Assembly: GCA_026003475.1 (NCBI GenBank)
Contig: BPHJ01000001.1
Location: forward strand, 382,545-446,544
Source of the DNA: Candidatus Kapaibacterium sp.
GTDB taxonomy: Bacteria; Bacteroidota; Ignavibacteria; Kapaibacteriales; NICIL-2
Length of the DNA stretch: 64,000 bases
Direction: 5' to 3'
Below, piece after piece: positions 1-64,000 of this stretch. Numbering within the stretch: the first letter of the stretch is position 1; each line of letters opens with the position of its first letter. The position numbers and the translations under genes are program-made. Below the pieces are notes generated by a model. The model made no database searches. It was given only the letters and a program-made list of their open reading frames with translations, and had not been told where the DNA came from.

Positions 1-1358
1 CCGGTGATGACAAGCCGGAGGAGTGTTCCTATTCGGCGAAAGGGTAAGGAATGCTCACGGGCAAATGCCGACAGCCGCTCTTGCAGCGCAGCGGCAGTGA
101 ATGGTTCGGTTTGCTCGATGAGCGCGCTCAACGCATCGAGGAGGGTGTGGCTATCGTTGGTCCAAACACTGTTGAAAAACGACTCGTCATAGTCGGGTGC
201 TGTGAACATGTAGCGCGCAAAGTCAACCAATTCAGGCAAGCGGTGGATGCGCTCGTGGAGGAGCGTGATCACTTGGCCAATGTAGATATCGGGTGCGGAC
301 CATCCCCGCTCGGCAAGCAGTGGGCGAAGCTGGGCAATCAACCGTGGCAGATCGCTCTGGACAAAGCGCTTGAGGTATTGTGCGTTCATCCATTCGAGCT
401 TCGATAGGTCGAAGACCGCGCCTGCTTTATTGACGCGCTCGAGCGTAAATGCTTCGACGAGTTCTTCGAGGGTGTACAGCTCCCGATCCGCGGACGGATT
501 CCACCCCAGGAGAGCAATGAAATTCACGATTGCTTCGGGGAAGTAGCCCTTGGCGATGTAGTCGCGGACAGCAACGTCGCCATGACGCTTGCTAAGCTTC
601 GATCGGTCCGGGTTGAGCAGGAGCGGCAGATGGGCAAACGCGGGTGGTTCCCAACCGAAAGCTTCGTAGAGCAACAAATGCTTCGGCGTCGAGGGCAGCC
701 ACTCCTCGCCACGGATGACATGTGTGATGCCCATCAGATGGTCGTCCACAACATTTGCCAAATGGTAGGTGGGGAAGCCATCGCTTTTGAGCAGGATTTG
801 GTCGTCAACATCCTTGCAGGGAACAACGATCGTACCACGAATGATGTCGGTGAACTTGACCTCGCCATGGAGGGGCACCTTCAAGCGAATGGTTGCGGGT
901 TCGCCGGCTGCAAGAAGTCGGCGTGTTTCTTCCTGTCCGAGCGTGTATTGGTTGCGCATCGAGCTGCGATCATAGTGAGGAGCGATGCCGGCAGCTTGCT
1001 GCCGCTGTCGCATGCGGTCGAGTTCTTCGGGTGTGTCGAAGGCATAGTAGGCTGTACCGCGCTCGAGCAGCAGTTGAGCATGCTGGCGATACAGCTCGGT
1101 ACGCTCACTCTGAACGTAGGGACCGGCCGGACCGCCATGGACGGGTGACTCGTCGGGTTCGATGCCAGCCCAACGAAGCGAATCGAGGATGTCCTCGACC
1201 GAGCCAGGGACATATCGTGTGCGGTCGGTATCCTCGATGCGGAGAATGAACCGCCCGCCGTGGTGTCGTGCAAACAGGTAGTTGTAGAGCGCCGTCCGCA
1301 AACCGCCAATGTGGAGGTAGCCTGTCGGGGACGGCGCAAACCGAACGCGGACACTCAT
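1..1358 (-). CDS. gltX: Glutamate--tRNA ligase (3' end outside window)
   Basis: Class I aminoacyl-tRNA synthetase that charges tRNA-Glu with glutamate in the cytoplasm. The first 452 residues are visible and the C-terminus lies beyond the left edge. The protein opens with the class I nucleotide-binding signature (PSPTGYLHIGG, HIGH-type motif at residues 16-19) and carries the KLSKR motif near residue 253. It then continues into the helical anticodon-binding region. That region excludes the short paralogue GluQ-RS, which lacks it, although the neighbours are queuosine genes. The ATG at 1358 overlaps the queD stop codon as ATGA, so it is the third gene of a queF-queD-gltX operon and is probably translationally coupled. 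Confidence 0.95.
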   Translation of the reverse strand, partial: MSVRVRFAPSPTGYLHIGGLRTALYNYLFARHHGGRFILRIEDTDRTRYVPGSVEDILDSLRWAGIEPDESPVHGGPAGPYVQSERTELYRQHAQLLLERGTAYYAFDTPEELDRMRQRQQAAGIAPHYDRSSMRNQYTLGQEETRRLLAAGEPATIRLKVPLHGEVKFTDIIRGTIVVPCKDVDDQILLKSDGFPTYHLANVVDDHLMGITHVIRGEEWLPSTPKHLLLYEAFGWEPPAFAHLPLLLNPDRSKLSKRHGDVAVRDYIAKGYFPEAIVNFIALLGWNPSADRELYTLEELVEAFTLERVNKAGAVFDLSKLEWMNAQYLKRFVQSDLPRLIAQLRPLLAERGWSAPDIYIGQVITLLHERIHRLPELVDFARYMFTAPDYDESFFNSVWTNDSHTLLDALSALIEQTEPFTAAALQERLSAFAREHSLPFRRIGTLLRLVIT

Positions 1359-1804
1359 GCTTTTGTGGAAGGAAGTGAAAGTGATAGCTCGCACTCAGCG
1401 TAGGCAGTGGCAGTCTCGTAGAGCCGCACTTGCAGCCGCTCCAAATTCTCGTACCGCCGAAGCTGCTGGGCAAGGTGATCGGCGATCCATCGGCAGATGT
1501 TCTCGACCGTTGTGGTGAAGGGAACGTGGACCACTTTGAAGTCCGGGTGATCGCGGAAAAAACGCTGCATGACTTCATCGCCGCTGTCGCACAGGAACGC
1601 ATGGTCGAGCATCGCAACGATGGGCTCGACTGCTGCTGCCAGGTCGTAGAAATCCATGACCATACCATTGGCATCGGGTGTGCCGACAATGGCAACGCGC
1701 ATGCGGTAGGAATGGCCGTGGATGTTGGAGCAATGCCCGGCGTGGAAGGGGAGGCGATGCCCCATTTCCCACCGAAACTCTTTGGCGATGGTCAGCGTGC
1801 TCAT
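1355..1804 (-). CDS. queD: 6-carboxy-5,6,7,8-tetrahydropterin synthase
   Basis: Converts dihydroneopterin triphosphate to 6-carboxytetrahydropterin, the first committed step toward preQ0 and queuosine. The 149-aa product has the PTPS-fold signature. Zinc-ligand histidines are at H16, H29 and H31, and the cysteine (C25) just before the NIHGH motif fits the catalytic cysteine of the QueD subgroup. The ATG at 1804 is chosen because it begins exactly at the conserved N-terminus and overlaps the queF stop as ATGA; an upstream in-frame start would run through queF. It sits between queF and gltX in one operon. Confidence 0.93.
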   Translation of the reverse strand: MSTLTIAKEFRWEMGHRLPFHAGHCSNIHGHSYRMRVAIVGTPDANGMVMDFYDLAAAVEPIVAMLDHAFLCDSGDEVMQRFFRDHPDFKVVHVPFTTTVENICRWIADHLAQQLRRYENLERLQVRLYETATAYAECELSLSLPSTKA

Positions 1805-2160
1805 TGACTTGTAGGGCGTTTGTAGGTTGCTTCGATGATCGAGTGAATGCCGCCGCGGGTGCGCCACTCAGTTGTAACGGTCATTTCGTCGGGGTCGCAG
1901 GCAGCTACCAAGTCGTCGAGAATTTTGTTGGTGACCGCTTCGTAGAAAATGCCTTCGTTACGGTAGCCGAGGAAGTAGTACTTGAGCGATTTGAGCTCGA
2001 TACAGGAATGCCGCGGCACGTAACGAACCGTTACCGTCCCAAAGTCGGGCAATCCCGTTTTGGGGCAAACGGAGGTGAATTCAGGATTGACGTGCGTAAT
2101 CGTGTAGCGACGGTCGGGTGCTGGATTGGGAAAGGTCTCGATTGTTGCTGCAGTGCTCAT
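1801..2160 (-). CDS. queF: NADPH-dependent 7-cyano-7-deazaguanine (preQ0) reductase
   Basis: Reduces the nitrile of preQ0 to the aminomethyl group of preQ1 using NADPH, the last step before insertion into tRNA. The 119-aa protein is the short unimodular (YkvM-like) type. The active-site cysteine is C32 (SVCPKTGLPDFG), the conserved Asp is D39, and a CIELKSLK segment follows. The ATG at 2160 is preferred over an upstream one because it starts just before the conserved region and leaves 34 nt to a TAGTTTTG -7 element. It is the first gene of the operon; queC and queE are not in the window. Confidence 0.94.
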   Translation of the reverse strand: MSTAATIETFPNPAPDRRYTITHVNPEFTSVCPKTGLPDFGTVTVRYVPRHSCIELKSLKYYFLGYRNEGIFYEAVTNKILDDLVAACDPDEMTVTTEWRTRGGIHSIIEATYKRPTSQ

Positions 2161-2194
2161 GGTGTCACCAGTACGCTGTGCATCATACTGCATG

Positions 2195-2202
2195 CAAAAC
2201 TA
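2195..2202 (-). promoter_or_regulatory. Candidate -7 element (TAGTTTTG) for queF-queD-gltX
   Basis: On the minus strand this reads TAGTTTTG, an exact match to the Bacteroidota -7 consensus TAnnTTTG, 34 nt before the queF ATG. No clear -33 TTTG is seen at the expected spacing, so this is a -7-only call. Confidence 0.45.
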
Positions 2203-2233
2203 CGGCAGATGTCGTGCCTGCGTGGCTCATGAT

Positions 2234-2291
2234 TGGGCTGGCAATGCGTATTTTCGCAGCCCATCCTGTCAGCGCTTAGCGAAGCGTTGAC
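2234..2291 (+). other. Two tandem stem-loops upstream of rpsF
   Basis: The first inverted repeat pairs TGGGCTG (2234-2240) with CAGCCCA (2257-2263). The second pairs GTCAGCGCTT (2268-2277) with AAGCGTTGAC (2282-2291) around an AGCG loop, ten pairs including one G-U. Both lie between the divergent queF and rpsF genes. They could be a structured rpsF leader or DNA-level palindromes. I see no clear match to the S6:S18 leader motif. Confidence 0.4.
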
Positions 2292-2315
2292 TAGTTGAAC
2301 AGATTGTTCTACTAT
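2287..2315 (+). promoter_or_regulatory. Possible sigma70-like promoter for rpsF-rplI
   Basis: TTGACT (2287-2292), a 17-bp spacer and TACTAT (2310-2315) resemble the general -35/-10 pattern. The predicted transcript start would be only about 11 nt before the rpsF ATG. Other promoters in this window look Bacteroidota-like, so this match may be fortuitous. Confidence 0.25.
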
Positions 2316-2332
2316 CCACAGGAACAGCATCC

Positions 2333-2743
2333 ATGAGCACTCGTCGGCTGTACGAGACGACGTACATCCTCAATGCAACACTCGAAGACGCTGAGATCGA
2401 GGAAGCCATTAGTCGCATCAGCGAATACATTGTCCACCACGGTGGCACTATTCGTGAAGTCAATCGCTGGGGACGCCGGCGCATGGCGTATCCGATCAAA
2501 AAGCGGTACAATGGTTTCTATGTTCACTGCATTTTCGAAGCACCCCCCAGTTCGGTGCCGGTGATCGAGCGTTTCTTGATTCTCGACGATAGCGTGCTTC
2601 GCCACTTGACCGTGCAGCTATCGGAGCGTCTCATCGAGTACCGCAAGCAGCGCGAAGCAATGGGTAGCCAGGACGCACCAGCAGCGGCGGACGCAAAGAC
2701 GCAAACACCGGCAACCGTTAGTGACACCGCGAACGAGGAATAA
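2333..2743 (+). CDS. rpsF: 30S ribosomal protein S6
   Basis: Component of the small-subunit platform that binds 16S rRNA together with S18. The 136-aa product begins RRLYETTYIL and contains the usual WGRRRMAYPI strand. After the core fold (about residue 100) it has an Ala/Thr/Asp-rich, probably disordered tail. The ATG at 2333 follows an AGGA-type ribosome binding site at about 2319-2322. It is followed after only 22 nt by rplI; the usual intervening ssb/priB and rpsR genes are absent. Confidence 0.95.
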   Translation: MSTRRLYETTYILNATLEDAEIEEAISRISEYIVHHGGTIREVNRWGRRRMAYPIKKRYNGFYVHCIFEAPPSSVPVIERFLILDDSVLRHLTVQLSERLIEYRKQREAMGSQDAPAAADAKTQTPATVSDTANEE

Positions 2744-2765
2744 CTCCACCACTGACAGCTTACCC

Positions 2766-3212
2766 ATGAAGGTCATCTTGCGAGAAAATATTCCCCAGCT
2801 TGGCAGCGTCGGCGACGTTGTCGAGGTGCGAGATGGATTTGCGCGAAACTATCTGATCCCACGCGAGCTTGCCTACTATGCATCCCCGTCGGCACTCAAG
2901 CGCATCGAATTCGAGCGCAAACAGTATGAGCGCAAGCAACAGCGTCTGCGCGAACAAGCCGAACTGACGGCCGCCCAACTTGCTGAATTGCAGATTTCTA
3001 TCCCGATGCGCGTCGGCGAGGAAGGGAAGCTCTTCGGCTCGGTAACACCCCAGATGATTGCCGACGAACTTGCCCTCCGGGGCTTCCACATTGATCGCCG
3101 CTCGATCGTTCTCGACGAGCCAATCAAGACGCTCGGCATCTACGAGGTGAAGGTGCGCCTGTTCCAGGACATCGTCGGCACGCTCAAAGTGTGGGTCATT
3201 AGCCAAGAATGA
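2766..3212 (+). CDS. rplI: 50S ribosomal protein L9
   Basis: Large-subunit protein with two globular domains joined by a long helix. The 148-aa product starts MKVILRENIPQLG and has the family's N-terminal signature (GDVVEVRDGFARNYLIP). A highly charged connecting helix follows at about residues 40-80, then a C-terminal RNA-binding domain. The start at 2766 is chosen because the in-frame extension upstream would overlap rpsF and does not resemble L9. It is co-transcribed with rpsF. Confidence 0.95.
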   Translation: MKVILRENIPQLGSVGDVVEVRDGFARNYLIPRELAYYASPSALKRIEFERKQYERKQQRLREQAELTAAQLAELQISIPMRVGEEGKLFGSVTPQMIADELALRGFHIDRRSIVLDEPIKTLGIYEVKVRLFQDIVGTLKVWVISQE

Positions 3213-3225
3213 TCCCACGGTGTCT

Positions 3226-4956
3226 ATGACTGTGGCGTGCCGGACGCAATGGCACTGGTGGCGATCCCTGCTGGTGTGTGCATGCTGGGTGCTTGGATCG
3301 CTCCCCCTTTCGGCGCGCGACAGTAGTGATGTTGTTCTGACCGCTCTCACCACCGAGCTTGCTCGCTGGCAGACGGCGCTTGCTACTGCCAAGCCGCCTG
3401 CGTACTTCATTGGCTATTGGGTGTACGATCAGCAAGTGATGGTCCTTTCTGCCGAGAACGGTGCACTCGAGACAGCAACCTGCACCCACCGTCGCTTGCT
3501 CGACGTCAGTGTCCGTGTCGGCAGCTATCAGCTCGACAATACCCACATTCTCCGCGGCAGCAGCGCTATTCAGTTCGGTCGGGGAACCAGTTCTGTTCCA
3601 CTACCGCTCGATGGGGATGCCGAAGCTCTGCGCCAGGTGATCTGGCTTGCAACGGACCGCACCTACAAGGCAGCCCTTGAGCGCTACGAGAAAGTGCTCA
3701 CCAATCGTGCAGTCAAGGTACGCGAAGAAGATAGCTCTGCTGACTTCAGCCCTGCACTCCCACAGCGTACCTACGAACGTGCAATTCCGCTCCCATGTGA
3801 CACTGCCCAGTGGGCAACGCGCATCCGCCGGCTGTCGGCCTTGCTGCTCGGTCAGCCCCACGTTCTCGGCGGAGATGTTACGCTCCGCGCAGAGGTGGAA
3901 AGGCGCTATTTCGTGACCAGCGAGGGGACTGCATTGGTGACCACCGAGCCACAGTGGCGAATTACCATCAGCGCACGCACCAAAGCCGACGACGGCATGA
4001 TATTGCCGCTGTATCGAACATATCTGGCTCGCAGCCCTGAACGCCTGCCGTCACAGGATTCGCTCGAGCGTGATGTTGAGGACTTGGTTGCGCTCCTTGC
4101 CCAGCTTCGGACGGCGCCGGTGCTAGATTCGTATGCCGGTCCGGCGCTCCTTTCCGGGCGTGCAGCAGGCGTCTTCTTCCACGAAATCTTCGGTCATCGC
4201 GCCGAGGGGCACCGTATCAAGGATCCCAGCTCCAGCCAGACGCTCAAACCATTCGTCGGCAAGCAGCTCCTGCCATCGTTTCTCGATGTTGTCTTCGATC
4301 CTACGATTGATCGTTATGCAGGCGTCGAACTTGCAGGCACGTACCGTTTCGATGATGAAGGGGTGCCAGCCCAGCGGGTCGTTAGTGTCGAGGGAGGCAT
4401 CTTTCGAAACTTTTTGATGTGTCGGTCCCCGATTGAGGGCTTCCCCGCATCGAACGGACATGGACGCAAGCAGGCTGGCTATGCACCGGTGGCACGCCAA
4501 TCGAATTTGCTTGTTCTTGCCCGGGAGCATGTGCCTTTCGATTCTCTCAAAGAGATGTTACGCGCTGCTTGCCGTCGCGAGGGTAAACCCTACGGGCTGT
4601 ACTTTGTGGACATAGTCGGAGGCTTTACCTTCACGTCCCGAACAATCCCGAATGCATTCACCGTGCAGCCGCTCGTTGTGTACAAAGTCTTTGCCGATGG
4701 TTCGCCTGACGAGCTCATTCGTGGAGTTGATTTTATCGGCACACCACTGGCAACGTTTGCGAACATCGTGGCTGCATCCGACGAGGTCGGTGTTTTCAAT
4801 GGCATTTGCGGTGCCGAATCGGGGAACGTTCCGGTCTCAGCGTGTGCACCAGCGCTGCTTGTTTCCAAAATCGAAGTGCAGAAAAAAGCGAAATCGGAAT
4901 CGAAGCCGCCGTTGCTCCCGCCGCCTGTTCCCACAACTGGTGAGGTAGCGCCGTGA
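3226..4956 (+). CDS. Exported TldD/PmbA-family metallopeptidase-like protein
   Basis: A member of the TldD/PmbA (U62) family, whose known members are cytosolic zinc proteases that process microcins and antitoxins. Here an N-terminal hydrophobic stretch ending in LPLSA looks like a signal peptide, so the protein is probably periplasmic or outer-membrane associated. The metal-binding motif HEIFGH is intact near residue 320, followed by the family's R-x-D-D-E-G region and a GNG/GIC-type C-terminal glycine-rich segment. Substrate is unknown. The ATG at 3226 is used; a GTG two codons upstream is equally possible. The next gene, a diverged paralogue, overlaps its stop by GTGA, so the two are translationally coupled. 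Confidence 0.8.
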   Translation: MTVACRTQWHWWRSLLVCACWVLGSLPLSARDSSDVVLTALTTELARWQTALATAKPPAYFIGYWVYDQQVMVLSAENGALETATCTHRRLLDVSVRVGSYQLDNTHILRGSSAIQFGRGTSSVPLPLDGDAEALRQVIWLATDRTYKAALERYEKVLTNRAVKVREEDSSADFSPALPQRTYERAIPLPCDTAQWATRIRRLSALLLGQPHVLGGDVTLRAEVERRYFVTSEGTALVTTEPQWRITISARTKADDGMILPLYRTYLARSPERLPSQDSLERDVEDLVALLAQLRTAPVLDSYAGPALLSGRAAGVFFHEIFGHRAEGHRIKDPSSSQTLKPFVGKQLLPSFLDVVFDPTIDRYAGVELAGTYRFDDEGVPAQRVVSVEGGIFRNFLMCRSPIEGFPASNGHGRKQAGYAPVARQSNLLVLAREHVPFDSLKEMLRAACRREGKPYGLYFVDIVGGFTFTSRTIPNAFTVQPLVVYKVFADGSPDELIRGVDFIGTPLATFANIVAASDEVGVFNGICGAESGNVPVSACAPALLVSKIEVQKKAKSESKPPLLPPPVPTTGEVAP

Positions 4957-6734
4957 TTGCTCGTGCCGTTGCGCTCGTTGGAATAATCGCCGTGGTAGCT
5001 ACTGCGCAGCTTCCATCGTGGGTGCTTGATGCACAACGGGCACTACGCGACGAAATCCGTCGCTCGATGGATAGTCTGGCAATCGAAGGAATCAAAAAGC
5101 CGTACTACCTGGAATACACGTTGCGCTACCGGTGGTCGGCACGAGCCAGCGTCGCCTATGGTGCTGTCCTCGATAGTGAGCGTACCCAAACAGCACGGGT
5201 GACGGTGGGCATTCGCGTCGGTTCGCCAGAGCGTGATAACACGAATTTTTTCGATGCTGCCCTGCTCTTTTTCGGTGGCGGAGAGCAAGAGGAACCCTAC
5301 CGGAACCGATTGATTCCGCACGAACTAACCTATGGGGTACTCCGGCGCCAGCTCTGGTTGGCAACCGATGCTGCCTATAAGGCGGCAGTGGAGCAGTACG
5401 CCAAGAAAGAAGCAGTGCTCAAAAACCGCGTACAGCGCGATACCACGCCGGACTTTGTTCTCCTTCCGCCAGCAACTGTGGCAGATACCGCAGCGCCATT
5501 GCCTCGGGTGTCGCTGGGAACAGTCGTTGCGCACCTCGAACGGATTTCTGCCATTGCCCGCGAATATCCAGCGCTCCAGCAGGCAACGATCACGTTCGAA
5601 CACCTGCCAGAACTTGTGCTCTTTGTCAACAGCGAGGGGCGTTCTGCAGTGAAGATCCATCGGCAGGTTGGGATCGAGATTGTTGCTACCACGCAGGCAG
5701 CCGATGGAATGCCGCTGGCGCAGACGTACGCTGTCTATGCCCGCACGCTGGAGGAACTCCCCTCGTGGGATTCACTGGCACGCGCGCTGCGCGGTTTGGC
5801 ACAGCGCTTGACAAACCAGGCCGCCGCCCCAGCAATCGAGGAGCCCTATTCGGGTCCGGTCCTCTTCCGTGGCCAAGCAGCAGCGGAGCTGTTTGCGCAG
5901 GTGTTTGCGCCAAACCTTGTGGCACAGCGACCCCAGCTCTCGGAACAAGGCGTCCAACAACAGGAGCGGTTTGGTGCATTCCAGAACAAGCTTGGTGCGC
6001 GCGTGATGGCTGAATTCCTCTCCGTTGAGAGTGCACCACAGCAAACGATGATTGGCAATGTTCCGGCTGCTGCTGCATACCGCATTGACGATGAAGGAAT
6101 CCAGCCTGAACCACTGACCCTGGTGCGGGGTGGCTATCTGGAACACCTGCTCAGCTCGCGGGTGCCCACGCGACGAATTCGGTACTCCAACGGACGTTCG
6201 CGCGGTGGCGGAGCAATGTACGATGTCCTCCTGCTCCGTTGCAACGATCGCAGCCGCGTGGCCAGCGACGCACAACTGCTCGATCGCATGATGAGCATCC
6301 TCAAGCGTCGTGATCTGCCGTATGGCTACATTGTCACCGAACTGCTCAACCAGAATTTGCTCTACACGGCAGTGTACCAGCAAACCGGTGGCACCTTTCC
6401 CTCGGGTGGTGATAACCACATTCCGGCTCTCACGGTGGAACGCATCTGGCGCGACGGTCGCCGCGAGCGTGTGCGGGGCGTGGTCGTTTCTCCTGGTGGC
6501 TATCAAGTATTTCGCGATGTGGTTGCTGTTGGTCGGTCGCAGTACGTCCAAAACCTGCTTGCACCATCGGTGATTTCTCCCTACCAGACCGGTGGTGCTC
6601 AGTACGTGCTTGCAACCATCGCAACCCCGGACCTGCTGGTTGAGGACGTCGAGCTGCGCCCGATCGAGGATGGATTCCCAACGCCACCGCTCATTCCTGG
6701 CCCGCTGGCGGAACGAGCTGGCGGCCGCAAGTAG
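4953..6734 (+). CDS. Exported TldD/PmbA paralogue lacking the HExxxH site
   Basis: This 593-aa protein aligns by eye with its upstream neighbour throughout: LWLATDxAYKAAxExY, the PYSGPVLFRGQAAAELF region, YRIDDEGI and YSNGRSRGGG. Where the neighbour has HEIFGH, it reads AQVFAP (about residue 312), so both zinc-ligand histidines and the glutamate are missing. It starts with a short signal-like segment (ARAVALVGIIAVVATAQ). The GTG start overlaps the previous stop codon. The likely reading is a catalytically inactive partner, analogous to TldD working with the HExxxH-free TldE/PmbA, but both members here appear to be exported. Function is unproven. Confidence 0.75.
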   Translation: MIARAVALVGIIAVVATAQLPSWVLDAQRALRDEIRRSMDSLAIEGIKKPYYLEYTLRYRWSARASVAYGAVLDSERTQTARVTVGIRVGSPERDNTNFFDAALLFFGGGEQEEPYRNRLIPHELTYGVLRRQLWLATDAAYKAAVEQYAKKEAVLKNRVQRDTTPDFVLLPPATVADTAAPLPRVSLGTVVAHLERISAIAREYPALQQATITFEHLPELVLFVNSEGRSAVKIHRQVGIEIVATTQAADGMPLAQTYAVYARTLEELPSWDSLARALRGLAQRLTNQAAAPAIEEPYSGPVLFRGQAAAELFAQVFAPNLVAQRPQLSEQGVQQQERFGAFQNKLGARVMAEFLSVESAPQQTMIGNVPAAAAYRIDDEGIQPEPLTLVRGGYLEHLLSSRVPTRRIRYSNGRSRGGGAMYDVLLLRCNDRSRVASDAQLLDRMMSILKRRDLPYGYIVTELLNQNLLYTAVYQQTGGTFPSGGDNHIPALTVERIWRDGRRERVRGVVVSPGGYQVFRDVVAVGRSQYVQNLLAPSVISPYQTGGAQYVLATIATPDLLVEDVELRPIEDGFPTPPLIPGPLAERAGGRK

Positions 6735-6770
6735 CAGTTTCGTTTCTTTTACTGGCTCAGACAATCTGCC

Positions 6771-8111
6771 ATGGCACGCACGATTGCAATTATTGGCACT
6801 GGATACGTTGGTTTAGTTTCTGGCGTCTGCTTTGCTGAGCACGGAAATACTGTGTGGTGTGTGGACGTGGACCAGGCAAAACTGGAACGGCTGCAGAGGG
6901 GAGAGGCGGTGATCTATGAACCTGGCTTGGAACCAATGCTCCAACGGAATCTTCATGAAGGGCGCCTCCTGTTCACCAACGATCTTTCCCAAGCAGTCCG
7001 TCATGCAACGGTACTGTTTTTGTGTCTGCCCACGCCGCCAGACGCTGATGGAGCTGCTGACGTGCGTGCTGTCCTCGAAACCGCCGAGCGGATTGCACAC
7101 ATCGTTCGTGATGAAGGCATTGACCAACTGCGTATCGTGGTGACTCGGAGCACAGTACCTGTCGGTACTGCTGCGATGGTTCGAGAACGTGTTCATGCTC
7201 TTGCACCTGCTGCGGATATTCGCGTTGCCAGCAACCCAGAGTTCATGAGCGAAGGAAATGCTGTCCGCGAGACACTGACCCCTGATCGCGTCGTCATCGG
7301 CACTCGTGATCCAGAGGTCATCGCCATGCTGCAGGAACTCTACCGCCCCTTTGTCAACAACTACGACCGCCCGCTCTTGGTCATGGACGAAAAGAGTGCC
7401 GAGGTGACCAAGTATGCAGCCAATGCATTCTTGGCTCTGCGGATTTCGTTCATGAACGAGTTGAGTGTCTATTGCGATGCTGTTGGTGCAGATATCGAGT
7501 TGGTGCGCACTGGAATCGGCTTTGATCCACGCATTGGCCGCTCGTACCTGCATGCGGGCCTTGGATTCGGAGGAAGTTGCTTACCTAAAGACATTCGTGC
7601 ACTGGCACAATCAGCTCGTCAAGCAGGGACTCCGCTGCGCTTGGTGGAGCACACCTGGCAAATCAACCTCGACCAATTACGACGCTTTGCCGATCGCATT
7701 CGTCAGCGATTTGGTGGAACTATTTCGGGACGTCGTTTTGGACTGTGGGGTCTTGCCTTCAAGCCGAATACCGACGATGTTCGCGAGTCTCCTGCGCACA
7801 AGCTTATCGCACTGTTGCGCGCAGAGGGTGCGCAGATTTGCGCTTACGATCCCGAGGCAATGACGTCAACGCGCCGCGTGTTGGGCGACCAAATCGAATA
7901 TGCGTCGGATATGTATGCTGCACTCGAGGGTGCCGATGCTCTCATCATCGCAACCGAATGGGCAGAGTTTCGGAATCCTGACTGGCAGCGCATGAAATCG
8001 TGCCTACATGGAAACATTATTTTTGATGGGCGAAACCTCTGGCAACCCAGTGAGATGGAGCAACTCGGCTTCGAGTATCATTCCATCGGGCGCCGGTCAG
8101 TCGTTCCATAG
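6771..8111 (+). CDS. ugd: UDP-glucose 6-dehydrogenase family protein
   Basis: NAD-dependent oxidation of a UDP-hexose to the uronic acid, providing precursors for capsule, exopolysaccharide or LPS. The 446-aa protein has an N-terminal Rossmann motif (GTGYVGLVSG), the E-P-G-L segment, and the catalytic cysteine in GFGGSCLPKD (Cys270). The C-terminal UDP-binding domain contains LAFKPNTDD. Some related enzymes use UDP-ManNAc or GDP-mannose, but the GLVSGVCFAE start and GGSCLPKD motif favour UDP-glucose. It follows the TldD-like pair by 36 nt. Confidence 0.9.
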   Translation: MARTIAIIGTGYVGLVSGVCFAEHGNTVWCVDVDQAKLERLQRGEAVIYEPGLEPMLQRNLHEGRLLFTNDLSQAVRHATVLFLCLPTPPDADGAADVRAVLETAERIAHIVRDEGIDQLRIVVTRSTVPVGTAAMVRERVHALAPAADIRVASNPEFMSEGNAVRETLTPDRVVIGTRDPEVIAMLQELYRPFVNNYDRPLLVMDEKSAEVTKYAANAFLALRISFMNELSVYCDAVGADIELVRTGIGFDPRIGRSYLHAGLGFGGSCLPKDIRALAQSARQAGTPLRLVEHTWQINLDQLRRFADRIRQRFGGTISGRRFGLWGLAFKPNTDDVRESPAHKLIALLRAEGAQICAYDPEAMTSTRRVLGDQIEYASDMYAALEGADALIIATEWAEFRNPDWQRMKSCLHGNIIFDGRNLWQPSEMEQLGFEYHSIGRRSVVP

Positions 8112-8113
8112 CG

Positions 8114-8140
8114 GGTGTGGATGAGTCTATCCTCCACACC
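8114..8140 (+). terminator. Weak terminator-like hairpin after ugd
   Basis: GGTGTGGA (8114-8121) pairs with TCCACACC (8133-8140) across an 11-nt loop, just after the ugd stop. No T-run follows, so it may be a processing or pausing structure rather than an intrinsic terminator. Confidence 0.3.
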
Positions 8141-8169
8141 GTCGGTGCAGCAATGAGCAAAGGAGTGCT

Positions 8170-8541
8170 ATGCGAATTCTAGTGGCGGAGGATAATCCCG
8201 TTACGGCTACCTATCTTCGGACAGTGTTCGAACGGTACGGGTGGTCAGTGGAAACAGTGTTTGATGGCGCGCTTGCAATCGAGCACATCGAACGTGAACG
8301 CTTCGATGCTGTGCTGGTTGATTGGATACTCCCGCGGTATGATGGCATTGATGTGCTGCGAGCGGTGAGGCAGCAGTCGTATCCGGTGCAACCATACGTT
8401 GCCGTCGTGACGGTTGTTGATTCGGATGCAGCACAGCAGTATTGTCTTGCCTGTGGCGCCAATGCATACTTTGTCAAGCCTGTTGATCCGGAGGCAGTCA
8501 TCCGCAGCATTGAGGAATACTATCGCTCTCTCGAGAAGTGA
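8170..8541 (+). CDS. Stand-alone response-regulator receiver domain
   Basis: A 123-aa CheY-like single-domain protein. It has the acidic pocket (E7, D8), the phospho-acceptor D51 in LVDWILP, a T/S at the end of strand 4 and the K-P dipeptide in FVKPVDP. There is no output domain, so it must act by protein contact, for example in a phosphorelay or on a motility or secretion motor. An AAAGGAG ribosome binding site precedes the ATG. The next gene, an oxidoreductase, overlaps its stop by GTGA. No histidine kinase is adjacent. Confidence 0.88.
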   Translation: MRILVAEDNPVTATYLRTVFERYGWSVETVFDGALAIEHIERERFDAVLVDWILPRYDGIDVLRAVRQQSYPVQPYVAVVTVVDSDAAQQYCLACGANAYFVKPVDPEAVIRSIEEYYRSLEK

Positions 8542-9536
8542 AAGCCCTTGTTCTGAGCTCTCCCGGAACGCTCCAACTTAGTGATATCGAACTTGCGCCA
8601 CTGCCGGTAGGGTGTGCGCGCGTTCGCATGCATGCTGCAGCGCTCAATCGTCGCGATGAGTGGATTGTCCGTGGCAAGTATCCGAGAATTCAATATCCAT
8701 CGGTGTTGGGGGCAGATGGGTGCGGGACCGTCGTCGAAATCAACGCCCCGGATCATCGCCTGCTTGGGCAGCGGGTGGTTATCAATCCCAACCGTGGCTG
8801 GGGAAGTGATGAGCGAGCACAGAGCGCCGACTACAGCATTCTGGGTATGCCATCGCCGGGGACATTTGCTGAATACCTTGATGTGCCGCTCGATCGTCTG
8901 CATCCGGCGCCACCACACCTGAGCGACGACGAAGCTGCAGCGTTGCCCGTGGTTGGCATGACAGCATATCGCGCGGTATTTGTGCAGGGCCGGCTTGTCC
9001 CCTCCGATACGGTGCTTGTTACCGGCATTGGCGGTGGTGTGGCATTGACAGCTCTACAATTTGCCCATGCAGCAGGAGCGGAGCCAATAGCAGTGACCAG
9101 TGGTGCCGAATGGAAACTTGAGCGCGCTCGGTCGCTCGGTGCACAGGATGGTGTGCTCTACACCGACCCGGATTGGGATCAACAGCTCCGCCACCGACTT
9201 GGAGGGGTTGATCTTGTTGTTGACGGGACTGGTGGTGAGCCCTTCAATCGGCTCATTGCCCTGGCTCGACCCGCAGCGCGCATTGTCGTCTATGGAGCAA
9301 CGCTCGGCCAGATTCCCATGTTGGATGTGCACCGACTCTTCTGGCGACAACTCCGCATCCTCGGTAGTACCATGGGAAGTGATCGCGATTTTGCCGCCAT
9401 GCTTGCATTCGTCGAGCAGCATCGCATCGTGCCGGTGGTTGATTCGGTGTATCCGTTGGCTGAATACGACCGTGCCTTCGATCGCTTGCGCCACCAAGCC
9501 CAGTTCGGGAAAGTGGTTCTGCGCATCAATTCCTGA
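8538..9536 (+). CDS. MDR-family quinone oxidoreductase / alcohol dehydrogenase-like protein
   Basis: A medium-chain dehydrogenase/reductase of 332 aa. It has an N-terminal GroES-like domain (LNRRDEWIVRGKYP, then VLGADGCGTV), a Rossmann domain with GIGGGVALTALQFA, and a typical C-terminal end (AFDRLRHQAQFGKVVLRI). The catalytic zinc cysteine seen in true alcohol dehydrogenases is replaced by a LNRRD segment, which favours the zinc-independent quinone-reductase branch. Substrate is unknown. It begins with GTG overlapping the receiver-domain stop codon, an unusual pairing. Confidence 0.82.
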   Translation: MKALVLSSPGTLQLSDIELAPLPVGCARVRMHAAALNRRDEWIVRGKYPRIQYPSVLGADGCGTVVEINAPDHRLLGQRVVINPNRGWGSDERAQSADYSILGMPSPGTFAEYLDVPLDRLHPAPPHLSDDEAAALPVVGMTAYRAVFVQGRLVPSDTVLVTGIGGGVALTALQFAHAAGAEPIAVTSGAEWKLERARSLGAQDGVLYTDPDWDQQLRHRLGGVDLVVDGTGGEPFNRLIALARPAARIVVYGATLGQIPMLDVHRLFWRQLRILGSTMGSDRDFAAMLAFVEQHRIVPVVDSVYPLAEYDRAFDRLRHQAQFGKVVLRINS

Positions 9537-9652
9537 TCACAGCAGAACACGGAATCCCCCAAGAGAGGATACCGGCAGAGGCTCTCATCCCGCCCAGCAG
9601 AGCACTTACCTGCGCCGATAGTAGAAGGGGCCGATGGGGATTTGTCCTTCAT

Positions 9653-9667
9653 GTTGTAAGTTACAAC
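9653..9667. promoter_or_regulatory. 15-bp perfect palindrome, candidate operator
   Basis: GTTGTAA-G-TTACAAC is a perfect inverted repeat with one central base, located 35 bp before the start of the long aldo/keto reductase in an otherwise unstructured 166-bp gap. Its size and position fit a dimeric repressor site. No regulator gene is adjacent, so the partner is unknown. Confidence 0.45.
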
Positions 9668-9702
9668 CGGCAGTTTGTACCATTTTAGCGACGGAGATTC
9701 CT

Positions 9703-11205
9703 ATGAGCCTGACGGAAGAATACGCCGAGCGCTTCGCAGCAATGCCGTTTGTTCGGTGGAACGGAAACATTGCTGCCTCGCCAATCGGGATTGGCACCTA
9801 CCGAATGAACCTCCATGAGCCAGAACACCGAGATGCTTTGATGAGTGCCCTCCGCAGCGGAATCAACGTAATCGACACCGCAACCAACTACAGCGATGGA
9901 AACGCCGAAGAACTCATTGGGCATGTTCTCGAGCACGTTGCTGCTGATGGCATCCAGCGTGAGCACCTGGTGATTGTCTCCAAAGCAGGCTATGTCCAGG
10001 GACGCAACCTCAACCGTGCTATCAAGCGTGAACACCAGGGGCATGCATTCCCCCACATGGTCAAGTACGAGGACGGGCTTTGGCACTGCATCCATCCTGA
10101 ATTTCTGCAAGATCAACTCGACCGTTCCTTGCGGCATCTACGCTCGCAATACCTGGATGCCTACCTGCTCCACAACCCGGAGTATTTTTTGCTCAACGCG
10201 ATTCGGGAGGATATTCCGCTCGATGAAGCACAGGCAGAGTTCTACTACCGCATCGAACTTGCCTTCCGCTACCTGGAAAACGAAGCGCGCGCCCGTCGTA
10301 TCCGGTGGTATGGCGTTTCGTCGAATGCCTTTGGTCTTCCTTCCCATCACGAGCAGTTTGTGAGCGTGGAACGGCTCTGGGAGATTGCCCGCCAGATTGG
10401 TGGAGAACAGCATCACTTCCGCGTCGTCCAAGCACCGCTGAATTTGCTCGAACCGGGTATTGCAACCGAGCCCAACTGCAGCGGACAAACATTCTTGGAG
10501 TTCGCTCAGAGCAATGGACTGGTGGTGATGGTCAACCGTGTCCTCAACGCCATTGCCCACAACACCTTGGTCCGCCTTGCTGTCCACGCAGCAACTGCCG
10601 AACCTGCTCCCACCCCCAGCGACATTGCCGCCAAACTGGCCGATGCCATGATGCTGGAAGATCAGCTTGCGACGACGTTTCTCCCAAGTTTACCCTTCGA
10701 GCCCGATAGCAAAGAGCTCCTTGCGGATTTTCTCTCGCCTGCGCGTCAACTTGCCACCATGTGGGATCGCTTTGAGAGCATCGAACAGTGGCACGATACC
10801 GAGACGCAATACTTTGCTCCGCGCATCCGCGAAGCACTCGAGGCAATTCTCCGCCATCCAACCGACGAACTTCGGCAGTGGGTTGAGTCCTACCGCACAA
10901 CAATCGAGCGTCTCTTTGGCATGCTCACTCGCTACTATGCGCACCGCGCGCTTCCACGCTTGGAGGCAATCGAACAACGCACCCAGAGCGCTCTCGGTGA
11001 GCCGTTTGCAAGCATGAACATCACCGAATTGGCGATTAGTGTTCCGCTGGCAACTGCTGGCGTGACGTGTACGCTCTTGGGTGCTCGGCGCCGGTCGTAC
11101 GTCGAAAGCGTGCGTGCTTTGCTGGGACGCAGTCTTCCCCATATCGGTCGAGAACAGTGGGAAGCGCTGCTCTCGGTTGGAGAGGTTGTCCGTCAGGCGC
11201 AGTAA
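9703..11205 (+). CDS. Aldo/keto reductase with long helical insertion
   Basis: An NAD(P)H-dependent reductase-like TIM barrel of 500 aa, well above the usual 300-350. The AKR catalytic residues are recognisable: D and Y in DTATNYSDG, K in VSKAGY and H in AYLLHNPEY. After about residue 295 a mainly helical insertion of roughly 140 residues interrupts the barrel. The last strand returns near residue 445 (SVPLATAGVTCTLLGARR). The ATG at 9703 follows a GGAG motif and matches the natural N-terminus; a longer upstream frame would cover the palindrome. It ends one base before the convergent surface-protein gene. Substrate is unknown. Confidence 0.8.
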   Translation: MSLTEEYAERFAAMPFVRWNGNIAASPIGIGTYRMNLHEPEHRDALMSALRSGINVIDTATNYSDGNAEELIGHVLEHVAADGIQREHLVIVSKAGYVQGRNLNRAIKREHQGHAFPHMVKYEDGLWHCIHPEFLQDQLDRSLRHLRSQYLDAYLLHNPEYFLLNAIREDIPLDEAQAEFYYRIELAFRYLENEARARRIRWYGVSSNAFGLPSHHEQFVSVERLWEIARQIGGEQHHFRVVQAPLNLLEPGIATEPNCSGQTFLEFAQSNGLVVMVNRVLNAIAHNTLVRLAVHAATAEPAPTPSDIAAKLADAMMLEDQLATTFLPSLPFEPDSKELLADFLSPARQLATMWDRFESIEQWHDTETQYFAPRIREALEAILRHPTDELRQWVESYRTTIERLFGMLTRYYAHRALPRLEAIEQRTQSALGEPFASMNITELAISVPLATAGVTCTLLGARRRSYVESVRALLGRSLPHIGREQWEALLSVGEVVRQAQ

Positions 11206-14200
11206 TCACCGAACACGGACCAGCACACCCTGCGCGTGCATCATCCCAGCAGCGACGACAACACGGTACATCCCCGAGGGAAGTTCTTCGATGGGAAGCT
11301 CGAGCGTGTGTATTCCAGGCGCGAGTGTGCCGACGTGGTCGTATCGTTTCAGGCAATTGCCGCTGGACGAGTAGAGCAACACCGTCGGCGAAGCGAACTC
11401 GTCGAGCGCAATGCGAAGCCAGACGCGATCGTGGGCTGGGTTCGGATCAATGGCAAGTAGTCCGCTGCTACTACCACCTGTTCGAGCAACGGTAACTCCG
11501 CATTTGCCGCCAGTGAGGATGGGAGTAGTACTGCCGAGCAGTTGCACGTTCAAGAATAGCAGCGAATCGGTTTGCACGCCCCATGTTGGCTCGATACGCA
11601 GCACATCCCGTGTAGTATCGGGAACGGCGATGCGGAAGTGGAGAAGCGCGAAGGTATCGGCACGCATGTCGGAAACCTGCTCAATGCCGAGCCGTAGCTC
11701 ACTGGGGAAGTTGAATGTGTCGCGGAGCGCACCATTGGGCAAGCGTGCAGTGACACCCAAGAATTTGAGCATGGTTGGATTCCAATTGATGCGGACGCCG
11801 AACGAGAAAGCTTGGAGCCAGTACGTCGTTCCCCGGTAGGTTGCCGCAACATCCCGATCGAGCAGGAGCGGAATGGTGATCGTATCGCCGAGTGTACCTC
11901 CGCGTGCAAGAGGGGAAGCGGGATTATTCAAGTCCGTGGTTATGCGGAGCGGAAACACGGGAGCATAGCCAATCCCGCTTACCTGGAGCGAATCATCCCG
12001 CCAGCATGGCTGGGTGCTTGCAATAGTGATCCACGCCAGCAAGTCCGAAAAGTCGCGCGGGCAGAATTCGAGTGTAACGGTCGTTTCTTCACCGGGCATT
12101 CGCGGCAGGCTTCGATCGGGCACAAATGCAATTGCCCGTACCGTTGGAGGAAGGCGGAGAATGGAGTCAATGAGCACAGGGACATCGCCCGTGTTGCGAA
12201 TAGTGATCTGTCGCTGTTGACAATCGAGGACGCGGACGCTATCGAACGAGAGTACACCTTGCGAGGGTGGGTTGGTGAGCGTGATCGCTGCTGCGTCAAT
12301 GAACACGACGGCTTGATCACCGCGCGTGGTGCTCAGGTCGTAGCGCAATATCTCGCTGGTGTTGAAATCCATATCCCGCAGTTCGATTGTTGCCGTATCG
12401 CGTTGCTGTCGGCGCGGAACAACGTGTGCAACCATCATCTGCGCCAGTGAATCAACATCGAGCAAGCTGTCGAGCTGCACAACGGCGCCGAGCGCATCCT
12501 CCTGGACTGCTGCGACCGTACCGTAGGCCGTGCTTACCGATACAAGGCGGAGTTTGGTTGTGTCGTATGCAAAGCGGCAGGTGAGGTCAATCAGACTTCG
12601 CTGGGGTGATGTTCTCGGCAGCGCACGCGATGGGTACACGGGAACGTGGAGCGTGTCGCACGAAATGACCCGGAACGTATCCACTGGAGTACCGCTCGAG
12701 TCGAATTGCATGTACATCGCATAGGGAAATCCTGCGGCCCCAACACCAACAAGGAGAATGGTTGTATCCACATCGAAGCATGGCTTGCTGTAGTAGATCG
12801 CTGCACGGGCACGATAGGTGCGTGGTGCACGCGGGCGGAAGTCGAAGCGAATGTTGAGCGCCGATTGGGTGCCAGGAAGCAAGCGGTATGGCAGGGCGAC
12901 TGGTTGATTGCGCTCGTTAGTGAGTGTGTAGCGGAAGACGCGCTCATCGGGAATGAACACAATCGAGTCCACTTGGACAGTGTCCTGAAAGGGGTTCCAC
13001 GTCAGCGGTGGTATCGTTAGCCGGGATACAGGCGGTGAGCTTGGGTTGACGGCAGCGTCCACATCAACAAGGGTGACCGGGAAGGTGAACTGCGTCGGCA
13101 GTGGACGGAACGTCAACGCGCGTCGGCCGATGAGGAACACGTTGTATTGCTCGCTCCAGCCAACACCATGCGCAGCGATGATGAGTTGTGCACTGGCGAT
13201 GACTTGGTTGGTGTCGGCTGCAGAGCGCGGGCAGAATGTGATGCGAAGCGTATCGGTCTGCTGAGGAGGAATGTTGAAAGGAAGTTGTCGTCCGTTGCGC
13301 TCGTAGTAGGTGGAGGTAAATGAGAAAAATTGCGGTGTTGCATTGGGTATTCCTGTCGAATCAATCAGCAGCGTGTCAATGGTCATTGGGTGAACAAAGG
13401 AGTTGTTCGCCAGCGGAATCTCGCGGGTAATGCACTCACAGGGTCGGACGTAGCTGAAATTCTGGATGCTGATCGGGGCATCGAGCCGGTAGAGAACAGC
13501 GCGCCCTCGCAATTGTCCGGTTGCTTGCACATTGACGCACGGTGAATCACTGGTGACGGTTGCCATGCCATTGTAGGTGCCAACAGTAGCGGGCATAAAG
13601 CGAACAATCGCGAGAATGGAATCGCGTGGGGCAATGACCGCTGGCAGAGCGGGAAGGGTGCTTTGCAGTACATATCCAGGTGGAAGCACAACTCGATCCA
13701 CGCGGACTGGCAGCAGGGAAATATTCTCGATCGCAAGCGTATCGTCGCGCATCTCGCCAACCTCGAGGGTGGCATAGTCGGTCGTCGGGGTTAGGTAGAG
13801 CTTTGGCGTAACCGAGTTTGCACGAAGCTGGACGAGCCAATCTTCTCCCGAAGCAGAGCGGTAGCGAATAAAACCCACCACTGCGATATCCTGCGTGCTT
13901 CCGGCTGGCGGCACAAACCGGATTGCGATGCGAATACGACCGCCCACTGGAATGCGATATGTTGGGGGGAGAACTGTTCGTGTTCCAGTGAGCGTGTCCA
14001 CTGCGACAAGCGTTCCGGATGAATCATCGAGCCGAACGTTGGTGATGACTTGTTCAATGCTGGATTCGTTGATGATCTCGATGATTGCCATGCTGCTGTC
14101 GCAGCTCAGCACGCGATCAATGCGGAGCACTGGTGGATCGTAACGGAAACGCTCGATGATGCCGCGTCCATGGACGGGAATGCAGGAGGTCATGTAGCAG

Positions 14201-16302
14201 CGCTGTTCGAATAAGCAGAGCGTGTCGGTGTAGTCGAGGGCATCGGTGGGGCGGAATGCGAGCATGTTGGTAAGGGTTCGGGTCTGTTGCGGCGGGATTT
14301 GGATGTTCCGTTGAAGGAGGACAAATTCATCTCCACGCTTGAGGTAGAGCGATACTGTCAGCGCGTCGGTTGTGCTATTGTTGCGAAGCACGATGTCGCG
14401 GCGCGCTTCTTGACCGACAATGACGTTGCCACAGTCAATGCTTGCAGCGGCGAACTCGACGTCTTTGTCCAACCCTCGTGCGGTGAAGGGAATGGCGATC
14501 ACAAACTGGCAAGGCTCGCCGGGCAAGTGGGCATAGTACACGATCGAATCCCGCACTAATCCCGGTTGGAGTGGCCGAAAGCGGAAGTATTTCTCAAACT
14601 CACCAGCTTGACTGGATGGGCGGAGCGTGTACGGTGTTCGTGGAAGGCGAATGGCAACCAGTGTGCGTGGAAAAACCACGCTGTCAATGATGAGATTGCG
14701 GCTTGTGAGGTTATACCAATTCCACGCACTCGGCTGGGATAGATCCCCAGGGCACGTCGGTGGAAATTGAAATGAAGTGATCGGAGTGGTGCCATTTATC
14801 TGGCGGATTGCGAAGACTTGCTGCGTCCGTCCTGCCAGGGGGATAATGCCATTGCCCGGACAGCGATCGGTGGAGAGTACAAACAAGGTATCGAGGAACA
14901 CATTCGTCGTATCCTGTGCCAGGAAGCGAACTACGATATCGGCGCATTCGCCAGGTTGAAGGACGATGGGGAAACTCCGTCCCCCTGCCGGGAATGCTTG
15001 GAATACTGCTGGTCTGCGGGTTACCGCCCCGGTCAAGGTCAGGGGTTCTGCCATGCCAAGGGCGGCACTCTGGTTGCAAATGCGGATCGTGGTATCGAGG
15101 AAGGCGCGGCTGGGACATCGTGCAAAAAGCGTGTCGAAGGTGATGCGCGATGGTTGGTAGGTCAGCTCCGTTCGCCGAGTCAGTTGTATGTTCACTGTGT
15201 CGCTATAGCTGCAGCGATTGCCACCGACGATGCGCACAAATGCTTGGATAGTGCCCGTCAAGTACCCTCCGTAGGTGACGGTTGCCGTCATCGGTATCCC
15301 ACCAGGTGGAAGCGTCAGGACGCTGGGCACAACACGGAAAAACGACCGATCACGACCGCCGACGGAAAGGGAGACGGTGCTTCCGCATTCGGTTGTGTCA
15401 GCAACGGTAATGGTCCAGCTCCGTGTCGAGTCACAATCGAGCGGTTCGGCGATACTGTTTGGTGTGATGGTAACACTTCGGGGCAGAATACGCGCTGGTG
15501 ATGCTGGTCGGCAGGTGGCTCCACTGAACAGCCGCCCGTTGTTGCCGTTGCCGGAGGCGTCGCACAAGGGGGTCAAAAAATCGTTTTCGCGTTCATTGCA
15601 ACGGAAGTAGAGAACCAGCCCAGCTTCGTTGCCTTCCAGCGATCGAAAGCGATTGCAGGCAATCTCCGAGCGAGGGAGCGCTCGATTCCATATGCGAATT
15701 TCATCGAGCTGCCCGACAAACGCGCGGTTCTGCGCCGAATCGAAAAATCCATTGATGCTTCCAATCTTGAGAGCAGAGTTTGGGTTCTGTGGCTGCCGCA
15801 GCCGAGTGGCAGGGTATTGCGTATTGGTGGCTGAATCGCGCAGGATACCGTCCACGTAGAGCCGCACTATGCCAGCATCAAACGTTGCGGCAATATGGGT
15901 CCAGCGTCCGTAGTAGCTGCTGAACGGCACGCGCGCGATGGTGTTATCCTGCGCACCGCGGTTTTGGAGCCCGTTGACCTCGAAGGTAAGCTCGTCGGTT
16001 GGGGAAATAAACAGAATCCACACATCGTTGTCATCGGCATACGGTCCCCAAATGCCGGCGATGACAACGCGTCCGCCGCTTTGGCGGGTGGCATTTATCC
16101 ACATTTCCACCGTCAGTTGTGTGGAGATGCTCCGGAGCGATGCCGATGCTGCAACGTTGACGTAATGGTGGTTCTGTCCTGTTGCTACCGCACCGGTGTA
16201 CACTCGCCCAATGCAGGATTTGTTGCTGTCGCAGGAGCCAACGGCGAATGCCGATTCGAGCGCGATGCTACACCAAAGCAGACAAAGAAGGACAATGTGC
16301 AT
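11206..16302 (-). CDS. Large secreted LamG/Ig-like protein with T9SS sorting domain
   Basis: A 1,698-aa protein with a signal peptide (LLCLLWCSIALESAFA). A LamG/concanavalin-like domain occupies about residues 30-230 (RIWNRALPRSEIA is typical of its last strands). It is followed by a long series of ASH/Ig-like modules of about 100 residues, each with a paired CxxR/D-type strand. Two cohesin-like or carbohydrate-binding beta-sandwich segments lie near residues 1230-1380 and 1480-1620. The last 85 residues form a T9SS type A sorting domain (DPNPAHDRVWL, then LPSGMYRVVV). The protein should be exported by Sec, moved across the outer membrane by T9SS and anchored or released. Catalytic motifs are not seen; a structural or adhesive role is likely. 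Confidence 0.85.
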   Translation of the reverse strand: MHIVLLCLLWCSIALESAFAVGSCDSNKSCIGRVYTGAVATGQNHHYVNVAASASLRSISTQLTVEMWINATRQSGGRVVIAGIWGPYADDNDVWILFISPTDELTFEVNGLQNRGAQDNTIARVPFSSYYGRWTHIAATFDAGIVRLYVDGILRDSATNTQYPATRLRQPQNPNSALKIGSINGFFDSAQNRAFVGQLDEIRIWNRALPRSEIACNRFRSLEGNEAGLVLYFRCNERENDFLTPLCDASGNGNNGRLFSGATCRPASPARILPRSVTITPNSIAEPLDCDSTRSWTITVADTTECGSTVSLSVGGRDRSFFRVVPSVLTLPPGGIPMTATVTYGGYLTGTIQAFVRIVGGNRCSYSDTVNIQLTRRTELTYQPSRITFDTLFARCPSRAFLDTTIRICNQSAALGMAEPLTLTGAVTRRPAVFQAFPAGGRSFPIVLQPGECADIVVRFLAQDTTNVFLDTLFVLSTDRCPGNGIIPLAGRTQQVFAIRQINGTTPITSFQFPPTCPGDLSQPSAWNWYNLTSRNLIIDSVVFPRTLVAIRLPRTPYTLRPSSQAGEFEKYFRFRPLQPGLVRDSIVYYAHLPGEPCQFVIAIPFTARGLDKDVEFAAASIDCGNVIVGQEARRDIVLRNNSTTDALTVSLYLKRGDEFVLLQRNIQIPPQQTRTLTNMLAFRPTDALDYTDTLCLFEQRCYMTSCIPVHGRGIIERFRYDPPVLRIDRVLSCDSSMAIIEIINESSIEQVITNVRLDDSSGTLVAVDTLTGTRTVLPPTYRIPVGGRIRIAIRFVPPAGSTQDIAVVGFIRYRSASGEDWLVQLRANSVTPKLYLTPTTDYATLEVGEMRDDTLAIENISLLPVRVDRVVLPPGYVLQSTLPALPAVIAPRDSILAIVRFMPATVGTYNGMATVTSDSPCVNVQATGQLRGRAVLYRLDAPISIQNFSYVRPCECITREIPLANNSFVHPMTIDTLLIDSTGIPNATPQFFSFTSTYYERNGRQLPFNIPPQQTDTLRITFCPRSAADTNQVIASAQLIIAAHGVGWSEQYNVFLIGRRALTFRPLPTQFTFPVTLVDVDAAVNPSSPPVSRLTIPPLTWNPFQDTVQVDSIVFIPDERVFRYTLTNERNQPVALPYRLLPGTQSALNIRFDFRPRAPRTYRARAAIYYSKPCFDVDTTILLVGVGAAGFPYAMYMQFDSSGTPVDTFRVISCDTLHVPVYPSRALPRTSPQRSLIDLTCRFAYDTTKLRLVSVSTAYGTVAAVQEDALGAVVQLDSLLDVDSLAQMMVAHVVPRRQQRDTATIELRDMDFNTSEILRYDLSTTRGDQAVVFIDAAAITLTNPPSQGVLSFDSVRVLDCQQRQITIRNTGDVPVLIDSILRLPPTVRAIAFVPDRSLPRMPGEETTVTLEFCPRDFSDLLAWITIASTQPCWRDDSLQVSGIGYAPVFPLRITTDLNNPASPLARGGTLGDTITIPLLLDRDVAATYRGTTYWLQAFSFGVRINWNPTMLKFLGVTARLPNGALRDTFNFPSELRLGIEQVSDMRADTFALLHFRIAVPDTTRDVLRIEPTWGVQTDSLLFLNVQLLGSTTPILTGGKCGVTVARTGGSSSGLLAIDPNPAHDRVWLRIALDEFASPTVLLYSSSGNCLKRYDHVGTLAPGIHTLELPIEELPSGMYRVVVAAGMMHAQGVLVRVR

Positions 16303-16427
16303 TGGATAACCATGCAGAGTGAATACAGGTCAGCAGCAAAAAACATACCTTGCGCCCGCAGGGGCACGTGCAATAATACGCCACCTGTTTCATCGTAACA
16401 GCTACGGTGACGTTGGAGGATAATTCG

Positions 16428-17441
16428 ATGCGTCGAGCACTGAGGCTGGTTACGCCGCTGTTGTTGCTGGTTGCATGCGCTGAGTGGCGTGCCGTTGAGT
16501 TCTATGCCCGTGCAGTTTTCGATGGTGAGCATTCAACCAGCGTCGAGGATGCTCCGCCGATTGTTCCAGCCTCGTGTCCGTCGTTTGCGTCGGATAGTGC
16601 AGTTGTGCGGCTGTTTGTGATCGGTGATTGGGGAAGTGGTTCAGCCCTGCAGCGTGCGGTTGCCCATGCGATGGCATCGCTGGCCCGCAGCCAGCGACCC
16701 CATGCTGTGATCTCGACGGGGGATAACTTTTATCCGTCGGGGGTGTCGTCAGTGGGTGATGTGCTCTTTCGCCAGCGGTGGGAGGAAATCTATGCTGATT
16801 CGGCGTTGCAGGTGCCGTGGATCGTGGCATTGGGAAATCACGACCATCGCGGCAGCATTGCAGCGCAGATTGCGTATTCAACCTTGAACCAGTGGTGGTA
16901 CATGCCCGCTCCGTACTACACCATAAGTCTCACCGCAGGCAGTACAACCGTAGCAGTGTTTGTGATGGATACCGATTCACTCCTTACAGACCGCCACAAC
17001 CGGTTCCGTCAGCTTCGATGGCTCGATAGCGCTCTGGGGAGAGTCAGCGCAACGGTGAAGATTGTGGTCGGACACCATCCGCTTCGGTCGTACGGAATCT
17101 ATGGTGATACGCGGCTGCTTGTCCGCATGCTCAAGCCAATTCTCGATCGTCATGATGTTGCGCTGTACCTCTGCGGTCACGATCACGATCTTCAACTCAT
17201 TCTGCATCCGGAGGATCGCTTCGCATGTGTAGTATCCGGTGGTGGCGGTAAAGCGCGGCGGACACGGTATGGCGCTTTCACGCGTTTTGCATGGACAGGA
17301 GGAGGTTTCGCGTATCTGGCGTGTCGGCCGGATAGGAGCGTCGTTGTCACGTTCATCGGGCGAACAGGGCGCCTGCTCTGGTGCGACACCATTCAGCCAC
17401 CCCATGCTTCACACATCCGGATGAACGAGCACCGACAGTAG
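16428..17441 (+). CDS. Lipoprotein metallophosphoesterase (purple acid phosphatase-like)
   Basis: A calcineurin-fold phosphoesterase of 337 aa. All metal-binding blocks are present: GDWGSG, GDNFYP, GNHDHRG, GHHPL and GHDHDLQ. The order and spacing resemble the small tartrate-resistant acid phosphatase group. The N-terminus has a lipobox (LLLVAC), so the enzyme is probably a periplasmic or surface lipoprotein that releases phosphate from organic esters. The ATG at 16428 follows a GGAGG site by 10 nt and is preferred over an upstream GTG. It diverges from the 1,698-aa surface-protein gene across a 125-bp gap. Confidence 0.85.
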   Translation: MRRALRLVTPLLLLVACAEWRAVEFYARAVFDGEHSTSVEDAPPIVPASCPSFASDSAVVRLFVIGDWGSGSALQRAVAHAMASLARSQRPHAVISTGDNFYPSGVSSVGDVLFRQRWEEIYADSALQVPWIVALGNHDHRGSIAAQIAYSTLNQWWYMPAPYYTISLTAGSTTVAVFVMDTDSLLTDRHNRFRQLRWLDSALGRVSATVKIVVGHHPLRSYGIYGDTRLLVRMLKPILDRHDVALYLCGHDHDLQLILHPEDRFACVVSGGGGKARRTRYGAFTRFAWTGGGFAYLACRPDRSVVVTFIGRTGRLLWCDTIQPPHASHIRMNEHRQ

Positions 17442-17473
17442 AAGGGAGCGATTCGATGTCAACGGTAGCGTTG

Positions 17474-17546
<73 letters not shown>

Positions 17547-17590
17547 CGCGAAGGTGCGCGAAAATACGCACAGCATAAGCGCCATTGCTG

Positions 17591-19126
17591 CTAATGCCGA
17601 AAGTGACGCATCCCCGTAAAAATCATCGCAAGGTTGCGTTCATTGGCTGCAGCAATGACTTCCTCGTCTCGGATGGAACCGCCCGGTTGAATGATCGCCG
17701 TTACTCCTGCATCAGCGCACTGCACGATACCGTCGGCAAATGGGAAAAACGCGTCGCTGGCAACAGCGGAACCGCGAAGGTCAATGCCAAACTGCTGCGC
17801 TTTCCAGGCCGCAATACGAGCACTATCCACGCGCGAGGGTTGACCAGCTCCGATCGCCAACGTTCGGTCTGGTGCTGCGTACACGATAGCGTTCGACTTG
17901 GCATGCTTGGCAACTTTCCAGGCAAACATCATTGCCCGAAACTCGCTTTCGGTTGGCTCTCGTTCGGTGACGACACGCATCGCCTGGCTTGAGAGTAACT
18001 CGTTGTCGGGCGTTTGAACGAGCAGACCTCCCAGTACCGATCGCACGTGCACGTCCTCGAGTGCTTCGGCTACTGCTGTGCGGTCGAACGTGAGTAACCG
18101 CCGATCCCGTTTGCGCGTTAGAATTGCCAGTGCGCTGTCGTCGAATGCAGGGGCAACAATCAGCTCGATAAACAGCGGATGGATGTGCGCTGCGAACTCT
18201 TCGTCGATCGGAAGATTTGCCGCAACGATACCACCGAAGGGCGATACCGTATCGGTTGCGTAAGCGTTGTTCCATGCGGTCAGCAGCGAATCGCCACTCC
18301 CGACGCCGCAAGGATTGGTGTGTTTGATGATTGCCACTGTTGGTTCGGGAAACTCCATGACAATGCGAACGGCAGCATCCAGGTCGAGCAGGTTGTTGTA
18401 CGACAGTTCCTTCCCGTGGAGCTGGGTAAAATATCGCTGGAAGTTCCCGAACAGCGCAGCGCGTTGGTGGGGATTTTCGCCATAGCGAAGGTCGAGTGTT
18501 CGATGTTCACCCAGTGCAAGGTATTGTTGCTCCACCGCCGAGAGTTCGAAAGAGTGTGCGATCTGGGAGTCGTACCACGCAGTGTAGGCAAAAGCGCGCG
18601 CCGCAAGGTAGCGCCGGTGCGCAAGCGATAGAGTGCCTGCTGTGCGCACCTGCTCGAGAACCGCGGCGTAGTCATCGGGGACAACCAGTGGAACAACCCA
18701 GCGATAATTTTTCGCAGCGGCTCGCACCAGAGTTGGTCCACCGATGTCAATCATCTCGATGCGCTCCTCTTCGTCGCTGGTGTGCTCCAGCGTTGAGACG
18801 AAGGGATAAAAGTTGATGCAGACAAGATCAATCGGCGTGATTCCGTGCTGGCGAAGCTGCTCCAGATGTGCTGGGTCGTCCCGCCGAGCCAGCAGAGCGG
18901 CGTGAATGGCTGGATGCAATGTCTTGACTCGTCCATCGAGCAATTCGGGGAAACCGGTGAGCGTTTCGACCAGTGTGACTGGAATACCGCCATCGCGGAG
19001 AGCAGCAGCAGTTCCGCCCGTTGACAGAATTTCGATACCGGATTCATGGAGCACACGCGCGAATTCAACGATTCCGGCCTTATCCCAAACGCTCAGCAGT
19101 GCTCGCTTTATTGGTGGTGTTTCCAT
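17591..19126 (-). CDS. purH: Bifunctional AICAR transformylase / IMP cyclohydrolase
   Basis: Catalyses the last two steps of de novo IMP synthesis: formylation of AICAR by 10-formyl-THF, then ring closure. The 511-aa protein begins with the MGS-like cyclohydrolase domain (KRALLSVWDKAGI, STGGTAAALRDGGIPV, GRVKTLHP). It continues with the transformylase domain containing the KHTNPCG motif and the terminal SDAFFPFADGI and QPGGSIRD segments. The ATG at 19126 is preferred over the TTG one codon upstream. A TAATTTTG -7 element lies 25 nt before it. A second purine gene, purC, is about 10 kb away. Confidence 0.96.
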   Translation of the reverse strand: METPPIKRALLSVWDKAGIVEFARVLHESGIEILSTGGTAAALRDGGIPVTLVETLTGFPELLDGRVKTLHPAIHAALLARRDDPAHLEQLRQHGITPIDLVCINFYPFVSTLEHTSDEEERIEMIDIGGPTLVRAAAKNYRWVVPLVVPDDYAAVLEQVRTAGTLSLAHRRYLAARAFAYTAWYDSQIAHSFELSAVEQQYLALGEHRTLDLRYGENPHQRAALFGNFQRYFTQLHGKELSYNNLLDLDAAVRIVMEFPEPTVAIIKHTNPCGVGSGDSLLTAWNNAYATDTVSPFGGIVAANLPIDEEFAAHIHPLFIELIVAPAFDDSALAILTRKRDRRLLTFDRTAVAEALEDVHVRSVLGGLLVQTPDNELLSSQAMRVVTEREPTESEFRAMMFAWKVAKHAKSNAIVYAAPDRTLAIGAGQPSRVDSARIAAWKAQQFGIDLRGSAVASDAFFPFADGIVQCADAGVTAIIQPGGSIRDEEVIAAANERNLAMIFTGMRHFRH

Positions 19127-19151
19127 CAATGATGCTTGTGGTACGACGGTG

Positions 19152-19159
19152 CAAAATTA
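19152..19159 (-). promoter_or_regulatory. Candidate -7 element (TAATTTTG) for purH
   Basis: Exact TAnnTTTG match on the minus strand, 25 nt before the purH ATG, within the 39-bp gap to glnN. The -33 box would lie inside the glnN 3' end and is weak. Confidence 0.45.
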
Positions 19160-19165
19160 CCGGTG

Positions 19166-21310
19166 CTACTTGAGCCAGAGCAGTTGTTGGTAGCTGGGTA
19201 GTTGCCACAGATGCTCCGGAACGATGCGCTCGAGTTGGTCGGCGATTGCTCGGACCTGCTGCATTGCAGGCAGCACGTTGTTGGCCATGTGGTAGGCTTT
19301 CTGGCGAGCAGTGTCGCCGCCGAGCTCGCGATTGTGGGTGCGGAGTTCTGCCAATGCGTCGCCGAATTGGTCGGTCAACATCGCCACCTCGCGCTCGAGT
19401 GCACTAATGGTGCGGTGGTTACCACTGCGACGGAGAGATTCCAGGTACGCAATGCATGCTGGCAGAAGTTGGGTCATCGCGATGCGTTCGGTTGTTTCTG
19501 CCTCGATGTTGATCGTTTTGAAGTACTGTGCGAAGGCGATTTCTTGGCGGGAATGAATCTCTCGTTCATTGAGAATGTGGAGTTGCGATAGGAGTGCAAT
19601 GTTCTTTTCAGCAGTGACGTGTTCGAGTGCTTCCAACGTTGTGCGCAAATTGAGCAAGCCGCGGCGCTCTGCTTCAGCGTGCCATGCAGGAGAATAGCCA
19701 TCGTCGTTGTAAATGATGGCGCGGTGTTCTGCAATGACGTTGGCGATGACCTCCTCGAGAGCTTTGGGCAGCGAAGCACCACGCGCTAAGCTGCTTTCTA
19801 ACTGCTGGGCAAGGCGATCAATTGCATCGGCAGCGATCGCATTGAGCACCGTTGCTGGTAGGGAGACGCTCTGCGATGCTCCGACAGCACGAAACTCGAA
19901 CTTCGATCCCGTGAAGGCAAAGGGCGAGGTGCGATTTCGATCGGTTGCGTGGCGTGGCAGGTGTGGCAGGATCGCTGCGCCCAGTTGAAGGAGTCCGCCA
20001 TTGGCTGCCGGTGTGCCTGGTGTGCCCGAGGCGATACGGTCGAACATATCCGTGAGCGCATCGCCCAAGTACATCGAGATGATCGCCGGCGGCGCTTCGT
20101 GGGCTCCCAAACGATGATCGTTTGCCGCCGAGGCGACACTATAGCGCAACAGGTCCTGATGGCGATGCACTGCGCTGATTATCGCCGCACAGAAAAACAG
20201 GAACACCATGTTCTGCTGCGGGTCGGTACCGGGATCGAGCACGTTGAGTCCAGTATCGGTCGCAATGGACCAGTTTAGGTGTTTCCCACTGCCGTTGACG
20301 CCTGCGAAAGGTTTCTCATGGAGCAAACATACCAGACCGTAGCGCCTAGCGGTGGCGCGCAGGACGTTCATGACCAAGTGTTGGTGATCGGCTGCAGCAT
20401 TTGCTTGTTCGAACACGGGCGCGATTTCGTACTGCGCTGGAGCAACTTCGTTATGGCGAGTCTTGATGGGTACGCCAAGGCGGTAGAGGACATGCTCGAC
20501 TTCGGTCATGTAGGAAAGCACACGGTCGGGGATAGAGCCGAAGTAGTGATCCTCAAGTTCTTGTCCGCGGGGTGGCTTGGTGCCAAACAGTGTCCGCCCG
20601 GTCAGGTAGAGGTCGGGACGGCGATAGTAAAACGTTTCGTCAATGAGGAAGTATTCCTGTTCGCAGCCCATCGTTGCATACGCGCGATTGGCCTGGACAC
20701 CGAGCAGCGAGAGTGCTCGCAGGACGCTCCGATTGAGTGCATCGAGCGAACGAAGCAAGGGGAGTTTGGCATCGAGCGCCTCACCAGTCCACGAGGCGAA
20801 CACGGTCGGAATACACAGCGTGGCACCGTTGGAATGCCGCACGATAAATGCCGGCGATGTTGGATCCCAGGCGGTGTAACCACGCGCTTCGAAGGTTGCA
20901 CGCAAACCGCCACTGGGGAACGAGGATGCATCCGGTTCACCCTGAATGAGGTCCTTGCCGGAAAACTCTGTGACGGCACCACCGCCGGGCAAGGGAGTGA
21001 CGAAGCTTTCGTGCTTTTCCGCAGTCGAGCCTGTCAGCGGTTGGAACCAATGCGTGTAGTGCGTGGCTCCGCGCTCGGTGGCCCATTCTTTCATTGCCAG
21101 CGCGACCGTGTCGGCAATTGCTGAATCGAGCGGCACACCGCGATGGATGGTGGCATGGAGCGACTCGAACACCGGCTTGGAAAGGCGCTGGCGCATCTGC
21201 TCGATGGTGAAGACATCGCAGGCAAACGCTTCGTGGATGTCCTCCGAGTGCAGGAGTGGTGCGCCATTGGGACGCCAGTGAGAAGTCAGGGTAGCTGTTG
21301 GCTGAGTCAT
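19166..21310 (-). CDS. glnN: Type III glutamine synthetase
   Basis: ATP-dependent amidation of glutamate with ammonia. The 714-aa length and motif set identify GSIII, the form common in Bacteroidota and cyanobacteria: [41 protein letters not shown], then [14 protein letters not shown]. Residues 1-130 form the N-terminal GSIII_N region and the last 200 residues are the helical C-terminal extension. The start ATG overlaps the stop of the upstream Lrp/AsnC-type regulator (ATGA at 21307-21310), so synthesis is probably coupled to that regulator and controlled by nitrogen status. Confidence 0.95.
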
Positions 21311-21798
21311 CGGGGTGAATCGGTGCTTGGTGAAACATCACGGAGAAGCTGCGCCGTTTCCAGGGGAGTCGAAAGCACGATACTCGTCTGCGTATGGTGC
21401 ACGCCTCGCCAACGCTGAATGGTCGAAAGCAAGTGCTCCAGTGCAGCCGTGCTCGGTACACGGACCTTGAGCAAATGGGATGCATCGCCGGTGATCGCGT
21501 GGCATTCCAAGATGGCCGGAACGTCTCGGCAACGCTCAATAAACGATGGGTAGTTGGCACTCCCTTCAACCCAAACGAATACAAACGCCGTCACGTCAAG
21601 TCCGAGCGCCTGCGGCGATAGGTGGGCATGGTAACCTGTGATTACCCCGGCGCGTTCTAACTTGCGCATGTGCTCGCTGACAGCAGTCACCGACAGGCCC
21701 ACGCGTTCAGCCAGTTCGGTAAGGCTGAGCCGTGCATTCTGCTCCAGCAATCGGCACAGGTGGCGATCAATCTCGGAGAGTTGATGATTTTTGCTCAA
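21307..21798 (-). CDS. Lrp/AsnC family transcriptional regulator
   Basis: A 163-aa DNA-binding protein. A winged helix-turn-helix occupies residues 8-60 ([19 protein letters not shown], then [20 protein letters not shown]), and a C-terminal RAM/ligand-sensing domain follows. The family senses amino acids and often controls nitrogen genes, and glnN overlaps it directly downstream. The TTG at 21798 is the only reasonable start: an in-frame stop lies about 60 nt upstream and the HTH begins immediately. The N-terminus is short for the family. A palindrome lies 14 bp upstream and may be its own operator. Confidence 0.88.
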
Positions 21799-21811
21799 GA
21801 TTTGTTTTGAG

Positions 21812-21824
21812 TTGAAAGTTTCAA
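21812..21824. promoter_or_regulatory. 13-bp palindrome between the regulator and mtgA
   Basis: TTGAAA-G-TTTCAA is a perfect inverted repeat in the 56-bp divergent gap between the Lrp/AsnC-type gene and mtgA. It partly overlaps AATATTTG, a one-mismatch -7 element for mtgA. The position fits autoregulation by the Lrp/AsnC-type protein. Confidence 0.45.
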
Positions 21825-21854
21825 TATTTGCCGCGAAAATACAAAATCTTTTTC

Positions 21855-22565
21855 ATGGTTCGCAGAATTGCTCTCTGGTTTATCCGGTTCATTCTTGCAT
21901 GGCTTATTGGTAGCTGTGCGCTGGTGCTTGTGTATGCACTGGTTCGTCCGCCGGTGACGCCAGTGATGCTCATCAATCTCATTGCCGACATCGCCGATGG
22001 TGGGCAGTGGCATGGTATCGAAAAACGCTGGGTGGATCTCGAAGCCATTTCCCCCTCGTTGGTGCGTGCGGTGATTGCTGCCGAGGATACGCGATTTTTC
22101 GAGCATCACGGCTTCGATTGGGAGGCAATCGAACAGGCGCGGCAGCTCAACGAGCGGTACCGCGGACGCCGCCTCTACGGTGCAAGCACGATCTCGATGC
22201 AGACAGCAAAAAATGTTTTCCTCTGGCACGGACGCAACTATCTGCGCAAAGCACTGGAGGCATACTTTACCGTGCTCATCGAAGCGGTTTGGGGGAAACG
22301 GCGCATCATGGAAGTGTATCTCAACGTCGTTGAGTTTGCGCCCGGGGTCTATGGTGCCGAAGCCGCAGCGAACCGGTATTGGAGAAAACCGGCCAGCCGG
22401 ATTACCAGCGCCGAAGCTGCCTTGATGGCTGCCGTTCTACCCAATCCGCGGCGGTGGAAGTTCTGGCAACCGACGCCCTACATTCGAAAGAGGCAAGCAA
22501 CTATCCTTGCCCGCATGAACGATGTCCGTTTGCCCGGGGATTGGTACGTGTCACCGCGGCGCTAA
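21855..22565 (+). CDS. mtgA: Monofunctional biosynthetic peptidoglycan transglycosylase
   Basis: Polymerises lipid II into glycan strands at the periplasmic face of the inner membrane (GT51 family). The 236-aa protein has one N-terminal membrane anchor (ALWFIRFILAWLIGSCALVLV). The catalytic glutamate is in the motif AAEDTRFFEHHG near residue 75, followed by GASTISMQTAKNVFL and the RRIMEVYLNVVEF block. No transpeptidase domain follows. The ATG at 21855 is chosen over an upstream TTG because the membrane anchor begins there. rodA, a SEDS polymerase gene, is about 8 kb downstream. Confidence 0.93.
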   Translation: MVRRIALWFIRFILAWLIGSCALVLVYALVRPPVTPVMLINLIADIADGGQWHGIEKRWVDLEAISPSLVRAVIAAEDTRFFEHHGFDWEAIEQARQLNERYRGRRLYGASTISMQTAKNVFLWHGRNYLRKALEAYFTVLIEAVWGKRRIMEVYLNVVEFAPGVYGAEAAANRYWRKPASRITSAEAALMAAVLPNPRRWKFWQPTPYIRKRQATILARMNDVRLPGDWYVSPRR

Positions 22566-22570
22566 TTTTG
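22541..22570 (+). promoter_or_regulatory. Bacteroidota-type promoter for the UPF0173 gene
   Basis: TTG (22541-22543), a 19-bp spacer and TAATTTTG (22563-22570) match the -33/-7 arrangement. The -7 box includes the mtgA stop codon and ends 33 nt before the next ATG. Confidence 0.55.
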
Positions 22571-22603
22571 TGTGTGTCTGTTGAGATGTAATTCGATTCT
22601 GCG

Positions 22604-23293
22604 ATGAACCTTACCTACTACGGGCACTCGTGCTTTGCAATCGAATGCACAAGCGGTGAACAGCTTTTGTTTGATCCTTTCATCACACCCAATCCATTGG
22701 CAGCCGGAATCGAGCTGGCAACCATTCATGCTGATTGCATCCTCCTTTCGCATGGACATGCTGACCACATCGCCGATGCTGTTGCGCTTGCCCAGCAGAC
22801 CGGAGCATTGGTTATTTGCTCGTGGGAAATCTCCGAGTGGCTTGCCAAGCAAGGAGTGACCAACGTCCGCCCGATGAACACAGGCGGTACCTGGCGCGCA
22901 CCCTTCGGAACCGTGCACTGCGTCGTTGCCCAGCATTCGAGTGGCTTGCCCGACGGAAGCTATGGCGGTAACCCGATGGGATTTGTGGTGGCAACTGCTG
23001 GAGGAACCTTCTACTATGCTGGGGATACTGCACTCACGCTCGATATGCAATTGATACCGCGTCGGTACACACTCGACGCAGCAATTCTGCCAATCGGCGA
23101 CAACTTCACAATGGGCATTCAGGATGCAGTCGTTGCAGCAGAGTTCTTGCAGTGTTCGAACATTATCGGTGTTCACTTCGATACGTTCGACCTGATACGC
23201 GTTGACCACGACGAAGCGATTGCAGCCTTTGCAGAGCGCGGTTACACACTGCGACTTCCATCGGTTGGGGCGACCATCCCGCTTCGACCATAG
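22604..23293 (+). CDS. UPF0173 metal-dependent hydrolase (MBL fold)
   Basis: A 229-aa metallo-beta-lactamase-fold protein. The N-terminus MNLTYYGHSCF is characteristic of the UPF0173 group. The metal motif is HGHADH (residues 50-55), with further ligands expected in AQHSSG, YYAGDTAL and the C-terminal GVHFDTF. Substrate is unknown for the group. It has its own candidate promoter and is followed after 29 nt by a small DUF2892 gene. Confidence 0.88.
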   Translation: MNLTYYGHSCFAIECTSGEQLLFDPFITPNPLAAGIELATIHADCILLSHGHADHIADAVALAQQTGALVICSWEISEWLAKQGVTNVRPMNTGGTWRAPFGTVHCVVAQHSSGLPDGSYGGNPMGFVVATAGGTFYYAGDTALTLDMQLIPRRYTLDAAILPIGDNFTMGIQDAVVAAEFLQCSNIIGVHFDTFDLIRVDHDEAIAAFAERGYTLRLPSVGATIPLRP

Positions 23294-23322
23294 ATTGTTC
23301 AACTGTACTGGAGGGCTCTTGT

Positions 23323-23535
23323 ATGAACAAGAACATGGGTTCACTCGATCGCGGCATTCGCACGCTGGTGGCGGTAGTCGTTGCGATTTTGATTGCGATG
23401 GGCGTGCTCAGCGGTACATGGGCGTGGGTGCTTGGGATTGTTGCGGTGGTGTTCTTACTGACAAGCCTTGTCAGCTTTTGTCCGATCTATGCATTGTTTG
23501 GTCTGAGCACCTGCCGCGTCAAACAAAACCAGTAG
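23323..23535 (+). CDS. DUF2892 inner-membrane protein
   Basis: A 70-aa protein with two predicted transmembrane helices (TLVAVVVAILIAMGVL and WVLGIVAVVFLLTSLV). It has the DUF2892 end motif CPIYALFGLSTC, whose cysteines may bind sulfur or metal. The same domain is fused to rhodanese in YgaP-type proteins, and a rhodanese-like gene lies 0.9 kb downstream. The start follows a GGAGGG-type site. Role unknown. Confidence 0.85.
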   Translation: MNKNMGSLDRGIRTLVAVVVAILIAMGVLSGTWAWVLGIVAVVFLLTSLVSFCPIYALFGLSTCRVKQNQ

Positions 23536-23553
23536 CAATCCGTTGATAGTGTC

Positions 23554-23587
23554 CCGGGCGTTGCGCGTTCTTGGAAGCGATGCCCGG
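23554..23587 (+). terminator. Terminator-like hairpin after the DUF2892 gene
   Basis: CCGGGCGTTGC (23554-23564) pairs with GCGATGCCCGG (23577-23587) over 11 positions, including two G-U pairs, with a 12-nt loop. It lies 18 nt after the stop codon. The downstream T-run is short (TTTT at 23600-23603). Confidence 0.4.
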
Positions 23588-23596
23588 CACGAGTTG

Positions 23597-23604
23597 TAGT
23601 TTTG
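23597..23604 (+). promoter_or_regulatory. Candidate -7 element (TAGTTTTG) for the FKBP gene
   Basis: Exact TAnnTTTG match, 77 nt before the FKBP ATG and directly after the hairpin. No good -33 box is seen. A small CCTGC-TTC-GCAGG hairpin (23620-23632) would fall in the leader. Confidence 0.35.
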
Positions 23605-23681
23605 CGTCTGCAGTAGTGCCCTGCTTCGCAGGAGTGGAGCAGAGCAGGATGGTTTTCTCATTTTTTTGAAAGGTTCTCCCC

Positions 23682-24410
23682 ATGGTTCGTCCAACACGCA
23701 TCGCGCTCTGGCTCCTTGTCGGGGCAATTGGCATTGCTGGTGCTCAACCGGTCCAGAAAAAATCCTCGTCTGCAGCGCCTCCAGCCATTCAACTCCGCGA
23801 TTTTGCCGATAGCTTGAGCTATGCTCTCGGCATGAACATCGTCCAGATGGTCAAGGAGCAGAATTTCCCCATGCGCCGCGAGGTTCTCATTCGTGCCCTC
23901 ACCGATGGTTTCGACTCTCGCCCATTTGCCATCACTGAGCAGGACATGGTAGCGGTCTTCCAGCACTTTCAGCAACAGAAACAGCAGGAGGAGCAAGCCA
24001 AGCAAGCAGCCGAAGCCGCAAAAAATCGAGCTGATGGCGAAAAATTCCTCCGCGATAACGCCAAGCGTGCTGGTGTGAAAACAACCCCCAGTGGCTTGCA
24101 GTACGAGGTGATCCAGCAGGGCAATGGACCCAAGCCCAGCAGTCCGAGCGCAACGGTCAAAGTGCACTACCGCGGCATGCTGCTCGACGGAACCGAATTC
24201 GATAGCTCCTACAAGCGTGGTGAGCCTGCAGAGTTTCAGTTGGATCGCGTTATCAAAGGATGGAGCGAGGGCGTTCAACTGATGAACGTCGGTTCGAAGT
24301 ACAAGTTCTACATCCCATCGGACCTTGCCTATGGCGATCGTGGAGCGGGTAACGTAATCCCGCCTGGTGCAGTGCTTGTCTTCGAAGTTGAACTTCTCGA
24401 AGCAAAGTAA
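23682..24410 (+). CDS. Exported FKBP-type peptidyl-prolyl isomerase
   Basis: A 242-aa Mip/FkpA-like protein that catalyses cis-trans proline isomerisation and assists folding outside the cytoplasm. It has a signal peptide (LWLLVGAIGIAGAQ) and an N-terminal dimerisation domain (DSLSYALGMNIVQ). A long Gln/Glu/Lys-rich helix (about residues 88-130) leads to the C-terminal FKBP domain (VKVHYRGMLLDGTEFDSSY, IPSDLAYGDRGAGNVIPPGA). It is followed after 3 nt by the rhodanese-like gene. A folding aid for large secreted proteins would fit the local surface-protein content, but this is inference. Confidence 0.92.
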   Translation: MVRPTRIALWLLVGAIGIAGAQPVQKKSSSAAPPAIQLRDFADSLSYALGMNIVQMVKEQNFPMRREVLIRALTDGFDSRPFAITEQDMVAVFQHFQQQKQQEEQAKQAAEAAKNRADGEKFLRDNAKRAGVKTTPSGLQYEVIQQGNGPKPSSPSATVKVHYRGMLLDGTEFDSSYKRGEPAEFQLDRVIKGWSEGVQLMNVGSKYKFYIPSDLAYGDRGAGNVIPPGAVLVFEVELLEAK

Positions 24411-24413
24411 GCT

Positions 24414-24878
24414 GTGAGCGTTGTCCGGTGTGTGCTGGTGCTTGGGTGTGTGTCTGTTTCGGTGTTCTGGGCTCAACAACCCATGCCTGCACCCGATGGA
24501 CCAAAGGTCATTTACCATTTCCCGCACGAAGACGATACGCTCAAGCTCTACCACTCGTTTACGGCAGACGAGCTTGAGCAACTCATGGCGATCGATACCG
24601 CACTGGTGATGGTTGACCTGCGTCCGGCAACCGAGTACGCTGCCGGGCATATTGCAGGCTCGATCAATATGCCTGCAGAACAGATTGATTCGCGCTATCA
24701 GAAATTCCGTTCGATGCAAGAATCTCAGCGGAATGTGGTGCTCATTTCCGAGGATGGGAAGCTGGCGCGCGATCTGGTCATTCGTCTCTGCAAGAAGAAC
24801 ATTGACCGCGTGTGGTATCTCCAGGGCGGTATCCGTGCCTGGACAAAATCGGGACGTTCCTTAGCAACGAAGCAGTAA
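24414..24878 (+). CDS. Exported rhodanese-like protein without catalytic cysteine
   Basis: A 154-aa protein with a signal peptide (VLVLGCVSVSVFWAQ) and one rhodanese domain (VMVDLRPATEYAAGHIAGSINMP, then VWYLQGGIRAW). The active-site loop that normally starts with cysteine reads LISEDGKLA, with serine in the cysteine position, so sulfurtransferase activity is unlikely. It may act as a binding domain. It starts with GTG 3 nt after the FKBP stop and is surely co-transcribed with it. Confidence 0.8.
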   Translation: MSVVRCVLVLGCVSVSVFWAQQPMPAPDGPKVIYHFPHEDDTLKLYHSFTADELEQLMAIDTALVMVDLRPATEYAAGHIAGSINMPAEQIDSRYQKFRSMQESQRNVVLISEDGKLARDLVIRLCKKNIDRVWYLQGGIRAWTKSGRSLATKQ

Positions 24879-24957
24879 CGAGCATCCAAGGCAATGGAAT
24901 GCTGGGCGGTGCGTCTTGCACCCCGGTACGTTGCTCCTTATTGGTACGTCACGAGCG

Positions 24958-25320
24958 ATGGCTCGATCAACGCGCTTGATGTTACAAGTGATTGCAGGCG
25001 CAATTCATCTCCTCTTTGTCGGTGGTGCGTTCGCAGCGGTTTCTGCTGTGTTGTGGATACTGCTGATGTGGTGCGGTCGTTACTGTGGCTGTCCGTATCA
25101 GCCATCGTTTTTTGAAGCGGCGGGGATGCTCGCCTTTGGATACATTGTCGTTCGTTCGTCTGCCTTTGCGCGTATGCAGGGGATGCGAATGCGTCGCGCC
25201 ACGTTCGCACATCTGTGGGGCGCTGCTGGGCGTCGCCATTGGCGTCCGTCGGCATCCTCGCTGTCGGACAATCGGGTCTGTGAGCACCACGAGCGGTCGG
25301 GTATCAACGAGAACGTCTAA
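24958..25320 (+). CDS. Possible small membrane protein, probably frameshifted
   Basis: The region after the rhodanese gene has no convincing intact gene. The best candidate starts at ATG 24958 and encodes two hydrophobic helices (VIAGAIHLLFVGGAFAAVSAV and FFEAAGMLAFGYIVV). After about 25215 this frame becomes arginine/serine-rich and unlike protein. Another frame continues with a hydrophobic run, GALLGVAIG, and the third with VGILAVGQSGL before a stop at 25292. Two small indels would therefore restore a three-helix protein. I recognise no family. It may be real and mis-sequenced, decayed, or not a gene. Confidence 0.35.
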   Translation: MARSTRLMLQVIAGAIHLLFVGGAFAAVSAVLWILLMWCGRYCGCPYQPSFFEAAGMLAFGYIVVRSSAFARMQGMRMRRATFAHLWGAAGRRHWRPSASSLSDNRVCEHHERSGINENV

Positions 25321-25325
25321 GCAGT

Positions 25326-26540
25326 CTACTCTGAGTGTAAACTGAGAGAGCGGCTACAAGCAGTGTTCGTGCCGGTGGTGACGCCGCTAAATTCAATGGT
25401 TACAAGAGTTACATCATCGGGAAACGAGGTGGAAACCCACTGCTGAGAGAGCAATGCGATCAATCGTGCTGTGGGGTCGCTGTCATCATCTGCCGAGAAC
25501 GTACGTGCAAGGAGCTCCTCAAAAAGTTGTGGCTGTTCAGCTAAGTCTGCCGAGAGTGCATCGAGTATCCCATCGGTAACCAGGACTAACTGATCTCCGG
25601 GTGACAAATGCAGCGTCAAGCTACTGTAGGTGCTCGTCTCGAGTGCGCCCAGTGGCATGCCCTGCTCAGTGTGGAGAGGCTCGATCGTTCCAGTGCGCCC
25701 GATAAGGTAGGGGGGAATGTGCGCTGCATTCGAAAGAGTCAATGCTCCCGTTGAGGGATCGAGGATGGCAACAAGGGCCGTGACAAAGTACGCTTGAGGA
25801 TTTTCGGATGCTAAAGCGCGGTTGACGGCTTCGAGCGCATGCTCGAGCGAGAGTTTGTGCTCCAGGTGGGAACGGAGTAACGTTTTTGTTACCGCCATCC
25901 AGAGCGCAGCACTGATACCTTTGCCGGAAACGTCTCCAATAGCCAAGACAAGCCGCCCGTCGCTGGTTCGCCAGTGGTCGTAAAAATCGCCGGCGACATG
26001 ACGTGCTGGGACCAGCAGCGCCGAAAGTTGGTAGCGTCCGGCTGGATCACAAGCGATTGATGAAGGGAGCATGTGGCGCTGAATATCGGCTGCAATCGCC
26101 AGTTCGCGTTCGTAGTCCCGGAGTCGTTGGCGTGCGTGGACAGCGCGTTCGAGTTCGAGATGACGCTCCAGCGCACGCTCGAGGGCGGATTCCAGCTCTG
26201 CAAGGGTTGGTGGCTTGACGATATAGTCGCTGGCACCGACCCGGACGGCTTCGATAATGGAATCGCCATCACCAGCAGCAGAAAGCGCCACCACTTGCAG
26301 CAATGGATACTGCCGCCGGCAGTGGGCGATGAGTTCCAATCCATCCATCGTCGGCATCCGACGGTCGGTCAACATGACGGCAGTATCGGGGTGCTCTTCG
26401 AGCAGTTGGAGCGCTTCTTCACCACTGGATGCTCGGAGAACACGGAGATTTTGCCGGCTGGCAAGTGGCTCCAGGGCTAACTCTACCATTGCCCCGAAAT
26501 CGTCGCTGTCGTCAACAACGAGAATCGTGCGTCCATCCAT
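25326..26540 (-). CDS. Response regulator with PP2C (SpoIIE/RsbU-type) phosphatase output
   Basis: A 404-aa protein. The receiver domain (residues 4-125) has D10/D11 and phospho-acceptor D59 in MLTDRRMPTMDG, and KPP in place of the usual KP. A linker helix (residues 125-170) leads to a PP2C-type serine phosphatase domain with metal motifs GDFYDHW, GDVSGKG and LVTDGILDA. Such proteins dephosphorylate anti-anti-sigma factors in partner-switching pathways; no anti-sigma gene is adjacent. The ATG at 26540 matches the natural receiver start, and a GTG 29 codons upstream would add an unrelated segment. Confidence 0.88.
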   Translation of the reverse strand: MDGRTILVVDDSDDFGAMVELALEPLASRQNLRVLRASSGEEALQLLEEHPDTAVMLTDRRMPTMDGLELIAHCRRQYPLLQVVALSAAGDGDSIIEAVRVGASDYIVKPPTLAELESALERALERHLELERAVHARQRLRDYERELAIAADIQRHMLPSSIACDPAGRYQLSALLVPARHVAGDFYDHWRTSDGRLVLAIGDVSGKGISAALWMAVTKTLLRSHLEHKLSLEHALEAVNRALASENPQAYFVTALVAILDPSTGALTLSNAAHIPPYLIGRTGTIEPLHTEQGMPLGALETSTYSSLTLHLSPGDQLVLVTDGILDALSADLAEQPQLFEELLARTFSADDDSDPTARLIALLSQQWVSTSFPDDVTLVTIEFSGVTTGTNTACSRSLSLHSE

Positions 26541-26640
26541 CGGTTTAGCTTCGCTGCGTCCGTGCTCAACAAAAAAGCTCACTTCCAGAGCACAATTTAC
26601 GTGCCAGGGAACTGGCACCGACTCCACGGCTGCAGACTGA

Positions 26641-27084
26641 TCAGGCTGGCGTCTGATCAGCGCTGAAATAGGGACGGATTTGGAACAGGAGCCACAGACC
26701 GATCAGGTGTGCAATGATGCTGCCAAGCGACATCGTCACAATTCCACTGATCGCGAACAGCAGTTCAGCATACACAGCGAACTCCCATCCCTTTGCCCTG
26801 CCCCGAATCATTCCAATTCCGCCAAGCAAACCGAGAATGGCGCCAAGCGGTGAGAGAATGTACAGGTCCACCATCGAGAGCGGTCCGGCTGCATAGAATG
26901 CCATGGGGACTAACACAAAACCAGCGCTCAGAATCCCAAGCGCTGCTGCAAGGGTAAGAATCAGCAGCGCTGACCCAATGGTAATGGCCCATGGCAGCAG
27001 TTGACGGAACAGGGTGCGAAGGTTATCTGGCAGCACAGGGAGTTTCCCGAACAGGCCGTCGAGCCACGTAATCACAGCATTCAT
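26641..27084 (-). CDS. Hypothetical four-helix membrane protein
   Basis: A 147-aa protein with four predicted transmembrane segments (about residues 30-50, 52-72, 75-95 and 105-135). It has a Gly-rich turn (LGAILGLLGGIGMIRGRAKGW). It begins with an amphipathic helix and ends IRPYFSADQTPA. No family is recognised with confidence. It is 22 nt downstream of the lipoprotein gene on the same strand and probably co-transcribed with it and with the PP2C regulator. Confidence 0.75.
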   Translation of the reverse strand: MNAVITWLDGLFGKLPVLPDNLRTLFRQLLPWAITIGSALLILTLAAALGILSAGFVLVPMAFYAAGPLSMVDLYILSPLGAILGLLGGIGMIRGRAKGWEFAVYAELLFAISGIVTMSLGSIIAHLIGLWLLFQIRPYFSADQTPA

Positions 27085-27106
27085 CGAACCCTCCTATAAG
27101 GTAGTG

Positions 27107-27745
27107 TTACATTGAAGCAAGAGCCCGCAGGTTGAGTTGCTGGGCAATTGCCTTGACACGATCAGTGCTCTCTTGCTTTGTTGCGGTGATGTGCAGCAGG
27201 AAACGTCCGCCTAAGACGTAAGTCACTTCGGCAATGTGCGATCGTTTTTTGAGCGATTCCCATGCGCCACTTGTCGGGAGCTGTGGGTCGAACGTGCGTG
27301 AGCGCTCTTCGGGATTATCAACGCTGACGTTGAGGAACACTCCCATTCCTGCCAGTGCGAGTGCAGCGGCGTTCGCATTGTAGTCCACAAGTTCGATCGT
27401 TAGCTCTGCACCATCGGAGCCTTGATAGGTGCGCTTGGCGGTCGAGAGCGAAAAATCACCCATTGTGGATGTCGAACCTTCCGGTTCGCCCACACTGCTA
27501 AAGCCGTTTACCGAGGATGGGATGTATTCGAGAAGTTTTTCGTAGTGCATTGCTGTCGTATCGCCCTTGGCACGACGCTCAGCTTGGCGCTGCTCAATCT
27601 GCTTTTGGAGTGCCTCCATTTTCGGAGCATGTTCGGCCATCGTCGAAAGCGCTTTGGCAGCTTCTTGAGTTTGGCGAAGGTTTTCCCCGCAGGACAGAAA
27701 TGTCACCGCGATGCACCCTACAAGAATCGGGAGACTGTACCCCAT
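27107..27745 (-). CDS. Hypothetical lipoprotein
   Basis: A 212-aa protein with a lipoprotein signal (LVGCIAVTFLSC, acylated cysteine about residue 19). A Gln/Glu-rich helix follows (EALQKQIEQRQAERRAKG), then a beta-rich domain (TAKRTYQGSDGAELTIELVDYN and a C-terminal VLGGRFLLHITATK). The pattern resembles proteins that measure or stabilise envelope components, but no family is identified. The ATG at 27745 is chosen because the lipobox sits at the right distance; an upstream in-frame start would create a long untypical leader. Confidence 0.75.
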   Translation of the reverse strand: MGYSLPILVGCIAVTFLSCGENLRQTQEAAKALSTMAEHAPKMEALQKQIEQRQAERRAKGDTTAMHYEKLLEYIPSSVNGFSSVGEPEGSTSTMGDFSLSTAKRTYQGSDGAELTIELVDYNANAAALALAGMGVFLNVSVDNPEERSRTFDPQLPTSGAWESLKKRSHIAEVTYVLGGRFLLHITATKQESTDRVKAIAQQLNLRALASM

Positions 27746-27880
27746 GGTACACCTGATAAAAGTGAAGAAATAGCCAGTACAGAGACAGGCAACGATGGCC
27801 GTCACAAATATAGCACTCAAGGTCTACTATCGCACAGTGAGCTTTGTTGCGGTTGTGATTTTTCCGGAAACTAGCAACTG

Positions 27881-27888
27881 TATTTTTG
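27881..27888 (+). promoter_or_regulatory. Candidate -7 element (TATTTTTG) for the MauE/DoxX-purC-rodA operon
   Basis: Exact TAnnTTTG match 26 nt before the MauE-like ATG in the 169-bp divergent gap. A TTTC at about 27861 could be a weak -33 box. It would drive a six-gene operon ending at 33237. Confidence 0.5.
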
Positions 27889-27914
27889 AAAGTGGTCCAT
27901 CAAGAGCACATCCC

Positions 27915-28385
27915 ATGCGAACACTGCTGAACCATCCAGCAATCGGGCTTCTTGCGCGGTTGGTGGTGGGTGGAATTTTCGTCATGTATGCAGCCGACAA
28001 GATTGCTGCGCCGTCCGATTTTGCGCTCAGTATCGAGCGCTACGAGCTATTGCCATTAGCCGCAGTTAACCTTCTGGCAATTGTCTTGCCGTGGATCGAA
28101 CTTGTCGTCGGGGTTTTTCTTGTGGCAGGAGTTCGCGTTCGGGCAAGTGCGATCGTCGCCGCTGGCTTATTGGGCGTGTTCATTCTTGCGATCGCCTTGG
28201 CAATGGCGCGAGGCTTGGAAATCAACTGCGGATGCTCCGCCCACAGCGAAACGGTCGGATGGGGGAAAATTCTCGAAGACGGCATGTACCTTTTGTTGGC
28301 GCTGCGGTTGGTTGTGCGACCAGATTCGCTCTGGACGTTCGATAGCTATGCCCGGATGGATGCTCCTCAAGCGATTGCAGGATGA
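27915..28385 (+). CDS. MauE/DoxX-like membrane protein
   Basis: A 156-aa four-helix integral membrane protein. It has the DoxX/MauE features FVMYAADKI in helix 1, a PWIELVVGVFLVAG helix, and a cysteine pair in INCGCS between helices 3 and 4. The family links to thiol or quinone redox in the membrane. The ATG at 27915 begins the natural first helix and lies 26 nt from a -7 element; an upstream in-frame start would overlap that promoter. The next gene overlaps by ATGA. Confidence 0.82.
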   Translation: MRTLLNHPAIGLLARLVVGGIFVMYAADKIAAPSDFALSIERYELLPLAAVNLLAIVLPWIELVVGVFLVAGVRVRASAIVAAGLLGVFILAIALAMARGLEINCGCSAHSETVGWGKILEDGMYLLLALRLVVRPDSLWTFDSYARMDAPQAIAG

Positions 28386-29140
28386 GCGTGCTCCAAGCTT
28401 GTGCGCTTTTTCTGGCAGTGGTCGTGCATGGTGCAGCCATTGCGCAGGGCAGCGCTGGTGAGCTTGCGCTCTATGAATCGCAGCGGATTGTGGATATGCC
28501 AACCGCAGGTGTTCTTCCACGGGGAGGAATGTTGATTCGTGCCATTGCCTTTGAGCAGGGCGGACTGCTTGCCGAGGCGATCGTTGCTCCTCTGCAGCGG
28601 GTACAACTCGGCCTTGGCTACAGCGGCGTTGGTATTATCGGTAGTGGCACGATTCGCTGGCAAGATGTACCGGCGGTCCATGTGCGATGGCGCTTCCTGG
28701 ACGAAACGCTGGTCCTTCCTGCGCTGACCTTAGGACTGGAAACCCTCGGCCGCGGTCCAGTAATCGGAACAACATTTGCCACGCCCGCGCCGGGAGCATT
28801 CATCGCCGCCAGCAAGCAATTCCGCTGGTGGCTGGGTGGATGTGCACTCCATGGAGGTGTCGGGTATGGCTTCGACTTGCGCTTCAATGGCACGACGATG
28901 AACGCCTGGCTTGGAGTCGAACAATCCTTGGGGCGTTCGATAGCCATCAGCCTGGAAGCAAATCCCGGCTCGATCGAACAAGCCCGTCCGCTCATGCTCG
29001 GTTCGGTTGTGCGGTGGTCCGTACTGCGTGGCGCAACGGTTGAGCTGTATCTGCGCGATCTTGGTTCACGCATGAACAACCGACCGACGCGAGCTGTTGG
29101 CGTTGAATTTATTGCACTGCTATCACAGGTGATGTGGTGA
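28382..29140 (+). CDS. Hypothetical outer-membrane beta-barrel-like protein
   Basis: A 252-aa protein with a signal peptide (ALFLAVVVHGAAIAQ) and alternating hydrophobic strands with Gly and aromatic residues (QLGLGYSGVGIIG, WLGGCALHGGVGYGFDLRF, NAWLGVEQSLGRSIAISLEA). These suggest a small barrel of about ten strands in the outer membrane. No family is identified. Its start overlaps the MauE-like stop (ATGA), and its stop overlaps the purC start (TGATG). Confidence 0.72.
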   Translation: MSVLQACALFLAVVVHGAAIAQGSAGELALYESQRIVDMPTAGVLPRGGMLIRAIAFEQGGLLAEAIVAPLQRVQLGLGYSGVGIIGSGTIRWQDVPAVHVRWRFLDETLVLPALTLGLETLGRGPVIGTTFATPAPGAFIAASKQFRWWLGGCALHGGVGYGFDLRFNGTTMNAWLGVEQSLGRSIAISLEANPGSIEQARPLMLGSVVRWSVLRGATVELYLRDLGSRMNNRPTRAVGVEFIALLSQVMW

Positions 29141-30039
29141 TGAACGAATCTACTGCCGTCGCTACTGTTGACTTGCCATTGCCACTGGAGCATCGCGGAA
29201 AGGTGCGCGATGTCTATGCCGTTGGTGAGGATCAGCTCTTGATTGTTGCTACCGATCGAGTTTCGGCCTACGATGTGGTGATGGACGACCCCATTCCGGG
29301 CAAGGGCATTGTGCTCACGCAGCTCTCGGCATTTTGGTTTGAGCAGACGCGCCATCTTGTGCCGAATCATGTGATCAGCACAGCGTTCGAGGATTTCCCA
29401 CCCCAGTTGTCTCGGTTCCAAACGACCTTGGAAGGACGTTCGATGCTGGTGTGGCGAACGCGTCCGGTTCGCTTCGAATGCGTCGTGCGCGGCTACCTTG
29501 CGGGTTCTGCGTGGTGGGAGTATCTCGAGCGTGGTACTGTTGCAGGTGTTCCACTACCGGCAGGGTTGCGTCAGGCAGAACAGCTCCCGGAGCCACTGTT
29601 TACGCCGGCAACAAAAGCCGAACAAGGGCACGATGAAAACATCACGTTCGAGGAACTCTGCAACCGTATCGGCATTGAGCTTGCCGATCAGCTCCGCCGG
29701 TGGTCGCTTGCGCTCTATGGTTTTGCGCACGATTATGCACGGCATCGTGGCTTGATCGTTGCCGATACGAAGTTCGAGTTCGGGCATTTACCCGATGGTA
29801 GCTTGATTCTCATTGATGAAGCCCTCACACCGGATTCGTCCCGCTACTGGCTTGCCGAGACGTATCAACCAGGCAAGCCCCAACATGAATTCGACAAACA
29901 AATCCTCCGCCGCTGGCTTGATGAGCAGGGATGGAATCGGATGCCACCGCCGCCGCCTCTTGCACCAGAACTTATTGAGCAGCTCCGTCAACGCTACCAC
30001 GAAGTGTTCGTTCGTCTTACGGCATCGCAACCGTCATAG
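29140..30039 (+). CDS. purC: Phosphoribosylaminoimidazole-succinocarboxamide synthase
   Basis: ATP-dependent coupling of CAIR with aspartate to form SAICAR in purine synthesis. The 299-aa protein has the conserved GKVRDVYAV, ATDRVSAYDVVM, VVRGYLAGSAWWEY and ADTKFEFGH segments, and DEALTPDSSRYW. Its length fits the longer (yeast-like) PurC group. The ATG at 29140 overlaps the previous stop as TGATG and is preferred over the GTG at 29134. It is followed by rodA after 9 nt. Confidence 0.95.
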   Translation: MNESTAVATVDLPLPLEHRGKVRDVYAVGEDQLLIVATDRVSAYDVVMDDPIPGKGIVLTQLSAFWFEQTRHLVPNHVISTAFEDFPPQLSRFQTTLEGRSMLVWRTRPVRFECVVRGYLAGSAWWEYLERGTVAGVPLPAGLRQAEQLPEPLFTPATKAEQGHDENITFEELCNRIGIELADQLRRWSLALYGFAHDYARHRGLIVADTKFEFGHLPDGSLILIDEALTPDSSRYWLAETYQPGKPQHEFDKQILRRWLDEQGWNRMPPPPPLAPELIEQLRQRYHEVFVRLTASQPS

Positions 30040-30048
30040 TGGTCGCCG

Positions 30049-31347
30049 ATGAATTACCCTGCTGGAATCTACGACGATACCGCCCCGACAGAGCCATTGC
30101 GGACGACTCAGTTGGAAGCATACGACTTCCCAACAATCATGGCAACGGTTGTGCTGGTGGGTATCGGATTGATTTCAATCTACAGCGCGACCTATCAAAC
30201 GCCCATGGCGAGTTACTTTAGCAAACAATTGATCTTTGCACTCGTCGGTGCCGGTGTGTTTGTCGTTGCGCTCTTTGCACCTGTGCATCTGGTTCGGGCC
30301 AGCATCCCGCTGCTCTACGGTGTGGCGCTGGTTCTGTTGCTTGCGGTGTTGGTGCCAGGCATTGGGGTCAAGATTCATGGGCAGCGGTGTTGGATAGCCA
30401 TTGGTGGTTTTCAATTTCAGCCGTCGGAGTTCGCAAAACTGGCAACACTCCTGATGGCAGGTTTCCAGGTAGCCTCCTGGCCGAGCAGGTCACCATCTGG
30501 CCGCGAACTGCTGCAATTGCTTGGGATTGTGCTTGTGCCAATGGTGCTCGTGCTGCTGGAAAAAGATGCCGGTACGGCATCGGTCTTTGCAGCGATGCTG
30601 CTCGGCATACTTTTGCTCGTTGGTGTGCCGATGGTGGTGTTGCTTTCGTTAGTGGTTGTGCCGGTGAGCGCAATCACAGCCATCCACGGGGCGATGTACC
30701 ATACCGTTGTCGGTATGCTTGTGGTCGCGGTCATCGCAAGCACGGTTGGCTATGTGCTCGATCGTCGGTGGTGGGCACCAGTAGTGATACTTGCTGTGGT
30801 TGGACTTGTCAGTTACGGCAGCACGATCGCATTCGGCCATCTGCCCGAGTACCAGCGCGGTCGAATTCGCACCTTTTTTGAACCGGAAAAGTACCCCAAA
30901 GAAGAAGGCTACCACGTGCTGCAATCCCTGATCGCCATTGGCAGCGGCGGGGTCACAGGCAAAGGATACCTGCATGGTACACAAACGCAACTCCGCTACA
31001 TTCCCGAACAGTGGACCGACTTCATTTTCTGTGTCCCGGCAGAAGAGTTTGGGTTCATTGGTGCAGCTATTGTCCTGGTGCTCTATGGCATTGTGCTCCT
31101 GCGGCTGGAACGGATATGGCGGTATTCGTCCGATCCGGTTGCGTCGGTGCTGACCTTCGGATTTGCGACGGTGGTGCTCTACCATGTGCTTGTCAACGTT
31201 GGGATGACAATCGGACTTATGCCAGTGATGGGGATTCCGTTGCCGCTCATGAGTGCTGGGGGGACGGCGCTCCTTGTCAACATGGCGACGATAGGACTGA
31301 TTCTCAACTTCCACCGTCGCGCCCGGCTCGTCGAACGACTGCAGTAA
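30049..31347 (+). CDS. rodA: Rod-shape SEDS peptidoglycan polymerase
   Basis: Integral membrane glycosyltransferase that polymerises lipid II during elongation with a class B PBP. The 432-aa protein has about ten helices. It carries the SEDS signatures GQRCWIAIGGFQFQPSEFAKL, LEKDAGTA, TQLRYIPEQWTDFIF and MPVMGIPLPLMSAGG. The N-terminal 25 residues are cytosolic and Thr/Pro-rich. Its partner PBP2 and MreBCD are not in the window; it sits instead between purC and pdxA in one operon. Confidence 0.95.
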   Translation: MNYPAGIYDDTAPTEPLRTTQLEAYDFPTIMATVVLVGIGLISIYSATYQTPMASYFSKQLIFALVGAGVFVVALFAPVHLVRASIPLLYGVALVLLLAVLVPGIGVKIHGQRCWIAIGGFQFQPSEFAKLATLLMAGFQVASWPSRSPSGRELLQLLGIVLVPMVLVLLEKDAGTASVFAAMLLGILLLVGVPMVVLLSLVVVPVSAITAIHGAMYHTVVGMLVVAVIASTVGYVLDRRWWAPVVILAVVGLVSYGSTIAFGHLPEYQRGRIRTFFEPEKYPKEEGYHVLQSLIAIGSGGVTGKGYLHGTQTQLRYIPEQWTDFIFCVPAEEFGFIGAAIVLVLYGIVLLRLERIWRYSSDPVASVLTFGFATVVLYHVLVNVGMTIGLMPVMGIPLPLMSAGGTALLVNMATIGLILNFHRRARLVERLQ

Positions 31348-31351
31348 TGCA

Positions 31352-32371
31352 ATGGCAATTCTGCTCACCTGTGGCGATCCGCATGGCATTGGCTTGGAAT
31401 TACTCTTCCGAGCGCTTGCCGATGGTGCTCTCGACGACGCCACCTGTCGCCAATTGACACTGTGCGTACCGAGCGTGGTAGCAGCATCGTATGGCGATCT
31501 GCTGACGCGAGCTGGTCTGATTCCACCGGTCGAGGTGACGGCGACCGCGCTTCGAGTCGGCTCCCGGAGCATATCGCTGGTTGAATGTCCTGCCCCGGAG
31601 TACACACCGACATTTGGCATCCCGAGTATCGAGTCAGGAAGGATTGCGCGTGCGGCGCTCGAGTATGGCGCCGCTGCAATGCGGGGTGGTCAATACGATG
31701 CTCTCGTCACGCTTCCAGTCTCGAAAGAAGCGCTGCATTGGGCAGGGTTCCCTTTTGCTGGTCAAACGGAGTTTTTCGGGCATGTTGCTGGCTGCGAACC
31801 ATTGATGGTGCTGGCATGCCAAGAGCTTCGCGTTGCACTGGTCACGATCCACGTTCCGCTTGAACAGGTCCCACCGCAGGTGACGTTCGAACGCGAGGTG
31901 CAGGTCATCGAGCAGTTCCATCGAGCGCTCGTGGAGGATTTCGGTGTGGTCTCGCCGCGGATTGCCGTGCTTGGGCTCAATCCGCATGCCGGTGAGCACG
32001 GTTTGCTCGGCGAGCACGAAGAACGCATCATAGCTCCTGCAATAGCGCATGTGCGGCAACGGGGCATTGCTGCCCATGGTCCGTTCGCTGCCGATGGCTT
32101 TTTCGCGCGCGGTCACTGGCAGCGCTACAGCGGAGTCGTCGCACAGTATCACGACCAAGGCCTCATCCCGCTGAAGATGCTTGCGCAGGGAAAAGGCGTC
32201 AACATTACCGCCGGATTGCCGTTTGTGCGCACATCTCCCGACCATGGCACAGCATTCGACATCGTCGGGACGGGCCGCGCCACGTACGCAAGTGTGCTGG
32301 CCGCTATCGCCATGGCGCAGTATCTTGCAACAAACCGTCGGCGACGGATCGGCTATGTTTCACCTTCCTAA
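31352..32371 (+). CDS. pdxA: 4-hydroxythreonine-4-phosphate dehydrogenase
   Basis: NAD-dependent oxidation and decarboxylation in the DXP-dependent pathway of pyridoxal 5'-phosphate synthesis. The 339-aa protein starts with a CGDPHGIGLELL motif, has VTLPVSKEALHWAG and AGQTEFF. The metal-binding HDQGLIPLKM and the terminal FVRTSPDHGTAFDI block are also present. It lies 4 nt after rodA and 11 nt before the acyl-CoA dehydrogenase gene. Confidence 0.95.
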   Translation: MAILLTCGDPHGIGLELLFRALADGALDDATCRQLTLCVPSVVAASYGDLLTRAGLIPPVEVTATALRVGSRSISLVECPAPEYTPTFGIPSIESGRIARAALEYGAAAMRGGQYDALVTLPVSKEALHWAGFPFAGQTEFFGHVAGCEPLMVLACQELRVALVTIHVPLEQVPPQVTFEREVQVIEQFHRALVEDFGVVSPRIAVLGLNPHAGEHGLLGEHEERIIAPAIAHVRQRGIAAHGPFAADGFFARGHWQRYSGVVAQYHDQGLIPLKMLAQGKGVNITAGLPFVRTSPDHGTAFDIVGTGRATYASVLAAIAMAQYLATNRRRRIGYVSPS

Positions 32372-32382
32372 TTCTCCGCAGT

Positions 32383-33237
32383 ATGGCAGACATTCAGAAG
32401 ATTGTGGTTATTGGTGCCGGAACAATGGGCAACGGCATTGCACACGTCGCAGCACAGTGTGGCTATGCAGTGACGCTGGTTGATGTTGCTCAAGAGCAGC
32501 TCGACCGCGCGCTTGCTACGATTCGGGCAAACCTTGAGCGGCAAGCAAAGAAGGGTGCCATTGCCGAAGGCGACATTTCCTCAATTCTGGCGCGTATCAC
32601 ACCGGCAACCGATCTTGCTCCTGCCGCTGCCAGCGCGGATATTGCAATCGAGGCAGCAAGCGAAAATTTCGACGTCAAGCGCTCCATCTTCGAGACGCTC
32701 GATAACGCTGCACCGCCGCACTGCGTCTTGGCATCGAACACATCTTCGATTTCAATCACTGCAATTGCTGCAACGACCACCCGTGCCGATCGTGTCATTG
32801 GCATGCACTTTTTCAACCCCGTGCCGGTGATGAAGCTCTGCGAAATCGTACGCGGCCAATCCACCAGTGACGAAACGTACGCGACCACCTTTGCGCTGGC
32901 ACAAGCGCTCGGCAAGACACCAGTGACGGTGCAGGACTACCCCGGCTTCGTTTCGAACCGCATCCTGATGCCGATGATCAACGAAGCGATCTACTGCTTG
33001 ATGGAGGGTGTTGCCTCCGCTGAAGACATTGACACGGTCATGAAGCTCGGAATGAATCATCCGATGGGGCCACTGCAGCTTGCCGATTTCATCGGTCTGG
33101 ACGTCTGCTTGGCGATCATGGAAGTTCTCCACGAAGGCTTGGGTGACGACAAATACCGTCCCTGCCCATTACTGCGACGCATGGTGGCTGCAGGGTTGTT
33201 GGGACGCAAGACGGGACGTGGGTTTTACAGCTATTAG
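32383..33237 (+). CDS. 3-hydroxybutyryl-CoA dehydrogenase
   Basis: NAD(P)-dependent interconversion of 3-hydroxyacyl-CoA and acetoacyl-CoA. The 284-aa protein has the Rossmann motif GAGTMGNGIAH, the ASNTSSISI and GMHFFNPVPVMKL catalytic blocks (His of the His-Glu pair), and DYPGFVSNRI. The C-terminal helical domain contains MNHPMGPLQLADFIGLD. It is the last gene of the operon and is followed by a gene-free gap. Butyrate-type metabolism or fatty acid oxidation is possible; no companion thiolase or crotonase is nearby. Confidence 0.94.
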   Translation: MADIQKIVVIGAGTMGNGIAHVAAQCGYAVTLVDVAQEQLDRALATIRANLERQAKKGAIAEGDISSILARITPATDLAPAAASADIAIEAASENFDVKRSIFETLDNAAPPHCVLASNTSSISITAIAATTTRADRVIGMHFFNPVPVMKLCEIVRGQSTSDETYATTFALAQALGKTPVTVQDYPGFVSNRILMPMINEAIYCLMEGVASAEDIDTVMKLGMNHPMGPLQLADFIGLDVCLAIMEVLHEGLGDDKYRPCPLLRRMVAAGLLGRKTGRGFYSY

Positions 33238-33552
33238 CGCGCACCAGCGAGCATATCCAGCGTCCGTCGGGACACCAACAGTGTGACACGGTGTGAGCTG
33301 GTGTGGTCGCTGCAGGAGCATTCGTCAGATTTTTCTCTTGGTTTGTAGGGATTTGTTGCGTAGATTTGGGTTGAACCTGTGGTGATGTTCCATCCATTGG
33401 TGAGGTACGGTCATGATGCGTGCAATGAACCGAGTGAGTGCTCATTCCGGCAGGGAAGGTGAGTGTGATGCCGGACTGTCCTCCGCCGTACATGATCATT
33501 TGGCGTTCGGGGTGCCGAGCATATGAGTGTCCATAATCGGAGGAGGATAGAG
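33238..33552. other. Gene-free gap with a candidate promoter
   Basis: This 315-bp gap holds no convincing coding sequence; a 37-codon frame at 33413 has no supporting features. Near the left side, ACACCA (33272-33277) can pair with TGGTGT (33299-33304) around a smaller GTGT-G-ACAC hairpin, a possible end signal for the preceding operon. Confidence 0.4.
33338..33368 (+). promoter_or_regulatory. Bacteroidota-type promoter upstream of the broken T9SS gene
   Basis: TTG (33338-33340), a 20-bp spacer and TAGATTTG (33361-33368) fit the -33/-7 pattern. The leader to the ATG at 33553 would be unusually long, about 180 nt. Confidence 0.35.
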
Positions 33553-35238
33553 ATGGTCGCGTTACTCTTGTTGCTTGTTGGTGTTGGTGTTGGTGCGTGG
33601 TCGCAGGAGGTGCACCGGGACACGATGGTTGGCAACATTTGGCTCGAATGGATACGAAAGCCGACCCGTCTGGTGCCGGATACCTCTCCTATTCGAATCG
33701 TGCCTCTTGGTGGGAATGATAAAGTGTGGATGTGGCCTTCGAAGCTTTCGTGGCTAAGTAGTGAGCGTCTTGCGGTTGTTCACCCGCTCAGATCATGGGG
33801 TTGTCGCAGAGCTGTACGATACAGCCGCCCGTGCACAAGTCGCTGGGCTGTATTACTTTTTTCCTCATGATGGGTGCGAGTGAAAAATGGCATGCATCGC
33901 AGTTGCGGAGACTCCGCACCGGAGGTATTGGTTTATGGGGCGTTAGCTTTTGGGGACATACTAATGAACACTACTAAAATAAGCATACCCACGATTCCGA
34001 TGTTTTTTGAGCTCGACACGATGTTGGGTGTAAAGCGCATTGTGAAGGATACTACGTGGTACGGTCGGGTGTATCCTCCAATGGGTAGCGATCCTTATTC
34101 AAGTTACCCATTTATATGGCGTGGGTATGGTCATGTGTACGAGGCGGAGAGTTTTGATGGGAATGTGTGCTACATGATGTCGGATACATCATGGAAGCGT
34201 TGGTGGTTTGTGCTGTACACGGATGATTTAGCGACCAAGGCGGTGGTGCGGAATTACCCGCTGCCGTTTGCCGTGAGCATCCGGGATACTCTGGGGCGGG
34301 ATACTACGTGTCAATTGGTGGTGATGCCGTTTGCAGTCCGTGCCAGTCGGATGGGGATTGCTGCGCGGTCAGTGACGTCTGATAGTGAGCGAGTCATCGT
34401 GCTGTTCCGTGGGGAGAATTTCGATGATATCCGAGCGATTCGTTTGCCGAGAGCTGATCTTGATTTCGTGGGTGTCAGAATCAGCGGCTATCTCCGAGAG
34501 CTTGAGTACTTTGTCGAGGATGGGTATGTGATTGATGCAGCCATGCGGGGGAACCGGTTTGTGTTGTCGAAGGTGTGGGAGAACGGCAAGGTGGAATGGG
34601 AGCAGTATCCGGTTAATCAGGTGCTGGCAGGGGCACGGTCGTTGGCGCAGGACTACATGTACTATCGCCTCAAGCGGTCGCGGTGGGGTGGTTGGTATCT
34701 TTTGGGTCGCTCCTGGAGGTCGGGGCTCTCGTTTGTTGCCCGTCTCAATGGTCAGGGGAGGGTCACTGGTTATTATCGCATCGAGGTTCAGAATCAGTGG
34801 ACCGATGGGGACAATTACGCGATGGTAGATGTTGAGGAGCATTACGCGGACAGTAGTTTTTACGTGTTGGCGACCTACGACACAGTGCTTGCGTTGATGA
34901 AGTTTGGGATGCGCCCGTCGGATACAACGGGGATTGACGTGGCGGTGGATACGACGTTATCGGTCGCGGGGAGAGTTGGGGTTGGGACGATGGAGCTTTC
35001 TCCTCATCCGGTGTGTCGAGGCCAGGAGGTGGAGGTGAGATTGCCGGAGGGATTTGATCGAGGTGAGGTACGTCTGGTGTTGTACAGTGTTGGTGGTCGA
35101 GTTGAGGCAGTCTCTACGCTGGTGAACGGTGGTGGGGTGGTACAGTTGCCACTTTCGGTGGGCGCGGGAGTCTATGTTTTGCAGGCAGAAGGCGGTGGTG
35201 GCCGGATTCTGCGGCGGTTGGTAGTGGTGATGGAGTAG
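33553..35238 (+). pseudogene. T9SS-secreted protein gene with a disrupted N-terminal part
   Basis: A GGAGGAGG site precedes ATG 33553 and a clean signal peptide (ALLLLLVGVGVGAWSQ). The frame stays protein-like to about 33770. From about 33776 to 33865 the coding signal moves to the next frame (LFTRSDHGVVAELYDTAARA, then GLYYFFPHDGCE). It returns to the first frame near 33870, where that frame has a TGA. Two compensating small indels explain this better than one stop codon. The remaining about 450 codons are intact. They end in a T9SS sorting domain (VRLVLYSVGGRV, then GAGVYVLQAEGGGG). The middle has no recognised family. It could be a sequencing error or a decaying gene. Confidence 0.65.
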
Positions 35239-35356
35239 AGGAGGCTGTCGCCACTGGTGCGCAAGAACGCCTCTGATGGCTGGCCGTTCAGTGGTGAGCT
35301 GGCCAGGCAGTCGCGCAACGTGGTAACTTCGAGCGCTCACACTACCAGCACTGCCG

Positions 35357-36391
35357 ATGCGAATTCTGGTGATCCGGCTCAGCTCGCTTGGCGATGTACT
35401 CCTTGCAACACCTGTTGTGCGGTTGCTTCGCGGTGCGTTCCCCGCTGCGCAGATTGACGTTGCCGTCGCGCAGGACTTCGCTGCAGTTTGGGAGCACAAC
35501 CCCTACGTAAGCCGCATTATCGCCGTTGATCGCTCGCTCGATGCATGGAGGATGGCACGCACTGCGCGGGCGGCGATGGCTACGCAGTATGATGTGATCG
35601 TTGACCTTCAGCGGAACATTCGTAGTTATGCGCTCAGGTGGGGCCGTGCTCGCCGCGTGCTGCGCTCTCCGAAGTATCGGCTCCAAAAGCTCCTCTTGGT
35701 CAAGGCAAAACGAACGTTCCGTCCGATGCCGCACGTCGTCGAGCGGTATCTCGGGGCGCTCGAGCCGCTCGGCATTGCCGATGATGGAGGCGGGGTAGAG
35801 CTGTGGCTGCCCGAAGAGCGCTCGCACGCGGTGTATCCACCCGTCAACCGACAGCCACCGGCGGATCCGACGATCGGCATTGCACCGGGCGCCCGGCACA
35901 ACACGAAACGATGGTTGCCGAGCGGCTTTGCAGCCGTTGCGCAGACACTGCAACGCCAGGGATGGCGGGTCATCGCGCTCGGAAGCAAGTCAGAGCGCGA
36001 CCTGTGCGAGACGGTCGTCGCAGGTCTGGACCGCAGCAGGACGCTCAACGCGGCGGGCAGTTCGCTCGAGGAGACAGCGCGATTGCTCGATCAGTGTACG
36101 CTCGTGCTGAGCAACGATAGTGCAGCAGTACACCTTGCTGCGGCACGGCGAGTGCCGGTCGTTGTCGTCTATGGTTCAACGGTACCAACGCTTGGGTTTA
36201 CGCCGTATCGCGTCCCGTACCGAGCAGTTGAGGTAGAGCTTTCCTGCCGGCCATGTACACACATCGGACGCTCGGCGTGCCCTCGAGAGCATTTTGGTTG
36301 CATGCAGTACGTGACACCAAACGATGTGCTCAGAGCAATCGCTTCGCTGGAGGCTACGACGGCCGGGTTGGGCGGAGGTCAATCTCGCTAA
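35357..36391 (+). CDS. Glycosyltransferase family 9 (heptosyltransferase-like)
   Basis: A 344-aa GT-B enzyme related to ADP-heptose:LPS heptosyltransferases, acting on lipid A-core at the cytosolic face. It has the N-terminal motif MRILVIRLSSLGDVLLATPV, the PGARHNTKRWLP segment in the nucleotide-sugar domain, and LVLSNDSAAVHLAAA near residue 255. A cysteine-rich stretch (LSCRPC, then SACPREHFGCM) is typical of the family C-terminus. Its last 38 bp overlap the end of the convergent SDR gene. Confidence 0.9.
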   Translation: MRILVIRLSSLGDVLLATPVVRLLRGAFPAAQIDVAVAQDFAAVWEHNPYVSRIIAVDRSLDAWRMARTARAAMATQYDVIVDLQRNIRSYALRWGRARRVLRSPKYRLQKLLLVKAKRTFRPMPHVVERYLGALEPLGIADDGGGVELWLPEERSHAVYPPVNRQPPADPTIGIAPGARHNTKRWLPSGFAAVAQTLQRQGWRVIALGSKSERDLCETVVAGLDRSRTLNAAGSSLEETARLLDQCTLVLSNDSAAVHLAAARRVPVVVVYGSTVPTLGFTPYRVPYRAVEVELSCRPCTHIGRSACPREHFGCMQYVTPNDVLRAIASLEATTAGLGGGQSR

Positions 36392-37061
36392 CCATCGTAC
36401 GTTCGGGCGCCGAGAGCGCAAAGACCACGGCTGCTGCGACATCTTCTGGCTGCGTGATGTGGTCGCCGCGTTTATTGATCGAGGAAAAGCCTGTATCCAC
36501 TGATCCAGGGCAAATTGTAATGACGCGAATGTTGTGCTGTCGAACTTCGAGCATGAGGGAGCTTGCCCATCCGCGGAGTGCCCATTTTGTCGCAGCATAG
36601 CCAGTTCCGCCGGCGAAGCTGTTCTTCCCAGCAAGCGAGGCGATGTTGACAATCGCACCATGCTGTGCTGCGATCATCTGGGGGAGCACGGCGCGAGTGA
36701 GCACCATCGGCGCACGAACGTTGAGCCGCCACATCGCATCGAACTCTTCCGCGGTCAGTTCGATGGCGGGTTTGAAGATGCCAATGCCGGCATTGTTGAC
36801 GAGCACATCAATGCGGCCAGCCCAATCGAGCGCAGACGAAACGATGCGCTCAGCTGTGCTATCATCGGTGATGTCAGCCGGAACAGCAAGGACGCGACGT
36901 TCCTCGGTATTGTGCAGTTGCTCCAGCTCGGCAAGGCGATCAGCCGATCGAGCAACCGCGAGCACACGGTATCCCTGCTCGATGAGTGCGTCTGCAATTG
37001 CGCGTCCTATTCCACGACTTGCGCCGGTGACGATTGCTGTTGGTGATGCTGTGCTGTCCAT
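36354..37061 (-). CDS. Short-chain dehydrogenase/reductase
   Basis: A 235-aa classical SDR. It has the cofactor motif TGASRGIGRA, the NNAG motif, and the catalytic Ser-Tyr-Lys as NIASLAGKNS and YAATKWA. PGSVDTGF follows near the end. Members reduce 3-oxoacyl or sugar substrates; the exact substrate is not deducible. The ATG at 37061 is chosen over 37088 because a TAACTTTG -7 element lies 36 nt upstream of it. A start at 37088 would leave only 9 nt to that element. Confidence 0.85.
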   Translation of the reverse strand: MDSTASPTAIVTGASRGIGRAIADALIEQGYRVLAVARSADRLAELEQLHNTEERRVLAVPADITDDSTAERIVSSALDWAGRIDVLVNNAGIGIFKPAIELTAEEFDAMWRLNVRAPMVLTRAVLPQMIAAQHGAIVNIASLAGKNSFAGGTGYAATKWALRGWASSLMLEVRQHNIRVITICPGSVDTGFSSINKRGDHITQPEDVAAAVVFALSAPERTMVSEIDLRPTRPS

Positions 37062-37097
37062 TGGTGGAAAAGCTGGTCGGTTCAACATGCGGTAACG

Positions 37098-37105
37098 CAA
37101 AGTTA
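37098..37105 (-). promoter_or_regulatory. Candidate -7 element (TAACTTTG) for the SDR gene
   Basis: Exact TAnnTTTG match on the minus strand, 36 nt before the SDR ATG. It forms an inverted repeat with the coaD -7 element 18 bp away. Confidence 0.45.
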
Positions 37106-37123
37106 TCGCATCCGGGGTGAGCG

Positions 37124-37131
37124 TAACTTTG
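37124..37131 (+). promoter_or_regulatory. Candidate -7 element (TAACTTTG) for coaD
   Basis: Exact TAnnTTTG match, 27 nt before the coaD ATG. It is identical in sequence to the opposite-strand element for the SDR gene, so the divergent promoters are arranged back to back. Confidence 0.5.
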
Positions 37132-37158
37132 TGGAGCAATTTTCTCCCCAGTGGTGCC

Positions 37159-37647
37159 ATGCCAAACCACGCTATGTATCCAGGCACGTTCGATCCGATT
37201 ACCTACGGGCATGTGGATGTGATCGAACGCGCTGCTGCAATGTTCGATCGGGTTACGGTCGTCGTTGCGGTCAATACACAGAAAACGACGCTGTTCAGCC
37301 AAGAAGAGCGCCGTGTGCTTGCCGAACAGTCGCTCAAGCATTTGCCGAATGTTGGAGTGGACCTCTACCGCGGTCTGACCGTGGACTATGCCCGCACTCA
37401 TGGCATTACGACGATCATTCGCGGTGTTCGAGCGATATCGGACTTCGAGTATGAGTTTCAAATGGCGCTGATGAACCGGAAGCTCGAACCCTCGGTGACG
37501 ACGATCTTCATGATGCCGAACGAGCGGTACACGTTTTTGAATTCGAGCATTGTTCGTGAGCTGGCGCGGTATGGTGTGGCATTGGAGGAGTTCGTTCCCC
37601 CACCGGTTGCCGAGGCATTGCGTGCACGATATGCTTCCGCATCGTGA
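37159..37647 (+). CDS. coaD: Phosphopantetheine adenylyltransferase
   Basis: Transfers AMP from ATP to 4'-phosphopantetheine, the penultimate step of CoA synthesis. The 162-aa protein has the nucleotidyltransferase signature YPGTFDPITYGH, RGVRAISDFEYEFQMA, and the C-terminal NSSIVRELA block, a variant of the usual ISSS. The ATG at 37159 gives the natural N-terminus (five residues before YPGTFDP); upstream in-frame starts would overlap the promoter. The following NUDIX gene starts on its stop codon (TGATG). Confidence 0.95.
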   Translation: MPNHAMYPGTFDPITYGHVDVIERAAAMFDRVTVVVAVNTQKTTLFSQEERRVLAEQSLKHLPNVGVDLYRGLTVDYARTHGITTIIRGVRAISDFEYEFQMALMNRKLEPSVTTIFMMPNERYTFLNSSIVRELARYGVALEEFVPPPVAEALRARYASAS

Positions 37648-38309
37648 TGGATGAATTTGCACGATTCCTGGAGCGGGCACTCCGCCAGACGCTGCCCGGA
37701 TGGGAGGCACAGCAACGCATGATGCCGCGATTTCCGGATGGACAGGTGCGGGACGTCACTCCACCAGCGAATGCTCGGAAGTCGGCTGTGGCGGTTGTTA
37801 TCGGGTCGTCTCCGGAGCCGTCGGTACTGCTGACACTTCGCAGCACGCGGCTTGGCCACCATCGTGGTCAGCTCAGTTTTCCCGGCGGGCGTATCGAAGA
37901 CGGAGAAACTGCTTCGGAGGCTGCGCTCCGAGAACTGTGGGAAGAAGTCGGCATTGCTAGGACGCACGTCCGAGTGCTGGGAAAACTTTCGCCGTTCTAT
38001 ACGCCACCGTCGAATTCGGCGATAGAGCCGGTTGTGATGGTGTGCGCCGATCGTCTAGAATGCATGCTCAACTACGATGAGGTCGAGGAAGCTTTTTGGG
38101 TTTCCTTAGAGGAATTGCTTGGATCGGCAGTCGAGAGGATTTGGGAGCTTCCGTATGGGACCATGATTGTGCCCCAGTGGTTGGTGCATCCACGCGTACC
38201 GCTGTGGGGAGCAACGGCTGTGATACTGTCTGAGCTGTTGGTTCTCTACGAAGGCTGGCTCAGTCAACGAGCGACTCCGTCAGCATCAACACCGACCGAT
38301 CAGCATTGA
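37647..38309 (+). CDS. NUDIX hydrolase, CoA pyrophosphatase type
   Basis: A 220-aa NUDIX protein. It has both the UPF0035/CoA-hydrolase motif (LLTLRSTRLGHHRGQLSFPGG) and the NUDIX box (GGRIEDGETASEAALRELWEEVGI, read in two parts). These mark enzymes that split CoA or its derivatives to 3',5'-ADP and phosphopantetheine. It is translationally coupled to coaD. This places CoA synthesis and CoA removal in one transcript. Its 3' end overlaps the convergent carboxypeptidase gene by 50 bp. Confidence 0.88.
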   Translation: MDEFARFLERALRQTLPGWEAQQRMMPRFPDGQVRDVTPPANARKSAVAVVIGSSPEPSVLLTLRSTRLGHHRGQLSFPGGRIEDGETASEAALRELWEEVGIARTHVRVLGKLSPFYTPPSNSAIEPVVMVCADRLECMLNYDEVEEAFWVSLEELLGSAVERIWELPYGTMIVPQWLVHPRVPLWGATAVILSELLVLYEGWLSQRATPSASTPTDQH

Positions 38310-39195
38310 GCGTAGCACTAATGCCGACGGGCAGGCTGAGTTTTCCGCGTATGTGTCCGTACGGCAGGTGCAGAATCGACGGCGGATTTCCGGCACGGAC
38401 AACATACTCAGCAATGATGTGCTCCACCGGGCGCCGTGGTGTTGCAGATTGGCGCGTGGTATCCTCGGTGAATGTTCCGAATGCAATGCCGCTGCATCGC
38501 CGGAGCTGCCCGCTCAGTGCCAGTTGACAGAGCATCCGATCAATGCGGTAGGGCTCTTCGCCGATATCTTCGAGGACAAGGATGCACCCATCGAGCGAGG
38601 GCATGTATTCGGTACCGCACAGTGCTGCAACCAGCGATAGCGTTCCTGGCATGAGTGGTCCTGTGGCACTGCCGGGCTGAAGGCAATCATCGGGCGTTCC
38701 GTGCCAGAGGGCATGTTCGGCGACCGGTTCGCACAGCAGCGACCAAAACAATGCTTCGCTGGCGGGGTCGAGATTGGCAAAATCAACTGCTACCATCAGT
38801 CCGCTCACTGTCGGCAACGCAGCACGCTGGTAGAGCGCCCATTGGAGTGCGGTGATGTCGGAAAAACCAACGAAGATTTTCCGGCTCCGAGCAATGCTAT
38901 CCCAGTCGAGCAGATCCAGGAGGCGCATGGTTCCGTAACCGCCACGCACGCAGAAGATCGCATCAATGGTCGGATCGCTGAAGAATGCGTTCAGTTCAGC
39001 CGCACGCAGTGCATCAGTTCCGGCCAGGTAGCCATCGGCACTTCGGAGGCTTTCTCCGAGGACGATTCGATAGCCGAGAGATTCCAGGTAGCAGATCCCA
39101 GTATGGAGCACGTGTTCATCCCGCAGCGGGGAGGCTGGAGCAACCAGCGCAATTGTTCCGCCAGGGCGGAGACGCTTTGGCTTGTTGAGGGGCAT
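38260..39195 (-). CDS. LD-carboxypeptidase (S66 family)
   Basis: A 311-aa serine peptidase of the LdcA/MccF family, which trims the terminal D-alanine from tetrapeptides during peptidoglycan recycling, or in MccF hydrolyses microcin C. It has the RGGYGTMRLL motif and the nucleophile serine in VGFSDITALQ. The glutamate of the triad is in LEDIGEEPYRID and the histidine in LPYGHIRGKLSLP. No signal peptide is seen after choosing the ATG at 39195, which suits the cytoplasmic LdcA role. Confidence 0.88.
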   Translation of the reverse strand: MPLNKPKRLRPGGTIALVAPASPLRDEHVLHTGICYLESLGYRIVLGESLRSADGYLAGTDALRAAELNAFFSDPTIDAIFCVRGGYGTMRLLDLLDWDSIARSRKIFVGFSDITALQWALYQRAALPTVSGLMVAVDFANLDPASEALFWSLLCEPVAEHALWHGTPDDCLQPGSATGPLMPGTLSLVAALCGTEYMPSLDGCILVLEDIGEEPYRIDRMLCQLALSGQLRRCSGIAFGTFTEDTTRQSATPRRPVEHIIAEYVVRAGNPPSILHLPYGHIRGKLSLPVGISATLNADRSVLMLTESLVD

Positions 39196-39296
39196 CTTCG
39201 AATCGGGAAATTGAGTGCGGTGCAAAATTGGCATTGCAATTGCAGTACAGCAAGAGTACATGTCCAACAACTCCAGTCCCAACGGAGGACACTTTC

Positions 39297-41063
39297 ATGG
39301 ACGATCGCAGTCAGTGCCAACTGAACGTTGTGTGGGAAGGCCCGCTCTGCCAGGCCAGTTCGCTTGCAACAATCAACCGTGAGCAGGGATGGAACCTTGC
39401 CCGGTCGGGAGTCGTGCAATTGGTGATGATTCCTCCCGTTGATGAGCATCCTACCGCGGTATCGCCGAAACTGGATACGCTTGCAGCCTACAACGTCCGA
39501 CATACCGAGCCTACGCTGATCCAAGCACCGGTTGTATGGGTGCGCCACCAATGGCCCCCACAGCGGGAACGCCCACGTGGCGCGACGTGGATCATCATGC
39601 AGCCCTGGGAAATGAGCATGCTGCCAACCGAGTTTGTTGACATCTTCAATCAAGCCGATGAAGTCTGGACACCCTCGACCTTCTGCCGACAGGTGTTCGT
39701 TCGATCGGGTGTGGATCCCGACAAGGTGCAAGTGATCCCCAATGGGATTGACCCTGCAGTCTTCACTCCAGCCGGCGAGGTGCCCCCGTTGCCAACGACG
39801 AAACGGTTCAAGTTCCTCTATGTCGGCGGAACCACCTACCGCAAGGGCTTCGACGTTCTGCTCGAGGCCTATGTTCGGGCATTCACTGCTGCCGATGATG
39901 TTTGTTTGGTGGTCAAGGACTGTGGCACGCGGACGTACTACCGTGGACAAACTGCCGAAGATTTGATCGCCAAGGTGCGTGCAACGCCGAACACCCCGGA
40001 GATTCTCTATGCCGATGCTGATCTTAGCGACGAACAGATGGCGCAACTGTATCGTGCCTGCGATGTGTTGGTAGCGCCATATCGAGGGGAGGGCTTCTGC
40101 ATGCCAGCATTGGAAGCGATGGCGTGTGGGTTGCCTGTGGTCGTTACCGTTGGTGGTGGCACTGACGATTTCGTGGACGAAACGGTTGGTTGGCTCATTC
40201 CAGCAGAGGAGCGTGCTCTCGGTCAGAATGTGGACGGGCGCGAATTCCCCGGCACAGTAAGCTTGCTCGAGCCGGATGTCGGCGTGCTCGTCGAAACGTT
40301 GCGGTACTGCTACGAGCATCCCCAACAATGCCGGGACAAAGGTATTGCCGCGTCACTGCGGGCACGGACAGAATGGACCTGGCACCGCTCGACGCTCAAA
40401 CTTCTCTCCCGACTCGATGTACACTTGGGAACGTCAACGGCAGCTGCAGCTGCTCTCACGCTGGGCGATCATACCGACACGATGATACTCTTTGCGCGAG
40501 CTGAGCACGCTCACCGCATGGGTGCTATCGACGATGCGATCGAGTACTACCACCAATGCTTCGACCGGAAGGACCTGCCGCTCAAGTATAAACTGCTGGC
40601 GATTCATCGCATGGCGTCATTCTGCTTGGTCGAGGAAGAATACGACCTCTGCCGCCAGTATTTGGAGAAGGCCGAGGGGCTCTCTGCAGGCCATCCGGAC
40701 ACGCGCTACGTGCGTGCGGTGTACGATGCCGCCCAGGAACAGTGGCACCATGCCTTGGGAGAATTGACAGCGTTGATGAACGACTGGCACCACGTGCAAT
40801 TCGAAACGATGATCGGGATTACGCTCGACCGTCTTCTCTGCGACAGCGCTCGTGCTTTGATGAATCTTGGCTTCCCCGACGATGCTCGCCAGCTCTACGA
40901 GAAAGCACTCGAATACAACCCGGACAACCCCGATGCTTGTTACGGTGTGGCGCTCTGCTTCAAAGGTATTGGCAACGTCGTCAAGGCGCGCACGATGCTG
41001 GAATGGGCTATCCGCTTGCGCCCGGAGTATGCGGGGTTGATCGAGCTCGACAGCAGTGAGTAG
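39297..41063 (+). CDS. GT4 glycosyltransferase fused to TPR repeats
   Basis: A 588-aa protein. The GT-B domain (residues 1-400) has the acceptor-side QPWEMSMLP region, the nucleotide-sugar part (FLYVGGTTYRKGFDVLLEAY) and the E-x7-E motif in EGFCMPALEAMACGLPVVVT. Residues 420-588 form tetratricopeptide repeats (DDAIEYYHQCFDRKD, ARQLYEKALEYNPDNPDACY). The combination suggests protein or surface-polymer glycosylation with a docking domain. A GGAGG site lies 11 nt before the ATG at 39297. It could modify T9SS cargo, but this is inference. Confidence 0.85.
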   Translation: MDDRSQCQLNVVWEGPLCQASSLATINREQGWNLARSGVVQLVMIPPVDEHPTAVSPKLDTLAAYNVRHTEPTLIQAPVVWVRHQWPPQRERPRGATWIIMQPWEMSMLPTEFVDIFNQADEVWTPSTFCRQVFVRSGVDPDKVQVIPNGIDPAVFTPAGEVPPLPTTKRFKFLYVGGTTYRKGFDVLLEAYVRAFTAADDVCLVVKDCGTRTYYRGQTAEDLIAKVRATPNTPEILYADADLSDEQMAQLYRACDVLVAPYRGEGFCMPALEAMACGLPVVVTVGGGTDDFVDETVGWLIPAEERALGQNVDGREFPGTVSLLEPDVGVLVETLRYCYEHPQQCRDKGIAASLRARTEWTWHRSTLKLLSRLDVHLGTSTAAAAALTLGDHTDTMILFARAEHAHRMGAIDDAIEYYHQCFDRKDLPLKYKLLAIHRMASFCLVEEEYDLCRQYLEKAEGLSAGHPDTRYVRAVYDAAQEQWHHALGELTALMNDWHHVQFETMIGITLDRLLCDSARALMNLGFPDDARQLYEKALEYNPDNPDACYGVALCFKGIGNVVKARTMLEWAIRLRPEYAGLIELDSSE

Positions 41064-41092
41064 TCCGTTCTCATGGTATCACTCACACACCG

Positions 41093-41120
41093 GCGGCGCT
41101 GCCACTTCTGGCAGCGCCGC
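41093..41120. terminator. Strong bidirectional terminator hairpin
   Basis: GCGGCGCTGCCA (41093-41104) pairs perfectly with TGGCAGCGCCGC (41109-41120) around a CTTC loop. It lies 30 nt after the glycosyltransferase stop and 5 nt after the end of the convergent MazG-like gene. No T-run follows on either strand. Confidence 0.6.
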
Positions 41121-41125
41121 ATGAT

Positions 41126-41467
41126 TTATGACTGCGGTGACTGTCGTTGCTGCTCGATGATGCGGAGCTTTGTTTTGAGGGCGCTTCCTAACTCGATTCC
41201 ACGCGTATTAGCATAGTTGATCAGGGCAATGAGCACATCTGCCGCTTCGTCGGCATAGCGTTCGTGCTCGATGGTGAGACCTTTCCACTGCTTCTTTTCA
41301 AGGTTAGCAAGTTCGCCGACTTCCCCGCAGAGCTCGAGACAGAAAAATTCTGGCATCCGCTCTGGGAAATTCTCGCGCTGGTAAGCATCGAACCGAGACT
41401 GCAAACGGGGAAGCAATTCCTCACACGCGGTCAAGAGTGCTTCGAACGATGTTGCATACGGAGCCAT
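41126..41467 (-). CDS. MazG-like nucleotide pyrophosphohydrolase
   Basis: A 113-aa all-alpha NTP pyrophosphatase. The metal-binding glutamates are in ELCGEVGELAN and the second acidic block in ADEAADVLIAL. It probably hydrolyses non-canonical or excess nucleoside triphosphates. The ATG at 41467 is used because a GGGAGGT site lies 6 nt upstream; an upstream in-frame start would add an unrelated N-terminus. Confidence 0.88.
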   Translation of the reverse strand: MAPYATSFEALLTACEELLPRLQSRFDAYQRENFPERMPEFFCLELCGEVGELANLEKKQWKGLTIEHERYADEAADVLIALINYANTRGIELGSALKTKLRIIEQQRQSPQS

Positions 41468-41550
41468 AAGCACCTCCCAAAAGAATGTGGATAACACTTT
41501 GCACAGAGCGAAGATAGCACGCCAGAGGGGAAATTACGGGAAAGTACGTA

Positions 41551-41581
41551 TTGGCATCATGCCTTGTGAGGGCGAATTTTG
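41551..41581 (+). promoter_or_regulatory. Weak promoter candidate for the giant surface gene
   Basis: TTG (41551-41553), a 20-bp spacer and GAATTTTG (41574-41581) match the Bacteroidota pattern with one mismatch in the -7 box. The leader to ATG 41717 would be about 130 nt. Confidence 0.25.
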
Positions 41582-41716
41582 AATGCGACACGAAAACCGC
41601 ACGTAACCATCGAATTGGTGCTTCGATCGTGTGTCGGAATACTTCTGACGGCAACGATGCAACGAGCGGTTACCTTGCGCTTGACCAGAGAGTATCACTG
41701 TTCCTGAAAGTGTGCG

Positions 41717-44700
41717 ATGAACTCGATGCGCCCCGTTTGGTTGGTTGTAGCTGCGCTCGTGCTTGGTCTGCGGTCTGTAGCATGGAGTTGTCCGACAACA
41801 TTCACCTTGAGTGTACTGACACCGCAGCCCTGCCAGTTCGAGCAGATCGTCCTTGAACTTAGTGGGAACGAAACCAATGTCACCTACACGTTGCTGGCAA
41901 ATGGCTTGCCCTTGAGTGGTGTTAGTCAGAGCGTTGTCAATGGTCGTCGCCGCTTTACCGTTACGGGTGGACTGCAAAATGGGAGCTATACATTTTCCGT
42001 GCAAGCAACACTGGATACCTGTACGATTGTGATGGGGAATGTGACGCTAACGGTCTATACACCTGCTGTCCCGATACTTTCGCTATCGTCGCTCAACCAG
42101 ATTTTGTGCTATGGCGACCCGGGTACCATTGTTGTGGTCAATACTGATCCGCAAGCAAGCTACACTGTTCGCGATGGCAATACTGTGGTTGCTGGTCCGA
42201 CCCAGGGCAACGGGGGACAAATACAGTTTGTGCTCCCGGCATCGCTTTTTCCTCAAAGTGGGATGAAGACCTTTTCTGTGCGAGCTACTGCGCTCGGCAA
42301 CAGTCAGTGTTACGCTGAAACAGCCAATGGTCCGCTCGACGGCGCAACATTCATCGTGTATGGTTTGCCGCCAGCACCGCAGATCAGTGCACCGGAACCG
42401 TTTGCATGCAGTCCTGGCGGTGCAGCGCGAGTCCTTGTTCAAAATGCTGTCGCTGGCTACGTCTATCAAGTGCTCGATGGAAACACAGCAGTGTTTTCCG
42501 TGTTAGCGCAGTCCACTGGCCCGCTCGATATTACCAATATTCCCGTAACACCTGCATCGCCCGGACTTGGATTTGGAACGCGGTCAGTTACGGTGGTTGC
42601 TATCAATCCCAACAATAACAACTGTCGAATTCAGTCCACGTCGAGCGTCACGATCACGGTCGTAAGCCGACCTGCAACGCCACAGCTTGCAACGGGTACG
42701 AACACGCAAGTTTACTGCGATGCTCCGGGCGGTGTTACTGGATATGCGATCGTTGCCAATGGGGAAGCAGGCGTGACGTATGAAGTGCGGCGAGTCGGGA
42801 CAAATGCGCTCGTCGCAACTGCTATAGGGCAGGCTGGGGTGGTAACCATTCCAATAAGCGGCTTGACTGCAAGTGGGTCCCCCCATCAATTTCGTGTCTA
42901 TGCGATCAGCAATCAGACTGGCTGTGTCTCGGACCCAAGTGGAACGCTGACGATTGTTGTCAACTCGACGCCAACAGTAACTGCGTCCGTGCAAGCCGGT
43001 GGTTCATCCGCAACACTGTGCATGGGCTATACAAGCTCTGTTACACTCATCGGAAGCAGTAGCGGAGCCGTGAGCTTCCAATGGCTGCTCAATGGCAGTC
43101 CTATTGCCGGTGCAACGACGACCAGCTATACCGTTCCTACCGGCTTGAGTGTGGGGACCTACATGTATCAGCTCAGAGCAACAAATTCACTCGGCTGTAG
43201 CAGCACGTCTTCGGTTGTAACCGTTTCCGTGGTGGCAGCGCCAGCGGTAGCAGTTTCATCAAGCGGTTCGACGAACTTGTGCACAGGGTACTCAAGCGGT
43301 CCGACGTTGACATCATCAGTGAGCGGCTGCAGCAGTGCGACGTATCAATGGCAGCTCAACGGCAGCCCGATTAGTGGTGCGACGAGTTCGAGTTACACGG
43401 TGCCGGCAGGCCTGAGTGCTGGGACGTACGTGTACACGGTTGTTGTGACGTGTGGCAGTTGCAGTGCGACGTCCAGCAGCGTGACGGTGACCGTCAGCCC
43501 AGCGCCGGCGGTGACAATCAGCACAAGCGGTTCGACGAACTTGTGCACAGGGTACTCAAGCGGTCCGACGTTGACATCATCAGTGAGCGGCTGCAGCAGT
43601 GCGACGTATCAATGGCAGCTCAACGGCAGCCCGATTAGTGGTGCGACGAGTTCGAGTTACACAGTGCCGGCAGGCCTGAGTGCTGGGACGTACGTGTACA
43701 CGGTTGTTGTGACGTGTGGCAGTTGCAGTGCGACGTCGAACAGTGTGACGGTGACCGTCAGCCCAGCGCCGACGGTGACGATCAGCGCAAGCGGCTCGAC
43801 GAACTTGTGCACCGGGTACTCAAGCGGTCCGACGTTGACATCATCAGTGAGCGGCTGCAGCAGTGCGACGTATCAATGGCAGCTCAACGGCAGCCCGATT
43901 AGTGGTGCGACGAGTTCGAGTTACACGGTGCCGGCAGGCCTGAGTGCTGGGACGTACGTGTACACGGTTGTTGTGACGTGTGGCAGTTGCAGTGCGACGT
44001 CCAGCAGCGTGACGGTGACCGTCAGCCCAGCGCCGACGGTGACAATCAGCGCAAGCGGCTCGACGAACTTGTGCACAGGGTACTCAAGCGGTCCGACGTT
44101 GACATCATCAGTGAGCGGCTGCAGCAGTGCGACGTATCAATGGCAGCTCAACGGCAGCCCGATTAGTGGTGCGACGAGTTCGAGTTACACAGTGCCGGCA
44201 GGCCTGAGTGCTGGGACGTACGTGTACACGGTTGTTGTGACGTGTGGCAGTTGCAGTGCGACGTCGAACAGTGTGACGGTGACCGTCAGCCCAGCGCCGA
44301 CGGTGACAATCAGCGCGAGCGGCTCGACGAACTTGTGCACTGGGTATTCGAGCGGCCCGACGCTGACATCATCAGTGAGCGGTTGCAGCAGTGCGACGTA
44401 TCAATGGCAGCTCAACGGCAGCCCGATTAGTGGTGCGACAGGTTCGAGCTACACGGTGCCGGCAGGATTGAGCGCTGGGACGTACGTGTACACGGTGGTT
44501 GTGACGTGTGGCAGTTGCAGTGCGGCGTCGAACAGCGTGACGGTGACCGTCAGCCCAGCGCCGACGGTGACAATCAGCGCAAGCGGCTCGACGAACTTGT
44601 GCACCGGGTACTCAAGCGGTCCGACGTTGACATCATCAGTGAGCAGTTGCAGCAGTGCGACGTATCAATGGCAGCTCAACGGCAGCCCGATTAGTGGTGC

Positions 44701-47700
44701 GACGAGTTCGAGTTACACGGTGCCGGCAGGCCTGAGTGCTGGGACGTACGTGTACACGGTTGTTGTCACGTGTGGCAGTTGCAGTGCGACGTCGAATCCG
44801 ATTTCGATAACCGTGACGACGCCACCGACAGTCAGCGTCGGTGTATTTGGTTCGACTTCCTTGTGTGTGGGGTATTCAACGCCGCCACTTCTGGCGGTAA
44901 GTGTGAGCGGTTGTAGTAGCAGCGTATCGTATCAGTGGCGATTGAATGGTTTTGCGATTCCTGGTGCAACGACAGCGATGTACACAGTGCAGAGTGGATT
45001 GCCAGCGGGTACGTATTCGATTACTGTCGAGGTAAGCTGTAATGGTTGCAGCGTTACCTCTTCGGGAACAACGTTGAGTGTGGTGCCGCCACCGAATCCA
45101 ACTATTGCGCTGCAAAGTGGGCAGACGACTTTCTGCCAGGGTGCATCAACAACAGCAACACTTGCTGTATCGCAGACCTTCGCTCAGTATCAGTGGCAGC
45201 GGAATGGCTCGGATATTCCTGGTGCAACTAACCAAACGTACGTTGTGCCGAATTCACTCCCGGCTGGTATTCACATGTTCACTGTTCGTGTCACCGATGC
45301 AAGTGGCTGTAGCGGGACTTCAACAGCCGCAATGGCAATTACTGTTCTGCAATCCCCAACGCCGACAATCTCAATTCTTGCCGGCGCAGCAACCTGGTGC
45401 GTTGGGTCGCCAATCTCAACAGTGCTTACGACCCAAATGGGGTACTCGAGCTACCAATGGTACCTCAATGGAACCCCGATACCAGGTGCAACAAACTTTG
45501 TGTACAGTGTCCCAACCACGCTTGGCGTCGGTGTGTACGCCTACACGGTGGTTGCAACAAATAGTCTTGGCTGCACAGGGAGTTCGTCCCCACAGCTTAT
45601 TCTGGTGCTCCAGAGCCCAACAGTGACTGCAACATCTTCGATGAATCCGGCGACCTTCTGTGAAGGAGCAACAACGACGCCGGTTTTGAGTGCAACACCA
45701 GGAATGATGAACTACCAGTGGTACATGAATGGAGTCGCAATACCGGGTGCGAATCAGGCAACATACACGGTACCTTCATCGCTCACTGTTGGGACATACA
45801 GTTTTTATGTGGTCGGTTCGAGTTCGAATAGTTGCACAGGAACCTCGAACACTATCACGGTGACTGTCCAACAGGCGCCCTCCATCACCATAAGCTGCAT
45901 CAACAATGCAGCAACGACGCTGTGTAGTGGTTATTCGACAGCGCCCGTGCTCAGTGCGAGTGTGGGTAACTGCAATGGCACCATCAGCTACCAGTGGCTG
46001 CTCAATGGCTCGCCGATTGTGGGTGCGACAAATGCAACGTATCCAGTTCCATCCGGACTGAGTCCCGGTAGCTACGTGTATCGCTTGCAGGCGATGTGTG
46101 GCGTCTGTAGTAGTCTATCGAATACAATCACCGTTACCGTGCTGAGTGCACCGCAAGCGAGCATCAGTGCCAGTGGTCCGACCGCGCTGTGCAGTGGTTA
46201 TACAGCGGCGCCCCAGTTGACGTCGGCTGTGAGTGGCTGCAGTGGGACGACAACATACCAGTGGTATCACAATGGTGCTCCCGTTGTCGGTGCTACAAGC
46301 GCGAATTATCAAGTACCCCTGGGCTTGAATGTTGGCACTCATGTGTACACCCTCATTGCAACGTGTGGGTCTTGCTCCGGCACATCCAATAGCATTAGTA
46401 TCACCGTTGGATTATCACCGACTGTTACTGCATCGGTCAGCGGCGGTGGAACGTCGGCAACGGTTTGCACGAATGCATCGAGCTTTCCGGTGATCAGTGC
46501 GGTTGTATCGAATTGTACTAGCACGCCTGCCTATCAATGGCAGCTCAACGGTAGCCCAATTACTGGTGCAACGGATCCAAGCTATACCGTTCCTCCGACG
46601 CTGGGTGTGGGTACGTGGAATTTTACTGCTGTCGTTACCTGTGGTGGGTGTAGCACTACCTCCAATACAGTGGTTCTGACCGTTGCACAGTCGCCGACAG
46701 TTCAAATCAATACCACTGGTTCGACATCGCTTTGCACTGGTTATACACAAGGTCCACTCTTGACAGCATCAGCGAGCAACTGTTCTGGAACGCCAACATA
46801 TCAATGGTACCGTGATGGCCAACTCCTGACTGGCGCTACGAACGCTTCGCTACCAGTTCCCACAGGCCTTGCAAGCGGAACGTACAGCTATGCGGTTGCA
46901 GTAACCTGCGGCGGTTGCACAGCGACGGCATCGGTCACGGTAACCGTCAATCCGTCGGCCACAGTGTCCATCTCAACCTACCAGCCAACCCAACTCTGCA
47001 CCGGCTATAGTGCTGGTCCAGTGCTTCAATCAACAGTGATGTGCCTCGGCTCGCCATCATATCAATGGTTGCTCAATGGTAACCCGATTAGTGGTGCCAC
47101 GGGGTTGACCTATTCTGTGCCTACTGGATTGGCAGTGGGAAGCTATACCTATGCGTTACAAATTACCTGCGGTTCCTGCACAACGTTATCGAATGCAATC
47201 GTTGTCACTGTGGCGCAATCGCCGACGGTAATGATCCTTAGCTCAGGTTCCACAATGCTGTGCACGGGTTATGCAAGTGCACCGACGCTGACAGCATCAG
47301 TAACCAACTGTAGTGGTACGCCACAGTACCAGTGGTATCTCAACAATTCTCCCATCACTGGTGCAACAACTGCAACCTATACCATTCCGTTGGGGCTTAG
47401 CCCTGGCTCATACTCGTATGCAGTTGTTGTTACATGCGGTTCGTGCAGCACGAGCTCGACGCCTACCACCGTTGTTGTTTCTCAAGCTCCGAGCGTGAGT
47501 ATTTCTGCCGTCGGTCCAACGACGCTGTGCAGCGGATATACCAGTGTGCCTGTTCTTGTGGCATCTGTGTCATCGTGTACAAGCACCCCGCAGTATCAAT
47601 GGTACCTTGGCAGCAGTCCTATCAATGGTGCTACCGCCAGCAATTTCACATTGCCAACAGGTCTGAGCACTGGCACATATAACTACAGCGTGGCTGTTAC

Positions 47701-50700
47701 CTGCGGATCCTGCACGACAACATCTGGAGCGTTGGCTGTAACGGTTACCCAATCGCCCTCGGTGACAATTGCAGCATCTGGCACAACGCAGCTCTGCACG
47801 GGTTATTCGAGCGGTCCGATCCTGTCGTCGAGTGTCAGTAATTGCTCCGGAGCGGCAACCTACCAATGGTATCTCAACAATGCAGCAATTGTCGGAGCAA
47901 CAAACTCATCCTATGCAGTTCCTACGGGACTTTCTGCTGGGTTGTACACCTACACCTTGATGGTGACCTGTGCCAGTGGATGCAGCGGCTACTCGAATAT
48001 GGTTCACGTTCTGATTCAGAAAACGCCAACTGCTACGGCAACCGTAAGTGGGGCGAGCCTGCTATGCACTGGATACACCACGTCACCAATGCTGACGGTT
48101 AGCGTGGGCCATTGCACGACAACTCCCCAGTATCAATGGTACATTGACGGCAGCCCCATTACTGGAGCAACAACATCAACGTACACACTCCCTACGGGTC
48201 TTAGTGCAGGCACCTACACATACACTGTTAGCGTTACATGTGGAATTTGCACAGGGACCTCGAACCCAGTTGCTGTCACTGTTGCCCAATCCCCCAGCGT
48301 GTCCATTGCAACATCTGATGCAACTTCATTGTGCACCGGCTACTCAAGCGGCCCGACGCTGACATCATCGGTGAGCAATTGCAGCGGGACGGCGCAGTAC
48401 CAGTGGTACCAGAACAGCGTTGCAATCGTTGGCGCGACGAGTTCGAGTTACACGGTGCCGGCAGGCCTGAGTGCTGGGACGTACGTGTACACGCTCGTTG
48501 TCACGTGTGGCAGTTGCAGTGCGACGTCGAATAGCGTGACGGTGACGGTCAGCCAGACGCCGGCGGTGACAATCAGCACAAGCGGCTCGACGAACTTGTG
48601 CACCGGCTACTCAAGCGGTCCGACGCTGACATCATCGGTGAGCAATTGCAGCGGGACGGCGCAGTACCAGTGGTACCAGAACAGCGTTGCAATCGTTGGC
48701 GCGACGAGTTCGGGTTACACGGTGCCGGCAGGCCTGAGTGCTGGGACGTACGTGTACACGGTGGTTGTGACGTGTGGCGGATGCAGTGCGACCTCAAACA
48801 GTGTGACGGTGACGGTAAGCCCATCGCCGAGCGTGACGATCAATGCCAATGGTTCGACGAGCCTGTGCGTTGGGTATTCGAGTGGGCCGACGCTGACCTC
48901 CTCGGTGAGCAATTGCAGCGGGACGGCGCAGTACCAGTGGTACCAGAACAGCGTTGCAATCGTTGGCGCGACAGGTTCGAGCTACACGGTGCCAGCAGGC
49001 CTGAGTGCTGGGACGTACACGTACACGCTGGTTGTCACATGCGGCAGTTGCAGCGCGACGTCCAGCAGCGTGACGGTGACGGTGAGCCAGACGCCGACGG
49101 TGACAATCAGCGCGAGCGGCTCGACGAACTTGTGCACCGGGTATTCGAGCGGCCCGACGTTGACCTCCTCGGTGAGCAATTGCAGCGGGATGGCGCAGTA
49201 CCAGTGGTACCAGAACAGCGTTGCAATCGTTGGCGCGACGAGTTCGAGTTACACGGTGCCAGCAGGCTTGAGTGCTGGGACGTACGTGTACACGCTCGTT
49301 GTCACGTGTGGCAGTTGCAGTGCGACATCGAATAGCGTGACGGTGACGGTGAGCCAGACGCCGACGGTGACAATCAGCGCGAGCGGCTCGACGAACTTGT
49401 GCACCGGGTATTCGAGCGGCCCGACGCTGACCTCCTCGGTGAGCAATTGCAGCGGGACGGCGCAGTACCAGTGGTACCAGAACAGCGTTGCAATCGTTGG
49501 CGCGACAGGTTCGAGCTACACGGTGCCAGCAGGATTGAGTGCAGGGACGTACACGTACACGCTTGTTGTCACGTGCGGCAGTTGCAGTGCGACGTCGAAC
49601 AGTGTGACGGTGACCGTCAGCCCATCGCCGACGGTGACAATCAGCGCGAGTGGCTCGACGAACTTGTGCACCGGGTATTCGAGCGGCCCGACGCTGACCT
49701 CATCGGTGAGCAATTGCAGCGGGACGGCGCAGTACCAGTGGTACCAGAACAGTGTTGCAATCGTTGGCGCGACAGGTTCGAGCTACACGGTGCCGGCAGG
49801 ATTGAGTGCGGGGACGTACACGTACACGCTCGTTGTCACGTGCGGCAGTTGCAGCGCTACCTCAAACAGCGTGACGGTGACGGTGAGCCCATCGCCGACG
49901 GTGACAGATCAGCGCGAGCGGCTCGACGAACTTGTGCACCGGGTATTCGAGCGGACCGACGCTGACCTCCTCGGTGAGCAATTGCAGCGGGACGGCGCAG
50001 TACCAGTGGTACCAGAACAGCGTTGCAATCGTTGGCGCGACGAGTTCGAGCTACACGGTGCCGGCAGGCTTGAGTGCGGGGACGTACACGTACACGCTGG
50101 TTGTCACGTGTGGCAGTTGCAGTGCGACGTCGAACAGCGTGACGGTGACGGTCAGCCCATCGCCGAGCGTGACGATCAGCGCCAATGGTTCGACGAGCCT
50201 GTGCGTTGGGTATTCGAGTGGTCCGACGCTGACCTCGAGCGTGGTGGGATGCACGAGCACGGCGACGTATCAGTGGCACGTCAACGGGAACCCGATCAGT
50301 GGTGCGACTGGAGCGACGTACGTTGTGCCGGGCGGCTTGAGTGCGGGGACGTACACGTACACGCTGGTTGTCACGTGCGGCAGTTGCAGTGCGACGTCCA
50401 GCAGCGTGACGGTGACCGTCAGCCCATCGCCGAGCGTGACGATCAGCGCCAATGGTTCGACGAGCCTGTGCGTTGGGTATTCGAGCGGTCCGACGCTGAC
50501 CTCACTCGGTGAGCAATGCAGCGGCACGGCGACGTACCAGTGGCACGTCAACGGGAACCCGATCAGTGGTGCGACTGGAGCGACGTACGTTGTGCCGGGC
50601 GGCTTGAGTGCTGGGACGTACACGTACACGCTGGTTGTGACGTGCGGCAGTTGCAGTGCGACGTCGAATAGCGTGACGGTGACGGTGAGCCCATCGCCGA

Positions 50701-53700
50701 GCGTGACGATCAGCGCCAATGGTTCGACGAGCCTGTGCGTTGGGTATTCGAGCGGTCCGACGCTGACCTCGCGTCGGTGAGCAATTGCAGCGGGCACGGC
50801 GCACGTACCAGTGGCACGTCAACGGAACCCGATCACGTGGCGCGACGGTTCGAGCTACACGGTGCCGAGCAGGCTTGAGTGCGGGGACGTACACGTACAC
50901 GCTTGTTGTCACGTGTGGCAGTTGCAGTGCGACGTCCAACAGCGTGACGGTGACGGTGAGCCCATCGCCGAGCGTGACGATCAGCGCCAATGGTTCGACG
51001 AGCCTGTGCGTTGGGTATTCGAGCGGTCCGACGCTGACCTCCTCGGTGAGCAATTGCAGCGGGACGGCGCAGTACCAGTGGCACTCGAACGGCGAGCCCG
51101 ATCAGTGGCGCGACGAGTTCGAGCTACACGGTGCCGGCAGGCTTGAGTGCGGGGACGTACGTGTACACGGTGGTTGTGACGTGCGGCAGTTGCAGTGCGA
51201 CGTCAAACAGCGTGACGGTGACCGTCAGCCCATCGCCGAGCGTGACGATCAGCGCCAATGGTTCGACGAGCCTGTGCGTTGGGTATTCGAGCGGTCCGAC
51301 GCTGACCTCCTCGGTGAGCAATTGCAGCGGGACGGCGCAGTACCAGTGGACGCAGAACAGCCGATTCAGTGGCGCGACGAGTTCGAGCTACACGGTGCCG
51401 GCAGGCTTGAGTGCGGGGACGTACGTGTACACGCTGGTTGTGACGTGTGGCAGTTGCAGTGCGACATCGAATAGCGTGACGGTGACGGTCAGCCCATCGC
51501 CGAGCGTGACGATCAGCGCAATGGTTCGACGAGCCTGTGCGTTGGGTATTCGAGTGGTCCGACGCTGACCTCGAGCGTGGTGGATGCACGAGCACGGCGA
51601 CGTATCAGTGGCACGTCAACGGCAGCCCGATCAGTGGTGCGACGAGTTCGAGCTACACGGTGCCGAGCAGGCTTGAGTGCGGGGACGTACGTGTACACGG
51701 TGGTTGTGACGTGCGGCAGTTGCAGTGCGACGTCGAACAGCGTGACGGTGACGGTGAGCCCATCGCCGAGCGTGACGATCAGCGCGAGCGGTTCGACGAG
51801 CCTGTGCGTTGGGTATTCGAGCGGCCGACGCTGACCTCCTCGGTGAGCAATGCAGCGGCACGGCGAGTACCAGTGGCACTCAACGGGCACCCGATCAGTG
51901 GTGCGACGGAGTTCGACGCTACACGGTGCCGAGCAGGCTTGAGTGCTGGGACGTACGTGTACACGCTGGTTGTGACGTGCGGCAGTTGCAGTGCGACGTC
52001 CAACAGCGTGACGGTGACGGTGAGCCCAGCGCCGAGCGTGACGATCAAGCCAATCGGTTCGACGAGCCTGTGCGTTGGGTATTCGAGCGGTCCGACGCTG
52101 ACCTCCTCGGTGAGCAATTGCAGCGGGATGGCGCAGTACCAGTGGTACCAGAACAGCGTTGCAATCGTTGGCGCGACGAGTTCGAGCTACACGGTGCCGG
52201 CAGGCCTGAGTGCTGGGACGTACGCGTACACGGTGGTTGTCACGTGCGGCAGTTGCAGTGCGACCTCAAACAGCGTGACGGTGACGGTGAGTCCCTCGCC
52301 GAGCGTGACGATCAATGCCAATGGTTCGACGAGCCTGTGCGTTGGGTATTCGAGCGGCCCGACGCTGACCTCATCGGTGAGCAGATGCACGGGCACGGCG
52401 ACGTACCAGTGGCACGTCAACGGCAGCCCGATCAGTGGTGCGACGAGTTCGAGCTACACGGTGCCAGCAGGCTTGAGTGCTGGGACGTACGTGTACACGG
52501 TGGTTGTGACGTGCGGCAGTTGCAGTGCGACCTCAAACAGCGTGACGGTGACGGTGAGCCCATCGCCGACGGTGACGATCAGCACAAGCGGCTCGACGAA
52601 CTTGTGCACCGGGTATTCGAGCGGTCCGACGCTGACCTCCTCGGTGAGCAATTGCAGCGGGATGGCGCAGTACCAGTGGTACCAGAACAGCGTTGCAATC
52701 GTTGGCGCGACGAGTTCGAGCTACACGGTGCCGGCAGGCCTGAGTGCGGGGACGTACACGTACACGCTGGTTGTCACGTGTGGCAGTTGCAGTGCGACGT
52801 CGAATAGCGTGACGGTGACGGTCAGCCCATCGCCGACGGTGACGATCAGCGCCAATGGTTCGACGAGCCTGTGCGTTGGGTATTCGAGTGGTCCGACGCT
52901 GACCTCGAGCGTGGTGGGATGCACGAGCACGGCGACGTATCAGTGGCACGTCAACGGGAACCCGATCAGTGGTGCGACTGGAGCGACGTACGTTGTGCCG
53001 GGCGGCTTGAGTGCGGGGACGTACACGTACACGCTGGTTGTCACGTGTGGCAGTTGCAGTGCGACGTCCAGCAGCGTGACGGTGACCGTGAGCCCATCGC
53101 CGAGCGTGACGATCAATGCCAATGGTTCGACGAGCCTGTGCGTTGGGTATTCGAGTGGGCCGACGCTGACCTCGAGCGTGGTGGGATGCACGAGCACGGC
53201 GACGTATCAGTGGCACGTCAACGGGAACCCGATCAGCGGTGCGACGGGAGCGACGTACGTTGTGCCGAGCGGCTTGAGTGCGGGGACGTACACGTACACG
53301 CTTGTTGTCACGTGCGGCAGTTGCAGTGCGACGTCCAGCAGCGTGACGGTGACCGTCAGCCCATCGCCGAGCGTGACGATCAGCGCCAATGGTTCGACGA
53401 GCCTGTGCGTTGGGTATACGAGTGGTCCGACGCTGACCTCGAGCGTGGTGGGATGCACGAGCACGGCGACGTACCAGTGGCACGTCAACGGCAACCCGAT
53501 CAGTGGTGCGACTGGAGCGACGTACGTTGTGCCGAGCGGCTTGAGTGCGGGGACGTACACGTACACGCTTGTTGTCACGTGCGGCAGTTGCAGTGCGACG
53601 TCAACAGCGTGACGGTGACCGTCAGCCCATCGCCGAGCGTGACGATCAGCGCAAGTGGTTCGACGAACCTGTGCGTTGGGTATTCGAGTGGTCCGACGCT

Positions 53701-56700
53701 GACCTCGAGCGTGGTGGGATGCACGAGCACGGCGACGTACCAGTGGCACGTCAACGGGAACCCGATCAGTGGTGCAACTGGAGCGACGTACGTTGTGCCG
53801 AGCGGCTTGAGTGCGGGGACGTACACGTACACGCTGGTTGTCACGTGCGGCAGTTGCAGTGCGACGTCCAGCAGCGTGACGGTGACCGTCAGCCCATCGC
53901 CGAGCGTGACGATCAATGCCAATGGTTCGACGAGCCTGTGCGTTGGGTATACGAGTGGGCCAGTGCTGTCGTCGAGCGTGAGCGGGTGCAATGCACCGAC
54001 GTACCAGTGGCACGTCAACGGGAACCCGATCAGTGGTGCAACTGGAGCGACGTACGTTGTGCCGAGCGGCTTGAGTGCAGGGACGTACGCGTACACGCTT
54101 GTTGTCACGTGTGGCAGTTGCAGTGCGACGTCCAGCAGCGTGACGGTGACCGTCAGCCCATCGCCGAGTGTGACGATCAATGCCAATGGTTCGACGAGCC
54201 TGTGCGTTGGGTATTCGAGTGGGCCGACGCTGACCTCGAGCGTGGTGGGATGCACGAGCACGGCGACGTATCAGTGGCACGTCAACGGGAACCCGATCAG
54301 TGGTGCGACTGGAGCGACGTACGTTGTGCCGAGCGGCTTGAGTGCAGGGACGTACGTGTACACGCTTGTTGTCACGTGTGGCAGTTGCAGTGCGACGTCC
54401 AACAGCGTGACGGTGACCGTCAGCCCATCGCCGAGGTGACGATCAATGCCAATGGTTCGACGAGCCTGTGCGTTGGGTATTCGAGCGGCCCGACGCTGAC
54501 CTCCTCGGTGAGCAATTGCAGCGGGATGGCGCAGTACCAGTGGTACCAGAACAGCGTTGCAATCGTTGGCGCGACGAGTTCGAGTTACACGGTGCCGAGC
54601 GGCCTGAGTGCAGGGACGTACACGTACACGCTGGTTGTCACGTGCGGCAGTTGCAGTGCGACGTCGAATAGCGTGACGGTGACCGTCAGCCCATCGCCGA
54701 GCGGTGACGATCAGCGCGAGCGGCTCGACGAACTTGTGCACCGGCTACTCGAGTGGTCCGACGCTGACCTCGAGCGTGGTGGGATGCACGAGCACGGCGA
54801 CGTATCAGTGGCACGTCAACGGGAATCCGATCAGTGGTGCAACTGGAGCGACGTACGTTGTGCCGAGCGGCTTGAGTGCGGGGACGTACACGTACACGCT
54901 GGTTGTCACGTGCGGCAGTTGCAGTGCGACGTCCAGCAGCGTGACGGTGACCGTCAGCCCCTCGCCGAGTGTGACGATCAATGCCAATGGTTCGACGAGC
55001 CTGTGCGTTGGGTATTCGAGTGGGCCGACGCTGACCTCGAGCGTGGTGGGATGCACGAGCACGGCGACGTACCAGTGGCACGTCAACGGGAACCCGATCA
55101 GCGGTGCAACTGGAGCGACGTACGTAGTGCCGAGCGGCTTGAGTGCAGGGACGTACACGTACACGCTTGTTGTCACGTGCGGCAGTTGCAGTGCGACGTC
55201 CAGCAGCGTGACGGTGACCGTCAGCCCATCGCCGAGCGTGACGATCAGCGCCAATGGTTCGACGAGCCTGTGCGTTGGGTATACGAGTGGTCCGACGCTG
55301 ACCTCGAGCGTGGTGGGATGCACGAGCACGGCGACGTATCAGTGGCACGTCAACGGGAACCCGATCAGCGGTGCGACTGGAGCGACGTACGTAGTGCCGG
55401 GCGGCTTGAGTGCGGGGACGTACACGTACACGCTTGTTGTCACGTGCGGCAGTTGCAGTGCGACATCGAATAGCGTGACGGTGACGGTGAGCCCCTCGCC
55501 GAGCGTGACGATCAGCGCCAATGGTTCGACGAGCCTGTGCGTTGGGTATTCGAGCGGGCCGACGCTGACCTCCTCGGTGAGCAATTGCAGCGGGACGGCG
55601 CAGTACCAGTGGCGATTGAATGGCAGCCCGATTAGTGGCGCGACGAGTTCGAGTTACACGGTGCCGGCAGGCCTGAGTGCTGGGACGTACACGTACACGC
55701 TGGTTGTCACGTGCGGCAGTTGCAGTGCTACCTCAAGCAGCGTGACGGTGACGGTGAGCCAGACCCCAAGCGTGACAATCAGTTGTTCCTCGAATCAGAA
55801 TTCAACTTCATTTACACTGACGAGTACCGCTCTTGGTATCAGCTCTGGCAATTACGGAACGAGTTATGCTGTTGGAGGAAGTAGCGGTATTGTACTAACA
55901 GCGCGGAGCAGCGTTGATCCAACTCAACCAACGAACCCGACTGCTTCTGGACAGACTGGCGTCATCTTCATTGGTAGTGATGGCGTTGGGGTGAAGAATT
56001 CAGGTGGTGGTGGCTCGCAGGGTATTTCGGGCGGTGGCGGTGATCAAGATGAGGAAGTCAAGATCACCTTTGCTGGAGGTGCTGTTCCAGCAGGTACGAT
56101 TGTGTTGGGTATCAACAAGTTGAGTTTCAGCAGTGATACGCCGGTGCTGTTCATTCACAAGACAGACGGTTCTTACGTCACAGTACAGGAATCTGAACTC
56201 CAGAGTGTGATTACATGGACTGCATCAGATCGTGGAGAGATTGACTTTAGCGATCTCAGCTCAATCAGCTCGAGTGCGATGGTTGATTTCATCGTGTTGC
56301 GTGAGACTGCAGGCCACATTTTCGTCTACAGCATTAGCTTCGGTGGTGGATGCTCGACGATTGCACTGTGTAGCGGTTACGCAAGTGGACCCACGCTGAC
56401 ATCCTCAGTGAGCGGGTGTAGCGGGAGTGTGTCGTACCAATGGATGAAGAATGGCAGCCCCATCAGTGGGGCAACGGGCTCGACGTACACAGTACCAACA
56501 GGGCTGAGTACGGGGAATCACACGTACACACTGGTTGTGACCTGTGGAGGATGCAGTGTGACATCAAACAGTATCACGGTGGTCGTTAGTGCTGCGCCGA
56601 CGGTGACAATCAGCACGAGTGGCTCGACGAACTTGTGCACAGGGTATTCGAGCGGCCCGACGCTGACCTCCTCGGTGAGCAATTGCAGCGGGACGGCGCA

Positions 56701-59101
56701 GTACCAGTGGCGATTGAATGGCAGCCCGATTAGTGGCGCGACGAGTTCGAGTTACACGGTGCCGGCAGGCTTGAGTGCTGGGACGTACACGTACACGCTG
56801 GTTGTGACGTGCGGCAGTTGCAGTGCGACGTCAAACAGTGTGACAGTGACGGTGAACCCAACGCCGTCGATCACTCTGACCGGTGGCACAACAATATGCG
56901 CTGGTGGCTCAGCAACACTAACGTTCACGCTTACCAGCGGTAACACAACGAACTGGAGCCTAACCTACCAAGCAACGCCAACAAGCGGTTCATCACAACA
57001 GTTTACGGTTGGTAGTATCAACGGCTCGACGTACACGGTAAACGTCTCGCCTTCGGTGACAACGACGTATTCGGTGGTTTCGGTCACCGCAGGAGGGTGC
57101 ACAATCACTCCATCCAACGTTTCGACAACGGTAACGGTTAGCAACATCGCTGTTAGTGCATCTGTGCAAGGAGGTGGAACCAGTGTCGCGATATGTTCAA
57201 CTGCAACAAATCGCCCAACACTGGTGGCGTCTGTTACCGGTTGTTCAACGCCAAGCTACCAATGGCGGCGCAACGGAACGAACATTAGTGGCGCTACACA
57301 ATCAACCTACACCATTCCAACAGGATTGGCTGCAGGTACGTACCAATACAGCGTATATGTCACCTGTGGTGGGTGCGCTGCGACTTCCAACAACGTAACC
57401 GTTACAGTTACCTCGATTGGGACAGTGACCATCGCCATTCAAGGCACTTCCTCGACGAATGTGACCTACTGCGAAAACCAGCAGGGCGGTACGCTCTACG
57501 TGGTCCAACCGACCAGTGGCATTGTATCGTATCAATGGTACGTTGATGGATCACCGATTAGCGGTGCTACCAACTCGACCTATGTGATCCCAACCTCTCA
57601 GACGGGAACAAGAAACTACACCGTCAAAGTCACCGATGCGGGTGGATGCGAGAAATTCTCGAACACAATCTGTGTGACCGTAGTCTCGACGCCGACGGTG
57701 ACAATCAGCACATCGAACACAAGTGTTTGTCCTGGCTCACAAGTGGTGGTGTACTTCTCGTTTAGCGGTTGCGGCCCGTGGCACCTGACCTACAAGATCA
57801 ACAACGGCTCCAATGTCACCGTTCAGACATCGAGCAATCCGTACATGCTCACGTACACAATCACACAGACGACAACGTTCACCGTGATCTCCGTACAGAA
57901 CTGTAGCGGCTGTGCCGGAACGATTGTGGGCAATTCAAGCATTACCGTGACGCCTTACGGTATCCCAACTTCATACTTTGTTATGGGCTTTACCGGTGAT
58001 ACCGTCACGACAAACTCAAATGGTTACGTGCTCGAATGGCCGAACTATGCAGGTAATGGCTCGAACTATCCTGATGGCACCGTCAACGCGAGTTCCAATA
58101 CCTATCGCCCCAAGCACTACCCGAATTATTCAGCACTCAACGGGCATGGTGCGATCTATTGGGGTGGGAACGACAAACCAGTTGAAGTGCAGGTCAACAC
58201 CGGCAGTGGTATCAGTGGTGGTACGCAAAAGACACTCTTCATTGTGTACCGGCCTACCTCGTCGAGTTTGACCAATGACAGGATGGTCATCTACAAGCAA
58301 GGCGACGAGAACCACGGCTTTGCGATCTACCTGATCAATCGGCAGGTGTACTACGGAGTATGGAATAATCAAAACTGCAGCGGAAGCTGTACCAACAAGT
58401 GGTCGGTCTTCCAGAGCACTGGCTTCACCGTGCAGCCCGGCACGAACTACATCTTCCAGTTCGTGTACAATGGCAATGCATCATCGTCGAACCGGCTGCG
58501 CTTCTCGATCAATGGGAACGTGTACACTCCCTCCGGTACGCCGGGCACGAGCATGTCATACTCTGGTGATGCTGTCAGCATCGGTGGAAAGGTTGGCAAC
58601 ACTCGCTTCCATGATGCTGCATCGGTCAACGAAAACAATCAGTATTTGTGCAATAACACCAAGATCGCAGAGGTTCTGCTCTACAATACTGCTGATGCAA
58701 CGATACGCGACCAAGTTTGGTGTGTGCTCAAGTACAAGTATGGTTTCACCAGCCTTGGAAACAACCCGATCGGTACGCTTTCCAAAGATGGCTCAGACGA
58801 TGAACCGATCGCAGGACAAGCACCACCGACCGAGGAAACCATCCTGCTCAGCGAGATAGCCCCCGATCCTGCCGATCATCGTGCGGCAGCAGTGCTCCAG
58901 GTCCAACAGCAACAGTACGTTCGTGCGACAATCATTGGGCTTGATGGGCAGCGCCACGCCACGGTTTATGATGGGTATGTTCTCCGCGGTGAACGTCGCG
59001 AGCTGGCGCTCGATCTGGCCACATTGCCATCGGGGGTGTACTTCCTCGTCGTCGAGGGTGAGTACTTTGTCCGATCGCGTCGCTTCGTTGTTCAGCACTG
59101 A
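41717..59101 (+). CDS. Giant Ig-like-repeat surface protein with T9SS sorting domain (frame broken in repeats)
   Basis: One gene of 17.4 kb, about 5,794 codons. It has a signal peptide (WLVVAALVLGLRSVAWS), then several diverged Ig-like modules. Tandem 88-89-residue modules follow, of the type often found beside CHU_C domains (LCTGYSSGP, YQWxxNGSPISGAT, YTVPAGLSAGTY, VVTCGSCSAT). Next come a Gly-rich unique domain (55790-56355), more Ig-like modules, a LamG/lectin-like domain (about 57960-58790) and a C-terminal T9SS sorting domain (LPSGVYFLVV). The reading frame starts and ends in the same phase. About twenty indels between 49906 and 54703 interrupt it, and they sum to zero. The likely role is a giant adhesin or surface filament, comparable in scale to SprB of gliding Bacteroidota; homology to SprB is not shown. 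Confidence 0.8.
43262..44800 (+). repeat. Array of six near-identical 264-bp units
   Basis: Unit starts (AGCGG-TCGACGAAC) fall at 43262, 43526, 43790, 44054, 44318 and 44582, exactly 264 bp apart. The units differ at few bases and encode 88-residue Ig-like modules of one type (SGCSSATYQWQLNGSPISG). The sixth unit diverges near its end. Confidence 0.95.
44801..48313 (+). repeat. About thirteen diverged Ig-like modules
   Basis: Same protein-level architecture and cysteine pattern as the flanking arrays, but with low DNA identity between units. It separates the two homogenised arrays and shows what the modules look like without recent copying. Confidence 0.8.
48314..55786 (+). repeat. Array of 28 near-identical 267-bp units
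   Basis: Units of 89 codons recur at a 267-bp step from about 48314 to 55786. Two subfamilies alternate irregularly: one with SNCSGTAQYQWYQNSVAIVG and one with VGCTSTATYQWHVNGNPISG. One unit (about 53930-54180) is one codon shorter. Small indels are concentrated between 49906 and 54703. Confidence 0.93.
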
Positions 59102-59129
59102 GCGGAAATCTGGTTGTCCAGTGCAGTGG

Positions 59130-59159
59130 CGGGGAGTGTGCATTTTTGCACGCTCCCCG
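59130..59159 (+). terminator. Intrinsic terminator after the giant gene
   Basis: CGGGGAGTGTGCA (59130-59142) pairs with TGCACGCTCCCCG (59147-59159), 13 pairs with one G-U, around a TTTT loop, followed by TTTGCTTTT. It begins 28 nt after the stop codon. Confidence 0.8.
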
Positions 59160-59214
59160 TTTGCTTTTGCGATGGGGAATGCCCGTACCATGTCACACGT
59201 GCAACAGCAGACCC

Positions 59215-60459
59215 ATGTACACCGGTGATTCGCCCAACGATGAACGGGATTTTGTGCTCACCTCTTCGCGGCAAGGAGCAGTGCGATTTGCCCTCTATGG
59301 TGTAGTAGTGGGTATTGTGGGATTGGCAATTGCGAGCGCTGTATTACGTGTGCCGCGCCAGGTCGAGCTCTCGTGCGTGCTCAAAAGCAATAGCAACGAA
59401 CGTATCTTCCGATTTGCCGAGGATGTATTCGTCGAGCGATACTACGTGCGGGTGGGAGATCGCGTTCGAGCGGGCATGCCGCTGGTACGCATTAGTTCAC
59501 CGCAGATTGCAGCATTGGTGATGGAGTATGCTCTGGCACGCTTGCAGGAGGAAGTGTTCGAAACGACTGAGCTTCCTGTGCATGCAAAAACACAAGCCGA
59601 ACTTCGCTTACAGCAGCAGAAAGTGCTCCGCCAATTGGAGCGTACTCAGCAAGCTCGTCGCTTTGCGCTGGCAACGCAACAAGCGGAAATCCGCAAGCTC
59701 GAACTTGCTGCCCGCAATGCGCGCGAGCAGCTCGAGCAGCTCCGGAAGCTCCGTGCAAGCGGCTATGTTCCCGAAACAGAACTCCAGCAAGCAGAACTTC
59801 AAAAAGCCAGCGCCGATGAAGCACTCCAGCGGGCGCGGGAGCAGTACCGCCGGGACATCGCATCGCTTGAATCGCAGTTGCAAGAACTATCGCTCGATCG
59901 AAGCATTGCCGGTCAATCGGAAGAAAAACTCACACTCGAAATGCGCAATCGCCGTGCGCAGCTCCGCGCTGCACGGGAAACTGCCTACCAACGATTGCGT
60001 GCGCTCTATGGCGAATTCGAACTCGATAGCGGTGCAGTCGTTCTCAAAGCACCCAGCGATGGGCTTGTTGTAACCTACATCAGCGATGCCGAACGGCAAG
60101 TACCCGCAGGAGCAATCCTCCTGAAATTGAGCCAGCCAGCGACGGCATTCTACGCTCACGCGCAAGTGCCCCCCAAAGACATCGGTTCGATTCGCGCTGG
60201 CCTACCGGTTGTTGTCAAACTCTCGTCCTTCCCGCCGTTGCGATGGGGAGTTCTGCGTGGCCATGTTCGCTCGGTGAGCCTTTCTCCTGGAGAGCATCGG
60301 AGCTATGTGCTCGAAGCCACACTGAACGCTGATTCCACGTTCCATGGCGTCCTACAAGAAGGGATGGATGGCACGCTCACGGTGCTGGTCGAGGAACGAC
60401 CTGTGGCAGCGTATATCCTGGAAACCTTCCTTCGCCCATTCGAGGAATTTATTCGCTGA
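59215..60459 (+). CDS. HlyD-type membrane-fusion/adaptor protein
   Basis: A 414-aa periplasmic adaptor. It has one N-terminal transmembrane helix (FALYGVVVGIVGLAIASAVL), a lipoyl-like half (VRVGDRVRAGMPLVRISSP) and a long coiled coil (about residues 110-275, Gln/Glu/Arg-rich). The second lipoyl half (APSDGLVVTYISDAERQVPAG) and a beta-barrel domain (RAGLPVVVKLSSFPPLRWGVL) follow. Such proteins link an inner-membrane transporter to an outer-membrane channel, but no ABC, RND or TolC-like gene is adjacent. The ATG at 59215 is chosen as the first Met close to the membrane helix. It ends 11 bp inside the convergent TerC-like gene. Confidence 0.85.
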   Translation: MYTGDSPNDERDFVLTSSRQGAVRFALYGVVVGIVGLAIASAVLRVPRQVELSCVLKSNSNERIFRFAEDVFVERYYVRVGDRVRAGMPLVRISSPQIAALVMEYALARLQEEVFETTELPVHAKTQAELRLQQQKVLRQLERTQQARRFALATQQAEIRKLELAARNAREQLEQLRKLRASGYVPETELQQAELQKASADEALQRAREQYRRDIASLESQLQELSLDRSIAGQSEEKLTLEMRNRRAQLRAARETAYQRLRALYGEFELDSGAVVLKAPSDGLVVTYISDAERQVPAGAILLKLSQPATAFYAHAQVPPKDIGSIRAGLPVVVKLSSFPPLRWGVLRGHVRSVSLSPGEHRSYVLEATLNADSTFHGVLQEGMDGTLTVLVEERPVAAYILETFLRPFEEFIR

Positions 60460-61435
60460 TGGTCTCGGTGCTACTGGCAGGAACATGCTCTACCTCGGCT
60501 GGCTGCCGATTGCTATGCCGCAGTGACCACACGACGGTTATGAGCAAGACGAGCAACACAACAATCAGTGAAAATCCCGTTGAAATGTGAACAACCTGGC
60601 TCAAGAGCATTTTCGCTCCGATGAACCCAAGAATCACTGCCAACCCATAGCGCAAGTACACAAACAAGTTCATAACGCCTGCCAATGCAAAAAACAGCGA
60701 TCGCAATCCTAAGATGGCAAACGCATTCGAGCTGTACACGATGAAGGGGTCCTGAGAAATCGCCAGTATCGCTGGGATGGAATCAATAGCAAACACTAAG
60801 TCGGTTGCCTCGATCACTATCAGCACAACAAACAGAGGTGTAGCAATCCAGCGGGATCCGGTATGGGTAAAAAAATGCGGTCCATCGTAGGTGCTGCTGA
60901 CGGGAAAGAATCGGCGGAATATCCGGACAAAGATGTTTCGATCGGGATGAATCTCGTGTTCAGCCCCAAAGCCTACACGCACCGCCGTAACGACGAGAAA
61001 ACCACCCAGCAGGTAAATCACCGCATGAAAGCGAGCAATCAAGTTGACTCCCAGCAGGATCAATCCCAAGCGCATTGCCAAGGCACCAAAGAGACCCCAA
61101 AACAGCACGCGATGTTGGTACTTCGGATCGACGCCGAAGTACTGGAAAATGAGCAGTATCACAAACAGATTGTCCACGCTCAAGGATTTTTCGACCACAA
61201 AGCCCGTCAGAAATTCCAGCGCTTTATTACCCCCAATTTTTGAGTAGCCATAGTACGCATAGAGAAAGACGCAAAATGCTAACGCCAGCACAACCCACAC
61301 AACGGTCCACACGAGCGACTCCCGAATGCTGATTGCATGCGGACGACGGTTGAAAAGTGCTAAGTCTATCCACAGAAAAAGGAGAATTACCGCACTGAAA
61401 ACCAGCCACAACCACAGCGGCTCGGAGTGTATCAT
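60449..61435 (-). CDS. TerC/Alx family integral membrane protein
   Basis: A 328-aa protein with about nine transmembrane helices. It has the family motifs VEKSLSVDNLFVILLIF and EATDLVFAIDSIPAILAIS, whose acidic residues are thought to bind metal. Family members export manganese or supply metal to secreted proteins. Because large secreted proteins are encoded nearby, a metal-supply role is possible, but it is not shown. A TATATTTG -7 element is 34 nt upstream. I see no yybP-ykoY manganese riboswitch in the short leader. Confidence 0.9.
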   Translation of the reverse strand: MIHSEPLWLWLVFSAVILLFLWIDLALFNRRPHAISIRESLVWTVVWVVLALAFCVFLYAYYGYSKIGGNKALEFLTGFVVEKSLSVDNLFVILLIFQYFGVDPKYQHRVLFWGLFGALAMRLGLILLGVNLIARFHAVIYLLGGFLVVTAVRVGFGAEHEIHPDRNIFVRIFRRFFPVSSTYDGPHFFTHTGSRWIATPLFVVLIVIEATDLVFAIDSIPAILAISQDPFIVYSSNAFAILGLRSLFFALAGVMNLFVYLRYGLAVILGFIGAKMLLSQVVHISTGFSLIVVLLVLLITVVWSLRHSNRQPAEVEHVPASSTETISE

Positions 61436-61469
61436 GTACGTTGATCAAGAATGCTCAATGTTTGCGAGC

Positions 61470-61477
61470 CAAATATA
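61470..61477 (-). promoter_or_regulatory. Candidate -7 element (TATATTTG) for the TerC-like gene
   Basis: Exact TAnnTTTG match on the minus strand, 34 nt before the ATG, with no clear -33 box. Confidence 0.45.
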
Positions 61478-61501
61478 CAGCATCAGATTGCGGGGCAGCG
61501 G

Positions 61502-61509
61502 TAATTTTG
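61502..61509 (+). promoter_or_regulatory. Candidate -7 element (TAATTTTG) for aspartate kinase
   Basis: Exact TAnnTTTG match, 31 nt before the aspartate kinase ATG and 24 bp from the opposing TerC element. Confidence 0.5.
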
Positions 61510-61540
61510 CCTGCACAGCCCATCAGCAGTGATAGCGGTC

Positions 61541-62797
61541 ATGTACATTCTCAAATTTGGCGGTACCTCAGTTGCAGGGGCAGCACAGATCGCTGCTGTT
61601 GCCGATATTGTCGCGCAGGCTGCCGCAACAACACCGGTGCTGGTGGTCGTTTCTGCTTTCCGCGGCGTTACCGATATGCTCCTGCACATGGCGCGTTCGG
61701 CTGCAACCGGACAGGATTGGCAGTCTCTCTGGCAACAAGTCGCCGACCGTCATCGCCAAACGGCAGAGGAGCTATCGCTTGGACCGTGCACCGAGCTTGA
61801 AGAACTACTCGAGGACCTTCACCGTTTCTGCACGGGGATTGCGTTGCTGGGAGAGTGTACCACGCGGATGCTCGACCACGTCGCTGCCTATGGGGAATTG
61901 CTCAGCTCACGGCTCCTGGTTGCACACTGCACCCACCGCGGTGAGGACGCCATCTGGCATGATGTGCGCAGTGTGATCATCACCGATGCCTCGTTCACTT
62001 CTGCTGCAGTGGATTGGGAACGCACCATTGCTGCAGCTCGGGCACATCTCCAGCCCTTGCTGGCAACACACCGCATTGTTGTCACGCAAGGGTTTATTGG
62101 GAGCACCCCGACAGGTACAACAACAACGCTGGGGCGCGGTGGCTCGGACTACTCGGCTGCTATTCTTGGTGCCTGTCTCCACGCGGACCGTATCGAGATT
62201 TGGACGGATGTCTCGGGGATTTTCAGTGCTGATCCACGCCGTATTCCTGATGCCCAAAGCCTCCCAACGGTGACGCTTGGTGAGGTGGCAGCACTTGCAG
62301 CATACGGAGCACGAGTCCTCCATCCCCGGACCATCGAGCCCGCCATCGAGCAGGCGATCCCTGTTGTGGTACGGAATACGTTCGAACCAACCCATCCGGG
62401 TACGGAAATCGTACCAGAGCTTCCATCGCCAATCGGCGGCATTCGCGCGATAACGATGCTCGATGCATACGCAAGTACCCAACCAACCGCAGGACATTGC
62501 CAGGGACTGCTTGCTGCCGTCGAGCTTCAGGGATATACGCGACACCTGTACCGAGAATGCTTCGATGAGAGAGCGCAGCCGGTTACGCTCGTGTGCTGTG
62601 TCGGTGCATGGCTTCATCACCGCGGCACAGCACTCCAACAGATTGCCGAAGCTACCTGCTCGCTTGGATGCACTGTTGATGTGGTTGCAAGCACCCCGCA
62701 GAGCATCCTCTTCACCGTTGATCGGTCTGTCGGACAACAGATGCTCGAGGCACTCCACCAGAAAATCGTCACAGTCGCCGTCGAGGCAATTCCATGA
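61541..62797 (+). CDS. lysC: Aspartate kinase
   Basis: Phosphorylates aspartate, the first step to lysine, threonine and methionine. The 418-aa protein has the kinase motifs ILKFGGTSVAG, SAFRGVTDML and TTTLGRGGSDYSAA, and EIWTDVSGIFSADPR. The C-terminal 120 residues hold ACT-like regulatory sequence, which is short and diverged (CCVGAWLHHRGTALQQIAEA), so feedback control may be altered. No homoserine dehydrogenase domain follows, so it is monofunctional. The ATG at 61541 matches the natural N-terminus. The next gene overlaps by ATGA. Confidence 0.93.
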   Translation: MYILKFGGTSVAGAAQIAAVADIVAQAAATTPVLVVVSAFRGVTDMLLHMARSAATGQDWQSLWQQVADRHRQTAEELSLGPCTELEELLEDLHRFCTGIALLGECTTRMLDHVAAYGELLSSRLLVAHCTHRGEDAIWHDVRSVIITDASFTSAAVDWERTIAAARAHLQPLLATHRIVVTQGFIGSTPTGTTTTLGRGGSDYSAAILGACLHADRIEIWTDVSGIFSADPRRIPDAQSLPTVTLGEVAALAAYGARVLHPRTIEPAIEQAIPVVVRNTFEPTHPGTEIVPELPSPIGGIRAITMLDAYASTQPTAGHCQGLLAAVELQGYTRHLYRECFDERAQPVTLVCCVGAWLHHRGTALQQIAEATCSLGCTVDVVASTPQSILFTVDRSVGQQMLEALHQKIVTVAVEAIP

Positions 62798-64000
62798 AAG
62801 CAACGATAACGACTCTGCTTTTTGCCATTGCTTTAGCCCATGGACAGCAGTGGCAGCGTCTGCTCAGCGAACCTTGTTACGGCATGGCAATCAACCCCCA
62901 AAATCCCCGCACGCTCTACGTTGGCGGCGAAGGAAGATTGCTCTACCGCAGCTACGACGGTGGTCTGACATGGGATACCATCGTCGTTGAATTCCAGAAC
63001 GCGACGACACAATTCACGAACGTTCTCGTTCATCCGATTGATACCAACGTTGTGTTCATCGGTGGCATACGGTTCGGGACGCTTCGCCGATCGAACGATA
63101 ATGGCGCGACGTGGGAGAGTGTGCTGGTTGGGACGCAGAACTACGTTTTTTCGGGGGAAGCGATCATCAACGACCCGAAGGCACCGGCTATTCTCTATGC
63201 AGCAGAATTTCTCACATCAACGGTGTTTCGCAGCACGGACCGTGGGCGGAGCTGGCATGCGATGGGAAGCATTCCTGCTGATAGTACGCTGCCGACACCA
63301 ATACCGCCACGTCTCTGCTGTATTGCGTTGCGACCGGATTCAACCGGCATTCTCTACGCTGGTTGTCAGGGCAGCGCGATCTATCGCTCCGACGATAGCG
63401 GCAGAACCTGGCGACTGATTCAGCGCTTCTACCAAACCAAACTGCGTGACACCGAAATCCCCCAGATTCGATTCAGCTCGCTCCGCCCGAATGTCGGCTA
63501 TGCAGTGATGACCTACTTTTTCTGGCCGCTCCGTCCGAACGGTGGGCTGTGGCGCACAACTGATGGCGGCTGGAGTTGGCAGCCCTACGGGTTCCAGGAT
63601 ACCTCGCTGTGGGCAATAGGAATTCGTCCGCGGCAGGATCGTGACGAGCTTATCGTTGGTGGATTCACCGAATTTTTCGATGCCGATACGGTTGTTCCCG
63701 GAGCTCGAATTGTCCGGCGAAGTGTGGATGAAGGACGAAGCTGGCAAACCCACGACCAAGCAATTCCGTGGATGGGTACCTTGCCAGGCAATGCTTTTGC
63801 ATTCCGCTACGCAACCGATGGCAACCGGGAACGACTGTACTACGTCAGCGATGCTGGACTCTATGCTCTTGACCTAACCAGCGACGAACCGCTTCCTCCG
63901 ATCCAGCGGGAACCGCTGGTTGTGATCCAACCTTCGCGCTCGGTGCTCCGCATCATGGGAGACTGGGATATGGCCCCCACAGCCATTCCCGCCATTGTGG
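62794..64000 (+). CDS. Secreted BNR/Asp-box repeat protein (3' end outside window)
   Basis: The first 402 residues are visible. A short signal peptide (TLLFAIALAHGQ) is followed by beta-propeller repeats with Asp-box motifs: SYDGGLTW, SNDNGATW, STDRGRSW, SDDSGRTW, TTDGGWSW and SVDEGRSW. This is the pattern of sortilin/VPS10-like and sialidase-like propellers in secreted proteins, often with a C-terminal T9SS tail that would lie beyond the window. It starts on the aspartate kinase stop (ATGA), so the two share a transcript despite unrelated roles. Confidence 0.85.
   Translation, partial: MKATITTLLFAIALAHGQQWQRLLSEPCYGMAINPQNPRTLYVGGEGRLLYRSYDGGLTWDTIVVEFQNATTQFTNVLVHPIDTNVVFIGGIRFGTLRRSNDNGATWESVLVGTQNYVFSGEAIINDPKAPAILYAAEFLTSTVFRSTDRGRSWHAMGSIPADSTLPTPIPPRLCCIALRPDSTGILYAGCQGSAIYRSDDSGRTWRLIQRFYQTKLRDTEIPQIRFSSLRPNVGYAVMTYFFWPLRPNGGLWRTTDGGWSWQPYGFQDTSLWAIGIRPRQDRDELIVGGFTEFFDADTVVPGARIVRRSVDEGRSWQTHDQAIPWMGTLPGNAFAFRYATDGNRERLYYVSDAGLYALDLTSDEPLPPIQREPLVVIQPSRSVLRIMGDWDMAPTAIPAIV

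Follow-up and report, generated by a model that had tools for sequence, protein, structure and literature searches.

The DNA analysed here, a window of 64,000 nucleotides from Candidatus Kapaibacterium sp., carries a very long gene for an Ig-repeat protein bounded by a signal-peptide-like N-terminus and a putative C-terminal sorting domain (Table 1). About 52 Ig-like modules of ~89 residues each span 42944-57652 on the plus strand. An HMM built from intact units gave 58 matches, 47 of them full-length and all on the plus strand (41858-57652); the remaining matches are either pieces cut at frame breaks or weak N- or C-terminal modules. Tandem Repeats Finder delimited two arrays, array 1 at 43260-44796 (264 bp x 5.8, 95% match) and array 2 at 48347-55782 (267 bp x 27.9, 88% match), and together these counts confirm the initial annotation's estimate of some fifty Ig-like modules. 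The 207-residue insert that follows array 2 (55736-56356) matched no Pfam family over cut-off and has no homologue in 60 related genomes. A gene of the HlyD type lies 45 bp downstream on the same strand, followed by TerC on the opposite strand; upstream, a glycosyltransferase-TPR gene is set apart from the giant gene by a small reverse-strand ORF that looks MazG-like by eye.

Table 1. Features of the giant-protein locus (positions within the window)
Feature	Position	Strand	Evidence or remark
Giant-protein gene, inferred whole (one gene, frame-broken in the assembly)	41717..59101	+	Single-ORF orthologue L061, ~2,941 aa; local-frame pN/pS 0.19-0.49
Sec signal-peptide-like N-terminus, MNSMRPVWLVVAALVLGLRSVAWS-C	41717..41788	+	Sequence by eye; similar N-terminus in orthologue
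Diverged Ig-like N-terminal region, 7.6% charged, inferred distal end	41789..42943	+	Residues 22-528 82% identical to orthologue
First YQW-type Ig module, 1:1 orthologous	42944..43210	+	HMM and reciprocal module comparison
Array 1, six near-identical 264-bp modules, 0/527 residues charged	43214..44794	+	
13 diverged Ig modules	44795..48262	+	12/13 reciprocal best hits to orthologue modules, order kept
Array 2, ~28 near-identical 267-bp modules	48263..55735	+	
Region with every frame change (~10 net, mostly single-base indels relative to intact units)	49865..54703	+	Densest at 50500-52050
207-aa insert, normal charge	55736..56356	+	Absent from orthologue and 60 relatives
About five more Ig modules, some degenerate	56357..57652	+	
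Final Ig-like piece and ConA/LamG-like (jelly-roll) domain	57653..58780	+	Conserved in relatives; AlphaFold pLDDT 61
T9SS type A sorting domain, PDP/PNP...LPSGVY	58880..59098	+	TIGR04183 20.6 bits, cut-off 23
HlyD-type membrane fusion protein, directly downstream	59146..60459	+	Deleted with the giant gene in G005

The modules match known Ig-type families. PF22352 (K319L-like PKD) scored 137.7 bits on them (cut-off 27) and PF19081 (Ig_7), the CHU_C-associated Ig profile that the initial annotation had proposed as a check, scored 61-68 bits (cut-off 27.3), so that the suggestion of a new repeat type is not supported. The predicted structure of two adjoining modules, proposed at the same time, is an Ig-type beta sandwich (pLDDT 94.4). 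The best Foldseek match of this module pair was fragment 6 of the Aureispira protein GhpA (E 6.5e-7, TMq 0.60, 24% identity) and the third was Salmonella SiiE, and VIA-align gave Z scores of about 10 to numerous Ig domains. The modelled fold identifies the modules as Ig and as nothing narrower. Pfam matches of the arrays to HydF_tetramer, CXXC_Zn-b_euk, X25 and similar families were discarded as low-complexity repeat artefacts, and the NCBIfam matches to ZirU, Rv0910 toxin and HydF were each below the curated cut-off.

An 83%-identical orthologue (L061) in the Chlorobiota MAG SKW43 (genome G003, JAOAGY010000021.1) consists of a single uninterrupted ORF of ~2,941 aa. It opens with MNWLRLVVLVVGTVGLVLTTAHS-C, which resembles a signal peptide, and has the same N-terminal region, a module series, and the same end domain and tail. 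Its N- and C-terminal regions are 82% and 83% identical to ours, HlyD and then TerC follow downstream, and its modules 4-15 are the reciprocal best hits, in order, of modules 8-19 in the window. Unlike the window's gene, it has an unbroken frame, reaches 21 full modules when the same cut-off is applied, and lacks both the expanded arrays and the 207-residue insert. All modules of arrays 1 and 2 find their match in just one or two modules of the orthologue; the arrays are either lineage-specific expansions or were collapsed in the short-read orthologue. The multiple ORFs of the assembled sequence might be taken to place the arrays in more than one gene, but the intact single-ORF orthologue contradicts this, and three-frame translation showed, by inspection, neither an internal signal-peptide-like start nor a T9SS tail between 42 and 58.8 kb, making a set of separate genes exceedingly improbable. 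The original proposal of a giant Ig-repeat T9SS surface protein from one gene is thus supported by an orthologue that runs as a single ORF from signal peptide to tail.

Relatives of the C-terminal 399 residues occur in 47 of 61 related genomes, many through the sorting tail only; the closest (73-90% identity) are in the same genus. The Candidatus Kapaibacterium MAG SKYG14 has an 81%-identical C-terminus together with HlyD and TerC, on a contig that ends inside the gene. Contigs break or collapse at the giant gene in G001, G002, G004 and G007; in G002, one contig joins the N-terminus to the C-terminus via two or three modules, and a second repeats the C-terminus.

As assembled, the gene is not a single reading frame. 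The interval 41717-59101 comprises 17,385 bases, or 5,795 codons, and its start-codon frame (frame 2, from 41717) contains 24 stops; the longest ORFs run from 41717 to 50512 (2,931 aa, of which the final ~200 are read out of frame) and from 54704 to 59101 (1,465 aa). The in-frame stops and the ORF listing exclude a single-ORF reading, and with it the single readable gene of ~5,800 residues described initially, a figure that is the interval divided by three and not a measured protein. Damage to the assembled sequence within the repeats leaves the true protein length uncertain. The modules keep one frame from 41717 to 49864 and again from 54701 onward; about ten changes separate these two stretches (module frames in the order 2-0-1-2-1/0-0-2-1-2 over 49864-54703). 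All of the changes fall inside array 2, the most repetitive one, and none in the ~8 kb before or the ~4.4 kb after. Compared with intact units, the broken stretch has mostly single-base insertions and deletions at scattered, non-recurring sites; programmed frameshifting was excluded by inspection, as the indels are of both signs and their sites share no motif. When computed in the local frame, pN/pS was 0.49 inside the shifted stretch 52002-53603 and 0.19-0.32 in the unshifted arrays, and in nearly all other frames it exceeded 1.2. Open frames extend over 2,397-4,925 codons in four other giants of this genome, and the two Ig-rich ones among them, L067 and L068, have diverged repeats.

Judged from the consensus rather than from individual reads, the array 2 frame breaks are most likely uncorrected errors of a long-read assembly, because they are confined to an array in which reads cannot be placed uniquely. 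This is a known weakness; PMC8812927 describes repeat-region errors that survive short-read polishing. One gene with consensus errors is further favored because the orthologue is intact and because pN/pS is low in the local frames, the shifted stretch included. If the breaks were instead real, the gene would be a decaying pseudogene or a length or phase variant, with a truncated product that has ~2,700 residues in frame, ~200 more out of frame, and no sorting tail. Such a product is what the sequence as given, which breaks near codon 2,717, would specify, and the absence of the gene from G005, of the same genus, indicates that it is dispensable. Real decay or variation nevertheless seems unlikely in view of the low local-frame pN/pS, the restriction of the breaks to the near-identical array, with the flanking ~8 kb and ~4.4 kb spared, and the final 4.4 kb, where the original frame has stayed open.

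G005 is a complete genome in which the flanks are conserved and the equivalent of ~41414-60372 is replaced by ~230 bp; HlyD survives there as a relic of its last 28 codons, and the glycosyltransferase gene is also mostly gone. The conserved flanks and the relic point to a dispensable gene that was lost in G005, not gained elsewhere. HlyD stands next to the giant gene in G001-G004 and was lost with it in G005, whereas the homologue in G007 has no adjoining HlyD. SiiE uses type I secretion, and a similar export of the giant protein through the HlyD encoded next door might be suggested by this shared history, by the closeness of the two genes on the same strand, and by the place of SiiE as third Foldseek match. 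We consider this route highly unlikely, however, given the signal-peptide-like N-terminus and T9SS tail, the G007 homologue, and the neighbours examined with Pfam, among which there was HlyD but neither an ABC exporter nor TolC.

The ends of the protein are more consistent with export by Sec and the type IX system. An N-terminus resembling a signal peptide was recognized by eye in both the gene and its orthologue. The C-terminal tail is a weak type A match (TIGR04183, 20.6 bits, below the cut-off of 23) that becomes stronger in relatives: of 13 aligned sequences, 11 matched TIGR04183 at E<=0.01 and 10 matched PF18962 at E<=1 (best 1.1e-12). The same genome encodes SprA (669 bits) and PorV (108 bits), both over cut-off, as well as 49 further T9SS tails; a search with TIGR03517 for GldM, of the T9SS motor, had no match. 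The jelly-roll-like look of the C-terminal domain (57.9-58.8 kb) comes from alignment with relatives, the model having a pLDDT of only 61, and Pfam gave no match in the window's own copy. Foldseek matches of this model to the clostridial neurotoxin binding domain and to Gas6/AXL are generic to jelly-rolls (pLDDT 61, TM 0.26-0.37) and uninformative, and no toxin relation is claimed. Of the domains assigned earlier, the signal peptide thus stands by eye and the lectin-like domain by alignment and a low-confidence model, while the T9SS tail is weak and below cut-off.

What is most unusual about the giant protein is how little charge it carries. Not one of the 527 residues of array 1 is D, E, K or R; charged residues make up 0.2-0.4% of array 2 samples, 1.1% of the diverged modules and 1.0% of the orthologue's modules. 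All full modules combined are ~0.6% charged, versus a median of 21% for the genes of the window, and contain ~4 Cys per module and ~36% Ser/Thr. Another giant of this genome, L067, has an 800-residue stretch at 1.25% charged, and an 8,400-codon giant from the same order never falls under 4.8% in 500 residues. The low charge appears to be maintained, in that the diverged modules are only ~50-60% identical to each other yet uncharged; this is judged from comparison of modules rather than against a null model. In silico tryptic digestion of the repeat region left peptides of up to 243-614 residues. Because the arrays have almost no K or R, absence from a tryptic proteome would not count against the gene, and the missing-peptide test put forward in the initial annotation would be misleading. 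Having so few tryptic sites, most of the protein would be missed by standard proteomics.

As a speculative and rather doubtful possibility, the array might be a charge-free material, held under 1% charged side chains over thousands of residues while the modules diverge and across species. It would then belong to a physically novel class of bacterial stalks, being an Ig fibre that lacks charge and is stapled by disulfides; the fibre might self-associate or carry O-glycans on its Ser/Thr, and duplication of units would alter its length.

The reading that we consider probable is that a single gene, present in a Kapabacteria (Chlorobiota) genus, specifies a secreted giant Ig rod that uses Sec and T9SS and most likely serves as a static surface adhesin or fibre, with the array breaks being likely errors. 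Sec would export the rod, and SprA, as the type IX translocon, would move it outward with PorV as its carrier; the type A C-terminal domain presumably anchors it. Its long stalk would be made up of the ~fifty Ig beads, which carry four Cys each, are rich in Ser/Thr and have almost no charge. The conserved N-terminal 400 residues would lie outermost, with the jelly-roll domain at the base, by the cell surface. The two near-identical arrays may have grown via unit duplication in this lineage.

Our search of the literature on Kapabacteria surface proteins found nothing relevant. An uncultured hot-spring Chlorobiota lineage would appear, like other Bacteroidota, to build giant Ig rods for T9SS export. 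Published genomes can misstate such genes both ways: short reads collapse or break them and long reads leave frame errors.

Among known systems, SprB of F. johnsoniae is likewise a giant repetitive T9SS surface protein (669 kDa, PMC9143113). SprB consists of SprB repeats with a type B tail and the carrier SprF, and needs that tail and SprF (PMC9143113), whereas the giant described here is built from Ig modules and ends in a type A-like tail. The SprB repeat model (PF13573) had no match in the genome of the window and matched 19 of 99 genomes of the phylum as a positive control; the type B tail (TIGR04131) was not found either, a result of limited weight as no control genome matched the model. 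By the features tested, a likeness to SprB beyond size is not supported. A mobile gliding adhesin of the SprB kind would fit the size, the T9SS route and the repeats, and RemA of F. johnsoniae, which resembles our protein in its type A CTD and lectin-type domain (compared by the paper's description), is a precedent for a type A lectin adhesin able to take part in gliding (PMC12618676). Such a role is still very unlikely: neither SprB repeats nor a type B tail was found, type A CTDs in F. johnsoniae mediate static anchoring or release (PMC12618676), and GldJ gave no match, in a genome where GldM was missed too.

Salmonella SiiE is also a giant Ig-domain rod, with a fold match to 2yn5/2yn3; it differs in its type I secretion and in being Ca-binding (PDB title), neither of which is indicated for the protein here. 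GhpA of Aureispira sp. CCB-QB1 (5,898 aa; PDB 9flp-9fly, 9g8b) is a giant of Ig-like beads secreted by T9SS (PMC11205867). An oligomeric grappling-hook or stalk subunit that catches other cells, as GhpA does, could be proposed from the Foldseek match to GhpA fragment 6, the sequence match of 44795-48262 to GhpA (E 1.1e-38) and the shared secretion route of the hook protein (PMC11205867). We nonetheless regard this as distinctly improbable: the likeness is one of common Ig beads with generic similarity (21-26% identity, Foldseek), the N- and C-terminal regions had no GhpA match in the searches run, and the aligned GhpA stretch is visibly charged. GhpA is moreover a heptamer. Support for operation in the manner of GhpA or SiiE comes solely from the shared Ig beads. 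Together, these comparisons place the protein as a new member among the known giant T9SS Ig-repeat surface proteins, real, large and of an ordinary kind.

The giant gene and the gene for the HlyD-type membrane fusion protein directly downstream of it are both missing from G005, a complete genome of the same genus. What is left at the corresponding site (L085) is a 28-codon relic of the HlyD gene and a truncated glycosyltransferase-TPR gene; because these remnants persist, the sequence indicates that both genes were lost in G005. In another relative, G002, the N-terminus of the giant protein is linked to its C-terminus via only two or three modules on the contig (L064, G002:C36), which is apparently a collapsed repeat.

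Within the Ig array lies an insert domain for which a search of 60 related genomes gave no homologue; neither Pfam nor the PDB yielded a match to it better than chance.

Other giant genes occur in the genome of the window. The L067 ORF, its frame intact over 4,925 codons, has many Ig-like modules and a T9SS tail; charged residues make up only 1.25% of an 800-residue stretch. Two giant paralogues at two sites of this genome (L069 and L070; 2,601 and 2,397 codons) are near-identical across long stretches, and both carry T9SS tails. A further apparent T9SS type A tail is the C-terminal sequence DPNPAHD...LPSGMYRVVV of the LamG protein encoded in the window.

Coordinates of the features discussed
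Feature	Location	Strand	Description
Insert domain, 207 aa	window 55736-56356		within Ig array of giant gene
LamG protein, 1,698 aa	window 11206-16302	-	LamG domain and ASH/HYDIN-like Ig repeats
L067 ORF	G000:C1:1839950-1854728 (approximate); L067:2451-17228	-	giant ORF
L085	G005:C1:1698000-1712000		site of remnants
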